DNA of 64,000 nt from positions 62,001 to 126,000 of the forward strand of contig CABYDZ010000001.1 of the NCBI GenBank assembly GCA_902517885.1. Reading direction: 5' to 3'. Positions 1 through 64,000 of the stretch are shown here, in pieces. Made by a program: the position numbers and the translations under genes. The stretch's first letter is position 1, and the number at the start of each line of letters is the position of its first letter. The notes beneath the pieces were generated by a model. It was not told the DNA's origin, ran no database searches, and was given only the letters and a program-made list of their open reading frames with translations. The stretch comes from an uncultured Pelagibacteraceae bacterium. GTDB taxonomy: Bacteria > Pseudomonadota > Alphaproteobacteria > Pelagibacterales > AG-422-B15.

Positions 1-47
1 TTTATAGTGTAATAAAATTAAATTTATATATTCTTCATTTAGATTAT

Positions 48-956
48 ATGAGTGAAGTAAATAACAAAACATATTTAATTGGATTTATTCTTGCCTTATC
101 TGCTGGGTTGATATGGAGTTTTGGTGCACCTACTGTTCGCTATATGGTCGATGCTGAAATTTATCAATGGCAATATCTATTTTGTAGAGGCATTGTAGTA
201 GCAACAATTCTCCTAATCTTTTTAATATATCAAGAAGGATTAGCATTCAGACATAATTTTAAAAGAGTAGGCATATCAGGTTTAATTGGTGGTTTGGGTC
301 TAGCTTCAGCATTTATTTTTTTCATATTTGGAATGACTTTTACTTCTGCTGCAACAACGTTATTTATGATTGGAACCCAACCTTTATTTGCAGGACTGTT
401 TGCTTATATTTTTCTTAGAGAGAAAGTTGGAATAACCACAGCTATTGCATGTTTTGTATCATTATTTGGAATGTTTTTAATGGCATACAATGATTGGTTT
501 GCTGGCACATTTTTAGGTTGGACTTTTGGTTTGTTTTGTTCGATTGGTTTTGCAATATTTGCTACAACTTTAAGATGGCAGCCTGATACACCAAAATTTA
601 CTACGATTATTATTGCTGGAATTGCATGCTCCTTATTTTCAATGTGCATGATTATTTATCTTAATGATGGTTATACTATGCCGCTTAGAAATATATTATT
701 AAGTATGATGCATGGTTCGTTTGTAGCAATAGGGTTAATACTTTTAAGTATCGGCGCACGCTATTTGCCAGCAGCTGAATTCATGCTTCTTTCTCTTACT
801 GAAGTAGTAGGGGGAGTCATATGGTGTTGGATACCTCTTTTTGGAGTTAACGAGGTGCCTTCAACATTCACTCTTATAGGAGGTATGATTATAATTATCG
901 CAATTAGCTTCTACGCTTTAGGTTCAAAACAGAAAACATCACCACCAACTCTATGA
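48..956 (+). CDS. EamA/DMT-family permease
   Basis: 302-aa ORF with about 10 hydrophobic segments; DMT-like N-terminus (GLIWSFGAPTVRYM). Confidence 0.85.
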   Translation: MSEVNNKTYLIGFILALSAGLIWSFGAPTVRYMVDAEIYQWQYLFCRGIVVATILLIFLIYQEGLAFRHNFKRVGISGLIGGLGLASAFIFFIFGMTFTSAATTLFMIGTQPLFAGLFAYIFLREKVGITTAIACFVSLFGMFLMAYNDWFAGTFLGWTFGLFCSIGFAIFATTLRWQPDTPKFTTIIIAGIACSLFSMCMIIYLNDGYTMPLRNILLSMMHGSFVAIGLILLSIGARYLPAAEFMLLSLTEVVGGVIWCWIPLFGVNEVPSTFTLIGGMIIIIAISFYALGSKQKTSPPTL

Positions 957-972
957 GTAAAGAGTTTACTGA

Positions 973-2136
973 ATGAATGAAATAGTATCGACCAACTGGA
1001 ATTATCCTACCCCCATATGGTTTGGGCTTTCACGTAGACTTGAAATTATAGAGGCGCTTAATGAGTTATCTATAACCAAACCAATGATTGTTACAGACCC
1101 AAATTTTGCAGAAAATGAAAATTTTGTTGATATCCTTGCTATTCTTAAAAAGAGTCAGATCGAATTCTCTGTATTTTCAAATATAAAAGGCAATCCCACG
1201 GGTAAGAATGTAGCGGACGGTGTTCATCAATTTAATTCAAGGAATAGTGATGGTATAATTATAATTGGTGGAGGAAGCTCTTTGGATGCCGGAAAGGCCA
1301 TTGCCTTCATGTCGAAGCAGAAAGAGAACCTATGGTTTTTTGAAGATGTCAGCGACAATTGGAAACAAGCTGTAACTGGCAATCTGCCAAAAGTAATTGC
1401 AATTCCAACAACCTCAGGAACTGGTTCAGAGACAGGACGAGCCTCACTTATTGTGGATGAAGCAGATATGACAAAAAAAATTATTTTCCATCCATCTTTC
1501 TTGCCCGATTTAGTCGTTCTTGATCCTGAGCTGACTTTGAGTTTACCTCCTCACTTAACTGCTGCGACGGGGATGGATGCGCTCGCTCATTGTCTTGAAG
1601 CCTATTGCGCACGAGGGTTTCATCCAATGGCAGATGGGATAGCTTTAGAGGGAATTAAAAATGTAAAGGATCAATTGGTCACTGCTTATAATGAGCCAGA
1701 CAATATTCTTGCTAGGAGTAAGATGTTAGTAACCTCATCTATGGGTTCTACAGCTTTTCAAAAAGGATTAGGAGCTATTCATTCATTGTCACATCCGATA
1801 AATGCAGTAAATGATATTCATCATGGTTTATCAAATGCTATTTTCATGCCTTATGTACTTAACTTTAATAAAGATGTAATTGAAGAGAGAATTATTTCTT
1901 TATCAAAATATTTAGATCTAAATAAGAAATCATTTGATGGGTTCATGGAATGGATCTTGGACTTGAGAAGTAATCTTGCAATACCTCATACACTTAAAGA
2001 GTTGAATGTCGATTTTGATTTTGACTTACTATCAGAAATGGCTTTAAAAGATCCATCCACTCAACCTAATCCTAAAGATATATCATTTGATCAAATGAAG
2101 AATCTTTACATAAATTCATACGAGGGTATTCTATAG
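973..2136 (+). CDS. Iron-containing alcohol dehydrogenase (maleylacetate-reductase superfamily)
   Basis: GGGSSLDAGKAIA, PTTSGTGSE and metal-ligand motifs AHCLEAY...HSLSHP. Confidence 0.9.
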   Translation: MNEIVSTNWNYPTPIWFGLSRRLEIIEALNELSITKPMIVTDPNFAENENFVDILAILKKSQIEFSVFSNIKGNPTGKNVADGVHQFNSRNSDGIIIIGGGSSLDAGKAIAFMSKQKENLWFFEDVSDNWKQAVTGNLPKVIAIPTTSGTGSETGRASLIVDEADMTKKIIFHPSFLPDLVVLDPELTLSLPPHLTAATGMDALAHCLEAYCARGFHPMADGIALEGIKNVKDQLVTAYNEPDNILARSKMLVTSSMGSTAFQKGLGAIHSLSHPINAVNDIHHGLSNAIFMPYVLNFNKDVIEERIISLSKYLDLNKKSFDGFMEWILDLRSNLAIPHTLKELNVDFDFDLLSEMALKDPSTQPNPKDISFDQMKNLYINSYEGIL

Positions 2137-2138
2137 TT

Positions 2139-2879
2139 ATGATTAAAACAGAAAAATTAATCTATGGTGCACTTAATTCTGATCAAAAATTTGAAGGCTC
2201 AATCAGTTATGATGATAGTATAAGTACTCCTCGTCCTGGTATCCTCGTTTGTCATGCATATGGCGGGCATTCACCTTTTGATATTGAGAAAGCTGAAAAA
2301 TTGGCTGAATTAGGTTATTTTGCTTTTGCAATTGATCTCTATGGTCAAGGTAGGCGAGGTTCTAATCCAGAGGAATCAATGGCACTTATGAATGAATTTA
2401 ATTCTAACCGAGTGTTGCTTCAAGAACGTATGATAAATGCGTTTGAAACTCTTAAAAACTTTGATCAAGTTGATAAGAATAAAACAGGAGCCATCGGGTT
2501 TTGTTTTGGTGGCAAATGTGCTCTTGATCTTGCAAGATCTGGAGAGGACATTAAAGGAGTTGTAAGTTTTCATGGACTTTATGATGCTCCAACAGCTAGT
2601 ACTGGAAAGCAATTTAAAGGCACATTAAAAATTGATAGCTCGATACTAATTTTGCATGGTTATGATGATCCTATGGCTACTCCAAAAAGTATGATTGATT
2701 TGGCTGATGAATTAAAATCGAAGAAAGCTAAATGGCAAATTCACGCATATGGCAATGTAGGTCACGCCTTTACTAATCCAGAAGCTAATCAGAGAGAAAA
2801 CGGATTATTTTATGACCAATACGCTAATGAGCATTCTTGGAATGAAATGAAAAATTTCTTTTCAAAATTATTTTTATAA
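2139..2879 (+). CDS. Dienelactone hydrolase family protein
   Basis: GFCFGGKCALDLA nucleophile motif and GHAF His motif. Confidence 0.88.
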   Translation: MIKTEKLIYGALNSDQKFEGSISYDDSISTPRPGILVCHAYGGHSPFDIEKAEKLAELGYFAFAIDLYGQGRRGSNPEESMALMNEFNSNRVLLQERMINAFETLKNFDQVDKNKTGAIGFCFGGKCALDLARSGEDIKGVVSFHGLYDAPTASTGKQFKGTLKIDSSILILHGYDDPMATPKSMIDLADELKSKKAKWQIHAYGNVGHAFTNPEANQRENGLFYDQYANEHSWNEMKNFFSKLFL

Positions 2880-2882
2880 ATA

Positions 2883-3950
2883 TTAATTAATATTAGTGAT
2901 TTTGATTTTTTCAGAACCGACTGGCAGTATCGCCATAGTTCCATCATCTGCTAATGACCAATTGTCTGGACGTACTTCATTAACGCCTCTCACAAAAATT
3001 ATTTTAGCAATGAAATTTTGAGGGGCTGGTGTCAGATGATAGAATATTAACTCTTTTACATTCGCTTCATTGGCAGCTTGTGCAGCCTCAATTGGAGAAG
3101 CATGATAATCCTGAATATCATAATAGACAGTGGATAATAAGGGATTAACGTCTTTAGAAATTTCTTCTAATCTTCCTATCATATTTTGAGAGAGAGCATC
3201 ATGAAACAGCAAGTCTGCATTTTTAGCTTGTTCAACTAAGTTTTCACTGTAGTCGGTATCACCACTTATCACTATGGATCTGCCTTTATAATCAAAGCGA
3301 AAACCTAGCGAAGGATCAACTGGAAAATGCTCAACTTCAAAAGCTGTTATCTTAAGGTTACCATCATCAAAAATAACTGGATCATTTAAATTAATTATTT
3401 TTGTATCAAAGCCAGCAAAGTCAGAAGGAGCTACTTCTTCTCCATGATGAAGTGTTCTCCACTCAGTGTCTAACTCATATGCTTTTGTTATCCCCTCAGT
3501 TACGAGATCGGTACCCAATGGCCCATACACAGGCAGTTTTCTGCCTCTATTTTGAGTTACCCATGAATAGAGGTGAAAGTCAGCTAAATCGGAAATATGA
3601 TCTGAATGCAAGTGAGTTAATAAGACTGCATCTAAATTACCAAGATTAATACTCCAATTTAATAGGTTTTGCCTGCTACCATCCCCAGTATCAACCACAA
3701 ACATATGATCAGGAGTTTTTATCATTATGCAAGGCTCGGCTCTTCCCTTACCAGGTAAGGGTCCCCGTGATCCACAAACAAGACCAATAATATAATCGCC
3801 ATCAAGACTTATTAATTTATCCTGATTATTCCATTGTCTATCAAAATCAAAATCTATCAACAGATTTTGAACAGGAGTAGTCCTTATTCCGATAAGAGCA
3901 ATAATGAGTATTAAAATTGCAGTTATAAAAAAAAAATAAATTTTTTTCAT
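2883..3950 (-). CDS. MBL-fold metallo-hydrolase with N-terminal TM/signal segment
   Basis: THLHSDHISD motif, GDTDYS, terminal His motif. Confidence 0.88.
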   Translation of the reverse strand: MKKIYFFFITAILILIIALIGIRTTPVQNLLIDFDFDRQWNNQDKLISLDGDYIIGLVCGSRGPLPGKGRAEPCIMIKTPDHMFVVDTGDGSRQNLLNWSINLGNLDAVLLTHLHSDHISDLADFHLYSWVTQNRGRKLPVYGPLGTDLVTEGITKAYELDTEWRTLHHGEEVAPSDFAGFDTKIINLNDPVIFDDGNLKITAFEVEHFPVDPSLGFRFDYKGRSIVISGDTDYSENLVEQAKNADLLFHDALSQNMIGRLEEISKDVNPLLSTVYYDIQDYHASPIEAAQAANEANVKELIFYHLTPAPQNFIAKIIFVRGVNEVRPDNWSLADDGTMAILPVGSEKIKITNIN

Positions 3951-3952
3951 AT

Positions 3953-4330
3953 TTATTGGCTAGACATTCTCTTTGATGTTACAAGCAATAAAGTAATAAG
4001 TATTATTTCAATAATAATAAATTGAGTTGCAAAGGTTGCATCATGTGCTGCCCATGAGATCACTCTAAATAAAGCAGTAACACCTAAAAGCATCGCGGGC
4101 GCATAAAACCAAATACTTCTTAAAGTATAAGCTGCAAGTATCATCATTAAACCAATGCAAAAAAAATAGCTTCCTACATCACCAATCAGACTACTTCGAC
4201 CTAATCCATCGGAAATTTCTAAGATACCAAAGTTAGCTCCAGCTTCGTAGGGAGAAATCACCCAGAGGAGACCAATTGCAATAAACAAGATCCCATTGAT
4301 AGCATTTAAAACAACTAAAAATCTATTCAT
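3953..4330 (-). CDS. Small integral membrane protein, unknown function
   Basis: 125-aa hydrophobic ORF, 4 TM-like segments, adjacent to the MBL gene. Confidence 0.6.
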   Translation of the reverse strand: MNRFLVVLNAINGILFIAIGLLWVISPYEAGANFGILEISDGLGRSSLIGDVGSYFFCIGLMMILAAYTLRSIWFYAPAMLLGVTALFRVISWAAHDATFATQFIIIEIILITLLLVTSKRMSSQ

Positions 4331-4395
4331 AATCTTTCCCCTTTAGTATTATTAAATAATGTTTATTTTTATTATAATCAATAATAAGGTTCAAT

Positions 4396-4818
4396 ATGGA
4401 AGTTAAAAATAAGGTTTATCCCAGTAAAGATCAGATGAGAGGTTTCTTTGAAACCGCAACTGATAATGAACCAATCTATATGGTTAACTTATTAAAGTTT
4501 AAAGATAAAGCTGAATATAAAGATGGAAGAAAAACAAAATTGACTGGTAGAGAAGCATACAAAATCTATGCAGAATTTGTTAAGAAGCATTTACAAAATA
4601 TTGGTGGAGATCTTATTTTACACACAGATGTGACGCGTATGGCAGTTGGGCAAGTTGAGGAATTATGGGATGTAGTTGCTATTGCTAAATGGCCTTCAAG
4701 ACAAATTATGGGTGAGAATATGATGCCAAATGACCCAACGTATCTTGAAGCGTACCAACATCGAGAAGCAGGTTTAGCGGGTCAACTGAATATTGAAACT
4801 AAGGAAATAAATGATTGA
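4396..4818 (+). CDS. DUF1330-like protein
   Basis: [16 protein letters not shown]... and [34 protein letters not shown] resemble the DUF1330 family. Confidence 0.7.
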
Positions 4819-5497
4819 ACTATATACTTCGCCTACACCAAATGGATATAAGATTTCCGTCGCACTAGAGGAACTTGAAATACCTTACAACGTTCACGTT
4901 GTTAATCTACAAGCTGGAGATCAAAAAAAACCTGAATTCCTAGCAATGAATCCAAATGGACGCATTCCTGTGATTGTTGATATAGAAAATAATAATCTTT
5001 CAATTATGGAAAGTGGTGCTCAACTCATATATTTAGCTGAGAAAGCAGGAAAACTTTTACCTACCGAAACAATTGCTCGTTCTAAAGTGATTCAATGGTT
5101 GATGTTTCAAATGGGAGGAATTGGCCCCATGATGGGGCAGGCAAACGTTTTTTTTCGGTATTGGCCTGGCGATAAAATCCAAGCGGCTGTAGATCGTTAT
5201 CAAAATGAAGGTCGACGATTATTTGAGGTAATGGAAACACGCTTAAAGGATAATGAATTTTTAGCGGATGATTTTAGTATTGCTGATATTGCTAACTGGT
5301 GCTGGGTAAGAACATATAAGTGGTCAGGTATCAAAATAGATGGCCTGACAGGTCTTCAAAGATGGATGCAAATGATGGAAGATCGACCGGCATGTAAAAA
5401 AGGTGTAGCTGTTCCAATTGATATTATGGAGTTGATGAGAAATATGAAACAATCAAAAGATTTAACCGATACAGGTTCGAAAATTATACAGAAATAG
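4811..5497 (+). CDS. Glutathione S-transferase family protein
   Basis: N-terminal thioredoxin-like fold with [10 protein letters not shown] and [12 protein letters not shown]. Confidence 0.9.
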
Positions 5498-5506
5498 ATA
5501 GATATT

Positions 5507-6550
5507 ATGAATTTACCAAATCCATTAGTAGTACTTGGCGGAGTGGGGTCACCTTATACTCGCAAAATGCTCTCCTACCTACGATATAAAAGACTTCCCC
5601 ACAAAATGATCTGGGGAGACCCTTCAAAATATCTAGATCAGGAAGGAATAGAAAAACCAAAACCTAGTTTACTGCCAACGTTTGTATTGCCTGATGAAGA
5701 TGGAAATTTGAAAGCAGTAACTGACTCCACTCCATTGATAAGAAGGATTGATAAAGAGGTCAGTGAACGAAGTACGATACCATCTGACCCCGCCCTTGCG
5801 TTCATAAATTATCTAATAGAAGATTTTGCCGATGAGTGGGGTACTAAATATATGTTTCATTATCGATGGCACGATCAAAAAGATGCAAATAATGCAGGTA
5901 CTATTTTACCACTTCAGACTATAGGAATGATGCCAGATGATATGCTAAATAATGTTAGAGAAATGATCAGTAAAAGGCAAATTGACAGATTGTGGGTAGT
6001 GGGCTCAAACAATGATACAGCGCCAATAATAGATGCAAGTTTAAGGCGCTTATTAGTTATTCTTGAAAAGCATTTTGCATCCGCATCTTACCTATTAAGT
6101 AAAAGACCTTCTTCCAGCGATTTTGCTTTATATGGTCAACTGTCTCAGCTTGTTAACTTTGATCCAACTCCCAGAGAAATTTGTCATGAGGTGTCTTTGA
6201 GAACAGTTGCATGGGTTGGTTTAATTGAAGATCAGTCTGGCATTGAAGTTACCGATGAACAATGGGGATCAATTGAAAGTTTACCATCGACAGTAAAAGA
6301 TTTACTTATTGAAATTGGAAATGGGTATGTGCCTGCACAATTAGCAAATGCAAGAGCTATAGAAAATGGTGATAAAGAATGGGAAACAGAAATCGATAAT
6401 TGCCTTTGGAAGCAAAAATCGTTTCCCTACCAGGCAAAGTGTCTTAAATGGGTTAATGAAGAATATAGTGCACTTGAAAAAAATGATCGAAAAAAAGTTA
6501 ATAACCTCCTTGATGGCACAGGATGTGAAAGGTTAATATTAAAATTATGA
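5507..6550 (+). CDS. GST-like protein with N-terminal thioredoxin domain
   Basis: GGVGSPYTRKMLSYLRYKRLP and DSTPLIRRID; GST-like C-terminal region. Confidence 0.75.
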   Translation: MNLPNPLVVLGGVGSPYTRKMLSYLRYKRLPHKMIWGDPSKYLDQEGIEKPKPSLLPTFVLPDEDGNLKAVTDSTPLIRRIDKEVSERSTIPSDPALAFINYLIEDFADEWGTKYMFHYRWHDQKDANNAGTILPLQTIGMMPDDMLNNVREMISKRQIDRLWVVGSNNDTAPIIDASLRRLLVILEKHFASASYLLSKRPSSSDFALYGQLSQLVNFDPTPREICHEVSLRTVAWVGLIEDQSGIEVTDEQWGSIESLPSTVKDLLIEIGNGYVPAQLANARAIENGDKEWETEIDNCLWKQKSFPYQAKCLKWVNEEYSALEKNDRKKVNNLLDGTGCERLILKL

Positions 6551-7188
6551 AGGTGGATTTATATTTCTCTTTTAGAAGTCCCTATTCGTATTTAATTTTG
6601 CCACGCATGGTTGAATTGAGGGATAAACATGGGGTAGATGTTAATTTTAAGCAAGTTTACCCTCTTGCAATAAGGGAACCAGAATTTTTTAAAGGTAAAA
6701 ATCTCTTTACTTACTTTTTAATCAGAAGAATTGATTATGTCAGACAAGCAAAAAAAAATAATATGGTTTTTGCCAAGCCAAATCCTGATCCAATAAATCA
6801 AAACTTGGTGACTGGAAAAATTTCTGATCATCAGCCTTATATTTTTAAATTAGCCCATTATTGTCAAGCTATTCAAAAAGATAAGCAGCTTGATTTTGCC
6901 GTTGTGGTTTCAAATAAAATATGGAGTGGTCTCAAGAACTGGAATACAGATGAGTCAATAGCTGATGCTACTTCAAAAGTTGGACTGAAGTTCGAAGATA
7001 TTGAAAAAATACGTATCGAAAATGAACAAGCGATAATTGATGAAATTAAGTTAAATCAAAAAGAACAGCTCGAAGCGGGACATCATGGAGTTCCTCTATC
7101 TGTTTACAAAGATAAATTCTTTTTTGGCCAAGACCGTTTTGATGATCTGGTTAGTGAATTAAAAAAAGATGGATTAGTAATCAGCTGA
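6547..7188 (+). CDS. DsbA-family / 2-hydroxychromene-2-carboxylate isomerase-like protein
   Basis: YFSFRSPYSYLILPRM N-terminus; HGVPLSVYKDKFFFGQDRFDDL C-terminus. Confidence 0.85.
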   Translation: MKVDLYFSFRSPYSYLILPRMVELRDKHGVDVNFKQVYPLAIREPEFFKGKNLFTYFLIRRIDYVRQAKKNNMVFAKPNPDPINQNLVTGKISDHQPYIFKLAHYCQAIQKDKQLDFAVVVSNKIWSGLKNWNTDESIADATSKVGLKFEDIEKIRIENEQAIIDEIKLNQKEQLEAGHHGVPLSVYKDKFFFGQDRFDDLVSELKKDGLVIS

Positions 7189-7223
7189 AAAGAAACAAAG
7201 GATTTCCTGAGCTACAATTTATA

Positions 7224-8096
7224 CTATTGTGCTGATATTCCTCTTATTCTCTCAGATCTTCTTCGTAATAATTCTGTTACGATCAGAATTAATGTTGAAA
7301 GAACAATTAAGCAAGTAGCTACAGCCATAATCGTTGGACTAAGCTGCTCTCTTAATCCTGTCCACATCTGAAGAGGTATAGTTGTTAAGTTCCTATCGCC
7401 TCCAGCAACGAATAAGATTACGACTATTTCATCAAATGATGTAACGAATGCAAAGAGTGCACCTGAAATAATTCCTGGTGTGATAAGAGGTAATGTAATT
7501 TTAAAAAATGTATTGGTTGGTGTACTGCCAAGACTTGAAGCAGCTCTTGTAATACTGTCATCAAAACCACTTAAAGTAGCAGTTACAGTAATGACAACAA
7601 ATGGAGTTCCTAGAATTATATGCGCTATGACTATGCCAGGAAACGTTGCTGCAAGACCTAATTTAGCAAGTGAAAAGAAGATTGCTGAGCCAGAAATGAT
7701 AAGTGGGATGATCATTGGTGAAATTAAAATACTCATGATCAATTGTTTGTAAGGCATGTAACGACTGCTGAGCCCAAGAGCAGCAACAGTTCCTAAAACT
7801 GTAGCACCTATCGTTGCGAAAAAGGCATAATAGATGCTGTTCCGAGCAGCTATTCCCCATGGATTTTTGGTACCATACACCATATCTTCATACCATCTAA
7901 GCGAGAATGCTTCAGGTTGAAGAGCTAGCATCCCATCAGAAAAATGAATGTATTGCTCTGCATTAAATGAAAGAGGAATAATGACAAATAGTGGAGCTAT
8001 GAGGAAAAAGAAAACGGCAGTACAAATAATAATATATGAGTAGTGCCAGACCCTGTATCTTGTTTCAGTATATTTTGGCAAAGCCATCTTATCCAA
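7224..8096 (-). CDS. ABC transporter permease (spermidine/putrescine type, PotC/PotI-like)
   Basis: EAA loop AASSLGSTPTNTFFKITLPLITPGI; 6 TM-like segments. Confidence 0.9.
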   Translation of the reverse strand: MDKMALPKYTETRYRVWHYSYIIICTAVFFFLIAPLFVIIPLSFNAEQYIHFSDGMLALQPEAFSLRWYEDMVYGTKNPWGIAARNSIYYAFFATIGATVLGTVAALGLSSRYMPYKQLIMSILISPMIIPLIISGSAIFFSLAKLGLAATFPGIVIAHIILGTPFVVITVTATLSGFDDSITRAASSLGSTPTNTFFKITLPLITPGIISGALFAFVTSFDEIVVILFVAGGDRNLTTIPLQMWTGLREQLSPTIMAVATCLIVLSTLILIVTELLRRRSERIRGISAQ

Positions 8097-9336
8097 GCCT
8101 CATGTTATCTATACCGACGATCTTATTATAAAGCCAATAAACTATTAAAACGGCCACCAATAAAACAGCTGCCATTGCAGTTGCTAGAGACCAATCAAGT
8201 GATTGCTGCATGTGATAAGCAATTCTATTACTAATTAATGTTCCCTTAGCACCCCCAACTAATGCAGGAGTGATATAATATCCAATAGAAAGAACAAAAA
8301 CTAAAATTGAACCTGCACTTATACCAGCATATGTGAGCGGGAAGTAAATTTTTCTGAATGCAAGGAAAGGAGTAGCCCCCATCGAAGTTGCAGCTCTCAT
8401 TAGACTTGGTGGTATAGTTTTCATAACGCTATAAAGTGGAAGAACCATAAATGGTAAAAGTATTTGTGTCATCGCGATAAATGTGCCGGTCATGTTGTAC
8501 ATTAATTCAAGCCTTCCTTCATCTGCAACGATACCGAGAGAAACAAGAGTATCATTTAAGACCCCCTGTTTTTGGAGCAGGACCATCCAACTAGATGTAC
8601 GCACAAGCAAGGAAGTCCAAAACGGAAGCAGTACGCAGATCATTAGTAAATTTGAATATCGAGTTGGTAAAACGGAAAGTAAATGTGATATAGGGTATGC
8701 AAGTAAGAAACAGCAGAACGTGACACCAGCTGCAACAAAAATAGTTCTTAACCAGAGAGTAACATTTATTCGTTTCTTTTCAGGTATTCGTTCAATCGAG
8801 CCATCAAATTTTTGCTCATAGTCAAACGTTGTTAAATATTTTCGGAAATGATAAGCATCTGTACCTCTTTTTAATGCCAGCCAATACTCGATGTCACCCC
8901 ACTTTTTATGAACATTAATAAACTGATCTAGAAAATTTCCATTTTCATCAAAATCTTTAAGTTTTCTGGCTGTCTTTTTTATAAGGCTTGTAAACCCACC
9001 TTTTTCATAATTGAGTCTTGTAGCTATTTTGCCGTGATTTTTTTCTTCCACCAATCCTTTAAGTTCATAAAAAAAAGTTGAGGTTACGTCTTCCCCAGGC
9101 ATTTCAGTCCCATCCCAAATTTGCATAACTTCGTGAGTCTCACTTAAAAATTCATTCATTTGAACGTTATCGACACTTCGCCCAAGCATTTGAAATATTG
9201 GAATCACATAGGCAAAAACGATAAAAAACAGTAATGGCGCAGCCAATAAGAAGGCTGTTGTTCGTCGTCGTCGTTCAACTTTTCTGAGTTTTACAGAGAG
9301 GAGCTCTCCATCTGATGTTCTAATTTCTGCTGACAT
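8089..9336 (-). CDS. ABC transporter permease (PotB/PotH-like) with a long soluble insertion
   Basis: EAA loop AATSMGATPFLAFRKIYFPLTYAGI; overlaps next permease by 8 bp. Confidence 0.9.
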   Translation of the reverse strand: MSAEIRTSDGELLSVKLRKVERRRRTTAFLLAAPLLFFIVFAYVIPIFQMLGRSVDNVQMNEFLSETHEVMQIWDGTEMPGEDVTSTFFYELKGLVEEKNHGKIATRLNYEKGGFTSLIKKTARKLKDFDENGNFLDQFINVHKKWGDIEYWLALKRGTDAYHFRKYLTTFDYEQKFDGSIERIPEKKRINVTLWLRTIFVAAGVTFCCFLLAYPISHLLSVLPTRYSNLLMICVLLPFWTSLLVRTSSWMVLLQKQGVLNDTLVSLGIVADEGRLELMYNMTGTFIAMTQILLPFMVLPLYSVMKTIPPSLMRAATSMGATPFLAFRKIYFPLTYAGISAGSILVFVLSIGYYITPALVGGAKGTLISNRIAYHMQQSLDWSLATAMAAVLLVAVLIVYWLYNKIVGIDNMRLG

Positions 9337-9363
9337 TAAGTATGAGGATACTTAATTTAAAGG

Positions 9364-9391
9364 ACTTGGGCAACCCATAGGTTGCCCAAGT
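9364..9391 (-). terminator. Stem-loop between solute-binding-protein and permease genes
   Basis: Perfect 12-bp stem ACTTGGGCAACC-CATA-GGTTGCCCAAGT just downstream of the SBP stop. Confidence 0.75.
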
Positions 9392-9400
9392 TTTAGTCTT

Positions 9401-10522
9401 TTATAAGTTAGCTTTCCAAGCTTCCCATGCGTCGTTGATATCAGTATTGTTATCAGCGTACCACTCTGGGTTCATAAGAACATAGTTCTTAGTGTTTGCT
9501 GGAGCTGTAGGCATGTGAGGCATAATCTCAACTGCACCTGCTTGAGGTGAATTAAACCAAGGCTCATCAGCCATGATTATGTCTAGAGATGAGATTCTGA
9601 AAGGTGCGTAAGCGATATGCTTTGCACTTCCAGCCAATCCTTCAGAGCTTGTGAAGTATTTTAATGCTTCCATTGCTTCAGCTTGGTTAGGACCACCTTT
9701 TACAAGTACGAAGTACTCATAATCAAGAATTTGACCATCCCAAACCATTTTCATTGGTGAACCTTCGTTCACAATGGCGTTGAAATGACGTCCGTTCCAA
9801 CCAGTAGCCATGATAGCTTCACCAGAAACTAACTGCTCAGGTGGTTGTGCACCAGCAGACCAGAATATGCAACCACCATTAGGGTCGTTACAAAGTTCTG
9901 AAAGCTTATCAAGAGCTCTATCGATTCCATTTTCTTCCATGTAGTCATACACGTCAGCTCCTGGAACACCATCTGCAACTAATGCAAACTCGAGGTTTGA
10001 CATTGCAGAGCTATATAGAGATCTTACTCCTGGATATTTGCTTGGATTGAAGAAGTCTTCCATTGAATCAGGATAACTTCCGTCAAAATTTATGTTATCA
10101 GTGTTGTAAGCGTAGTTCCATGAGTAAAGAATGTTACCCACAGCACAGTCACTAGGCATTGGAGCAAAGAAGTCATCACTTGCTTTCATACCGTTTACAC
10201 CTGCTGGGAAGTCATTGTCGAAATCAAATTCTACAAACAATCCTTCGTCACAACCGATAATTGTATCACGTGCATACACATCGATGATGTCCCAAGTAAT
10301 TGCTCCAGACTCGACTTGAGCTTTAATTTCACTCAAACCTCCACTGTAGTCGATCCAGTTTACTTGAACGCCACTCTTCTCTTGATATGGGTCCCCGTAA
10401 CCTAGTTTTTGACTTTCCGTATATGCGCCACCCCAAGATACTACATTTACTTCCGCAGCTGTAGCCATTGTAGGTGCCACTAATAAAGCAGCCAAAGACA
10501 TTATTTTTGTTAATCTTAACAT
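9401..10522 (-). CDS. Periplasmic solute-binding protein (PotD/PotF-like)
   Basis: Signal peptide, NVVSWGGAYTESQKLGYGDPYQEKSGVQVNW; operon with permeases. Confidence 0.92.
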   Translation of the reverse strand: MLRLTKIMSLAALLVAPTMATAAEVNVVSWGGAYTESQKLGYGDPYQEKSGVQVNWIDYSGGLSEIKAQVESGAITWDIIDVYARDTIIGCDEGLFVEFDFDNDFPAGVNGMKASDDFFAPMPSDCAVGNILYSWNYAYNTDNINFDGSYPDSMEDFFNPSKYPGVRSLYSSAMSNLEFALVADGVPGADVYDYMEENGIDRALDKLSELCNDPNGGCIFWSAGAQPPEQLVSGEAIMATGWNGRHFNAIVNEGSPMKMVWDGQILDYEYFVLVKGGPNQAEAMEALKYFTSSEGLAGSAKHIAYAPFRISSLDIIMADEPWFNSPQAGAVEIMPHMPTAPANTKNYVLMNPEWYADNNTDINDAWEAWKANL

Positions 10523-10644
10523 GATTAATCGTCTCCTTTTTTTATATAAAGAAGATATTACATAGGGGCTTTAACAAAAACGCAACAAAAAAAGGTAAAT
10601 TTTTTCAATATTTTAGGATTGAATCTATATGTAGTATCAAAGGT

Positions 10645-11733
10645 TTAGTAATCTAGTGCTCGACAGTCCTGAGAAGACCAACCTAAATTTACTTTGTCAC
10701 CAAGATTAAGCTTTGAATTACTACTCGCATTTGGAACTTTAAGAATAAAATCATCATTGCCCAGCAAATTCACACGTACTCTTGTATGATCTCCATGGTA
10801 AATGATTTCTTTTATTTCAGCTTCAAATCGATTTTCAATTTGCTCAGTCGGATTTATGTTAACCCTTTCAGGTCGAAGTGAAATCCTTGATTTTTCACCA
10901 GCAGAGGATACTGCTATTGGGTTCGCTAATATTATCTCGCCTGTACTTGTCTCAACTTTTGCAGAACCAGATGCTAGTTCTTTTACAGTTCCAGTAAAAG
11001 TATTGTTTTCCCCAATAAAGCCAGCAACAAAAGAATTAACTGGTGTCTCGTATAATTCATTGGGACCAGAAAGCTGCTGCACCTTACCATCATTAAAGAC
11101 GGCAATTCTGTTTGACATTGTTAATGCTTCACCTTGATCGTGTGTAACATATACGACCGTAACACCCAATGTTTCATGAATATGTTTTAATTCGTATTGC
11201 ATGCTCTCACGCAAGTTTTTGTCTAACGCACCTAAAGGTTCATCCATTAAAACTAATTTAGGATCAAATACTAATGCTCTCGCAACAGCGACACGTTGCT
11301 GTTGACCGCCAGACAGTTGAGCAGGCATTCTGTTTTCAAAGCCCGTTAGTGAAACCATTTTTAGGGTCTTATTTATACGCTCTTCTATTTCTGCCTTATC
11401 AATTTTTCTAACCTTTAATGGAAATGCTAAATTTTCAAATACTGAAAGGTGAGGGAAAAGAGCGTAGTTTTGAAAAACCATACCAATGCCTCTTTTGTGA
11501 GGAGGTATGTTATTAATTGGGTTTCCATCAAAATAAATTTCTCCATTAGTAGGCGTCTCAAAGCCTGCAAGCATCATTAATGTAGTTGTTTTACCTGAAC
11601 CTGATGGCCCTAATAAAGTTAGAAACTCCCCTTCAGCAATATCAAGGTCTAGACCTTTTACGACCAGTTCTTTACCGTCGTAACTTTTGTCAACTTGTTC
11701 AAATTTAACGAAATCTGACTTTTTTCCACTCAT
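10645..11733 (-). CDS. ABC transporter ATP-binding protein (PotA-like, with TOBE domain)
   Basis: Walker A GPSGSGKTTT, signature LSGGQQQRVAVARAL, Walker B LVLMDEPLGALD. Confidence 0.95.
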   Translation of the reverse strand: MSGKKSDFVKFEQVDKSYDGKELVVKGLDLDIAEGEFLTLLGPSGSGKTTTLMMLAGFETPTNGEIYFDGNPINNIPPHKRGIGMVFQNYALFPHLSVFENLAFPLKVRKIDKAEIEERINKTLKMVSLTGFENRMPAQLSGGQQQRVAVARALVFDPKLVLMDEPLGALDKNLRESMQYELKHIHETLGVTVVYVTHDQGEALTMSNRIAVFNDGKVQQLSGPNELYETPVNSFVAGFIGENNTFTGTVKELASGSAKVETSTGEIILANPIAVSSAGEKSRISLRPERVNINPTEQIENRFEAEIKEIIYHGDHTRVRVNLLGNDDFILKVPNASSNSKLNLGDKVNLGWSSQDCRALDY

Positions 11734-11851
11734 GATTTCAGACTAAGGTAAAAATAGTTGGGAATCTAGGGTTATTTACACTAAATTAATTATAGATAAA
11801 AATTATAATAAAGTTCGTTAATTAGCCAAAACAAGATATTACAAAATATAA

Positions 11852-13285
11852 ATGAAAAAATATCAACACTACATAAATGGAGAGTGGATTGACTCCAAAG
11901 GAAATGAAGTTATTGCCGTTGTCAATCCAGCGACAGAAGAAGTAATAGGAGAAATTTCAGCTGCTAATAAAGATGACATTGATCTAGCTGTTGCAGCTGC
12001 AAAAGCAGCTTATGATTCACGAGTGCTTGTCGATATGAATCCAATGGAGAGAGCAAAGTTAATGCGCGGCATCGCAGATGAATTAAGAAAGATCAGCAAA
12101 GATGGTGGTGCACTACTATGTGCAGAGAATGGAAAATTGCTAGGTGCATCTGAGTATGAGTTTTTGGACGCCGCAAACTATTTTGACTATTACAGTGGAT
12201 TGACTGACAAAATTGAAGGTCAAACTATACCAGTGAACAATCAGGTCATGGATTATACCTTGTATGAACCTTATGGTGTTTCAGGTCATATTGTGCCTTG
12301 GAACTTTCCTATTTCAATGTTGGCACGTTCTCTAGCCTGTTCATTTGCCGCGGGAAATTCAACAGTTATAAAACCAGCTGAGCTAACTCCTCTAGCAACC
12401 ACTTCTTTTTTTGCACAGGCTATTCACAATGCAGGCGTACCGAAGGGACTTGTTAATATAGTAACTGGATACGGCGTTGAAGCTGGAGCTGCATTGACAT
12501 CACATGATGATGTTGCTCAAATCACTTTCACTGGTTCTGTGAAAACGGGAAAGACAATACTTCATGCTGCTGCAGAAAGAGCTGTGCCAGCAGTAGTAGA
12601 GCTAGGTGGTAAATCAGCTGCCGTTGTTTTGCCAGACGCTGATATAGATAAAGTTGTTAACGCAACAAAAGTTGGAATATTTAGTCAAGCCGGACAAATA
12701 TGTTCAGCAATGTCACGCATGATCGTTCATAAATCTATAAAAGATGAGGTATTAGATAAGCTATCAGAATTAGCCAAATCGATAAAAGTTGGACCAGGCA
12801 ATGAGGAAGGCGTTGATCTCACACCTGTAATATCAGAAGAACAACTTCAAAAAGTAGAAAACTATGCAAGATCAGGTTTACAAGCTGGAGCGACAGCAAT
12901 ATCTGGAGGTCATCGAGTTGATCGTAAAGGATATTTCTTTGAGCCAACAATTTATGCTGATGTGAAGCCTGATATGACCATTGCTCAAGAAGAAATTTTT
13001 GGTCCATTCTTATCCGTGCTGGAATACGAAGATCACGAAGAAGCAGTTCATATTGCAAATGATACAGACTATGGTTTAGCGGCTGGCGTATTTACTAAAG
13101 ATGTTGATATGGCAACGAAAACAGCAGCTAAGCTTAATGGCGGACAAGTTTATGTGAACAGTTGGTTTACGGGAAGTATCGCAACTCCTTTTGGAGGGTA
13201 TAAGCAATCAGGGTATAGTCGTGAAAAAGGTCAGCAAGCTATAAAGAGCTATTTGCAACTAAAAAATGTTGGAATTCAACTTTAA
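11852..13285 (+). CDS. NAD-dependent aldehyde dehydrogenase
   Basis: PWNFPISM, VELGGKSAAVV, FSQAGQICSA catalytic Cys, EEIFGPFLSV. Confidence 0.95.
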   Translation: MKKYQHYINGEWIDSKGNEVIAVVNPATEEVIGEISAANKDDIDLAVAAAKAAYDSRVLVDMNPMERAKLMRGIADELRKISKDGGALLCAENGKLLGASEYEFLDAANYFDYYSGLTDKIEGQTIPVNNQVMDYTLYEPYGVSGHIVPWNFPISMLARSLACSFAAGNSTVIKPAELTPLATTSFFAQAIHNAGVPKGLVNIVTGYGVEAGAALTSHDDVAQITFTGSVKTGKTILHAAAERAVPAVVELGGKSAAVVLPDADIDKVVNATKVGIFSQAGQICSAMSRMIVHKSIKDEVLDKLSELAKSIKVGPGNEEGVDLTPVISEEQLQKVENYARSGLQAGATAISGGHRVDRKGYFFEPTIYADVKPDMTIAQEEIFGPFLSVLEYEDHEEAVHIANDTDYGLAAGVFTKDVDMATKTAAKLNGGQVYVNSWFTGSIATPFGGYKQSGYSREKGQQAIKSYLQLKNVGIQL

Positions 13286-13900
13286 TTAATCATTATCTTC
13301 AAGACCAGCTCCAGCAGCTGTGCTCTTTAATTTTTCATTTTCTTCAACAAAGGTATCTGTTGATAATTTATACAACTCATCCCAAACCTCTTGAGAGAAC
13401 GAATCCTCATTTTCAATAACTTCTATTTTAACGTTTTTTGTATTTTCTAATATCAATGAATTAATATCACTATTACTAAACATGTACTTGTCTAAATTAA
13501 ATTTAAACTTGTAATCGTCAATCTCAATGCTGACTCTTTTCCCAATAAGAAATGAAAGTCTACTTATGAAAGGGATCATAAGAAGAGGGAAGTTAACATT
13601 ATAAAAATTAATTTCTTTTAAAATTTCTATATTTTTGAAATCATCTATCAGACTGACTCCTGTCAGAATAGGGCAAAGACTTTCATTATCTATTTTGTTT
13701 TGGGACTTTATACCATTAGGACCAATTGGTGTTTTAGTTTTTATGACGCTTAAATAGGATTTTAAATTTTCAATACCAGCAATTCCTATTAATTCTAATA
13801 CATCAATATTTTTTCCAACTTCCTCAGCTACGCCCCATGAGTATCCTGCAGCTTTAGTAGCTCTTTTTGAAACTGTAATGATTTCACTCGAAGACCTCAT
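13286..13900 (-). CDS. DUF3726-like protein
   Basis: N-terminus SSSEIITVSKRATKAAGYSWGVAEEVGKN resembles DUF3726. Confidence 0.6.
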   Translation of the reverse strand: MRSSSEIITVSKRATKAAGYSWGVAEEVGKNIDVLELIGIAGIENLKSYLSVIKTKTPIGPNGIKSQNKIDNESLCPILTGVSLIDDFKNIEILKEINFYNVNFPLLMIPFISRLSFLIGKRVSIEIDDYKFKFNLDKYMFSNSDINSLILENTKNVKIEVIENEDSFSQEVWDELYKLSTDTFVEENEKLKSTAAGAGLEDND

Positions 13901-13904
13901 GAAA

Positions 13905-15563
13905 TTATGAATAGATCCATCTGTCGTTAGTTTGACTTATCTCATTCATCAGAGGAGCTCCTTGATACATGCATATTCTCAGCCATTTATCAGAACGAGG
14001 ATCAAATTTTTGTGCCCCAAAAAAAGATAACTTTAATCTCAGCATATCAATGGGCATTAAATTTGAACCGATCGAATTATCTTGAATTTCTGAATATGGT
14101 AACTTCTCAGCTATAAAGCATCTTCTTACCACATGTCTTAAATCGCTATTTTTCCTTAAAAACTCTGATAAAATTTGGTCTTCAGGAACATCCAAAATAC
14201 GATAATACAAATCATTTATATCACGAGCGATGGCAAGAGGCTGTTCCAACTCAGATCCTTCGTCATCAAACCTGTTTGCTAACCTTGGCTCCTCTTTATT
14301 TTTTGAGATAAACCAGAATTTTTCATTTGGCTCATTTTTTGAGAAATCAATCTCGATAATATCTTTGTAACCTCGAGAAATTATATTCTTTAATTCACTT
14401 AATTTTTTGTAAGTTGGTATATTGAAATATAAATCTTCATTGGAACTCATATTTGATATTAAAGGGTTAATAATTGAGTCGTAAGGTTCCATCATTAGCG
14501 AAACGATAAATTCAATACCTTCAAAACTTAAATGTTTTTCAATCCATGTATAAAGATGATCCCAAAGATTCTCTTTATCTACAGATAAGGTTGGAAGATA
14601 TTCACTTTCAAATTTTTCAATATCATTCCTTAAATCTTTTATTTTTTTTATTTGATACTCGCTTTCTGTTTCCCAAGTACTAATCATATTTTTAGAAAGC
14701 TTGAGACATTCCTTAAATACATTTAATTCACTTGCCTTAACTTTACTTATTTCTCTAATTTGTTTTAACGCTTCTTCTTTAGCAAAAATCCACTGATGCA
14801 ACAGAGATGGATGATTAATAATAAAAGGAGCCATACCAAGTCCTGTTGAATTTCCTATTCCAAGTTTACGTGCTATTGACAGATCAAGTGTGACAGCCAA
14901 TATAGGATTCTTCTTTTTAGCAATGTGATTAACTTGGTCAAAAGTAAACTGACGCACTAAATAAACCAACATCATTTCAAGTCGAAAAGGACCATTAATT
15001 TCTTTACGGTCTTTAATTCTATATCGATCAGCTAATCCAAATTTGCCAGATCCATAAACCGCTGTGGTTCTATAGAGGTAGCCAACTTTTTTTATCAAAG
15101 ATAAATCAGGTTGAACTCCCTTTGATAGTTTTTCAACAACATGATTAAAAATTCTTACAGACTTATTTGCTCTCGATAATGTTAACTCTTTATAACTGCA
15201 TCGGCCAACTTCTTGCTTAGGAACATTCAATTTTAATCTTTGAATATCTTTTTCTGTTGGTATTCCATCGTGAAGAACAAATGCTGCATCCCACTTCGTA
15301 GCAATTACTCTGTCGGACCTTTCTGAAGCATCAAGCTCATTAGCAAAGCAAATCAATGAATAGGTTCGACTATCTTTATTTACTGAATAAACAGCAGTTC
15401 CAAAACCTTGTTCATCAAGATCAAATAAATCACATTTAAATGTCCAACTTTTAAATTCTCTCACAAAACTTCTCAGAAAAGATAGCTTTGTTTGATGAAA
15501 GGAGCCTAATCGCTTAAGTGTCATGACTTCATGAGGATCGCGGTGCTTAATTTGATTATGCAT
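13905..15563 (-). CDS. Conserved hypothetical protein, 552 aa
   Basis: Long ORF between the DUF3726-like and M19 genes; no domain recognised by eye. Confidence 0.75.
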   Translation of the reverse strand: MHNQIKHRDPHEVMTLKRLGSFHQTKLSFLRSFVREFKSWTFKCDLFDLDEQGFGTAVYSVNKDSRTYSLICFANELDASERSDRVIATKWDAAFVLHDGIPTEKDIQRLKLNVPKQEVGRCSYKELTLSRANKSVRIFNHVVEKLSKGVQPDLSLIKKVGYLYRTTAVYGSGKFGLADRYRIKDRKEINGPFRLEMMLVYLVRQFTFDQVNHIAKKKNPILAVTLDLSIARKLGIGNSTGLGMAPFIINHPSLLHQWIFAKEEALKQIREISKVKASELNVFKECLKLSKNMISTWETESEYQIKKIKDLRNDIEKFESEYLPTLSVDKENLWDHLYTWIEKHLSFEGIEFIVSLMMEPYDSIINPLISNMSSNEDLYFNIPTYKKLSELKNIISRGYKDIIEIDFSKNEPNEKFWFISKNKEEPRLANRFDDEGSELEQPLAIARDINDLYYRILDVPEDQILSEFLRKNSDLRHVVRRCFIAEKLPYSEIQDNSIGSNLMPIDMLRLKLSFFGAQKFDPRSDKWLRICMYQGAPLMNEISQTNDRWIYS

Positions 15564-16534
15564 TAATGAATATTCTCTCTATAAAAATTAAACCAGTTGT
15601 CACCTAATATTGCATCTACTTCTTTATTATCAAAGCCAACTTCTTTTAAGCCTGATTCAAGATTGTTAAACCCTAAAGTATTTTTAAACCAATCCGGCTG
15701 TCTTGGAAATGCCGCATCAGTTTTCGACCCTTCTCCATAATCCTTAGTTTTCGTCCAAGTCCCATTTCTCATCCACTCAACAACAGAGTCAGGTTGATCA
15801 AGACATAAATCTGATCCAATACCTACATGATCAATTCCCATTAGATCTACAGTCCTTGCAGTCATTTCACAAAAACTTTTCAGAGTGCAATTAGTTCCTC
15901 CAAGAAGATGGTGAGGATAGAGTGAAAGACCTATGATGCCTTTTGACTGACTAAGTGCTTTTAATATTTCATTTGATTTATTTCTCCTAGCTGGATGCCA
16001 AAAGGATGGATTGGCATGGGTGATAGCAATGGGCTTTTCTGAAATTTTTATCGCATCTAGCGTTGATTGCTCAGCTGAGTGCGACATATCCACAACGATA
16101 CCAACTCTATTCATTTCCTTAATGACTTCTCTGCCCATTCGAGTAACACCACTATCGTTATCTTCATAACAACCTGTTGCGAGTAGAGATTGATTATTGT
16201 AGGTGAGCTGCATAAAAACTGCTCCCAGATCATGTACGGATTTAACAAGACCAATATCATCTTCAATGGGTGAGCAATTTTGAAAGCCAAAAAAAACTGC
16301 AGTTTTATTTTCCTCTTTTGCTCTTTCTATATCTTCGTACGTTCTACCATGTATCAATAAATTATCAAATTCTTCAAAATACGTATTCCACCGCTCTACA
16401 TTATTTTTTACTTCATCAAAATCTTCATGATAAGCAATGGTTACATGAATTGCATTTAAACCAGCTTCATTATTGATTTTAAAAATTTCTTCTGACCAAT
16501 TACAATATTGTAAATTATCGATTCTATAGGTCAT
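15563..16534 (-). CDS. Membrane dipeptidase-like (peptidase M19)
   Basis: VDMSHSAEQSTLDAI, PIAITHANP, DHVGIGSDLC motifs. Confidence 0.9.
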   Translation of the reverse strand: MTYRIDNLQYCNWSEEIFKINNEAGLNAIHVTIAYHEDFDEVKNNVERWNTYFEEFDNLLIHGRTYEDIERAKEENKTAVFFGFQNCSPIEDDIGLVKSVHDLGAVFMQLTYNNQSLLATGCYEDNDSGVTRMGREVIKEMNRVGIVVDMSHSAEQSTLDAIKISEKPIAITHANPSFWHPARRNKSNEILKALSQSKGIIGLSLYPHHLLGGTNCTLKSFCEMTARTVDLMGIDHVGIGSDLCLDQPDSVVEWMRNGTWTKTKDYGEGSKTDAAFPRQPDWFKNTLGFNNLESGLKEVGFDNKEVDAILGDNWFNFYRENIH

Positions 16535-16743
16535 ATACTTCTAATTCATTGATCATTGTTTCTATTCATATACTATGAAAACGTTGAGAGGGAAACAATG
16601 CTAAGAAAATCGATTTTTGAGCAATTTTAATGTTTTTTTTCGCAAAACTGCGACAATTTTAGCCTCAATTCTCCTTCTGAACTTCTTTCTTTCTACATTT
16701 AAGATATTATATTTAATGAGAAACTAATTTTAAAAACTACATT

Positions 16744-17343
16744 ATGTACACGCCTATTAACCAATATATTGAGAGACTGGAAAATATCTCTTTTGATGTT
16801 GATGAATTGAACAAAGCAGTATCTGAGCTTGTAAAGATCAGACCTTTTGAAAATGAAAACTTAAAACCAGGTATGTTGAAGTCCAATGCAATCTGCTTGA
16901 ACTATGATGAAAAGGAATTGGATGAATGGTTTGGGGGTAATATAAGAGGAAAATATTGGACAAAGCCTGATTCTTCTTTTGAGGAGATGGAACGTGAGCC
17001 ATATATTGATGAAACGAGATATACATTATTCAATCCAAAACTAAACAATACTTACTTCAAATTTGTCTATGAAAAAATTAATGAGTTTTTTGAAGTAGGA
17101 AGATGCAGAGTTATTAAAATGCCTCCTAGAACGACTCTGAGTTGGCATCGTGATCCTGAGAAACGTATTCACGTTGCCATCAAAACAAATTATGGTGCCA
17201 GGATGTTTATTGAGCATACGGGTCATCATATTCCTGCTGATGGAAATATTTATCTAACCGATAATACTAAGTATCACACAGCCATCAATGGTGGTGAAGA
17301 AGATCGAATTCATTTAGTGGCGACCGTTTTAGGTACAAAGTAG
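16744..17343 (+). CDS. Aspartyl/asparaginyl beta-hydroxylase-like 2OG-Fe(II) oxygenase
   Basis: SWHRDPEKR (HxD) and YHTAINGGEEDRIHL distal His/Arg. Confidence 0.7.
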   Translation: MYTPINQYIERLENISFDVDELNKAVSELVKIRPFENENLKPGMLKSNAICLNYDEKELDEWFGGNIRGKYWTKPDSSFEEMEREPYIDETRYTLFNPKLNNTYFKFVYEKINEFFEVGRCRVIKMPPRTTLSWHRDPEKRIHVAIKTNYGARMFIEHTGHHIPADGNIYLTDNTKYHTAINGGEEDRIHLVATVLGTK

Positions 17344-17345
17344 AT

Positions 17346-18701
17346 TTAGCAATCAATAATATTTTTTCTTTCCCAATTTTTTTTATTTTCATCGCTAACT
17401 TTATTGTGTTCTGCAATTTCTCTTTTTTTAAGTTTTATGTATTGAGAGACAACTTTTGAGCCTATAGATTTTTTTACAACTTCACTGGCTTTAAATTTAT
17501 TAAGTGAGTCTATAAGAGAGTGAGGTAACTTTTTAATTCTCTTTAACTTATTTCCTTGTGAATACATATTCACATCTATCCTTTTGCCAGGATTTCTTTT
17601 ATTTTTTATTCCATCCAATCCCATAGCAATCAGCCCAGCTTGCAAGAGATAGGGATTAACTGCACCATCAGCGGGCCTGAATTCTATCCTTCCTGCATCC
17701 GGTATTCTGATCATATGAGTCCGGTTATTTCCTGAATAGGTTACAGCAGTAGGTGAATACGTTGATCCTGAATTGGTTGTTCTCGCATTCAAACGATCAT
17801 AACTATTTAATGATGGATTGAACCAAGCAGAAAATGAAACAACAGATTTCATTATCCCACCAATAAAGTGGTAGCCCATTTTGGATAAGCCAAGCTCATT
17901 ATCCTGATCAAGAAAATGATTTTGCTTCTTTTTTAAATCCCATAAAGATGCGTGTGCATGACAACCATTTCCAGTTAATTCATCAAATGGCTTGGGCATA
18001 AACGTTGCTCTTAATCCGTGTTTTTCAGCAATAGATTTTACCATAAATTTAAAAAAAACATGTCGATCTGCAGTTGTGAGAGAATCAGTATAATCCCAAT
18101 TCATTTCATATTGCCCATTTGCATCTTCATGATCATTTTGATAGGGCTTCCACCCAAGCTTGATCATGGAGTCACAAATTTCCTTTAAAATATCATAGCG
18201 CCTCATCAATGCTGCCACATCATAACAAGGTTTTTGAGCATCATCCCTTGAATCAGCAACTTCAGTTCCAGCTTCATTAAGTATAAAAAATTCACACTCT
18301 ACACCCGTCATCATTTTAAAATTGAGATCTGTCATTTGGCTAATTTGTTTTTTGAGAATGACACGTGGGCATTGATCCATGGGCGCATTGTTAATAACCA
18401 GATCACTGGCCAACCAAGCAACATCTGGTTGCCATGGTAGTTGTATGAGACTTTCAGGGTCTGGAACGGCAAACATGTCAGGAGATGCAAAATCAAGGTC
18501 TAGGTATGTTGCAAAACCACCAAATCCAGCACCGGTTTTTTGCATATCAGAAATAGCGCGAGCAGGAACCAATTTTGCACGTTGGATCCCAAACAAATCA
18601 ACAAAACTTATTAAGAAGTATTTGATTTTCTTTTGCTGAGCGATCTTAGCTAAATTACTTTTCATAATCATAATTATGACTTCCAATTTTTTTAAATTCA
18701 A
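17346..18701 (-). CDS. glnT: Type III glutamine synthetase-like (GlnT / gamma-glutamyl-amine ligase superfamily)
   Basis: TGVECEFFIL, NGCHAHASLWD, NNRTHMIRIPDAGRIEFRPADGAVNPYL; start may be M13 (18665). Confidence 0.85.
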   Translation of the reverse strand: MNLKKLEVIIMIMKSNLAKIAQQKKIKYFLISFVDLFGIQRAKLVPARAISDMQKTGAGFGGFATYLDLDFASPDMFAVPDPESLIQLPWQPDVAWLASDLVINNAPMDQCPRVILKKQISQMTDLNFKMMTGVECEFFILNEAGTEVADSRDDAQKPCYDVAALMRRYDILKEICDSMIKLGWKPYQNDHEDANGQYEMNWDYTDSLTTADRHVFFKFMVKSIAEKHGLRATFMPKPFDELTGNGCHAHASLWDLKKKQNHFLDQDNELGLSKMGYHFIGGIMKSVVSFSAWFNPSLNSYDRLNARTTNSGSTYSPTAVTYSGNNRTHMIRIPDAGRIEFRPADGAVNPYLLQAGLIAMGLDGIKNKRNPGKRIDVNMYSQGNKLKRIKKLPHSLIDSLNKFKASEVVKKSIGSKVVSQYIKLKKREIAEHNKVSDENKKNWERKNIIDC

Positions 18702-18734
18702 TAAGGATTATAGGCTATATTTATGTTAACCAAG

Positions 18735-18747
18735 ACCCATTTTGGGT
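18735..18747. promoter_or_regulatory. Palindromic operator candidate ACCCA-TTT-TGGGT upstream of the regulator gene
   Basis: Same 12-mer ACCCATTTTGGG occurs, reverse-complemented, at 22673-22684. Confidence 0.55.
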
Positions 18748-18760
18748 ATACCATCAAACT

Positions 18761-19825
18761 ATGGATTCAAACTTAGAAGCAAAAAAAGAAAAAGTTATTG
18801 ATCTCATTAATAAACTAGACGATGGCAGCTTTTCACTGATGTTGTTAATTCATATCTCTCGGTATCAAAATTTATTTTTACATACGGATTCTGATTGGGA
18901 AAACAGCCCAACCAATTGGTTAACGAAAGATAAACGACTACAAGATGAGTCTATTGGCGTTCTTTCGTTTATCATCCTTTATTCTCTTACCAATGCACAT
19001 GTGAATGCAGACCTTTTTCCTGAACATAGAAAGCAAATTAAGGCAATGCGTCTTGAAGACTTCTTGGATAATAATTTTTTTGTAGGTCCATATAAAAAGT
19101 TTATTGGAAAAAAAATATCTCTTAAAGTTCTCGAGGCATTTTTTTCTATACCCCGTGAAAATATAAGACGATACATAAATTCATTGATAGAGGCTGGGCT
19201 TGTAAATAAAGATAAAAAGTATGGTTACCTTTTAAACATGGAGGCGTATGTTCAATATATATTTACAGATTCTCTTAGTAAAATTATGAAGTCACTCATG
19301 AGAACATTCGATGATATTATCGTAAATCTTGAAGATAAGTATAAACTAAAATTAAATTTAAAATCTATTGGGACCATAAATCTAAAAAAAGTAAAGCCAG
19401 AAATCTGGAATCGGATAAGGTTACCCATGTATCACTTTTGGGTAAGAGTTTTAACACTGGAAGGCAATGATTTAAGCTTAACTCCTAATGATCGCGTTGT
19501 CTTGTCTGCATCAATCTATTTTAGGAAACGTACTGGAATATTAAATTTTAAAACTATTTCTGATTTATACGAAAATGATTATCTTTTACCGACTAATATA
19601 TCATCAATTTCTGAGGCATCTAGAATGCCGAGAGAAACTGTGAGGAGGTGCAGTAATAAGTTAATAAAGATTGGACATTTAGAAAAAAAAAGACGTCAAT
19701 TGTTTAGAATTAATTACGCACATAAAGATGGAGAAGTAGCAACATTTATCAAGAATAAGGCAATTACGACGCGTGATATGATGAATTTTTACTTTAGTAT
19801 TTACAATGATCTATCTCAGTCTTAA
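18761..19825 (+). CDS. Regulator with two winged-HTH-like segments
   Basis: Internally repeated PRENIRRYINSLIEAGLVNKD and PRETVRRCSNKLIKIGHLEKK. Confidence 0.65.
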   Translation: MDSNLEAKKEKVIDLINKLDDGSFSLMLLIHISRYQNLFLHTDSDWENSPTNWLTKDKRLQDESIGVLSFIILYSLTNAHVNADLFPEHRKQIKAMRLEDFLDNNFFVGPYKKFIGKKISLKVLEAFFSIPRENIRRYINSLIEAGLVNKDKKYGYLLNMEAYVQYIFTDSLSKIMKSLMRTFDDIIVNLEDKYKLKLNLKSIGTINLKKVKPEIWNRIRLPMYHFWVRVLTLEGNDLSLTPNDRVVLSASIYFRKRTGILNFKTISDLYENDYLLPTNISSISEASRMPRETVRRCSNKLIKIGHLEKKRRQLFRINYAHKDGEVATFIKNKAITTRDMMNFYFSIYNDLSQS

Positions 19826-22596
19826 ATTGAGCACATTAAAATAATTTCTTCATTGCACACTAGTTCAGCTTCAATAATGGAGCTATTTTGGGAACTTAAT
19901 TGTGTATCGAGCACTTCCAGCATAGACTTTGCTTCACTCATTGGAACTGGACCTACAATGACGGAGTAGTCGTTTTTATCAAATTTATCGACATTGATAT
20001 CATATTTTAGGAATCTGCTGTCAAATCCCATTACATCATAAATATAGTTCATAAAACTGAATGCAGAATTACCACGCGTATAAGATCCAATTTTTATATA
20101 AACAAATTCAGCATCGCTGGTATCAATTGTTAATTCAGTCTCTTCAATATCACTTGCTTGGGCACTAAATGCATTCGATACAACTTCTGTAGGTTCTTCG
20201 ATGAGTTGAGTTAGGTCTTCTAATGCTTGGGTTGCTTCTTCAGCCAATTTATTTTCTAATTCAGCAGTATTGTTCAGTTCTGTAAGTAACTCTCTTGCAG
20301 TATTGGCTTCTTCTACAAGACTGTTCTCATCAACAGTATTAATGATTTTCTTTTTTGGTAAAACGTTAATCAAGTCTAATGTTTCTTCAGTATTATTAAT
20401 TGTTGTTTCATCATTCGGTATGAGAGATGTATCTGCCTGGTTCTCAATTGTATCCATCTCTGTAATCGCTTCTTCTTCACTATCAATTGCAGATTCGTCG
20501 AGTATATTTTGAGCTTTTTTAAGTGTGTTATCTACTGAGTCTAATAAATCATTGAGACTATCGGCGTCATTAATCACCATTTCATTCGAAACTGCATACT
20601 CATCTAAATCAATTTTTGGCTCTTCAATAATTTCTGCAATCTCAGGAATTTCATCATTTGATTCTGAGACTTCTTCATTAGTTTCAATGTCTTTTTCAAT
20701 TGTGAGGTTGTTTGCTTCTTTTTTATCCAAACCTAACTGGATAAGTTTTTGCCTTGCACCTTCACCTTCTTGGGCAAGAAATTCACCCTCATCCATAAAT
20801 TGAAGCGTGAAGCTATCCTCAACAGATACAAGCGCATTTGCAACTGAAACTTTTAATTTTATGCCAGATACGTCACTAGGAGGATTGCCCACAAATGATA
20901 AATCAGAAGTTAAAAAAGCGAGCCATCTTGGTAAAGCGGTGCCATCTTCTTGTACAGCTTCATAACGCAATTTACCAGGCCCACTTATATTGAAAGTATT
21001 ATCAGAAATTTGGAATTTATTACTGCTTTGCTGAGTGTTAATCGGATCATTGATTATTAAAAGCATCGGATCTTGTTCATTGATGGGAATTTCTACAGTC
21101 GCTTGATAATTCATACCCCATTCAGCTAAATTCTTTTGAATATCATTACTTAGTTCTTCAATTGACATATTTTGATGATTTTCAGGCAAGATGTCCTTGC
21201 CAATTGAAGCATAAATCTGACCGATACTGTGCTGCATCTCTGAAAAAGCTAAATCTTTTCTTAACTCGGCAACTAAAAGACTCGCTTCTTCTCTGATAAC
21301 TTCAAGTTCACCAAACCGTGATACTTTTTGAGCATTTTGGACCTGTTTGCTTATTCTTTTGGCGACATCTAAATATCTTTGAGCTGTATCATATTCCTCA
21401 ATCGCGAGGTCGTAGTTGATATTGGATAAATGAACCTGAGACAGTACTGTCATTGCAATTGCTAAATGTCTTTCAGCGATCAGTTCTTGGTTAGCTTTAG
21501 AGGCCTTTCTTGTCGCTCCGACAGAGAAAATATCAAATAAATTACCTCCAATTGATGCTCCATATTCATAGGTGTCTTGGTTAAACAAGTAATTATTATT
21601 TGTATATCCGTAGGCAGCATTAAATTTTAAACTTGGAATAAGGGCTAACATTGCAGCTCGAGTATCTTTACTAGAGATCCTTTTTTGATAACGACTTTCC
21701 ATCAGCTCTGGCCTTGAAAGGAGAGCGACCTCTTCCATTGTTTGAATATCCATCTTAAGGTTTGTCAGGTAAGTGTCATTATCAGCAAGTGTAAATTTTT
21801 GATTAGGAAGCAGCCCCATCAGTGTCGCAAGCTCATTTTTCGAGTTTATAAGAGCGCGTTGCTGTGTTTGAAGAGTTCTCTGAACATCAAGTAGCTCTTT
21901 TTGATAAAGCAAAGAATCCATAGGAGCTGAAATTAAAAGCTCTTCAATATACTGAGAGTCAGCAAGGGCATCTTCTACTCTTTTTAGAAGTGGATTGAGT
22001 TTTTTTAGGAGATTTTCAGATGCTTGGGCTTTCCAATAAGACCTTATAATATCTCGAGTAATGTTTTGAATAGCTTTTCTCTCAAGTTCCTTTGCAATTA
22101 AATATCTGTCAGCTTGCTGTCCTGCTCTGATGTATGAAAGACCAAAATCCAATGCATTCCAGGTAAATTCAATGCCTCTTGTTTCCTGACTTTTATCTCT
22201 TGAGATTGTATAACTCTCTGTCCCATCGAGTGAGGGAGCAGTACCACCATCAGTCGTAACAGTTTTACTTAAAGAGGGCTGCAGCTTTGTGAATTCGGAA
22301 TAACCTGCACTTAAGGCAATGTCAGGAAGCATGTCAAATTTTTGAAGATCTCTTTGTCTGTTTGCTAAAGCAGACTCCATTACACTTATTCTAAGATCAC
22401 GATTATTTCTAATCGCTATTGCAATTGCGGTATGCAAGTCAATATTTTGCAATGATGTATCAACGGTTAGTTCAGTAATATCTTCAGCAATTGAAAAACT
22501 TAAAGTTTCTGCATCAATATTTTTTGGAGAGCGCGCACAGGCAGCGAGTGCGATAAATAGGCAAAATATAATTATTTTTGTACCAATTCTTTTCAT
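19822..22596 (-). CDS. TolC-like outer-membrane lipoprotein fused to an Ig/cadherin-like domain, acidic linker and SPOR-like C-terminus
   Basis: Lipobox-like LAACARSP; TolC-type coiled-coil repeats; TALPRWLAFLTSDLSFVGNPP (He_PIG-like); C-terminal VYIKIGSYTRGNSAFSFMNYI...YSVIVGPV (SPOR-like). Confidence 0.85.
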   Translation of the reverse strand: MKRIGTKIIIFCLFIALAACARSPKNIDAETLSFSIAEDITELTVDTSLQNIDLHTAIAIAIRNNRDLRISVMESALANRQRDLQKFDMLPDIALSAGYSEFTKLQPSLSKTVTTDGGTAPSLDGTESYTISRDKSQETRGIEFTWNALDFGLSYIRAGQQADRYLIAKELERKAIQNITRDIIRSYWKAQASENLLKKLNPLLKRVEDALADSQYIEELLISAPMDSLLYQKELLDVQRTLQTQQRALINSKNELATLMGLLPNQKFTLADNDTYLTNLKMDIQTMEEVALLSRPELMESRYQKRISSKDTRAAMLALIPSLKFNAAYGYTNNNYLFNQDTYEYGASIGGNLFDIFSVGATRKASKANQELIAERHLAIAMTVLSQVHLSNINYDLAIEEYDTAQRYLDVAKRISKQVQNAQKVSRFGELEVIREEASLLVAELRKDLAFSEMQHSIGQIYASIGKDILPENHQNMSIEELSNDIQKNLAEWGMNYQATVEIPINEQDPMLLIINDPINTQQSSNKFQISDNTFNISGPGKLRYEAVQEDGTALPRWLAFLTSDLSFVGNPPSDVSGIKLKVSVANALVSVEDSFTLQFMDEGEFLAQEGEGARQKLIQLGLDKKEANNLTIEKDIETNEEVSESNDEIPEIAEIIEEPKIDLDEYAVSNEMVINDADSLNDLLDSVDNTLKKAQNILDESAIDSEEEAITEMDTIENQADTSLIPNDETTINNTEETLDLINVLPKKKIINTVDENSLVEEANTARELLTELNNTAELENKLAEEATQALEDLTQLIEEPTEVVSNAFSAQASDIEETELTIDTSDAEFVYIKIGSYTRGNSAFSFMNYIYDVMGFDSRFLKYDINVDKFDKNDYSVIVGPVPMSEAKSMLEVLDTQLSSQNSSIIEAELVCNEEIILMCSI

Positions 22597-22672
22597 TTAT
22601 TAAAGGTATCTTTTATCAACGGTTTAAAGAAGGGAATATAGACAAATGGCTAAAAACTCTAAAAAAATTTTG

Positions 22673-22684
22673 CCCAAAATGGGT
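22673..22684. promoter_or_regulatory. Operator candidate CCCAAAATGGGT between the tolC-like and adhesin genes
   Basis: Reverse complement of the ACCCATTTTGGG site in front of the wHTH gene. Confidence 0.55.
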
Positions 22685-22781
22685 TATTTAAGCTTATGAG
22701 AGTACCTTTAGAATTTCAGTAATGTATAAAGAAAAGGCTAAATGCCAATAATCATACTAAAGCGAGAAATTACATATAAAA

Positions 22782-25700
22782 ATGAGCAATAAACTTATTC
22801 AGGCTTTGGAACCCCGTCTTATGTTGGACGGTGCTGCAGTAGCAACTGCAATTGATGCGGTTGATGATTTAGCTCAGTTTCAAAAATCCGAAAGCGATAA
22901 ATCGTCTAAAGCAGATCACTTTAAAGTTGATAAAGATACTAAACTACCTTTTGTAAATGTAGACGCATCAGCTCAAAGTGCAAAATCAAGACAGATTATA
23001 TTTATCGATAGTACAGTTGAAGATATTGAAACTCTAATCAACAGTTTTGACAACAATACTGAAGTGCATGTCATACAAAGTGATCAAGATGGATTTGTTA
23101 CCATGCAAAATATTTTATCATCGCAAGAAAATATTGATGCGGTTCACGTCATTGGTCACGGTAGTGTAGGACAGATTGCATTTGGTACAGCTGTATTGAA
23201 CAGTAACACATTAAATGCTTATGAAAATATTCTCCAAGAGATTGGAACTAGTCTCTCAGAAAACGGAGACATTTTATTTTATGGATGTAACGTGGCAGCA
23301 GATCAAAGTGGTGAGATATTAATCAGACAAATTGCAGACATCACAGATGCTGATGTAGCGGCATCAGATGACATTACTGGTAAAGGCGGGGATTGGGACC
23401 TTGAAAAACACACAGGAATTATTGAAACTGAAAATGTTTCAGTTGTAGGTTATCAATATACCCTGAGTAACGGTGTAACGGCAACTCAAAATGCTGTTGA
23501 AATACATAATTCAAATATGAATTTCATGGCTGGCGGTGGATCCTATAATAATAACACTGGAGGTCAAACAGACTCTGGTGGAACCCGATACATCGTTACG
23601 CTTGAAAGAGGTAATGTGACAACTGGAAGTAATTTGGTTTTTGATTACGCTGTGGCTTCATCAAGTCACGATCCAGACAACGACGGCGCTGTTAACGTTT
23701 ATATGGTTTACCTGAATGATTATGTAAATAGAAGATCCTTAAACGATAGAGGTATTATAACGTTTGACAATGAAATTCTTGGTATCTTTACCACCCCTGA
23801 AAATACAATAGCAAAATCTGGTTATGATATGTCCACCGGTACTTATCCTCTAACAACCGGTTCTAAAAAAGTTCAAATGAGAGATTTGGAGTATCAAAAT
23901 GATGGAGTACCTCCAGGTGTAATGGGATCAGGAGATGCTTTTACCGTAACAGGTTCAAACAAAATTTTAACTATGGCTACAGATAATGGACTAAAAGGAG
24001 ACTTTATCAGGGTGGTTACCAGAGTTGCTTCTGATCCTGTAGTGGGTAATAACGACTCTGGCTATATTAACGAAGACTTAACATTAGATGTCTCTAATGG
24101 TGCAAGTGCGAATGATAGCACTCCAGACACATCTGGAGAGCACACAGGGGATGTTTTGCTTAATGATACTGGTGGTGATGGATCTGCTTTAAATGTGAGT
24201 GCAATAAATGGAGGGTCTCTTGGATCGCCAGTTGATGGAACTTATGGTCAATTAACACTCAATCCAAACGGTTCATATAGTTACGCAGCTAATAAAGATG
24301 CTGCTGATGACTTAGATCCTGGTGATATAGTAACTGATACCTTTACTTATACAGTTTCTGATGGAAGCGATACTGATACTGCAACAATTACAATTACAAT
24401 TGCTGGTGTGAATGATGCGCCAGTTGGAGCAGCTGATACAGGAGCGGTCAACGAAGATAAACAGCTCGAAGTCAGCGCAGGAAGTGGTGTTTTAGCAAAT
24501 GATACCGATGCGGACGACAATGCAAGCTTAGTAGTATCTGCTGTCCAAGGACAGTCTAGTAATATTGATTCAAATGTTACCGGTACGTATGGTACATTAA
24601 ATTTGGACGCAGATGGTTCATATACCTATATTGCTGATCAAAGTGCTGCAGACGGACTTGCTGCAGCAGCAACTGCAACAGACACATTTGCTTACACTGT
24701 TAGTGATGGCACCGCAACGAGCACGGTAAATTTGGTCATCACAGTTACAGGGATAGGACCTGAAGGAGTTAATGATACAGCTTCTGTAAATGAAAATGCC
24801 TTGCTTGATGCTGACAACGCATCGTCTACTGGCGTTCTGGCTAATGATGATGACAATGCTGCTTATGATAGCGAGAGTTTAGCTGTTACGAATATCAGTT
24901 CCGACTCCACAGGAAACAGTGGTAGCGCAACCCAAGGCGTGCTTGGTACCTATGGTACGCTTACTATGGCAGCTGATGGTACTTATACATATACGCCAAA
25001 CACAGCTGCTGCTGAAGCGTTAGATGCAAATGATCCTGCTACTGATGCCTTCACGTATACAGTAAAAGATGATGATGACAAGAATTCATCTACCGCAACA
25101 CTTACCATTTCAATTACTGGTCAGGATGACAACCCCGTTGGTGTCAATGATACAGGTTACATCAACGAAGATGGAACGTTGACTGTGTCAGACGGTGGCT
25201 CTGCTGTGACAGGAACAGACAGCAACAACAACAATGAAAGTGGTGATACTACAGGCGATGTTTTGCTGAATGACACTGATGCAGACGCAGGTGCAACTCT
25301 CGTTGTTTCTGCAATACAGGGTGGATCATTAGGATCAGGTGTGAATGGGACCTATGGTACGCTCACTTTATACTCAACCGGAAGATATACATATGTTGCA
25401 GATCAAAGTGATGCGGACGGACTTGCAGCAGATGCAGTTCAAACTGATGTCTTTACATATACTGTAAGCGATGGAGCTGGCGATACAAGTAACGCTAGTC
25501 TGACAATTACAGTAAAAGGTATTGGCCCCCAAGGTGTGGCCGACACAGCGTCTGTGGCTGAAAATGCAACGGTAGACAACAATAATGCTGCCACAAATGG
25601 AGTGCTCGCAAATGATGATGATAATGCATCATTTGACCAAGAAAGTCTTGCAGTAACTGCAATAACTGGCGCATCAGCAGGAACAGTTGGCGGTGACACA

Positions 25701-28700
25701 ACAGGAACTCACGGAACACTCTCAATCAATGAAGATGGTACTTATTCTTATGCAGCGACTAATGACGCTCTTGATCCTAATGAGCAAGTTACAGATGTAT
25801 TTACTTACACTGTAAAAGACGATGCGAATAAAAATGCAAGTACCGCAACGTTAACCATTACTGTAACTGGAGCAAATGATCCTATAACAGCTGTCGATGA
25901 TACAGATGCAGTATTTGCGGGATCTACAATTGATCGAAGTGAAACTGATACAGAAGAACTTGATCATGACGATACTGACCCTGATGGTGACGATGTTTCA
26001 GGCAATTTTACTATTACCGCTATTAGTCATGGTGGAGTTGCAAAGATAGTCGGCACAGAATTTGAGACAAGTAAAGGTACCATGACTATTTTTTCAAATG
26101 GTAGGTACACGTACTCTGCAAATAAAGCAGGATCCACTGACCTTGCAAATAACGCTATAACCACAGATACTTTTACTTACACTGTTCAGGATCACAGTGG
26201 TGGAGATACCGATACTGCTGATCTGGTTATTACAATAACAGGAACGAACAATACAGCACCAGTTGCTAATACCGACGCAGGTTATATTTTGGAGGATGGT
26301 CGTCTTGAAGTAACAGATGGTGCGACGGCAAATGATGCTACTCCGGATGCAACAGGAGAACATACAGGGGATGTCTTATTAGATGATACTGATGCGGACG
26401 GTGACACACTTACCGTTTCTGATATTTCAGGAGGGTCGGTGACCAATAATGCAAATGGGACTTACGGAACATTAGTAATTCAAAGTAATGGTAGTTATGT
26501 CTATACAGCGGATAAGGCTGCAGCAGATGCATTGGATGCTGATGATGTGGTTACTGATCAATTTACCTATACAATTAGTGATGGCAATGGAGGAACTGCG
26601 ACCTCGACACTTACCTTCACCGTAAAAGGAATTGATGATGATCCTGTTGGTGTAGCCGACACAGGAGCAGTTGATGAAGACGCTCAACTTCAAGTAAATG
26701 CTGAAAGTGGAGTATTATCAAATGATACTGATGCTGATGCGAGTTCAAGTCTGTCCGTGACCACAGTTAGTTCCAATAACACAAGTCAAAGTGGAAGTGC
26801 TGGCTCAGAAATTACAGGCGAATTCGGGTCCCTCACACTAGATTCAGATGGAAAATATACATACACGGCCAATACGGCAGCTGCTGATAATTTAGCCCAC
26901 AATGCAACGGCCACTGACGTGTTTACCTATACCGTCAGCGATGGTGCTGGAACAACCAGCAACACTACTCTAACAATTGCAGTGACAGGAAAGGGTCCTG
27001 TTGGCTCTGCTGATACTGCTGCAGTAAATGAAAACGTGTTACTCAGCAAGGATGCAGCAAGTGGTGTTCTAACAAATGATACTGGCGGAGATCAGGAAAG
27101 TCTTGCAGTTACTAATATTTCCTCAAATGATACCAGCGCAACAGGTACTGCTGGTCAGGGAGTGTTAGGAACATACGGTACTTTAACTATGGCTGCAGAT
27201 GGAAGTTATACATATACACCTAATACAGCCGCCGCAGAGGCTCTAGATGGTGGTGATACGGTTTCAGAAAAGTTTACCTATACTGTAAAAGATGATGAGG
27301 ATAAAAATTCTTCAACCGCTGAGCTTACAATTAATATTACGGGTGTTAATGATGCCATCGTTGCAGTTGACGATACGGATGCTGTTGATGAGGACGGCAG
27401 AGTTGATAGGTTAATTAGTGATGACCAAGAACTTGATCATGATGATACTGATGTTGATACAGATGATGTGAGTGGAAGTCTCACAATTACTGATATAAGA
27501 ACAGGTCCTAAAGATGGAACCGGAAATGATGGCGCGGTAGGTGTGGCGCTAACAGGAGAATATGGAACACTGACAGTGAATGATAATGGATCATACACTT
27601 ATATCGCTGATCAAGATAAATCAGATCAACTTCCCACAGGTCAAACAGGAACAGATACATTTACCTACACTGTGAGTGATGGTACTGAAACTTCGACTGC
27701 TCAACTGACTTTCACAGTCACCGGTATCAATGATAACGATCCAGTTTCTGTAGACGACACCGATACTGTAAACAGAGACGCAACGATAGATAGAACAGAT
27801 GGATCTACATTTGATCTAGCTATTGATGATACTGATGCAGACTCGGACACATTAACCATTACTGAAATAAGAAAAGGCAATACCAAAGGTGGGGGGGATG
27901 CTGGGACCATAGGACAACCGTTGGTCGGTGAATATGGAACATTAACGCTACAGGCAGATGGCAGTTATAAATATGCTGCTGACCAAGACTCAATTAACGA
28001 CCTAGGTCGTGGACAAAGTGTAATTGAGCATTTTAATTATACCGTATCTGATGGCTCAAGAACTACAACAGGACTACTTTCAATAACTGTAAATGGTATT
28101 AGTGATCCGCCTATTCCAACTGATGATGTTTTGGAGGCAGATGCCGGTGCACAATCAATTACAGAAGCAACTTCAGGGGTTTTGATAAATGATATAGATC
28201 CCGATGGCGACAGTATTTCAGTAGATACTATTAGAACAGGAGAAGAAACTGGAACAGGAACCTCAGGAACAATTGGAACAGCATTAACTGGAACATATGG
28301 TGATTTAACAATGAATTCTGACGGAAGTTACACCTATCAAGCGAATAATGCAAAGGCACTAAATCCTGGTGAAACTGCAACAGAATACTTTACTTATACT
28401 GCAACCGACGGCGAGTCTTCTGTTGAGGCACAAATAGCTATTACCGTGACAGGTAAAAATGATCCACCTGAAGTTTTATACCCTGTTCGAGATCCAAACG
28501 TAGTTACAGGTGAAAAATTTATTATCAGGCACAAACAAATTTTTGATGATCCAGATAGAGGTATTTATGACATCGCGGAATACAAAATTATTGATCCTGA
28601 AGATGGTACAGAAGTAAGTCTTCCTGATGGACTAAGACTAAAACAAAATAAACTTCATGGATCCATTAATACGCCTGGGACATACAGTATTACAATTAGA

Positions 28701-29846
28701 GCAATTGATGGAGCAGGCCTCTATGCTGATCATACTTTTACAATCACAGTTAGGCCTGCATCAGGTTATATCGCTGAAAAGGATACTATAGATGAAGAAG
28801 CATCATCTACTTATGAAACGGTTGTGATCAAACCAAAGAAAGATTATTTAGCAACTATAAATGAAACAGTTAATGAGGGGTTCTTAGGTATCACTGATGA
28901 AGGCTTTACGTTGGATACAGTATCAATAGCTGATACCGCATCTCTTTCAAAACCACTATCATTCAACGGAGGTTTGCGATTGATGGATGCCGTTGCAAAT
29001 GAAGTGTCCACCAATGAAGAGTCTGATTTATCAGTTGGTGTTAAATTAAATGATGATAATCAGAAAAATGTTGAACTATATTCAGGAAAACTCTCTGATG
29101 GGAAAGCCTTGCCTGACTGGATACAAGTCAATCCTGAAACAGGAGAAACAACAGCCAATATGCCTGAGGGTGTTGAAGAGGTTGAAGTTCAGCTTGTTGC
29201 TTTAGACAAAGACGGAAACACAAGGGACATTAATATTGTTCTTGATAAAGCAAAAATTAAAAATGACCAAGACTTTACTAGAGGTTCAGTTGGTGAAACC
29301 AGGGTTGTTGTTGATAATGACGCAAATGTAAATCTTATTCGTAAAACTGACGGAAAAACAAATCAAGTTGCGTCAAATAATTTAAATGCTGAAACTGATT
29401 TCCTAGGAACCATGAAACTGAGTGATATTCAAGTTGATGCAGGCAAGTATACGTTGGATGTTATCGATGACAATCAATCGAATGTAAAATTGTATAAAGC
29501 TGAGATGAAAGATGGAAGTTCTTTACCTACATGGATTACCATTGATCCAGAAACAGGAGCCATTTCAGCAGACCCATCAAAAGGGCGAACAGGTTCTGCG
29601 GCACCAGCATTTTTAACAAATAGTCTTCAAGTCCTCGAGTTAAAAATTATTGCTGAAGATGAAGATGGTAAAGAGAGAATAATTGAAGTTGATATTAATC
29701 TCGATGAAATTGCTACTCCGTCTGAAACTGAAGAGCAAGCTGAGGAAACTGATGAAGTTTCGTTTATTCCTCTTGATGAACAACTTAAGGTACAGTCTCA
29801 GAAAATAGATAATTATGGCGAAAAAATTATTAGTCTTGTAAGCTAA
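22782..29846 (+). CDS. Giant cell-surface adhesin (LEPR-XLL N-terminus, DUF4347, about 12 VCBS-type repeats, He_PIG-like C-terminal domains)
   Basis: 2354 aa; QALEPRLMLDGAA motif; DUF4347 block (VHVIGHG...LFYGCNVAADQSG); repeated TYGTLTLxxDGSYTYxAD...TDTFTYTVSDG units of about 100 aa. Confidence 0.93.
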   Translation: MSNKLIQALEPRLMLDGAAVATAIDAVDDLAQFQKSESDKSSKADHFKVDKDTKLPFVNVDASAQSAKSRQIIFIDSTVEDIETLINSFDNNTEVHVIQSDQDGFVTMQNILSSQENIDAVHVIGHGSVGQIAFGTAVLNSNTLNAYENILQEIGTSLSENGDILFYGCNVAADQSGEILIRQIADITDADVAASDDITGKGGDWDLEKHTGIIETENVSVVGYQYTLSNGVTATQNAVEIHNSNMNFMAGGGSYNNNTGGQTDSGGTRYIVTLERGNVTTGSNLVFDYAVASSSHDPDNDGAVNVYMVYLNDYVNRRSLNDRGIITFDNEILGIFTTPENTIAKSGYDMSTGTYPLTTGSKKVQMRDLEYQNDGVPPGVMGSGDAFTVTGSNKILTMATDNGLKGDFIRVVTRVASDPVVGNNDSGYINEDLTLDVSNGASANDSTPDTSGEHTGDVLLNDTGGDGSALNVSAINGGSLGSPVDGTYGQLTLNPNGSYSYAANKDAADDLDPGDIVTDTFTYTVSDGSDTDTATITITIAGVNDAPVGAADTGAVNEDKQLEVSAGSGVLANDTDADDNASLVVSAVQGQSSNIDSNVTGTYGTLNLDADGSYTYIADQSAADGLAAAATATDTFAYTVSDGTATSTVNLVITVTGIGPEGVNDTASVNENALLDADNASSTGVLANDDDNAAYDSESLAVTNISSDSTGNSGSATQGVLGTYGTLTMAADGTYTYTPNTAAAEALDANDPATDAFTYTVKDDDDKNSSTATLTISITGQDDNPVGVNDTGYINEDGTLTVSDGGSAVTGTDSNNNNESGDTTGDVLLNDTDADAGATLVVSAIQGGSLGSGVNGTYGTLTLYSTGRYTYVADQSDADGLAADAVQTDVFTYTVSDGAGDTSNASLTITVKGIGPQGVADTASVAENATVDNNNAATNGVLANDDDNASFDQESLAVTAITGASAGTVGGDTTGTHGTLSINEDGTYSYAATNDALDPNEQVTDVFTYTVKDDANKNASTATLTITVTGANDPITAVDDTDAVFAGSTIDRSETDTEELDHDDTDPDGDDVSGNFTITAISHGGVAKIVGTEFETSKGTMTIFSNGRYTYSANKAGSTDLANNAITTDTFTYTVQDHSGGDTDTADLVITITGTNNTAPVANTDAGYILEDGRLEVTDGATANDATPDATGEHTGDVLLDDTDADGDTLTVSDISGGSVTNNANGTYGTLVIQSNGSYVYTADKAAADALDADDVVTDQFTYTISDGNGGTATSTLTFTVKGIDDDPVGVADTGAVDEDAQLQVNAESGVLSNDTDADASSSLSVTTVSSNNTSQSGSAGSEITGEFGSLTLDSDGKYTYTANTAAADNLAHNATATDVFTYTVSDGAGTTSNTTLTIAVTGKGPVGSADTAAVNENVLLSKDAASGVLTNDTGGDQESLAVTNISSNDTSATGTAGQGVLGTYGTLTMAADGSYTYTPNTAAAEALDGGDTVSEKFTYTVKDDEDKNSSTAELTINITGVNDAIVAVDDTDAVDEDGRVDRLISDDQELDHDDTDVDTDDVSGSLTITDIRTGPKDGTGNDGAVGVALTGEYGTLTVNDNGSYTYIADQDKSDQLPTGQTGTDTFTYTVSDGTETSTAQLTFTVTGINDNDPVSVDDTDTVNRDATIDRTDGSTFDLAIDDTDADSDTLTITEIRKGNTKGGGDAGTIGQPLVGEYGTLTLQADGSYKYAADQDSINDLGRGQSVIEHFNYTVSDGSRTTTGLLSITVNGISDPPIPTDDVLEADAGAQSITEATSGVLINDIDPDGDSISVDTIRTGEETGTGTSGTIGTALTGTYGDLTMNSDGSYTYQANNAKALNPGETATEYFTYTATDGESSVEAQIAITVTGKNDPPEVLYPVRDPNVVTGEKFIIRHKQIFDDPDRGIYDIAEYKIIDPEDGTEVSLPDGLRLKQNKLHGSINTPGTYSITIRAIDGAGLYADHTFTITVRPASGYIAEKDTIDEEASSTYETVVIKPKKDYLATINETVNEGFLGITDEGFTLDTVSIADTASLSKPLSFNGGLRLMDAVANEVSTNEESDLSVGVKLNDDNQKNVELYSGKLSDGKALPDWIQVNPETGETTANMPEGVEEVEVQLVALDKDGNTRDINIVLDKAKIKNDQDFTRGSVGETRVVVDNDANVNLIRKTDGKTNQVASNNLNAETDFLGTMKLSDIQVDAGKYTLDVIDDNQSNVKLYKAEMKDGSSLPTWITIDPETGAISADPSKGRTGSAAPAFLTNSLQVLELKIIAEDEDGKERIIEVDINLDEIATPSETEEQAEETDEVSFIPLDEQLKVQSQKIDNYGEKIISLVS
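24034..28457 (+). repeat. Tandem VCBS-type repeat array coding for about 12 units
   Basis: TFTYTVSDG / DGSYTY motifs recur about every 300 bp through the ORF. Confidence 0.85.
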
Positions 29847-29858
29847 TTCTGTAAATAA

Positions 29859-30578
29859 ATGAATAAAGTTAAAACATCGTTAGCAGCGTTTTGCTTTCTT
29901 TTTATATCTTTTGAGGCACTAGCTGAAGAAAGATCAACACGTATTTTAGTTACTGCAACTGAAGAGGCGACTTTATCAAGTGAAATTTCAGCAAAAATAA
30001 TCTCTATTCCTGTAAAAGCAGGAAATAACTTTAGTAAATCAGATATTTTAATTGAATTTGACTGTTCTTTTTTTGAAGCCCAAAAAGATGTTGTTCAAGC
30101 AGAACTTGATAGTGCTAGGGTAACTTTAAAAAGCAATCAAGAGCTTGCTGCGATGAGATCTATTGGAGAGTACGAAGTTCAACTATCTCAAATAGCAGTC
30201 GATCGAGCACAATCAGAATTAAATATTGCGAAACTCAACACCGATCGTTGTATTATTCGAGCGCCCTATGACGGAGTCATGTCCAAAGTTTTTGTAAATG
30301 AGTACGAAAGTATTGAAAGGCAACAGCCATTGATTGAAATTATTGGGTCAGGCACGTTGGAGGCAAAACTTATGATATCAAGTAAATGGCTATCATGGTT
30401 ATCTGAAGGATATCCTCTAAGTATAGTTATTGATGAGAATGGCTTAGAGTACAGTGCGCAAATACATTCTTTGGGTGCAGATATAGATCCGGTAAGTCAG
30501 ACGATTGATGCTACCGCACAATTTGATAAAAATTATAAGACATTACTTCCAGGAATGAGTGGGACAGCAACGTTTTGA
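29859..30578 (+). CDS. HlyD-type periplasmic adaptor
   Basis: Signal peptide; ISIPVKAGNNFSKSDILIEFDCSF; RAPYDGVMSKVFVNEYE lipoyl-like halves. Confidence 0.85.
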   Translation: MNKVKTSLAAFCFLFISFEALAEERSTRILVTATEEATLSSEISAKIISIPVKAGNNFSKSDILIEFDCSFFEAQKDVVQAELDSARVTLKSNQELAAMRSIGEYEVQLSQIAVDRAQSELNIAKLNTDRCIIRAPYDGVMSKVFVNEYESIERQQPLIEIIGSGTLEAKLMISSKWLSWLSEGYPLSIVIDENGLEYSAQIHSLGADIDPVSQTIDATAQFDKNYKTLLPGMSGTATF

Positions 30579-31918
30579 ATGATAATTCTTCAATAAAAAT
30601 TGCACGACTAATTACACTTGAAAAAAAGTTTCGTAACGCTGAAAGTGAAACAGAACTTGGTTTTATTTGTGCAAACGAATTACGGAGTATAGTTGACTAT
30701 AATTTCTTATTTCTTCTCAACAGATCAAGCATAAACCGGCTTAAAGTGAATACTATTTCTGATTTATCAGTCATTGATAGAACTGCTCCAACCGTTACCT
30801 TTATTGAGGGATTGCTCAATAAGAAAGGAATGATCAATAGTGATGAAGTATCTGCAATTAGTCTTCAAAGCCTTGATTTAGATAAAGTAAACCTAAGCAT
30901 CCCTGAAAATTTTCCAAATCATTTAGTTTTTGTTCCTTTGTCTTCACGAATAGAAAAAAATATTGGTTACTTAGTTCTTGTAAGAACAGAACCAGTTACA
31001 AGTTCAGAAAAAGATTTATTATTGCACATCTCTGAAAGCTTTAGCCACGCGCTGACTGCTTTTGGTTCAAAAAAAACTGTTTTAAGCAGTATCAGTCGTA
31101 TATTTATAGGGTGGGTAAAGTGGCTTGTGATTGCATCCATAACTGTGGTGATGTTCTTTCCTATCAGCATGTCAGCTTTGGCGCCTGTTGAGGTGGTTGC
31201 AAAAGATCCAACTATTGTTACATCTCCTGTGAACGGCGTTGTTGAAAAAGTTTTAATTAAGACCAACGAAAATGTAAAACCAGGTACAGAACTAGTTAAA
31301 CTAGATGATTTAAACTTTAAAAATCAGTATGAAATTGCACTTCAAAAACTTGAAGTAGCTGAAGCCGAGCTATTAAGAGTAAAGCAGTCATCATTTTCAA
31401 ATGAAGATGATAAAGCACGCCTGGTTGAGCTTTCAACCGAAGTAGGGTTAAGAAAAAAAGAAGCCACCTACGCAGAAGAGCAATTGAAGTATTCAATCAT
31501 CTCTGCAGAGCGAGAAGGTATAGCAGTAGTTGAAGACTTTACTGATTGGCAAGGGAGACCTGTTACCATTGGCGAAAAAATATTAACTATAGCTGATCCT
31601 CAAAGCATCGAATTTCAAATCTTTTTGCCTACAAAAGATTCTCTTTTGATTAAAAAAGAAGCCAGAGTAAAAGTGTTTTTAGATAGTGACCCTCTTAATT
31701 CTCTTGAAGGAGAAGTCTTGCGTACTTCATATAAGCCTGCTCTTACGGCTGAGAATATTTTAGCATATCAAATTTTTGCAAAATTAGATGAAAATCAAGG
31801 TGAGATTCCAAGAATAGGTTTGCGTGGAACTGCTAAAATTTATGGCGAAAAGACGAGTATTTTTTATTACATATTCCGCGTACCTATAAATCTTACGAGA
31901 CAATTTTTAGGATTTTAG
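30575..31918 (+). CDS. HlyD-family membrane protein with N-terminal GAF-like region
   Basis: Cytosolic N-terminal about 190 aa, single TM (WLVIASITVVMFFPI), then SPVNGVVEKVLIKTNENVKPGTEL lipoyl-like domain; 4-bp overlap with the upstream gene. Confidence 0.8.
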   Translation: MNDNSSIKIARLITLEKKFRNAESETELGFICANELRSIVDYNFLFLLNRSSINRLKVNTISDLSVIDRTAPTVTFIEGLLNKKGMINSDEVSAISLQSLDLDKVNLSIPENFPNHLVFVPLSSRIEKNIGYLVLVRTEPVTSSEKDLLLHISESFSHALTAFGSKKTVLSSISRIFIGWVKWLVIASITVVMFFPISMSALAPVEVVAKDPTIVTSPVNGVVEKVLIKTNENVKPGTELVKLDDLNFKNQYEIALQKLEVAEAELLRVKQSSFSNEDDKARLVELSTEVGLRKKEATYAEEQLKYSIISAEREGIAVVEDFTDWQGRPVTIGEKILTIADPQSIEFQIFLPTKDSLLIKKEARVKVFLDSDPLNSLEGEVLRTSYKPALTAENILAYQIFAKLDENQGEIPRIGLRGTAKIYGEKTSIFYYIFRVPINLTRQFLGF

Positions 31919-34024
31919 ATGACTGTTCCATACTTAAGACAAGATTTGAAATTGAGTGAGGGTCCCAAAAAAGAGGACGGCTCTTCATCGTGGCTACTTT
32001 ATGATTCTTTGAGAAACAAATATTTTTCAATCAATAAAAATGCTTTTGATCTTTTAAAAAACTGGTCAAGTGGATCTCAATTAGATGATTTCATAAAAAA
32101 AATTAATGAAATTAACTTATTGGTAAGTGAAGAAGAAATAAATGAGTTTATCAATTTTCTTGATCAAAATAATTTGACAATCAAAAAGACCAGTGAAGAA
32201 GTAAAGTCTTTGGTGGTTCAAAAAAACAAAACGAATAAACATTGGTTACTTAAACTCATTCACAATTATCTATTTTTCAAAATACCTTTATTAAGACCAG
32301 GCACTTGGCTCCAAAGAACTTTACCTATTGCCATGTTCTTAAGCTCATTAACAGTCAGACGAATTATTTATGGTTTAGGAATAATTGGAATATTTCTGAC
32401 AATAACTAATTATGAGAAATTTCTCTCAACCTTTTCATATTTTTATAATATTAATGGCTTGATCTTGTTTGGAATTACGATCATTTTTGTGAAAGCTTTA
32501 CATGAGTTAGGTCATGCTTATGTAGCTACATATTATAAGTGTAAAGTTTCATCTATTGGCCTAGCTATGCTGGTGTTTTTTCCATTTTTATATACAGATA
32601 CATCCGATGCCTGGAAACTCACTGACCACAGAAAGCGATTACTAATAAATTTTGCAGGCATGTTAACTGAACTGCACCTAGCCTTGATTGCTACATTTGC
32701 ATGGGCTGTATTTCCTGAGGGCATTATGAAAAGTGCAGCATTTTTCATTGCTACATCAAGTTGGATTTCATCTTTATTGATCAACATAAGTCCTTTTATG
32801 AGGTTTGATGGCTATTATGTGCTCTCTGATTTTCTAAAAGCTGAAAACTTGCAACCGCGTTCATTTGCTTTAGGTCGATGGCAGATAAGAGAGTGGCTCT
32901 TTGGTTTTAAATTTCAGCCACCAGAACAGTTGATCGCTAACAGAAGGTGGACTTTTATAATTTATGCATGGGCTACGTGGATTTATCGTTTCTTTATTTT
33001 TATTGGTATTGCATTATTGGTTTATTATTTAACATTTAAAATATTAGGAATTATTTTATTTGTAATAGAAATTGTGTGGTTCATTTTATTGCCGATCGCT
33101 AGAGAAGTTATTCAATGGTGGAAGCTTAGAAAGTCGATGAAATTCAATAGATCTTCTATGAGGTCAATCGTCTTGTTCACAGTATTTATGTTTGCCATGC
33201 TTGTTCCATGGCGCACATCCCTAAGTTTGCCAGCTGTTATTGAAGAAGGTGTTGTTCTTGATATTTTTGCATCAGAAGACTCCAAGATAAGAAAGGTCAA
33301 TGTTTCACATAATCAGTATGTAGCTGAGGGAGACTTGCTAGTTGTTATGACCAGTCCTTTGATCTCTAATAAAGTTGAAAAAGCAATAGATCGCGTAAAA
33401 ATGATACAGCAAAAACTTGATCGTAGAGTGGGATCAAAGCTTGATCTTAGCAATCTATTAATACTTGAGAATGAGTTACAAAAAGAGATTGAAATTTTGA
33501 ATTCATTGAAAGAAGAAAATAAAGCTTTATCAATTTATGCACAATCAGATGGCATAATAAAAGATCTGATAAGTCTAAACGCTAATCAATGGGTAAATAA
33601 AAAAGATAAGCTATTTTCAATTGTTCAGTCAGAAGAAGTGCAAGTAATAGCTTTTGTTAGCGAGACAGATCTTGATAAAATAAAAAAAGTTTCAAGTGGT
33701 TACTTTCATGCAAAAAATAATGAATTTGCGAAAGTCAAAGTCGAATTAGTATCATCAAATGAAACTTCAACCGAAGAGTTGCCGTATTTAGCTTTGACTT
33801 CAACTTATGGAGGCACAATCGCATCAAGAGAAATACTTGGAAAGAAAAAAGTTCAGAGACCTGAAAATGCTCTTTATCAACTAAATTTCACTTCTTCAGA
33901 GAGTCCAAAAGATTTACAGTGGCAGACAGCTGGATCTGTTAAAATAGATTCAGAAAATTATAATATTTTTCAAAATATATTTAATGCTACTACCTCAATA
34001 CTCATTCAGGAAAGTGGATTTTAG
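31919..34024 (+). CDS. PqqD-like / M50 site-2-protease-like / HlyD-like membrane protein
   Basis: [11 protein letters not shown] (HExxH) and [16 protein letters not shown] (S2P NPxxDG-type motif), C-terminal lipoyl-like halves. Confidence 0.88.
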
Positions 34025-34641
34025 TTTATTTCAAGACCGCCCTCAGTTTTGAGAAACTCAGCAACATTTTCTATACCCTTATTATTCTTCATTTCACCGA
34101 AAATATAAGGCATGCCTGATCGGGCAGTTTCAACATCTAATTTCATTTGATCCAAATCAACATTTACGTGATTTGCTAAATCGGTTTTATTGATAATTAG
34201 TAAATCAGATTTTTTTATTGCTGGCCCACCTTTACGAGGAATATCACCCCCCATTCCAACATCAATCACATAGATTGATAAATCTACTAACTCTGGACTA
34301 AACGTTGCAGCTAAATTATCTCCACCCGACTCAATTAATAGCAATTGTAAATCAGGAAATTTTTGTTTCATTTCCTCTACAGCCAATAGGTTAATCGAGG
34401 CATCCTCTCGAATTGCGGTATGAGGGCATCCACCTGTTTCAACCCCTTTAATTCTCTCTATTGGCAAAACTTGAGCTCTCATTAAATACTCGGCGTCTTC
34501 GATGGTGTAAATATCATTTGATATAACTGCCATTGAAATATTTTTAGATAAATTTTTGCACAAAGCCTCAGTAAGACTTGTTTTACCAGCACCTACTGGA
34601 CCGCCGATACCAATTTTTAAAGGACCTCGAAAATTATTCAT
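34021..34641 (-). CDS. ureG: Urease accessory protein UreG
   Basis: [28 protein letters not shown]. Confidence 0.97.
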
Positions 34642-35297
34642 GTGACGTAAATTCTGGATGTAAGATTTTCATGTTTCATACTGTAAATATCTGCACAAAA
34701 CATGGAACTGCGTAAATCATCTAAGCTATAGTCTTTCATCGTATTATGGAAACTTTTCATCATTCCAAGAAATGACACCATACAATCTTGGCCATCTTTC
34801 TGGCTTAAAGGTATATGTTTAACGCACATATTAATTAAGTTTGCGATGAATGATTGAATATAAAAGTCAACCAAATCATCAAAGGCAATATGAAATTTAA
34901 TTCCTGCTTGAGCAATACAGACTGGAAAAGCAGTCTCATTATTTATTGTATAGCCCCAACTCTCAGACATGATTTTTCTGAAGGCGTCACCCATTTTGAG
35001 CGTTTCAAGCTGACGTTCCTTGGATGAGCAACTTGCAAGCACTAATTCATTTACATAAATTCCATCATAGGTAGCCTTGATAAAGATATACTCATTTCTG
35101 CATGTTCCCTCAAAGAGAATACTTTTAATAAATTCCAATACGTCATTTTTATTTTTGATAAGCTTATCATCAATTAAAGCCTCGAGACCATGTGAATATG
35201 CGTATGAACCAATAGGAAATGAAGACGAAAACCAAAGATGTAAAATTTGATGAGATTTTAAATCTGATAAGTTTTTACTTTTAATGCTTGTGACCAT
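34638..35297 (-). CDS. ureF: Urease accessory protein UreF
   Basis: [25 protein letters not shown] extends to 35345 but M17 (35297) is the likelier start. Confidence 0.93.
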
Positions 35298-35724
35298 GCG
35301 TTCTTCCCATACCGTAAGCCCCTCCTTCAGGATTAAATTGTTCAATCACAGATTTTGTCTGCCCCCCAAGTCTTCTCACCATATCCTCAATTATATGGTC
35401 ACTTTGTATTAGAATTCTTGTAGCTTCAATCTGACAGGGGATATGTCTATTCCCAATATGCCATATTAATTTATTTAAATCTTCTGACTTGATCTCAATT
35501 AAGTTTTCTTTTTTTGATTTTATAGTAATTAATTTTCCACTCTCAAGTTTGAACGCTTGATTACTCAGGACTGATCTCATCTCTTCAAGATCAACAAGAA
35601 ATTCATGACCTTTGTCAGAAACTAACTTTTTGCGTCGCATGAATCTCTCCTCATAAGATAGCGAAATTGTATCAACCTCTTCAGAGGAATCACAGTTACT
35701 TAATATTAAATTACAAATTTCCAT
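35281..35724 (-). CDS. ureE: Urease accessory protein UreE
   Basis: [26 protein letters not shown] His tail. Confidence 0.95.
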   Translation of the reverse strand: MEICNLILSNCDSSEEVDTISLSYEERFMRRKKLVSDKGHEFLVDLEEMRSVLSNQAFKLESGKLITIKSKKENLIEIKSEDLNKLIWHIGNRHIPCQIEATRILIQSDHIIEDMVRRLGGQTKSVIEQFNPEGGAYGMGRTHGHKH

Positions 35725-35726
35725 AA

Positions 35727-37433
35727 TCAGTACATAAAATATCTTTGTGCCATTGGCAGTTCTTTAGCTGGTTCACATGTTATAATTTCTCCATTTGCCC
35801 TAACCTCATATGTTTCAGGATTTACATCTATAGTTGGACAAACATCATTTAAAACCATATCTTTTTTTGAAATTGACCTTGTATTGCTTACCGGCAGCAT
35901 GCTTTTTTGTATATTGAGATGATTAAGGCTGCCTGCCTCCAGAGAACTCTTGCTGACAAAAGTTATCGATGAGCTTTCAAGCGATCTTCCATAACTTCCA
36001 AACATTGGGCGGGTATATACAGGTTGGGGAGTTGGAATCGATGCATTTGGATCGCCCATTTGTGCGCAGGCAATACTCCCACCCATTATTACAATCTCAG
36101 GCTTAACACCAAAGAAAGCTGGGTCCCAGATAACGATATCTGCTCTTTTATTTTTTTCGAGACTGCCAACATAGGAAGAAATTCCATGAGCAATTGACGG
36201 ATTTATTGTATATTTTGCAAGGTATCGTTTGACTCTTAAATTATCATTATCGCCTTGCTCTTCAGACAGTCTTCCTCGTTGGACTTTCATTTTATGTGCT
36301 GTTTGCCATGTTCTAATAATAACCTCACCAACACGTCCCATAGCTTGACTGTCAGATGCGATGATTGAGAAAGCACCCATATCGTGTAATATGTCTTCAG
36401 CAGCCATCGTTTCTCTCCGTATTCTACTTTCAGCAAATGCTACGTCTTCAGGTATTGATTTATCAAGGTGATGGCAAACCATCAGCATATCTAAATGCTC
36501 TTCAACAGTGTTAACAGTAAATGGTCGTGTCGGATTAGTTGAAGATGGCAAAACATACGGTTCACCGCAAATTTTTATTATATCAGGCGCGTGTCCACCA
36601 CCTGCACCCTCAGTATGAAATGTATGAATGGTTCTTTTATTAATTGCATTTATTGTATTTTCTACAAAGCCACTTTCATTGAGCGTATCAGTATGTATCA
36701 TGACCTGAACGTCGAATTTATCAGCAACATTTAAACAATTATCAATTGCACCAGGAGTAGAGCCCCAGTCCTCATGAAGTTTAAGAGCAGCTGCTCCACC
36801 AAGAACTTGTTCCTCTAAACCTGAAGGCAACGAAGAATTTCCTTTGCCTGCATAAGCTAAATTCATCGAGAAAGCATCAGATGATTGAAGCATTCTGCCG
36901 ATGTGCCATGGTCCCGGCGTGCAAGTAGTTGCTAATGTTCCATGTGCAGGTCCAGTACCTCCACCCAGCATCGTAGTAATGCCAGAATGTAAGGCGTCAT
37001 CAATTTGCTGAGGACATATGAAATGTATATGACTGTCAAAGCCGCCCGCCGTTACAATTTTACCTTCACCTGCAATAACCTCAGTACCTGGACCAATTAT
37101 AATATCCACACCGGGTTGTGTATCAGGGTTACCAGCTTTTCCAATATGGTCAATATTTCCGTTCTTTAGTCCAATATCTGCTTTATATATCCCGGTGACA
37201 TCTAGAATCAGAGCATTTGTAATAACTGTGTCTACGGCTCCATCACTTCTTGAAACCTGAGACTGTCCCATGCCATCGCGAATAACTTTGCCGCCACCAA
37301 ACTTAACTTCCTCACCATAGATTGTGAGGTCTTTTTCAACCTCTATGAAAAGTTCAGTATCTGCTAACCTTACTTTATCCCCTGTTGTGGGGCCATACAT
37401 AGCTGCATAAGATTGTCTTGGAATTTTTTTCAT
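35727..37433 (-). CDS. ureC: Urease alpha subunit
   Basis: [70 protein letters not shown]. Confidence 0.99.
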
Positions 37434-37738
37434 TTAATTTTTCCCATGACTTTTTTATTAAACCCAAATATTTTTTTTAGTCCCTGTATTTCTATAAGCT
37501 CAACATCTCTTGTTTGCCCAGGTTCAAACCTTACTGCGGTTCCAGATGAAATGTTTAGTCTCATGCCTAAAGATTTCTTTCTATCAAATTCAAGACTTTC
37601 ATTTACTTCAGCAAAATGATAGTGGCTACCGACTTGAATTGGACGATCACCAGTGTTGGAGACTTTCATTGTCAAACTCACTAAATCTTTATTTAAAATT
37701 ATTTCACTGTCACTTGTAATTATTTCTCCTGGAATCAT
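37430..37738 (-). CDS. ureB: Urease beta subunit
   Basis: [27 protein letters not shown]. Confidence 0.97.
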
Positions 37739-37745
37739 ATAATTC

Positions 37746-38060
37746 TTACCTTATGGGTTTATGTACCGTGACTAACTTTGTTCCATCTGGAAAAGTTGCT
37801 TCTGTCTGCACTTCGGCAATCATTTCAGCAACTCCTTCCATACAGTCATCTTTTTTTAATACATGTGCTGCACTTTCCATTAATTCAGCTACAGATTTGC
37901 CGTCCCTTGCACCTTCAACAACATAATCAGAAATAATTGATACGGCTTCAGGGTAATTTAATTTAACGCCACGGTCTAACCTCTTTCGAGCGACTATTGC
38001 AGCCATGCTGACCATCATTTTATCAATCTCTCTTGGAGAAAGCTTCACGCAGCACCCCAC
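37746..38060 (-). CDS. ureA: Urease gamma subunit
   Basis: [33 protein letters not shown]. Confidence 0.97.
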
Positions 38061-38869
38061 ATGTAAGGAATTTTACCATTCATCATGATTGATACGATAT
38101 TTTTTGTAAATTTTTTTAAATAATAGTTATTAGATGAAATACTTCTTATTATTATCTTACCATCCCACTCTGAAATACCAGTAGTTATACTTTTTTCATC
38201 ATGTATATTATCTTTTAATACAGTATAAAATTTATTCATCTCTGAACCGAGTATTATTATTGTATTAATTGCAATATTATCGTTAAGCATAAATTTACTT
38301 TTCCGCATTCTTTTTATATTATCTTCAAAGCCATTGATTTCAAGGTGAGCAATTTTATTATCATTAAATATTTTCCATCGATCAGAGTAGTAACCTTTTT
38401 CAATCGTTTCATGCATTGCTGATCTTCCATAAACAACTGTTTCACAGAAAAATAAATTTGAATTATTCAAAAGATTGATATCAATTTGACGTCTTAGGTT
38501 GCAGTTATCAAAGAGGATTGTTTCATTTGGTATCCAAAAAAGAGTACTGTTATCAATGTTAATTGTATATTTAAGTTCAGCCGCATCTCCATATCCACTG
38601 TATACCTTCTCTGCAGCCTGACTTGTAGTGAGCATATGTGTATTGTGTAAATCTATATTGATATTAAACTTATCTCCACTTGTTACACCCCCAGATGTAT
38701 TAACTAAAACTATTTGAGACAAATTAGAGTAGGATTGAGGTAGTAAAGCTTTAAGGCATCCTTGCTGATATAATCTTTCAACATCATTATTTATAAACTC
38801 TGCATCAATTGTGCCTACAGATTTTTGAAGATTTACTATCATGAAATTATCATAGTGTTTTAATTTCAA
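38045..38869 (-). CDS. ureD: Urease accessory protein UreD
   Basis: [26 protein letters not shown]; start could be M10 (38842). Confidence 0.93.
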
Positions 38870-38871
38870 GT

Positions 38872-38887
38872 TGACAAATAATTGTCA
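38872..38887. promoter_or_regulatory. Palindrome TGACAA-ATAA-TTGTCA in the ureD/urtA divergent intergenic region
   Basis: Perfect 6-bp inverted repeat with 4-bp spacer. Confidence 0.45.
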
Positions 38888-39028
38888 TTTATTTTTATCA
38901 CTAAAATTACAGATACTAATTAGTAATATAAAAATTACGTTTAAATATTTTTTTTGAAGATGTCATGTTGGCAAGTGTAAAGATTCGTATCACTAATTTT
39001 TTTAAGAAATTATGTAGCAGTTAAAAAA

Positions 39029-40309
39029 ATGAAAGGACGAATAATGATCAAGAAAATTATAGTTGTTATGTCATTTTTCTTTTTTAGTATCACTGCGTAT
39101 GCAGATACTATCAAAGTTGGCATATTACACTCGCTGTCGGGTACGATGGCAATCTCAGAGACAACGTTAAAAGATACAATGTTAATGTTGATCGATGAAC
39201 AAAATGAAAAGGGCGGTATTCTGGGAAAAAAACTGGAAGCAGTAGTCGTTGATCCTGCTTCAGATTGGCCACTTTTTGCTGAAAAAGCTCGAGAACTAAT
39301 AACTGTCAATGATGTTGATGTAATGTTTGGCTGCTGGACTTCTGTGTCTAGAAAGTCTGTATTACCCGTAATTGAAGAACTTAACGGATTACTTTTTTAT
39401 CCAGTTCAATATGAGGGTGAAGAAAGCTCAAAAAATGTATTTTATACCGGAGCCGCTCCAAACCAACAAGCTATACCAGCTACTGATTACTATCTAGAAG
39501 AACTAGGCATTGAAAAGTTCGCATTACTTGGAACTGACTATGTTTATCCTAGAACAACAAACAAAATTCTAAATCAATATTTAATTGATAAAGGAATTCC
39601 TGAATCTGATATTTTTGTAAATTACACACCTTTTGGTCACTCGGATTGGTCGAAAATTGTTGCTGATGTTGTAGCACTTGGGGCTGATGGAAAGAAGGTA
39701 GGTGTTATTTCAACTATTAACGGTGATGCAAACATTGGATTTTATAAAGAACTTGCAGCTGCAGGCGTGAACGCTGAAGACATACCAGTTGTCGCGTTCT
39801 CAGTTGGTGAAGAGGAATTATCCGGACTTGATACAAAAAATTTGGTTGGCCATCTAGCTGCGTGGAATTATTTTCAATCAGCTGAATCCGATTTAAATAC
39901 AGCATTTATCAAAAACTGGAAAAGCACTATGGGATCAGAAAGAGTTACTAATGACCCGATGGAAGCGCACGTGATTGGATTTAACATGTATGTAAAAGCA
40001 GTGGAAAAAGCTGGAACTACTGATGTAGATGCAGTTAGAGAAGCTATGTATGGAATTACAGTTCCAAATCTCACGGGTGGAACTGCAGAAATGCTCCCAA
40101 ATCATCATCTCTCTAAACCTGTTTTAATAGGTGAGATCCTTGAGGATGGTCAGTTTGATATAATTAGCCAAACGACCGAGGTTCCAGGAGATGCATGGAC
40201 AGATCACTTAGTAGAGTCAGCTGTTTTAAAATCAGATTGGCAAAGCTTAGGTTGTGGGATGTATAATACTTCGACCAGCAGCTGTGTTCAGTTAAAGTCT
40301 AACTACTAA
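39029..40309 (+). CDS. urtA: Urea ABC transporter substrate-binding protein
   Basis: IKVGILHSLSGTMAISETTLKD..., divergent from urease operon, followed by urtBCDE. Confidence 0.96.
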   Translation: MKGRIMIKKIIVVMSFFFFSITAYADTIKVGILHSLSGTMAISETTLKDTMLMLIDEQNEKGGILGKKLEAVVVDPASDWPLFAEKARELITVNDVDVMFGCWTSVSRKSVLPVIEELNGLLFYPVQYEGEESSKNVFYTGAAPNQQAIPATDYYLEELGIEKFALLGTDYVYPRTTNKILNQYLIDKGIPESDIFVNYTPFGHSDWSKIVADVVALGADGKKVGVISTINGDANIGFYKELAAAGVNAEDIPVVAFSVGEEELSGLDTKNLVGHLAAWNYFQSAESDLNTAFIKNWKSTMGSERVTNDPMEAHVIGFNMYVKAVEKAGTTDVDAVREAMYGITVPNLTGGTAEMLPNHHLSKPVLIGEILEDGQFDIISQTTEVPGDAWTDHLVESAVLKSDWQSLGCGMYNTSTSSCVQLKSNY

Positions 40310-40322
40310 TTTTAACCTAAAT

Positions 40323-40364
40323 AAAACGCTGTAAAGAATAGTTAATATTCTTTATGGCGTTTTT
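40323..40364 (+). terminator. Stem-loop with T-run between urtA and urtB
   Basis: AAAACGC-TG-TAAAGAATA-GTTAA-TATTCTTTA-TG-GCGTTTTT. Confidence 0.7.
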
Positions 40365-40369
40365 AAATT

Positions 40370-42382
40370 ATGAAAATTAAATTTTATATAATTTTTCTGT
40401 ATGTTTTTTTTGTAAATCTACCAGCAGTTGCTCACCATGATGAATTCAATATATTCTTAATAGAAAATTCAGAGAATATAATTAAGAGTTCAGCAAAAAC
40501 TGTTGATTCTATACTAAGAGACATACAAAGTTTTGATGATGAAATTGTTTCAAGATTTTTAGAATTGTGGAAATCGAAGAGTCTCTACTATATAAAAGAT
40601 ACGAAACAAGTAGTTATAGTTAATGAAAATGAAGAGTCACTTGACGCCTTAGAAATAGATGGTCTTACTAGGATCGGCAATTACAGCAAAAAAGAAATCA
40701 AAAAGATTAAACCCAACAGTGGAGTAAGAGCAAAAATAGACTCTATTTTAGTAAAATACCAAATATCTAATTCAGATATTAATGTACGACAAAAAAGCAT
40801 AGAAAGCTTAAAAAGAAATATCCGGCCTGAACATTTGGAAGTGTTACAAGATGCTTACATAAATGAGTCAGATGCAGAACTAAAAACTGTTATTGATCGA
40901 TTGCTAAAATTTGCAATTGTTAAGTACTCCGACTCGAATGATAAAAAATTAGAAATAATCGAGTCTTTTAAAGGCGATACTGCGATCGAAATAAGGGCTT
41001 CTCTAAATCAACTCCTCAATTCTTCAGAAGTGAAAGTCGGCATCTCTCTTCCTAATAATAAAAATATTGCTAGGGTAATTGTGCCTGGTTTTACAATCAA
41101 AAATAGTAATGGAACATCGGGTACAACTAATTTTTTTAATGAAGATGTTGAGATATCAATTAATGATGCATATGACAAATTATATGCAGATAATCTAGTT
41201 TATAAAAAAAGGATTACCCAAGAAGAATTAAAGAAAATATTAGAACAAAATATTAGCGGAGATACTATTGGAGGATATTCTATTAGTTCACTAGACAATG
41301 AACAATCTCGCATTGCTGCCTATAATAAATTAGTTGAAAATAATTTAGCACCTCCTTTTATTTCTGAAAATAAAATTAATGAAGAAGTAAACAAATTTAT
41401 ATTTTATTCGATTTACAATGAAACTTCTTCTGAAGTAACAAATGCCGCACTAAATACTCTAGCTAGTATAAATTTTAGAGTTCAGATCTATAAATATATT
41501 GACTTACTTATTGATGGTTTAAGTCTTGCATCAATCTATTTTCTTGGAGCAATTGGTTTAGCGATTACTTTTGGTGTAATGAGAGTAATCAATATGGCTC
41601 ATGGTGAATTTATCATGATGGGTGCCTATACGGGGTATGTTGTTCAACAATTTATAAGTAACCATACACTGTCACTTTTAGTTGCACTTCCCCTCGCATT
41701 TATAATTACATTTATAGCTGGAGTGATCATGGAAAGACTCGTTATACGTCATTTGTATCGTAAACCACTTGATACATTACTGGCCACTTTCGGGATCAGT
41801 ATTGCATTACAACAAATTGCAAAGAATATCTTCGGAACACAAGCAAGACCACTTACATCTCCATCGTGGCTTGATGGATCGCTCAGTCTGAGCGACGATC
41901 TATCGATCAGTTATATAAGAATTGCCATATTTATTTTGAGTCTAATATTTCTGGGTTTGTTGCTCTTTGTTATGAATCGTACCAGACTTGGATTGGAGAC
42001 TCGTGCAGTGACCCAAAATCCAGTGATGGCCTCCAACATGGGAATTAATCCTGAAAGAATAAATATGTTAACTTTTGGCTTTGGTTCAGGAATTGCAGGA
42101 ATTGCAGGAATTGCTATTGGACTTTTTTCTAAGGTTACATCTGAGCTTGGGTCTGAATATATAGTTCAGAGCTTTATGACAGTGGTTGTTGGAGGAGTGG
42201 GCAATATATGGGGCACATTAGCGGGAGCCTCACTAATCGGGTTCCTTCAAAAATTTATAGAATGGTTCAATCCATCTAATACTCTCGCAGCGCAAACTTA
42301 TATGATCATCTTTATTATTTTATTTATACAATTTAGACCAAAAGGGATAGTAGCCCTTAAAGGGAGAGCAGCTGATGACTAA
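40370..42382 (+). CDS. urtB: Urea ABC transporter permease UrtB (with N-terminal extension)
   Basis: C-terminal LivH-like permease (GVMRVINMAHGEFIMMGAYTGYV) after a long periplasmic-type N-terminal region. Confidence 0.95.
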   Translation: MKIKFYIIFLYVFFVNLPAVAHHDEFNIFLIENSENIIKSSAKTVDSILRDIQSFDDEIVSRFLELWKSKSLYYIKDTKQVVIVNENEESLDALEIDGLTRIGNYSKKEIKKIKPNSGVRAKIDSILVKYQISNSDINVRQKSIESLKRNIRPEHLEVLQDAYINESDAELKTVIDRLLKFAIVKYSDSNDKKLEIIESFKGDTAIEIRASLNQLLNSSEVKVGISLPNNKNIARVIVPGFTIKNSNGTSGTTNFFNEDVEISINDAYDKLYADNLVYKKRITQEELKKILEQNISGDTIGGYSISSLDNEQSRIAAYNKLVENNLAPPFISENKINEEVNKFIFYSIYNETSSEVTNAALNTLASINFRVQIYKYIDLLIDGLSLASIYFLGAIGLAITFGVMRVINMAHGEFIMMGAYTGYVVQQFISNHTLSLLVALPLAFIITFIAGVIMERLVIRHLYRKPLDTLLATFGISIALQQIAKNIFGTQARPLTSPSWLDGSLSLSDDLSISYIRIAIFILSLIFLGLLLFVMNRTRLGLETRAVTQNPVMASNMGINPERINMLTFGFGSGIAGIAGIAIGLFSKVTSELGSEYIVQSFMTVVVGGVGNIWGTLAGASLIGFLQKFIEWFNPSNTLAAQTYMIIFIILFIQFRPKGIVALKGRAADD

Positions 42383-43544
42383 TTCAATAAATGATTTACT
42401 AGCTCGACACACATTAATTTTTACAATAGTTGTTATTATATTTTCTCTGTTTATAACTTTTTTTAGTGAACCTTACGGAAACGGATTAATATCTACTAGT
42501 TTTGTCAAAACTTTAGGCAAAACTGTTTGTCTATGCATAATTGCTCTGGCAATGGATGTGGTATGGGGTTATTGCGGAATTCTGTCTCTAGGGCATTTCG
42601 CCTTTTTTGGACTTGGTGGTTACATGATTGGAATGTGGCTAATGTATGAGCGAACAGCCATTATTGTTCAGGAGGCTGCCACTAATGAGTTGCTTCCATT
42701 AACCGAAACCGAATTATCAAATGCCATTGGAAACCAGATTTTTGGAGTTGTCGGTGGCTATGAAATACCATCCATATGGATGTTTGCAGATAGTCTTGGT
42801 TTACAATTGATTTTGGTTATTGCAGTACCTGGTATTCTTGCATTTATATTTGGGTGGCTTGCATTCAGGTCGAGAGTAACTGGAGTTTATCTCTCAATTT
42901 TAACTCAAGCATTAACTTTAGCTCTATCACTATATTTATTTCAAAATGACAGTGGTCTAAGGGGTAATAATGGCCTCTCAGGTTTGCAGAATATTCCTGG
43001 CATTGAGTATTTAGGACAAGAGGTCATATCCATAGGGTTTTTTTGGGCAAGTTGTATTTTTCTAATATCTATTTTTTTACTTTTTCATTCACTTATGAAA
43101 AGCAAGTTTGGATTAATTATTACATCAATAAGAGATAACGAAACACGAGTAAGGTTCTTAGGGTATAATGTCGAAATATATAAATTATTTATATTTGTGT
43201 TAACAGCAATAATCTCAAGTATTGCTGGTGCTCTTTATTACCCTCAAGCAGGTATAATTAATCCTGCAGAGCTTGCGCCTATTGCATCGATCTATCTCGC
43301 TGTATGGGTTGCTATTGGAGGAAGAGGAAAATTGTATGGAGCAATCATTGGTGCCGCTTTTGTTTCATTATTTTCGTCATGGTTTACTGGTGGACAAGCA
43401 CCCGATATTCCTTTGGGCATATTTACTATAGAATGGGTGAATTGGTGGACGGTGTTGTTAGGGTTTGGATTTGTATTAATCACAATTTTTAGTGAAAATG
43501 GAATAATTGGTTTTTTAAGAAATATATTTGTTAAGGAAAAATGA
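42375..43544 (+). CDS. urtC: Urea ABC transporter permease UrtC
   Basis: LivM-like; WGYCGILSLGHFAFFGLGGYMIGMWLM. Confidence 0.95.
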   Translation: MTNSINDLLARHTLIFTIVVIIFSLFITFFSEPYGNGLISTSFVKTLGKTVCLCIIALAMDVVWGYCGILSLGHFAFFGLGGYMIGMWLMYERTAIIVQEAATNELLPLTETELSNAIGNQIFGVVGGYEIPSIWMFADSLGLQLILVIAVPGILAFIFGWLAFRSRVTGVYLSILTQALTLALSLYLFQNDSGLRGNNGLSGLQNIPGIEYLGQEVISIGFFWASCIFLISIFLLFHSLMKSKFGLIITSIRDNETRVRFLGYNVEIYKLFIFVLTAIISSIAGALYYPQAGIINPAELAPIASIYLAVWVAIGGRGKLYGAIIGAAFVSLFSSWFTGGQAPDIPLGIFTIEWVNWWTVLLGFGFVLITIFSENGIIGFLRNIFVKEK

Positions 43545-44323
43545 ATACTTTATTGAAAGTTGAAAAAATCTCGGTTTCATTTGATGGCTTTAAAGCTATT
43601 AATAGTTTGAGTTACAGCATTGGTAAAAATGAACTCAAAGCGATTATTGGACCTAATGGAGCTGGAAAAACTACCTTTATGGATATAATTACGGGCCAAA
43701 CTAAACCAGATGAAGGTAAAGTATTATTTGGTGAACGAAGCGTATGGCTTGAAAGTGATCAAAAATATCAAGTCGTTTGGGATGAAAATCTTCTAATGAA
43801 AAGTGAGTCTCAAATAGCATTACTAGGTATAGGAAGAAAATTTCAACGTCCTACTGTATTTGAGCTAAAAACAGTATTTGAAAATTTATTTATATCCATG
43901 AAGAAAAATAGAAGTCCTTTCAGTGTTTTATTCCAAAAATTAAATAGAGATGAAAAAAATCTAATAGAAAAAATACTAGGTGAAATTAGTCTTAAAAATG
44001 AACAAGATAGAATTGCTGGCGAGTTATCACACGGTCAAAAGCAGTGGTTAGAAATAGGAATGCTATTAACTCAAGAACCAAAGCTATTATTAATTGATGA
44101 ACCAGCAGCTGGAATGACTTCTAATGAAAGAAGACAGACAGTTGAGATTCTAAAAAAATTATCTGCAGATAAATCAGTTATTGTTGTTGAGCATGATATG
44201 GAATTTGTAAAAGATCTTGAATGTGAGGTTACTGTATTGCATGAAGGTTCAATTCTTTCAGAGGGTTCTATAGAACACGTGTCCTCTAATAATGAAGTAA
44301 TTGAGGTATATCTAGGAAGATAG
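43541..44323 (+). CDS. urtD: Urea ABC transporter ATP-binding protein UrtD
   Basis: GPNGAGKTTFMDIITGQTKPDEG; LSHGQKQWLEIGMLL. Confidence 0.95.
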   Translation: MNTLLKVEKISVSFDGFKAINSLSYSIGKNELKAIIGPNGAGKTTFMDIITGQTKPDEGKVLFGERSVWLESDQKYQVVWDENLLMKSESQIALLGIGRKFQRPTVFELKTVFENLFISMKKNRSPFSVLFQKLNRDEKNLIEKILGEISLKNEQDRIAGELSHGQKQWLEIGMLLTQEPKLLLIDEPAAGMTSNERRQTVEILKKLSADKSVIVVEHDMEFVKDLECEVTVLHEGSILSEGSIEHVSSNNEVIEVYLGR

Positions 44324-44325
44324 TC

Positions 44326-45021
44326 ATGATTGATATAAGTAATTTGAATTTTTACTATGGTTCTTCTCAGATATTATTTGATGTTTCACTCAAAGCGAAA
44401 AATAAAGAAATTACTTGTTTAATGGGTTCAAATGGAGTTGGTAAAACATCTTTATTAAAGTTTTTATCAGGAATCTATCCTTCAAAGTCAGGAAATTATC
44501 TTTTTGAAGGGGATAATGTAACTAACTTTAGCTCCCACCAACTTGCTAAGAGAGGAGTAGGGTATGTTCCTCAAGGCCGTTTTATATTTCCATTATTATC
44601 TGTCAAAGAGAATTTAGAAACTGGTTTTGCATGTTTAAAACGTGATGAACATTTCATACCTGATGAAATTTTTGATCTTTTTCCAGTATTGAAACAAATG
44701 ATAAATAGAAGAGGTGGAGATTTATCAGGAGGTCAACAACAGCAATTAGCAATTGCAAGAGCAATGATTTCAAAACCAAAATTACTACTTATGGATGAAC
44801 CAACCGAAGGAATACAGCCAAACATCATCCAGCAAATTGGAGAAGTCATAAAATATTTAAAAGATGAGCAGGGAATGACCATACTATTAGTTGAGCAATA
44901 TTTTGATTTTGCATTTGATTTAGCAGATTATATCTATGTCATGAAAAGAGGAAAAATTATTACTGAATCAAAGAAAGAGAGTCTGGATAAATTGTCGTTT
45001 AAAAATGAAGTATCAATTTGA
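44326..45021 (+). CDS. urtE: Urea ABC transporter ATP-binding protein UrtE
   Basis: GSNGVGKTSLLKFLSG; LSGGQQQQLAIARAM. Confidence 0.95.
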   Translation: MIDISNLNFYYGSSQILFDVSLKAKNKEITCLMGSNGVGKTSLLKFLSGIYPSKSGNYLFEGDNVTNFSSHQLAKRGVGYVPQGRFIFPLLSVKENLETGFACLKRDEHFIPDEIFDLFPVLKQMINRRGGDLSGGQQQQLAIARAMISKPKLLLMDEPTEGIQPNIIQQIGEVIKYLKDEQGMTILLVEQYFDFAFDLADYIYVMKRGKIITESKKESLDKLSFKNEVSI

Positions 45022-47052
45022 ATCTCTAGTCAAGCAAAGTAAAAAGGCATTATCGAGAGCGCTTTCTTCCATAGCATTTAATCGTCCACTTTTACCAGCA
45101 TGACCACCAACTAAATTCATTTTCATTAATATTGGATTATCTGAAGTACTGTTTTCTCTGAGTTTTGGAACATATTTTGCCGGTTCATAATACTGAACTT
45201 GAGAGTCATATAGACTGGATGTGACCAATACAGCGGGATAATTTGAAGGCTTAATATTGTCGTATGGCGAATAGCTTTTAATATAATTATATTCATCTTT
45301 ATTCGCTGGATTACCCCATTCTTTATACTCAAAAGTAGTCAGGGGAATTGTTTCATCTGACATAGTGGTGACCACATCCACAAAAGGAACTGCTGATATA
45401 ATACCTTTATATAAATCTGGTTCCATATTAATGATTGCACCCATTAACAGACCGCCGGCACTTCCACCCATCGCATATACATTTTTAGCATTGCCATACC
45501 CTTGTTTGATTAAAGATTTGGTTGCATCAATAAAATCATAAAATGTATTCTTTTTATTAAAAATTTTACCATCATCATACCACTGTCGCCCCATTTCAGA
45601 ACCACCTCGGATATTGGCGACAGCAAAAACGAAACCCCGATTGAGTAGGGGTAAGATGGACGTTCTAAAAGCTGCATCAATTATAATGCCATAAGAACCA
45701 TAGCCATAAATAAGGATGGGAGCTTGAGATAAGTCAGTTCCTTTTTTATATACTAGTGATACAGGAACTTTTGTATCATCACGGGCGGTAATTTTAAGTC
45801 TTTCAACCTCGTATAGATTTTCATCGTAATTGTTTACAGGCTGCTGCCATGCTAATTCACTCTTACCTGACTCAATATCCTCTTTGAATATTGAACTAGG
45901 TTTCTTTGGACTCGAATACCCATAGTAAAATTCAGTATCAAGGTACTCATTATTGGTCGCTAAATAACAAGAAAAGGCAGGGTCACTAAATTCAATATAA
46001 TTCCTATCGAGTGTTTCTCTGTTAATTTTTACTATCTTGGGCAGACCGTCTTCTCTTATCTCTAAATAAAGATATTGAGGAAAAGTGACAAAATCTTCAA
46101 TTAAAATAGCATCATCATGTTCAACTACAGTTTCCCACTCATTAAAATTATTAATTTGACTGATCGTGAATTTTAAAATTGAGAAGTTTTTTTTATTTTT
46201 TGCATTACTGCTGACATAGAAACACTCTGGTGTGTCTTCAATGGAATAAAGATGTTTATCGGATCGTTTGAGTACACAAAATGGTTGACTGAGTTCCTCA
46301 TCTAAATCAAGCAGCCACGTCTCTGAAGACTCAGTTTTACTGGTATAAATATTCAAATATTTCTTTGTCCGCGATTCATAAATATGAAGATGAAATTCCG
46401 GGTCATTTTCCTCATAGATTAAAACATCTTCTTTAGCATCAGTTCCAATTTTGTGTTTAAAAACCTTATTTTCTATCAAAGTAACAGGATCTTTTTGAGC
46501 ATAGTAAAATGAAGTATTTTTCTTATCCCAAACAATGCTCCCAGAGCTTCTCTCAACTTTACTGTCTATAATTTTGCCGGTCGTTAAATTTTTAACTTTT
46601 ATGTTGTATTCTCGTCGACCCGATAAATCTTCTGCATAAGCAATTAAAAGATTATTTGGTGATGGAGTTATTGACGTAATATTTATATAATCTAAATTCT
46701 CAGCCAGTGCATTTACATCAATAACTAACTCTTTAGTCCCATTGAGCTCTCGATAGTATGTTTTATATTGTTGTTCAGAGTTAATTTCAGAGTAATAGAG
46801 ATAATCTCCATATTTAATTTTCATTGAAACTTCTTTTGGTGGTATGAAACTAACTAATTCTTCATAAATTGTTTTTCGGCAATCATTATTTTTTTTAAAC
46901 CAATCTTCTAAGTACTGATTTTCTTCTTCTAAATAAGAAATAATTTCTGGATTTTTACGAGTATCATCTCTGAGCCAATAATAATCATCAACACGATTAT
47001 CGCCATGTGCAATATGGATTTTAGGAATTTTTTTTGGCTGAGGCGGTTTCAT
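45013..47052 (-). CDS. Prolyl oligopeptidase family S9 (oligopeptidase B-like)
   Basis: GGSAGGLLMGAIINM nucleophile motif, NIRGGSEMGRQWYDDGK, VGGHAGKSGR. Confidence 0.95.
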   Translation of the reverse strand: MKPPQPKKIPKIHIAHGDNRVDDYYWLRDDTRKNPEIISYLEEENQYLEDWFKKNNDCRKTIYEELVSFIPPKEVSMKIKYGDYLYYSEINSEQQYKTYYRELNGTKELVIDVNALAENLDYINITSITPSPNNLLIAYAEDLSGRREYNIKVKNLTTGKIIDSKVERSSGSIVWDKKNTSFYYAQKDPVTLIENKVFKHKIGTDAKEDVLIYEENDPEFHLHIYESRTKKYLNIYTSKTESSETWLLDLDEELSQPFCVLKRSDKHLYSIEDTPECFYVSSNAKNKKNFSILKFTISQINNFNEWETVVEHDDAILIEDFVTFPQYLYLEIREDGLPKIVKINRETLDRNYIEFSDPAFSCYLATNNEYLDTEFYYGYSSPKKPSSIFKEDIESGKSELAWQQPVNNYDENLYEVERLKITARDDTKVPVSLVYKKGTDLSQAPILIYGYGSYGIIIDAAFRTSILPLLNRGFVFAVANIRGGSEMGRQWYDDGKIFNKKNTFYDFIDATKSLIKQGYGNAKNVYAMGGSAGGLLMGAIINMEPDLYKGIISAVPFVDVVTTMSDETIPLTTFEYKEWGNPANKDEYNYIKSYSPYDNIKPSNYPAVLVTSSLYDSQVQYYEPAKYVPKLRENSTSDNPILMKMNLVGGHAGKSGRLNAMEESALDNAFLLCLTRDSN

Positions 47053-47089
47053 TATTTTCTAATATGTTACTAGCATTTTTTCAATTTTA

Positions 47090-47133
47090 TGGTGCCCCCA
47101 ACCTGTACTGACCAGGTATCTACGCATTACCAA
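47090..47133 (-). tRNA. 3' half of a split tRNA-Thr(GGU)-like gene (anticodon loop to CCA)
   Basis: Minus strand TTGGTAA-TGCGT-AGAT-ACCTG-GTCAGTA-CAGGT-TGGGGGC-A-CCA; pairs with the 5' half at 56297-56333. Confidence 0.8.
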
Positions 47134-47134
47134 T
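47127..47134. repeat. attL core TTACCAAT
   Basis: Direct repeat of 56297-56304. Confidence 0.8.
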
Positions 47135-47266
47135 TGTTTGTGGTTTACTTTCTAGGGTTTTCACGCTAAGGTCAACTATATGTTTGAGAGGCAAAAAAGG
47201 CCAGTAAATATGGCTATTTTACAACATTTTCCTAGTTTTCCATTGTTTCAGACGATTACAAATATT

Positions 47267-47286
47267 TGGTGTAAATATGGTGTAAA
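47267..47286 (+). repeat. Left arm-type repeat pair TGGTGTAAA x2 (11-bp period)
   Basis: TGGTGTAAATATGGTGTAAA; matches 56219-56238 with one substitution. Confidence 0.75.
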
Positions 47287-47383
47287 GTTAGAATTGGTTA
47301 AAAATGGCGGGTTTTCTAGACCCGATACGAACCCTCTAAATAGGCCGGGTTTGTACATAGATATGATGTTGTCTCTCCACAAT

Positions 47384-47457
47384 GCCTCCATGGTGAAATG
47401 GAATCATACGTCCTTGGTAAGGACGAGTTCCCTTGTCAGTAAAGGGTGGAGGCACCA
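47384..47457 (+). tRNA. Complete tRNA-Thr(GGU)-like cloverleaf overlapping the integrase start
   Basis: GCCTCCA-TG-GTGA-AATGGAA-TCAT-A-CGTCC-TTGGTAA-GGACG-AGTT-CCCTT-GTCAGTA-AAGGG-TGGAGGC-A-CCA; all stems pair (one G-U in the D stem); anticodon GGT; TATGAT hexamer at 47362-47367. Confidence 0.75.
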
Positions 47458-48680
47458 TGCCTAAAGAAACACAGAAGTACAAAGCTCAGAAATCCAAGAT
47501 CACCGCTACGCTGGCAGACAAACTCAAACCACAGAAGAAGTCTCCACGTCCAGGAGACAAAGGACCTAGATATAACGTTAATCGACTCTGGGATACCGAT
47601 ATTAAGGGCTTTTATCTTGAGTGTGGTACTGGTGGCACCAAGACGTGGTATCTACGCTATTCAAATAAATTTCAAAGGAAACAGACCTATAAGATTGGTC
47701 GTTATCCAGCAATCACCGTACCGTCAGCCAGGAAGGAGGCTTTAATAAAGCTTGGTGAGGTAGCACAGGACATTGATATCCAGAAAGAAAAAAGACAGCA
47801 GATATCACAGGGTTCAGTTGCAGAGTTCAGTAAGAAATATCTGAAGATGCTCCCTGATTATAAATCTAAACACCGAGAGGTTTGGTGTCATGAGAAACGT
47901 ATTGTTCCATCTATTGGACACTTGAAACTGAAGGAAGTTGATAGGGAAGTCATCATGACAATGATGAAGAAATATGATCACTTGGGGGCAGACTGGGTGC
48001 GGACCAAAGTCATGCTACATAAATTCTTCAAAGAGATGATGTTAAATAAGCGGATTTCATACAATCCGGTAGCCGATATTCCTACACCTAAAGACAAGAA
48101 ATATAAGCCACGTACAGTCGTAATGACACCAGAACAGGTACTAAAGGTTAGAGAATTTTTAATTCAGGAAGTAGAAACACACCCAATACACTGTTATTAC
48201 CTGGGACTACTTCTAGCAATTGGAGCCAGACCTGGTGAGTTGATCAAAATAACTTGGGATCAAATCGATCTTAAGAATGCGACGATGGGTAACTTGTCAA
48301 TTGGGGAAGGTGCTGGAACAAAGACTGGCGATAAAGACATACCCATATCAGATGTTGCATTGAAGTATTTCAAGGAACTATACAAACATACTGGTACTTT
48401 CAAGTGGTGTTTCCCTGGACTTAATCCCACTAAACACATGTCCTCATACAGAGATTTCTACGACAAAGTTAGAGCGTATGCTGGCATAGGCAAAGTACAG
48501 ATGAGAGATTTTAGAAGAACTTTTATCACTGCTGGTGCAAAGTCCTCAGATGATATCCACGCAGTATCACAGATTGTGCAACACTCAGATATTAATATCA
48601 CTGCTAAAGTTTATGATCAGGTAGATGATAAGAGGCAACGTAAAGCGTTGAAGAAGATAAAAGGTGTGGCCTTACTATGA
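47457..48680 (+). CDS. Tyrosine recombinase / integrase (DUF4102-type N-terminus)
   Basis: LAIGARPGELIKITWDQID, MRDFRRTFITAGA, QHSDINITAKVYDQV; ATG preceded by GGAGG at 47448-47452; listed TTG start at 47433 less likely. Confidence 0.95.
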   Translation: MPKETQKYKAQKSKITATLADKLKPQKKSPRPGDKGPRYNVNRLWDTDIKGFYLECGTGGTKTWYLRYSNKFQRKQTYKIGRYPAITVPSARKEALIKLGEVAQDIDIQKEKRQQISQGSVAEFSKKYLKMLPDYKSKHREVWCHEKRIVPSIGHLKLKEVDREVIMTMMKKYDHLGADWVRTKVMLHKFFKEMMLNKRISYNPVADIPTPKDKKYKPRTVVMTPEQVLKVREFLIQEVETHPIHCYYLGLLLAIGARPGELIKITWDQIDLKNATMGNLSIGEGAGTKTGDKDIPISDVALKYFKELYKHTGTFKWCFPGLNPTKHMSSYRDFYDKVRAYAGIGKVQMRDFRRTFITAGAKSSDDIHAVSQIVQHSDINITAKVYDQVDDKRQRKALKKIKGVALL

Positions 48681-48844
48681 TCGAACTCATAATGCTTAAG
48701 ATGTGTTTTGAGAACGGTGAACTAGAGAAGTATATTGAGGAACATACAAACGTTGCCACCGTAATCTACGCCAGCTATGATGAGGAAGAAAGTACAATTG
48801 AGAGCGATAGAAAATGCTACTATATTTCTATCGAACGCTGGTGA
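48677..48844 (+). CDS. Small orphan protein, 55 aa (not in supplied ORF list)
   Basis: ATGA overlap with integrase stop; MIELIMLKMCFENGELEKYIEEHTNVATVIYASYDEEESTIESDRKCYYISIERW, stop 5 bp before the next plausible ATG. Confidence 0.6.
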   Translation: MIELIMLKMCFENGELEKYIEEHTNVATVIYASYDEEESTIESDRKCYYISIERW

Positions 48845-48848
48845 AAAT

Positions 48849-49718
48849 ATGAAACGAGTATTAGACTTCACCGTTGCAAACATTGGCCACCCAGAGAGTT
48901 TTCAAAAAACCTTGCTTGAGCCATTAGCCGTAATGGGTATTGAGTTATCTGAGATTGGTAAACACTCAGCACAATCAGCTTTTGATCACTTTGTTCATAG
49001 GTTTTATGAACTGTATGACATTCACCAATACGACCAATATCCTGAAGCCAAGAAGCTCGATCAGTTTGACAAGAAGATTGAAAGCTTGTGGAAAGTTGTA
49101 GCTGAAGAAAATCGACGAGATCTTGAGGCTATGCAAGAGCTAGAGAAAGCTTTATTGAAAGCTCAGGACGAGATAAGAAAAATGAAACGTCACCGTGAAG
49201 AAAACCCAAAGAGTGATACTGTATATCCTCCAGGTGTAGTTATGCTTTGTCAGCATTTAATACTTTACTGGGATGACTGGATGCGGAACTTTATGGTGAA
49301 ACATAAACCAGGGGCATCAGTTAAAAGTTACTTCTATCAAATTGATAACCAGATGACCTTCGAATTACAAAAACATCTTCTTGAAGGCGTGGATGTTAAT
49401 AGTAATCCTGGCGGAGCATTTATACAGAGAGCATTTTATAATTACTGGGGTATTGATTTTACAACAGCCCAAATGAAAACCCTGATCCTGAAAGCGTGGG
49501 AGAGTAAACCCACCAAAGACGAATTAAATATTAAGCCACACATACCGTTAGATATTTGGTTGAGACACCAGAATTTAAGTATGGATCAAGTGGTAGAGGA
49601 AGAAGTAGCTGGTAGTTTTAAGTTGCAGCAGTTTTCAGCATCAAATGAATATATGGCATCACTGCAAGAGACTATCGATAACCTCCGAAAGTGGAGAGAA
49701 GAAAAAAATAAGAAGTAG
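48849..49718 (+). CDS. Hypothetical element protein with coiled-coil segment
   Basis: 289 aa from internal ATG (MKRVLDFTVANIGHP); ORF opens at 48777. Confidence 0.7.
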   Translation: MKRVLDFTVANIGHPESFQKTLLEPLAVMGIELSEIGKHSAQSAFDHFVHRFYELYDIHQYDQYPEAKKLDQFDKKIESLWKVVAEENRRDLEAMQELEKALLKAQDEIRKMKRHREENPKSDTVYPPGVVMLCQHLILYWDDWMRNFMVKHKPGASVKSYFYQIDNQMTFELQKHLLEGVDVNSNPGGAFIQRAFYNYWGIDFTTAQMKTLILKAWESKPTKDELNIKPHIPLDIWLRHQNLSMDQVVEEEVAGSFKLQQFSASNEYMASLQETIDNLRKWREEKNKK

Positions 49719-49805
49719 ATCCAGAAATTATCCAGTCAACTTTTTGACCGCATAAAAACAGTTAGTAAAGTTGTTAGTGTTTCACGAGTATTCTATCTAT
49801 AGAGT

Positions 49806-50153
49806 ATGGAAAACAAAACACCAGAACTTGATATTGATGTTTATGCTCTCATCCCTGAGCTACTCGACCTAGAACAAATTCATCATTTGTACGGGCTGGC
49901 ACCAGGTACGATTAGAAGAGAGAGATGGCAACAAAAACTAATTAAAGAACGAAAAATTAAAGCTGAGGATGTAAAGAAAATTAATACCTCAGGTTTTGGC
50001 TTTTTGTATGAACCTGTCCTTATGTACGGGAAACTTTATTACAGACGAAAAGACGTAGAGCATTTCATAAAGACCTGCCAAGAAAAATCACCAATGGAAC
50101 AACTGCGACTTGCATCAATAGCTGGCAGAGCGCGCGAAGGTAAGAGTGTATGA
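49806..50153 (+). CDS. AlpA/excisionase-like or MerR-like DNA-binding protein
   Basis: LDLEQIHHLYGLAPGTIRRERWQQK HTH plus LYYRRKDVEHFIKTC wing-like end. Confidence 0.6.
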   Translation: MENKTPELDIDVYALIPELLDLEQIHHLYGLAPGTIRRERWQQKLIKERKIKAEDVKKINTSGFGFLYEPVLMYGKLYYRRKDVEHFIKTCQEKSPMEQLRLASIAGRAREGKSV

Positions 50154-50725
50154 TTGATAAAGCTATACGATTAGAGCGGGAACTAAAACGAAGTGGAAAG
50201 ATTGATAAAAATTTATCTAAAATCTCAACTGATGAATTTCCAGAAAAAGTTTTTCCAAAGATTGAACGCGGCCCCGAGGCATATAACGCCAGTCTTATTG
50301 ATTTAATCGACAACATACGCAGCACTACACCTGGACCAGAGGGTAAACAATTTGTGCTACCTAAATATACAGACGTGCCAACACAGAAAATTAAACATTT
50401 TAAACCTCCAACGACCGCAGAGATTTTGAGAATGTTCAATGATAATTTTACCTTAGGTGGCACTAACGACTTTGAAGAATTTAAAACAAAACTATTCAAT
50501 CGAGAATATAACGACCTAGAAATCGACCTTACAGACTACCTCGATTATGTGTTTGATGGTGAGGAAATGTCCATCAAAGAAGCTCATGAATTTGGTAATA
50601 GAAAATATGAGGACCTAGATGTTAAAGGCAGTTTATTTAAAACAATCGAAGATAGAACTGAATATAACATCGGTCTTGGCGCATTATTTCAAGAAGAAAT
50701 GAATGATCGGAGAGCAGGTTTATGA
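50150..50725 (+). CDS. Hypothetical element protein, 191 aa
   Basis: ATGA overlaps on both sides. Confidence 0.7.
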   Translation: MIDKAIRLERELKRSGKIDKNLSKISTDEFPEKVFPKIERGPEAYNASLIDLIDNIRSTTPGPEGKQFVLPKYTDVPTQKIKHFKPPTTAEILRMFNDNFTLGGTNDFEEFKTKLFNREYNDLEIDLTDYLDYVFDGEEMSIKEAHEFGNRKYEDLDVKGSLFKTIEDRTEYNIGLGALFQEEMNDRRAGL

Positions 50726-50916
50726 GAATAGACGATCTTCTTCTAGACGAACTTATCCGCCTGCATGATATCGCAAGAGAGAATGGCTACAAAGGCGACT
50801 ACCTACAATTCAAAAAAGATCTAGAGCGAAACCCAGAGTTTCTCTTCCCTCCAAGTGCAGGACCAGATTTTGCAGGTGGTGGTCTTGTAAGTTTATTTAG
50901 AAGGCTAGCAGTATGA
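50722..50916 (+). CDS. Hypothetical small element protein, 64 aa
   Basis: ATGA overlaps on both sides; C-terminal GPDFAGGGLVSLFRRLAV. Confidence 0.65.
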   Translation: MRIDDLLLDELIRLHDIARENGYKGDYLQFKKDLERNPEFLFPPSAGPDFAGGGLVSLFRRLAV

Positions 50917-51509
50917 GCAAAGAAAAATATATATTTCAATTTTCAAAACTTACCTCAGAACGAATGAGGGATGAACTGCTTAAGATGACACCACCAAAAC
51001 AAACCAGAACGCCTTACATAAGATCATCAGTGCTGGTGGCTGAAGAGTTATTAACAAATCCTTACCCAAACAAAGATATTGAAATCATCATTGATTGCAC
51101 TGGTGAAAGTGTATGGGTATTTGATCATGCTCATCAGATCACACATGAATACAAAAAACATCTATCTCACTACCATACACAGGAAGGCACAATACTGCCT
51201 ATATACAGCCAGCTAAAAGACAAAATAAAGCAGCACTTGTTAGATGTAGTAAACAAATATGAGGATATGGAAAACGAAGTGCCAGATCTTGTTATAAACA
51301 ATGGACAGATAAGTTTTAATTGTAGTGAAGGTTATTTCTGGGATGCCGAAGAAATGCAAGTTTCAATAGAAGATTATATTCCATGCCTTCTAACTCCCAA
51401 TGAGGCAATCCTGAGTGCAGCTGCATTAGAAAATATTGGTAATGGAGACATTCGCGCTGGCGGGATGGCAGTACAGATGCTTAATACAACAGCGAGAGTT
51501 GAACTATGA
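50913..51509 (+). CDS. Hypothetical element protein, 198 aa
   Basis: ATGA overlaps; intact ORF. Confidence 0.7.
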   Translation: MSKEKYIFQFSKLTSERMRDELLKMTPPKQTRTPYIRSSVLVAEELLTNPYPNKDIEIIIDCTGESVWVFDHAHQITHEYKKHLSHYHTQEGTILPIYSQLKDKIKQHLLDVVNKYEDMENEVPDLVINNGQISFNCSEGYFWDAEEMQVSIEDYIPCLLTPNEAILSAAALENIGNGDIRAGGMAVQMLNTTARVEL

Positions 51510-51823
51510 GTTATCCGTTCGATCCATTCATAAGCCCCGTTCCAATATCCTTGAAGCCCTCTAAGACAAACAAAAAACCAGTAATAAAGAAAATAGAACC
51601 ACGTGCAACGAAGGTCATACAAACACCTGATCCTTTAAAACAAAAGCTAATGGAGGGTAAACCTTTAATACAAAAGCTACTGAGAGCAAAAGAGATTGAT
51701 GCAAAGCTCACGATGAAACGGAAACATAATCAAAAAGATGGTGAGTATTTTGCACTGCTAGAAGAATTTCACACCAATAGCAAAGACATAGAGATTGAAA
51801 GCTATAAGGGAGAAAAAAAATGA
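51506..51823 (+). CDS. Hypothetical element protein, 105 aa, basic
   Basis: ATGA overlaps; intact ORF. Confidence 0.65.
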   Translation: MSYPFDPFISPVPISLKPSKTNKKPVIKKIEPRATKVIQTPDPLKQKLMEGKPLIQKLLRAKEIDAKLTMKRKHNQKDGEYFALLEEFHTNSKDIEIESYKGEKK

Positions 51824-52077
51824 CAATTAAAGAAATGCCAAGTGTATTAGAGGATATTGAGAAGAAGTTTTATACGGCTACGGTCACTAAGATCAGATCT
51901 ACAGCAACTAAAGGTGATTTTAAAAATGCATTTAAGTTTATTAACCGTGCTGAGTTGGCAGATGGGATCAAACGTAAACTTTTTGCTGAGGTACAAAAAC
52001 TTCAAATTATGCATGGCATGCCACATAACGAGTTAGACGACAATCCCTATATGGAGACTAGTGAATGGAAGAATTAA
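51820..52077 (+). CDS. Hypothetical element protein, 85 aa
   Basis: ATGA overlap upstream; 13-bp overlap downstream. Confidence 0.65.
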   Translation: MTIKEMPSVLEDIEKKFYTATVTKIRSTATKGDFKNAFKFINRAELADGIKRKLFAEVQKLQIMHGMPHNELDDNPYMETSEWKN

Positions 52078-52433
52078 TAACGATAGAAGGTAGAAAATAT
52101 CATAAGGCTTATTTAGAGCACTGTCTTAAAAATGATTTATGGATTGGTTTTGCAAGACAGAGGACAGAAAATTCAACATACGACGAAACTTATACCGCAG
52201 TTAAACAATGGTTGATCCCATTGATAACTGAGGACAGCAATTTTACAAAGGGAGCACTGATGAAGTATGCACGAGAGAACTATAAAGGCCCTTGTGCTTA
52301 CAAAGACGTGGGTAAAGTTGTGAGTAGGATTGTCAGTGATGAATGCACCAGCAGATTTGGGTTGTGGTGCAAAGAAACTACTAAATTAAAAATACGTATG
52401 AGAGTGAAACATGGAAAGTCAAACACAATCTAG
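52065..52433 (+). CDS. Hypothetical element protein, 122 aa
   Basis: Overlaps both neighbours; intact ORF. Confidence 0.65.
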   Translation: MEELITIEGRKYHKAYLEHCLKNDLWIGFARQRTENSTYDETYTAVKQWLIPLITEDSNFTKGALMKYARENYKGPCAYKDVGKVVSRIVSDECTSRFGLWCKETTKLKIRMRVKHGKSNTI

Positions 52434-54840
52434 ACAATTTGAAAAACTATTTGAAGGAAAGAAGAAGAGCCACGGTTATCTAAAAGGGATGAGGTGGGAC
52501 GATATAGATGCGGACGGTAAGTGTAGTAAAGACGCCCGGACCAGACACAGACCGCCCAACTTTCATAATCATTTAAACGGTATAGAAAAGATTGGGATCA
52601 TACCGTTTGTATCTAGTGATAGATGTAAATGGGGTGCTGTTGATGTAGATGAATACAGCAATCTTGATCACAAAAAATTAGTAAACAAACTCAGAGATAA
52701 AAAAATTCCTGGTGTAGTCACCAGATCAACAAACGGGGGAGCACATATATGGTTCTTCTTTGACAAACCTGTGCCCAGTCACCTGCTAGTGAGCAGACTA
52801 AGAGGTGTTAGATGTGAACTAGGTATGAACCCGAAGGGTGAAGTGTTTCCAAAACAAACAGCCTTGGGGCCAGGTGATACCGGCAATTATTTATTCCTGC
52901 CTTACTTTCCTAAAAAGATTGATACGGCAAACAAACAATTTGTTGATGGATGTGACACCTATTGCATCACTGAAGAGGGCAAAGAGTTAAGTCTTGAAGA
53001 GTTTGAAGATTACGCAACAGCTTATGTCAGCAATAAGTTAAACGATATGAAGGTGGATGGATGGATTGATAATGGAGAAGAATACACTCAAAGTGAGTCC
53101 GTTGATCCCGAGGATGTTGAGGAAGGGTTAGAGGATGCACCGTCCTGTGTGCAGTTTTGTTCTAGTCAAATAACTAAAGCCGGTAAAGGTAGAGATGTTT
53201 TTATGTATGCTTACACCCTCTATAAACTGAAAAAGAATGGCGTTGTATCAATCAACGATATGAAGTGGTTGAACAAAAAATATGATCCTCCGCTGGCAGA
53301 CGATGATCTAACAAGAATACATAAACAGGTGCATAAAAATAAAAAGCAGCAATATAATTGTGAGGCAGTTAAACCTTACTACTGCAATAAAGAAACTTGT
53401 CGTTTACAGAAATATGGTATCGGTAGCGGTGGCGGAGACAGCTATTTTGATAATTGGTTGTATGTAAAATATCCACCACAGGTGGTGAAGTTGAAACCGG
53501 AACCAAAAGTTTACAAAACATTCGAAGCCAAAGAAGTGATGCTGGTAGAGCGTGGAATGATCCAGGTTAGTGCAAAAAGTACAATTCACCCAGGACACTT
53601 ATATCTTGATAAAATTGCCAGACACAATGCGGTGGACTACTTGGAGTGGCATCCTGCTAAGCCAGAGATTTTTCATACAAGGGTTAAAAACGGAACTGTC
53701 AAAGTGTTTAATAACTTTGTCCCAACAAATGTAGAGCCCGTTGAAGGTGATACAGCACAGTGGGAGGACTACTTAGACACTAGATTTAAACACCCAGAAT
53801 ATAGAAAATGGTTTGAAGATTTCTGGGCTCACAAAATACAAAAGCCTGAAGTCAGAATAATGTCAAATATATTATTAATCAGTGATTGGGGTGGCACTGG
53901 TAAGTCTCTTATTGGTGAAACAATGGAAGAATTATTTGGCGTACACAACACAGCAAACATAAGTTTAGATGCGATGGAGAGTGGTTGGGCTGATGTTGTT
54001 ATGAACAAACTACTGATCACAGTAGAAGAGATTTATGACACAGGACAGCACAGAGCAAAAATTGCATCAATAATAAAAAGATTAACAACAATCAAAAATG
54101 AATATGGAAATATGAAATATGGAAAGTTTCAACAGGCGGAAGTTTATGGATCTCTATATTTTCAATCAAACTCTAGGTCAGCAATCACAGTTAAGAAACA
54201 GGACCGTCGCCCGGGTATTTATAAATTGGATAACGATAAAGAGGAATTAATGGAGCAAAACAATAAGGAAGGCGACCTATTGAAAGAATGGTTGGATGAA
54301 GAGGATGGTTATGGAAAATTACTGCATCGTCTTTTAACTCGAGATGTATCGGACTTCTCACCTACTGCTGTGCCGCCACAAACAGAGGCAAAAAAGATGA
54401 TGGTTGCCAACACAGCAGGATTTAAATACGCAAAAATTATGACAGCTTGGAATGACAGGATGTTTCCATTTACTTCACAATCAAAGGTCTATTGTCCAAG
54501 ATGGATAGCACATTTACTCAAATGTGATCCCGAGGAAGTAGAGGCATTATTTGTTGATCAACTTGGTTGTCAGAGACTTGGCAGAGTGCAGAATGTGGAC
54601 TTTGTGATCTATGACAGAAACAACAACAATAAGCCGTTCCAGGTGGACTCAACACGAACTGAAGTCATTCTTTACACAAATGATCCCGATTTAATTGCTA
54701 ACAAAGAAACTATGAAGCCAAAACATTGGATGGAATACTACCTGCACCCAATACAACACGGAGGTAAAAACTATTATGGACAAGATGACAGGGTAAATGT
54801 GAATCTTTTAGAGGTGCTTAACACGGATAACACGGATTGA
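52411..54840 (+). CDS. Primase-polymerase (AEP, TOTE-primase-like) fused to SF3/NrS-1-like helicase
   Basis: WGAVDVDEYSNLDHKKLVNKL...VVTRSTNGGAHIWFFFDKPV (AEP core); LISDWGGTGKSLIGETMEELFG (Walker A); KLLITVEEIYDT; YFQSNSRSAI (SF3 motif C-like). Confidence 0.88.
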   Translation: MESQTQSRQFEKLFEGKKKSHGYLKGMRWDDIDADGKCSKDARTRHRPPNFHNHLNGIEKIGIIPFVSSDRCKWGAVDVDEYSNLDHKKLVNKLRDKKIPGVVTRSTNGGAHIWFFFDKPVPSHLLVSRLRGVRCELGMNPKGEVFPKQTALGPGDTGNYLFLPYFPKKIDTANKQFVDGCDTYCITEEGKELSLEEFEDYATAYVSNKLNDMKVDGWIDNGEEYTQSESVDPEDVEEGLEDAPSCVQFCSSQITKAGKGRDVFMYAYTLYKLKKNGVVSINDMKWLNKKYDPPLADDDLTRIHKQVHKNKKQQYNCEAVKPYYCNKETCRLQKYGIGSGGGDSYFDNWLYVKYPPQVVKLKPEPKVYKTFEAKEVMLVERGMIQVSAKSTIHPGHLYLDKIARHNAVDYLEWHPAKPEIFHTRVKNGTVKVFNNFVPTNVEPVEGDTAQWEDYLDTRFKHPEYRKWFEDFWAHKIQKPEVRIMSNILLISDWGGTGKSLIGETMEELFGVHNTANISLDAMESGWADVVMNKLLITVEEIYDTGQHRAKIASIIKRLTTIKNEYGNMKYGKFQQAEVYGSLYFQSNSRSAITVKKQDRRPGIYKLDNDKEELMEQNNKEGDLLKEWLDEEDGYGKLLHRLLTRDVSDFSPTAVPPQTEAKKMMVANTAGFKYAKIMTAWNDRMFPFTSQSKVYCPRWIAHLLKCDPEEVEALFVDQLGCQRLGRVQNVDFVIYDRNNNNKPFQVDSTRTEVILYTNDPDLIANKETMKPKHWMEYYLHPIQHGGKNYYGQDDRVNVNLLEVLNTDNTD

Positions 54841-55510
54841 GACCACCAGACTGCCAAAGACTAAGCCGGACACACAGCCACGGGCCAAAAGAAATCTCTT
54901 TTTATGTATGTGATGCTTGTTAAGCGTGTGAATTGGTGTGTACCAACGGGCTGATGAAGTTAATTGCTTGTTAAGCATGTTAAGCGTCCAAGAAACTATA
55001 GTGAGGATTCACAGTAATATACAAATATGTTATGCTGCTGATATGGAAGATCTCTACCCATACACACAACTAGAATATGCAAAATTGCTTGGTTTATCTA
55101 AGGCAGGACTAATATCGAGAAGAAAAACTGGGAAGTTAGAAGGGCAATATATCGTAAAAGATAAATGTTATTACTATGCGCGCCTGCGTCCAGATCAAGT
55201 AAAACCCACACCTAAAACACACACCAAACCACGCAGACGGGGCGCTCACAATTCAGGGTCCGCGCTCCATTATCCAAACCAGGCTTTTAAAGAGCATAAC
55301 GAAGTGAAGATGTTGGCAAAGATAAGATCAAACCTGGATCAAGAAACGTTGGATTTGATCCCTGAGGCAGTAGAGATAGCAAAGCAGAAACGGCAAGATA
55401 GGATTAAAGAGACTATTAAATCTATCGATCAACCTACAAAGCAATATTCGACAGGATTATATAATCCAAAACATGTTACGCCAAGCTGGCGACCATTAGG
55501 TGTTAAGCGT
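54815..55510. repeat. Iteron-like repeats of TGTTAAGC(G/A)T
   Basis: TGTTAAGCGT at 54918-54927, 54978-54987, 55501-55510; TGTTAAGCAT at 54969-54978; reverse TGCTTAACA at 54815-54823. Confidence 0.6.
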
Positions 55511-55537
55511 ATTGCACGAAACTATAAATATTATTAA
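55043..55537 (+). CDS. Putative DNA-binding protein (N-terminal HTH), element-encoded
   Basis: YTQLEYAKLLGLSKAGLISRRKTGKLEGQYI; ATG at 55043 preferred over 54938. Confidence 0.6.
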   Translation: MEDLYPYTQLEYAKLLGLSKAGLISRRKTGKLEGQYIVKDKCYYYARLRPDQVKPTPKTHTKPRRRGAHNSGSALHYPNQAFKEHNEVKMLAKIRSNLDQETLDLIPEAVEIAKQKRQDRIKETIKSIDQPTKQYSTGLYNPKHVTPSWRPLGVKRIARNYKYY

Positions 55538-55606
55538 ATATAACGGTATTCGCTCTCAAACGAATAAACTGGAGTTGTCCATTATCCCAAGTGGATGGCT
55601 CCAGAC

Positions 55607-55843
55607 TTAATAGTCTAACCAACCCCAAGTTGCTCGAGGTTTTTTGTAGCGAAGTGATACTAAATACATATCGAGATATAACTCCCGGCGGTATTCTTTG
55701 TAATATATTTCATCAGATTGTTTATCGACCATCTTCTTCCAGTGCCTACGGGATCTGTAATAATCGGTGAGGGGAGATTGCAGTGGCGTATTCTTCTTTG
55801 GTTTATACCAACTCATCAGTCGGAATTTGTTTACATGATCCAC
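55607..55843 (-). CDS. Small basic, aromatic-rich hypothetical protein (78 aa)
   Basis: Only minus-strand ORF of the element with plausible composition; convergent with 55043 ORF. Confidence 0.45.
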   Translation of the reverse strand: MDHVNKFRLMSWYKPKKNTPLQSPLTDYYRSRRHWKKMVDKQSDEIYYKEYRRELYLDMYLVSLRYKKPRATWGWLDY

Positions 55844-55969
55844 TCAAAACCAATAACATAAAATCCCATACCCCTTCAAAATAAATTTCATAAAATTTTT
55901 AGCATCTGTGAATGAATGGATCTTTGTTATTACGTCTTGCTGTGTACGAACCTAATAATATACAGCCGC

Positions 55970-56060
55970 TTGGGTGGGACCTCTCTTAAAGTTATATCAA
56001 AAAGCATGCTTTGAGACCCCTATCGAGAGCAAAGCGAAGGCCGAAGGCCTGAGCTTTTTT
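55970..56060 (+). ncRNA. Candidate structured small RNA ending in an intrinsic terminator
   Basis: TTGCTG-N16-TATACA (55937-55964); GGG..TCTC..AAAG pairing with CTTTGAGACCCC; terminal hairpin AAAGC-GA-AGGCC-GAA-GGCCT-GA-GCTTTTTT. Confidence 0.4.
56031..56060 (+). terminator. Intrinsic terminator with symmetric GA/GA internal loop
   Basis: AAAGC GA AGGCC GAA GGCCT GA GCTTTTTT. Confidence 0.7.
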
Positions 56061-56218
56061 GACCAAGCCCACAAGTGCAACCATTTACTTACGAATGTAA
56101 GCCAAATAACCACTGTTGCTTAATCAAATTGTTGAGTCAAATCAGTAACTTAATTCGAATTAATAAAGTGTTTTAAGTATTTATTGCTTATTTTTTGAGT
56201 ATATACAACGCTTTCCTG

Positions 56219-56238
56219 TGGTGTAAATGTGGTGTAAA
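56219..56238 (+). repeat. Right arm-type repeat pair TGGTGTAAA x2 (11-bp period)
   Basis: TGGTGTAAATGTGGTGTAAA; same spacing as 47267-47286. Confidence 0.75.
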
Positions 56239-56296
56239 TACGGGCCCGTTAAATAGTTTACAACAAAATCAATGGTTTAGGGTAACCCTCATATAC

Positions 56297-56304
56297 TTAC
56301 CAAT
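56297..56304. repeat. attR core TTACCAAT
   Basis: Direct repeat of 47127-47134. Confidence 0.8.
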
Positions 56305-56333
56305 GCGTTGCACTACCATTGTGCTATGGGGGC
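56297..56333 (-). tRNA. 5' half of the split tRNA-Thr(GGU)-like gene (acceptor, D arm, anticodon loop)
   Basis: Minus strand GCCCCCA-TA-GCAC-AATGGTA-GTGC-A-ACGCA-TTGGTAA; acceptor pairs with TGGGGGC at 47094-47100, anticodon stem with TGCGT at 47122-47126. Confidence 0.8.
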
Positions 56334-56345
56334 TTGTTCTATTTA

Positions 56346-58136
56346 TTATCCTCCAATTGCGATCCCTTCTCTTCGAGGATCAGAGCCTCCTTCAAGATTT
56401 TCCCCAATATATATAGTATTTATTCCCGAAAAGTATTTTTTTAATTGTGTTTCGTAGCCCATTGATGAAAGCGCTTCTTTTAGAGTGTTAGCATTTGGAC
56501 CATCTTCAATGTCATATCTACCCCATCGATTAATTGCGTGAGGTAAAGATACAGATTGTTGTACATTCATATCCCAATCAATTAGAGAAATAAGAGAGTT
56601 TGCAACGAACCCAATAATATTACTCCCTCCCGGAGATCCAGTAATGTATATTGGCTTTCCTTCCTTCAGAACAATTGTTGGCGACATAGAAGATCTTGGG
56701 CGTTTACCTGGTTCTAGTCTATTGGAAATTAATTTCCCATCAATTTCATCGCGAAAAGAAAAATCTGTAAGTTGGTTGTTTAATAAGAACCCACTTTCTG
56801 TTAACAATCTTGATCCAAAAGCATTTTCTATTGAAGAAGTCATAGACAATGCGTTCCCATATTTATCATAAATTGATATATGAGTTGTTGATTGTAGCTC
56901 AAGTGAACCATCATCTGCATAATTGTATGTAACTTCTTGAGAAGGATTTCCAGCTTCAATATTTTCTGTTCTTGTTCCTAATTCTATTTTCTTAGATCTT
57001 TTTTTTAAATATTCATGATCAAGTAAACCTTTCATGGGAACATCAACAAAATCACTATCTGCTAAATATCTATCTCGATCAGCAAATGCTAACCGACTTG
57101 CATCACCAATCACCTGCCATGATTTAGGATCTTCGTAGCCAAGTGATTTTAAGTTAAATTCCTCAAGGATTTTTAAAATTTGTGCTACTGCAACTCCACC
57201 TGATGAGGGTGGCCCCATACCACAAACATTATGTTCTCTATAACTTATACAGACTGGATCGCGTTCTATTACGTTATAATTTTCTAAATCACTTTTCTCT
57301 AAATACCCAGGATTTTCAGAGTAGTTTTGAACTGTATTTACAACGTCATCAGCAATTTCCCCCTTATAGAAATCTTCAATACCATCTGTAGAAATTTTTT
57401 TTAGTGTTTCAGCATAAGCTCTATTCGTTATTATTTGTTTATATTTAAGATTATTTCCATCAGGTAAAAAGTATTTAGATGTTTGACTACTTTTTTTTAA
57501 TCTATCCGAGTCTCTTTCAATTGATGATGCTAACTTCTTTGACACGGGGAAGCCATTTTCCCCGAGATTTATTGCAGTGGTAAATAGATTTGACCACTTC
57601 ATTTTTCCCCATTTTTCATGTGCTTTAAACATTAACGCAGGCGTACCCGGTGTTCCCACAGAAAGACCACCAATTACAGCATCAAAAAATTTCTTAGTTT
57701 CCCCACTTTCGTTTTGAAACTGAGTTGTATATGAAGTTCTTGGTGCAGTTTCTCGTCCATCTAATGTGGTAACTGTATTGGTTTTGTTATCGTACCAAAT
57801 TAAGAAACTTCCACCACCAAGGCCAGAAGACTCTGGCTCTACTAACCCTAAAACCGATTGTGCAGCAATCATTGCATCTGCAGCTGTTCCGCCTTCCTCA
57901 AGAATTTTAGCTCCTGCCGCAGAAGCGTAAGAATTTGCCGTCACAATCATCCAGTCTTTCCCTAAAACTGGAACCACATCTTTTTTGGCCTGCATGGAAG
58001 AATTTATTTGTTCAGTATTTAAATCTTCATAATCAATAATAAACGTTTCTGGGTTAATTAGATCAGAGAGATCCTCAGCGTGAGAATTTTGGATTAGTAA
58101 GAAAGTTAATAAAATAAGAGAAAGTAGTTTTTTCAT
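56346..58136 (-). CDS. ggt: Gamma-glutamyltransferase
   Basis: ESSGLGGGSFLIWYD, TTHISIYDKYGNALSMTSSIE (catalytic Thr region), GSPGGSNI. Confidence 0.95.
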   Translation of the reverse strand: MKKLLSLILLTFLLIQNSHAEDLSDLINPETFIIDYEDLNTEQINSSMQAKKDVVPVLGKDWMIVTANSYASAAGAKILEEGGTAADAMIAAQSVLGLVEPESSGLGGGSFLIWYDNKTNTVTTLDGRETAPRTSYTTQFQNESGETKKFFDAVIGGLSVGTPGTPALMFKAHEKWGKMKWSNLFTTAINLGENGFPVSKKLASSIERDSDRLKKSSQTSKYFLPDGNNLKYKQIITNRAYAETLKKISTDGIEDFYKGEIADDVVNTVQNYSENPGYLEKSDLENYNVIERDPVCISYREHNVCGMGPPSSGGVAVAQILKILEEFNLKSLGYEDPKSWQVIGDASRLAFADRDRYLADSDFVDVPMKGLLDHEYLKKRSKKIELGTRTENIEAGNPSQEVTYNYADDGSLELQSTTHISIYDKYGNALSMTSSIENAFGSRLLTESGFLLNNQLTDFSFRDEIDGKLISNRLEPGKRPRSSMSPTIVLKEGKPIYITGSPGGSNIIGFVANSLISLIDWDMNVQQSVSLPHAINRWGRYDIEDGPNANTLKEALSSMGYETQLKKYFSGINTIYIGENLEGGSDPRREGIAIGG

Positions 58137-58159
58137 CTTATTCTCTATAGTTAATAGTT

Positions 58160-58576
58160 TTATTCATGTTTTAAATCCTGACACCAATCATATTTTTGTT
58201 TGCGATTATAAACAACGCCTAGCTTGTTTTTGACAATCTTACTTGATGCATCTTCACCATCAATTATTAAATATGATAATATTCTTCCAAAATAATCTTC
58301 CAGGTATTCGGTTTTAAATTCAATTGTTGATGCATTTGCAATAAGATCATTTAGGTAATCTCGTGCTTTTAAGCCTAGTTCTAGTTCAGCATTGCATTTC
58401 GGCTTGGATATTTCAGGGGTATCTAATTCAAGTAATCTAATTTTTTTCTTCATGCCATTGATTGTGACGTAGCAAGTATCTCCATCATAACAGAATTGAT
58501 CATTATACTGTCGAAGACTGATTTCAGCTTGAACAGTTGTAATCATGCTAAAAAATATAACGAGAATATATTTCAT
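58160..58576 (-). CDS. Thermonuclease family (SNase-like) secreted protein
   Basis: Signal peptide; YDGDTCYVTINGMKKKIRLLELDTPE. Confidence 0.85.
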   Translation of the reverse strand: MKYILVIFFSMITTVQAEISLRQYNDQFCYDGDTCYVTINGMKKKIRLLELDTPEISKPKCNAELELGLKARDYLNDLIANASTIEFKTEYLEDYFGRILSYLIIDGEDASSKIVKNKLGVVYNRKQKYDWCQDLKHE

Positions 58577-58650
58577 CTTAATAACTATAAATCTTGTTTT
58601 TATATGACAAACCCATTAGAAGACAATCAATATTATTTTATCACTCATCA

Positions 58651-60471
58651 ATGACATCAAAACTAAGAAACATCGCAATTATTGCTCACGTGGATCATGG
58701 CAAGACTACTTTGATCGATTCTTTAATGAAACAAACAGGCATGTTTCGTGAAAATCAGAACGTAGATGAACGTTTAATGGACTCCGGTGATCTCGAAAAG
58801 GAAAGAGGGATTACAATTTTAGCCAAACCAACTTCTATTGTTTGGAAAGATGTCCGTATTAACATTATTGATACTCCTGGGCATGCTGATTTTGGAGGTG
58901 AAGTGGAACGAGTTCTTGGAATGGCTGATGGCGTTATAATATTAGCAGATGCAGCCGAAGGACCAATGCCGCAAACAAAGTTTGTTTTAGGTAAAGCCCT
59001 TGCCCAGAATTTAAGACCAATAGTTGTAATTAATAAAGTTGACAGACATGATGCTAGATCTGAAGAGGTTGTAAATGAGGTTTTTGATTTATTTGTTGCA
59101 TTAGACGCAAGCGAAGAACAGTTAGATTTTCCAATCTTGTATGCAGCAGGAAGAGAAGGCTGGTGTGTTAAAAATTTAGAAGATCCTCGAGAAAATTTAC
59201 ATCCATTATTAGATCTAATATTAAACCACGTTGAAGAACCACAAATAGATTTATTAAAACCCTTTGCAATGTTAGCAACTTTACTTGATGCAGATCCTTA
59301 CTTGGGCCGGTGTCTTATTGGACGAGTAATAAATGGATCAGCAAAAGTAAATGACCAAGTTAAATCTATTAATCTTAGTGGATCTCAAATAGAAACCGGA
59401 CGATTAACAAAACTATTTACCTTTAGAGGAGCTGATAGGGTGCCAGTTGATCAGGTAACAGCTGGAGATATAATTTGCATAGCTGGTTTAGCTGTAACAT
59501 CAGTTGCAGATACAATATGTAATCCTGAAGTTACAGAACCACTTATTTCAACACCTATTGATCCTCCCACAATGTCAGTAACTATTACGGTTAATGACTC
59601 TCCATTTGCAGGTACAGATGGAAATAGAGTAACCTCAACTTTAATTCGTGAAAGACTCTTAGCTGAAGCTGAAACCAACGTTGCGATTACTTTTGAAGAG
59701 AATGATCAGAAAGATGCTTTTGAAATCGGTGGGAGAGGTGAGCTACAAATTGGTGTCTTAATAGAACAAATGAGAAGAGAAGGATTCGAATTATCAGTTT
59801 CACGTCCACGTGTTCTGTACAAAGTTAGCGAAAATGGGGCAAAAACTGAGCCTATTGAAGAAGTTATCATTGATGTTGATGATGAATATACAAGTACCGT
59901 AGTTGATGGAATGAATCAGAGAAAAGCTGAAATGCAAGACATGCGATCATCTGGAGCAGGCAAGACGAGACTAACTTTCTTAGCTCCATCAAGGGGATTA
60001 ATAGGATATCAAAATAAATTTTTAACAGATACTAAAGGAACAGGAGTTATAAACAGACTCTTCAATAAATATGATAATTACAAAGGAAGTATTGTTGGAC
60101 GAAAATATGGCGCATTAATATCAACTGATACTGGCAGTGCCGCAGCTTATGCAATTTTCAATCTTCAAGATCGTGGGACAATGTTTATTGGTCACCAATC
60201 GAAAGTATATGGCGGAATGGTTGTTGGTGAGCACAGTCGAGATAATGATCTTGAAATAAATGTTTTGAAAGGAAAGCAGCTTACAAATGTAAGAGCCTCT
60301 GGAACAGATGAAGCAGTAAAATTAACACCACCACGACGAATGTCTCTTGAAGAAATGATGGCTTATATAAATGAAGATGAATTATTAGAGGTTACCCCAA
60401 GTAATTTAAGACTCAGAAAACGTTATCTTTCAGCTATTGAACGAAAAAAATATCGGAAATCAAAATCTTAA
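58651..60471 (+). CDS. typA: Translational GTPase TypA/BipA
   Basis: NIAIIAHVDHGKTTLIDSLMKQ, DTPGHADFGGEVERVL, ARSGTDEA-type C-terminus; ORF opens at 58594, M20 preferred. Confidence 0.96.
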   Translation: MTSKLRNIAIIAHVDHGKTTLIDSLMKQTGMFRENQNVDERLMDSGDLEKERGITILAKPTSIVWKDVRINIIDTPGHADFGGEVERVLGMADGVIILADAAEGPMPQTKFVLGKALAQNLRPIVVINKVDRHDARSEEVVNEVFDLFVALDASEEQLDFPILYAAGREGWCVKNLEDPRENLHPLLDLILNHVEEPQIDLLKPFAMLATLLDADPYLGRCLIGRVINGSAKVNDQVKSINLSGSQIETGRLTKLFTFRGADRVPVDQVTAGDIICIAGLAVTSVADTICNPEVTEPLISTPIDPPTMSVTITVNDSPFAGTDGNRVTSTLIRERLLAEAETNVAITFEENDQKDAFEIGGRGELQIGVLIEQMRREGFELSVSRPRVLYKVSENGAKTEPIEEVIIDVDDEYTSTVVDGMNQRKAEMQDMRSSGAGKTRLTFLAPSRGLIGYQNKFLTDTKGTGVINRLFNKYDNYKGSIVGRKYGALISTDTGSAAAYAIFNLQDRGTMFIGHQSKVYGGMVVGEHSRDNDLEINVLKGKQLTNVRASGTDEAVKLTPPRRMSLEEMMAYINEDELLEVTPSNLRLRKRYLSAIERKKYRKSKS

Positions 60472-60595
60472 TTAATAGCTTTTTATGAGGAGAAACTCAG
60501 TGTCATTAATTAATTGCTTTTTTTTGAGCAATTCTTATTCTTTAATAATTAATATTAAATTCAGCAAAAGTTATTGTACGTAAGGGTTAAAATAT

Positions 60596-62545
60596 ATGAG
60601 TAGAGTCAATTGGATAATCTTGATCGCAGTAACTTTGTCTTTAATTTTCATTGGAGGATATATTTACTTAAAGCCATTGCTTAAGCCGCTCTTGGTAATG
60701 ACAGATCAGCCATTGATGACGAAAGAGGATGTGGAAAGAGCTAGAGCTTTGGCAGCTCAACAAAACGAAGATGCTTTTTTACAATGGGAATTTCAAAAAG
60801 AGAAGTATAAGAAAAAGAATGAGTTAAAGAATGTGTACTTTGGAGATTTGCATGTTCACTCTAGCCTTTCCTTTGATGCTTATATATTCAATACACGGCT
60901 TGATGTTGATGAGTCTTATGAGTTTGCGAAAGGTATGCCATTTAAAAATATGTATGGTGAAACAATGCAAATATCAAGACCACTGGATTTTGCAGCAGTA
61001 ACTGATCATGCAGAAACTTTTGGAATACATGAGAGTTGTAGTGATCCTGAAATTACAGAAGAGTCAGTTTATACGTGTCAGAGATTAGAAACTCCAAGTT
61101 TTAAATTCTTTGCTGAGCTGCGGGAAACAGCAGTAAAAAGACCTCCGGTCAGTTTTTTATCTGAGGCAATCAATGATAAAGAGAAAGAAGAAAAATTTAT
61201 AAAGTCCACTTGGAATAAAATTATCAATGCAGCTGAAAGACATAACGATCCCGGAAAATTTACAACATTTATTGCATATGAGTATTCACCAGTTTTACCA
61301 GATGGTGGCTACAATCATCGGAATGTTATTTTTAAAAATAATACAGTGCCTGATAGAGTATTTTCACTTTTTGATGCTCACACAGCCATAGATTTATGGG
61401 AAAAATTATTGGCAAATTGTAATTATCCATGTGAGTTCATGACCATACCTCATAATAGCAATAGGTCTTGGGGCGTTACTTTTGCCGATAAGACAATTGA
61501 CGGTGCTGAGTATACAGAAGCAAACTGGGCAATTAGAGATAAAGTTGAACCACTTGTTGAAATGTTTCAAATCAAAGGAAATTCAGAGTGCAGTACTTTC
61601 TTTGGAAGCACAGATGAAGAATGTAATATTGAACAAATTTATCCTAAATGTGAAAAAGAAGGAGATACTCTATGTATTCAACCTACTTCAATGGTAAGAG
61701 ATGCCTTAAAACGAGGTATAGAACTTGAGACAGATTTAGGTTTTAACCCATTAGATTTAGGAGTGATTGGAAGTTCAGATACTCATAATGCAAATCCTGG
61801 AGATACGGAAGAATGGGATTTTAAAGGTGAAAGTAGCGTTGTTGGCCCTGCGTTTGCACGGACTGATGCGCATGCATTTATTCCTCGATTTGTAAATAAT
61901 CCGGGAGGACTTGCAGCAATCTGGGCTAAAGAAAATAATCGTGATGAACTTTTTGAAGCCATGCAAAATAAAGAAGTATATGCAACTACGGGGACACGAA
62001 TTGAACTTAGATTTTTTGGAGGGTTCAATTACAACGAAAGTATTCTTTCAGCATCCGATCCCTTAACTTCCGCTTACAATGATGGCAATCCTATGGGTAG
62101 TACAATAAAGCATAATGAAGGTAAAAATATTTCATTCTATATTACTGCAAAAAAGGATCCAATTGATGCGCCTTTAGATAAAATACAAGTGATCAAGGGT
62201 TGGATTGAAAACGGTGAAACAATGGAAGAAGTGATGGATGTTGTTTGCAGTGAAAACAGAAAAATAAACAATAAATCTATGCGATGTGAAACTTTAAAAG
62301 TAGATGTTGATTTAACAACATGCAAGATTGACCAAGACCGGGGTGCAGACGAGCTTAAAGTTTTGTGGACAGATCCAAATTATAAGCCAGAACAGAATGC
62401 CTTCTATTATGCTCGAGTATTGCAAAACCCAACTTGTAGGTGGACCACATATGACAATATCAGAGCAGGCCGCAAACCCCCTAAAGAGTATAGTGCCACC
62501 ATGACTGAAATGGCATGGTCATCTCCTATTTGGATTCGTGATTAA
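60596..62545 (+). CDS. DUF3604 protein (PHP-like metallohydrolase)
   Basis: VYFGDLHVHSSLSFDAY, AAVTDHAETFG, GVIGSSDTHNANPG. Confidence 0.88.
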   Translation: MSRVNWIILIAVTLSLIFIGGYIYLKPLLKPLLVMTDQPLMTKEDVERARALAAQQNEDAFLQWEFQKEKYKKKNELKNVYFGDLHVHSSLSFDAYIFNTRLDVDESYEFAKGMPFKNMYGETMQISRPLDFAAVTDHAETFGIHESCSDPEITEESVYTCQRLETPSFKFFAELRETAVKRPPVSFLSEAINDKEKEEKFIKSTWNKIINAAERHNDPGKFTTFIAYEYSPVLPDGGYNHRNVIFKNNTVPDRVFSLFDAHTAIDLWEKLLANCNYPCEFMTIPHNSNRSWGVTFADKTIDGAEYTEANWAIRDKVEPLVEMFQIKGNSECSTFFGSTDEECNIEQIYPKCEKEGDTLCIQPTSMVRDALKRGIELETDLGFNPLDLGVIGSSDTHNANPGDTEEWDFKGESSVVGPAFARTDAHAFIPRFVNNPGGLAAIWAKENNRDELFEAMQNKEVYATTGTRIELRFFGGFNYNESILSASDPLTSAYNDGNPMGSTIKHNEGKNISFYITAKKDPIDAPLDKIQVIKGWIENGETMEEVMDVVCSENRKINNKSMRCETLKVDVDLTTCKIDQDRGADELKVLWTDPNYKPEQNAFYYARVLQNPTCRWTTYDNIRAGRKPPKEYSATMTEMAWSSPIWIRD

Positions 62546-62570
62546 AAGATAAAAGTTAAGATGTAGTCGT

Positions 62571-63332
62571 TTACGTTTTTGTACCATAGCCCTTAGATAT
62601 CACTATGGCTACACCAACGATGCATGCAATTAAAAATCCCACAAGCGACACTACACTTATAAAAATATTAATATCTGAAGCGCCATAAAACGACCATCGC
62701 ATTCCATTTATAAGGTACACAACAGGATTAAAGTATGAAACTTTTTGCCAAAATTCAGGCAACATTTCGATCGTGTATAAACTTCCCCCTAAAAAAACTA
62801 ATGGGGTAATAATTATGAGAGGAACAACTTGGAGTTGTTCAAAATTATTACTGAGCAACCCGATTAAAAATCCAAACAAACTAAATGTAAGACAAGTTAA
62901 TACAAGGAGAAAAAGCATCAATAAGGGATATTGAATTTTTAGTTCAACAAAAAAACTAGCAGTAAGTAAAATTATTATACCAACAATTAGAGACTTAGTT
63001 GCACTAGCTCCAACAAATCCAACAATGATTTCAAAAGATGATACTGGTGCAGCCAATACTTCATAAATTGACCCTGTAAACTTTGGGAAAAAGATTCCAA
63101 ATGCTGAATTTGAAATACTTTGTGTCAAAAGAGTAAGCATAAGCAGGCCAGGTACTATAAATGATCCATAACTCACACCATCAAGCTCAGGTATCATTCC
63201 CCCTATAACAGAACCAAATACAATAAAATATAATGAAGTTGAAATAACAGGCGAAAGTATACTTTGACCTATTGTTCTTCGCATTCTATCCATTTCATGG
63301 AAATATATTGCTCTTATAGCGTAAAAATTCAT
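62571..63332 (-). CDS. ABC-2 type transporter permease
   Basis: 6 TM-like segments, YFHEMDRMRRTIGQSILSPVISTSLYFIVFG; overlaps ATPase gene. Confidence 0.9.
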   Translation of the reverse strand: MNFYAIRAIYFHEMDRMRRTIGQSILSPVISTSLYFIVFGSVIGGMIPELDGVSYGSFIVPGLLMLTLLTQSISNSAFGIFFPKFTGSIYEVLAAPVSSFEIIVGFVGASATKSLIVGIIILLTASFFVELKIQYPLLMLFLLVLTCLTFSLFGFLIGLLSNNFEQLQVVPLIIITPLVFLGGSLYTIEMLPEFWQKVSYFNPVVYLINGMRWSFYGASDINIFISVVSLVGFLIACIVGVAIVISKGYGTKT

Positions 63333-64000
63333 TAATTTTCCCGTACCAACTCGACAAAAATATTTTCCAAGGAGCTTTGTTCAGTATTTAAGTCTTTCAA
63401 TTTTAATCCAGTCTCTTTCATGTCTTGTAACAGTGATGTAATGCCTGTTTGTTTACTTGACGAGTCATAATTGTAGCTGATTGACAATCCATTATTTAAA
63501 ACTGTTAGATTATATCTTTCTAATTTAGAGGGAAGAGTACGAATAGCCTCGTGTAATTCAATAAGAAGTGTTTTTTGACCCATGCTCTTTACAAGGTCTG
63601 ATGTGTTATCAACTACCAGAAGTTCTCCCTTATTAATAACAGCAACTCTGTCAGCGATTGCCTCCGCTTCTTCAATGTAATGGGTTGTGAGAATAATTGT
63701 GACACCGCTATTCCTAAGGTCTTTGATTACTTGCCACATTTCTTGTCTTAATTCAACGTCTACGCCAGCACTGGGCTCATCAAGAAATAATACGGAAGGT
63801 TCATGTGAAAGAGCTTTTGCAATTAATACTCTTCTTTTCATGCCACCAGATAATTCATTAATTCTAGAGTGCCTTTTATCCCATAAGCTTAAATCTTTTA
63901 AAATTTTTTCAATTAAAGATGGATTGGGAGCCTTTCCATATAAACCGCGTGTATAAGAAACATTGTTAAATACATACTCAAATTGTTCTAATGATAGTTC
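63332..64000 (-). CDS. ABC transporter ATP-binding protein (partial, runs off window)
   Basis: Frame stays open upstream of the listed start: ...SRINELSGGMKRRVLIAKALSHEPSVLFLDEPSAGVD. Confidence 0.93.
   Translation of the reverse strand, partial: ELSLEQFEYVFNNVSYTRGLYGKAPNPSLIEKILKDLSLWDKRHSRINELSGGMKRRVLIAKALSHEPSVLFLDEPSAGVDVELRQEMWQVIKDLRNSGVTIILTTHYIEEAEAIADRVAVINKGELLVVDNTSDLVKSMGQKTLLIELHEAIRTLPSKLERYNLTVLNNGLSISYNYDSSSKQTGITSLLQDMKETGLKLKDLNTEQSSLENIFVELVREN

Follow-up and report, generated by a model that had tools for sequence, protein, structure and literature searches.

Element anatomy

The window, that is, the whole stretch of 64 000 nucleotides analysed here, contains an integrated element of about 9.2 kb (47127–56304), whose features are listed in table 1. 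Two of its genes could be assigned to a function, namely a tyrosine integrase and an AEP-type primase, and several small genes are devoid of Pfam or PHROG matches. Since no virion or structural gene was recognised by PHROGs or Pfam among the larger open reading frames, the element can only be said to work like a tRNA-dependent lysogen, and is not one in the strict sense. A peptide-pattern scan retrieved no relative of the integrase from viral contigs or species genomes, and none of the 398 genomes of the order gave a match beyond the genome of origin; similarly, the primase had no relative in viral contigs and no match beyond its own genome among 118 related genomes. No close relative of the element was found in the viral contigs or genomes scanned.

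Within the element, the 8-mer TGGTGTAA is confined to two tandem pairs, one near each end, and these paired 11-bp repeats look like the arm-type sites of tRNA-dependent phages. A possible, weak −10 box is located 17 nt before the 5′ end of the element tRNA described below; it was not reported by the promoter scan. The Rfam matches obtained in the window (5_ureB_sRNA and SAM_alpha) are not relevant here, and the former (36995–37280), antisense to an open reading frame of the reverse strand (35727–37433), may reflect the mere conservation of a ureB-like coding sequence.

Table 1. Features of the element and of the host gene that it interrupts (positions in the window).
Feature	Position	Strand	Evidence
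Host tRNA-Thr(GGU), 3′ part, 45 nt including the 8-bp core	47090–47134	−	left flank aligns to the empty site up to 47134
att core ATTGGTAA, left junction	47127–47134	−	halves of the split gene and empty site
Integrated element body	47135–56296	+	absent from the otherwise collinear empty site of G036 (L116) and G039 (L118)
Putative integrase arm sites, tandem 11-mers ATTTGGTGTAA ATATGGTGTAA	47264–47285	+	repeat analysis
TATGAT, possible −10 box (weak)	47362–47367	+	read from sequence
Element-borne tRNA-Thr(GGU) with CCA	47384–47457	+	21/21 pairs, match at 85% identity, covariation
GGAGG, Shine–Dalgarno-like, in the 3′ acceptor strand of the tRNA	47448–47452	+	sequence; putative function
Tyrosine integrase, 407 aa	47457–48680	+	translation; Arm-DNA-bind_3 (PF13356) and Phage_integrase (PF00589) above Pfam cut-offs
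AEP-type primase with DUF5906 domain, 809 aa	52411–54840	+	Pfam AEP-TOTE and DUF5906; PHROG primases
Putative integrase arm sites, tandem TGTGGTGTAAA (two copies)	56217–56238	+	repeat analysis
att core ATTGGTAA, right junction	56297–56304	−	halves of the split gene and empty site
Host tRNA-Thr(GGU), 5′ part, 37 nt including the 8-bp core	56297–56333	−	right flank aligns to the empty site from 56297

A host tRNA gene split by the element

The element is inserted in the anticodon loop of the host tRNA-Thr(GGU) gene, which is thereby cut in two, a split at the element ends that the earlier reader of this sequence did not see. The two halves of the gene overlap solely by the 8-bp ATTGGTAA, which contains the entire anticodon loop TTGGTAA. 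Once joined, they yield a perfect 74-nt cloverleaf, which matches the uninterrupted gene at 74 of 74 positions in ten further members of the host family (a family of the Pelagibacterales other than the Pelagibacteraceae) and differs from it by one base in an eleventh. The corresponding empty site is found in the sister genome G036, the left flank being 99.9% identical over 4.6 kb up to the core and the right flank 94.6% identical over 4.2 kb beyond it, and likewise in G039, with flanks 92–93% identical. As these two empty sites fix both ends, the element spans approximately 9.17 kb between the two cores. In the chimeras created at the junctions, the acceptor stem is lost (0/7 pairs in each): neither junction regenerates a tRNA, and the host gene is thus destroyed. 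On a larger scale, identity to G036 amounts to 98.6–99.9% on the left of the element (28525–47134) versus 94.6% on the right (56297–60486), an excess which suggests recent recombination on the left side.

No second tRNA-Thr(GGU) was found in the host genome; because this genome is 85% complete, an additional copy may lie in its missing part. Across the family, exactly one GGU-type match was obtained for 44 of 54 genomes (30 of these 44 being read by sequence), and two matches for none. As a counterpoint to the need for a replacement, ACC and ACU may be decoded through wobble by tRNA-Thr(UGU).

Many genomes of the family display a second, very divergent type of tRNA-Thr(GGU), with AGCGTAA as T-loop and AATAGTA as D-loop, which is 47/74 identical to the host type and is not detected by ARAGORN. 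Since in several genomes this divergent type adjoins the same S9 peptidase gene, tRNA-Thr(GGU) seems to have been exchanged at one locus within a genus.

The element-borne tRNA-Thr(GGU)

A complete tRNA-Thr(GGU) cloverleaf of 74 nt, encoded CCA included, precedes the integrase gene within the element. The original prediction of such a cloverleaf was borne out in both its sequence and its stems (7/4/5/5), which form 21 of 21 pairs. On neither strand of the window does another site combine this geometry with at least 20 of 21 pairs, and none occurred in 20 Markov-generated windows of 64 kb. Its folding is moderately better than that of shuffled sequences (z = −2.8). Moreover, blastn aligned it to a chromosomal tRNA-Thr(GGU) from another genome of the order with 85% identity (E = 2.8e-15), and covariation is marked: relative to five related tRNA-Thr sequences, both members of 5 to 11 stem pairs are changed, and relative to the host gene, ten stem pairs carry two-sided changes, with pairing kept in all of them. 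Homology and covariation thus show it to be a genuine tRNA and not a chance fold, homology being, at the level of the sequence, a stronger proof than RNA folding alone. Anticodon loop, D-loop, CCA and order-specific T-loop are all retained, and no further tRNA was found in the element. The element tRNA is identical to the host gene at 50 of 74 positions and to a Pelagibacteraceae tRNA at 59 of 74, and is therefore probably derived from a different lineage of Pelagibacterales.

The T-loop of this tRNA reads GTCAGTA instead of the usual TTCRANN, and for this reason both ARAGORN and the Rfam tRNA model fail to detect it. The same loop is nevertheless normal for tRNA-Thr(GGU) in Pelagibacterales, as related genomes have it in their chromosomal copies too. 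Indeed, a scan of species genomes for this T-arm retrieved at least 119 contigs, and the 80 matches listed all belong to Pelagibacteraceae/Pelagibacterales (SAR11). Four contigs of the viral collection also harbour a tRNA-Thr(GGU) with a SAR11-type T-loop, located in other contexts and without adjoining start codon; in three of them it stands beside other tRNAs.

Overlap of the tRNA and the integrase gene

The tRNA and the integrase gene have one nucleotide in common (position 47457): the CCA end closes with the A that opens the ATG start codon, whose T and G (47458–47459) lie outside the tRNA. The shared nucleotide of the original prediction is thereby confirmed from the sequence. This ATG is a credible start, as it is preceded at 4 nt by GGAGG and has no better alternative: no other ATG, GTG or TTG start lies ahead of the arm-binding domain of the integrase, and the sole in-frame alternative upstream is a TTG within the T-arm. 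Compared with related tRNAs, both strands of the acceptor stem have changed so as to yield GGAGG, a change that would fit selection for a ribosome-binding site without being proof of it. From the geometry of the locus, it would follow that the fold sequesters GGAGG and that 3′ maturation of the tRNA removes the ATG. In the folds predicted for the unprocessed transcript, GGAGG is largely base-paired whether or not the 5′ half of the cloverleaf is present. An RNA switch in which the cloverleaf would alternate with a helix formed with the integrase coding sequence was also predicted, and was rejected as codon-shuffled controls did equally well in 158 of 200 cases.

The original prediction also implied that a cloverleaf would be conserved upstream of homologous integrases. 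This expectation failed, since a tRNA was found at the start of none of the 29 class-level homologues (23–29% identity) and of none of the four Arm-DNA-bind_3 integrases of the order. Similarly, no viral contig contained a tRNA of the element type followed by an ATG, and among the matches listed for the order-type T-arm in genomes and viral contigs, none had an ATG, GTG or TTG on the terminal A. The overlap is known from a single element, and a selected regulatory role is accordingly devoid of comparative support. We consider it rather unlikely that the overlap is a selected switch, by which each transcript would end up as replacement tRNA or as message for the integrase, but not as both. If such a switch did exist, synthesis of the integrase would depend on failed or delayed tRNA maturation, and the movement of the element would be tied to the state of the tRNA-processing machinery of the host.

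Role of the element tRNA

In our opinion, the element cloverleaf is very probably a functional replacement for the split tRNA-Thr(GGU) gene of the host. Among the roles that had been envisaged for it, that of a replacement tRNA is now strongly supported, because the gene split by the element is the host's own tRNA-Thr(GGU). In this reading, the integrase targeted the anticodon loop of this gene for insertion, with only the 8-bp core shared with attP; as read from the junctions, the tRNA is rebuilt on neither side. The element tRNA, which agrees with it in isotype and anticodon, would then supply the lost decoder of ACC and ACU, so that the integrated state would be viable. It directly precedes the integrase gene and is probably co-transcribed with it. 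As the 3′ acceptor strand would double as the ribosome-binding site of the integrase and its terminal A as part of the start codon, a transcript matured to tRNA would be unable to yield integrase, which would stay low during tRNA production. In both the integrated and the excised states, the tRNA would remain with the integrase.

The suggestion that the cloverleaf is a decoy of the att site is disfavoured, as the real core lies in the host gene: the element tRNA and attB have TTGGTAA in common, but their flanking stem positions differ at 4 of 5 on each side. These differences in the anticodon stem may protect the element tRNA from its own integrase. Likewise, the location of GGAGG inside the acceptor stem, the ATG beginning at the CCA and the mostly paired state of the GGAGG region in predicted folds could be taken as signs of a cis-acting tRNA mimic, mainly controlling translation of the integrase or stability of its message without being a working tRNA. 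However, a mimic would have no need of the anticodon loop, D-loop, CCA and order-specific T-loop, all of which are kept, the host gene that is split is of the same isotype, and related integrases lack a tRNA at their start; such a mimic thus appears very improbable.

We attribute an equally small probability to a passenger tRNA that would offset codon bias or a tRNA-cutting defence of the host, the split gene being coincidental or tolerated. Although this is a common explanation of phage tRNAs (PMC10865867), isotype and anticodon match exactly those of the gene that was cut, and the element carries no other detected tRNA. The last alternative, an ordinary tRNA-gene island whose integration would have rebuilt the host tRNA, here the cloverleaf, at the junction next to the integrase, might be expected from the frequent location of integrases beside tRNA genes, the four other Arm-DNA-bind_3 integrases of the order being themselves near such genes. 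Yet the junction lies 250 bp away, in a tRNA-Thr(GGU) gene of the opposite strand, to which the element tRNA is barely more than two-thirds identical, and both ends are confirmed by the empty site of G036, so that we regard this alternative as refuted and its probability as close to nil. Three of the four Arm-DNA-bind_3 integrases, from Pelagibacteraceae, each follow an intact tRNA-Thr(UGU) at a distance of about 180 bp, the interval containing tandem TTTGTAGT-type repeats, and apparently belong to conventional islands.

Comparison with known systems

TRNA-dependent lysogeny was demonstrated experimentally in 2024 in mycobacteriophages (PMC10865867). The present element resembles Fionnbharth, Gaia and other actinobacteriophages of that study in its arm-type tyrosine integrase with paired (here putative) arm sites, in a core of 8–10 bp from which the tRNA is not rebuilt, and in carrying a tRNA whose isotype is that of the target. 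The attB of these phages is in a single-copy host tRNA gene; here, no second copy was found in a genome that is 85% complete. It differs from them as a 9.2-kb element of Pelagibacterales with primase and integrase and no recognised virion genes, by its target, tRNA-Thr(GGU), and by the overlap of its tRNA with the integrase start codon; in Fionnbharth, the tRNA overlaps another gene (37) on the opposite strand (PMC10865867).

According to passages of PMC10865867 and PMC12429752, the Lj965 prophage of Lactobacillus johnsonii similarly inactivates a host tRNA and carries a cognate one, as do Lo5R7ANS-like prophages of Sinorhizobium meliloti, another alphaproteobacterium. Both are prophages, for which these passages mention no tRNA–integrase overlap, whereas the element described here is a small primase element. 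The tandem arrangement of tRNA and integrase is shared with ICEKp1 and ICEclc, whose integrase is transcribed from a tRNA promoter (PMC13023037). For ICEKp1, an RNase E-sensitive co-transcript of tRNA and integrase was shown, but there the tRNA is a host gene from which int is separated by excision (PMC13023037), whereas here it lies inside the element. The islands defined by Islander also combine a tyrosine integrase with a tRNA gene as target, yet regenerate the latter at one junction (PMC4383910), which neither junction does here. Finally, the Caldiarchaeum tRNA-Thr(GGU) locus, as presented in passages of PMC3293823, likewise has a mobile element between a 5′ fragment and a complete tRNA-Thr(GGU). 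That insertion, discussed there as a way in which introns and split tRNAs could arise, is archaeal, 1.8 kb long and recombinase-bearing, with no overlap with an integrase start reported in these passages; the present case is bacterial.

Significance

The principle of tRNA-dependent integration is known; its use by a small primase element and the overlap of the tRNA with the integrase start set the present case apart. The replacement role of the element tRNA is well supported by the sequence comparisons, and extends a phage principle, by which an element breaks a host tRNA gene and supplies a substitute, to a small primase element of SAR11-type bacteria from the ocean, whose tRNA sets are minimal. 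The layout is compact, the 3′ end of a tRNA bearing the putative ribosome-binding site and the start codon of a gene. Because standard finders fail on this tRNA, comparable cases may have gone unnoticed on a wide scale. The host would depend on the element tRNA for as long as integration lasts.
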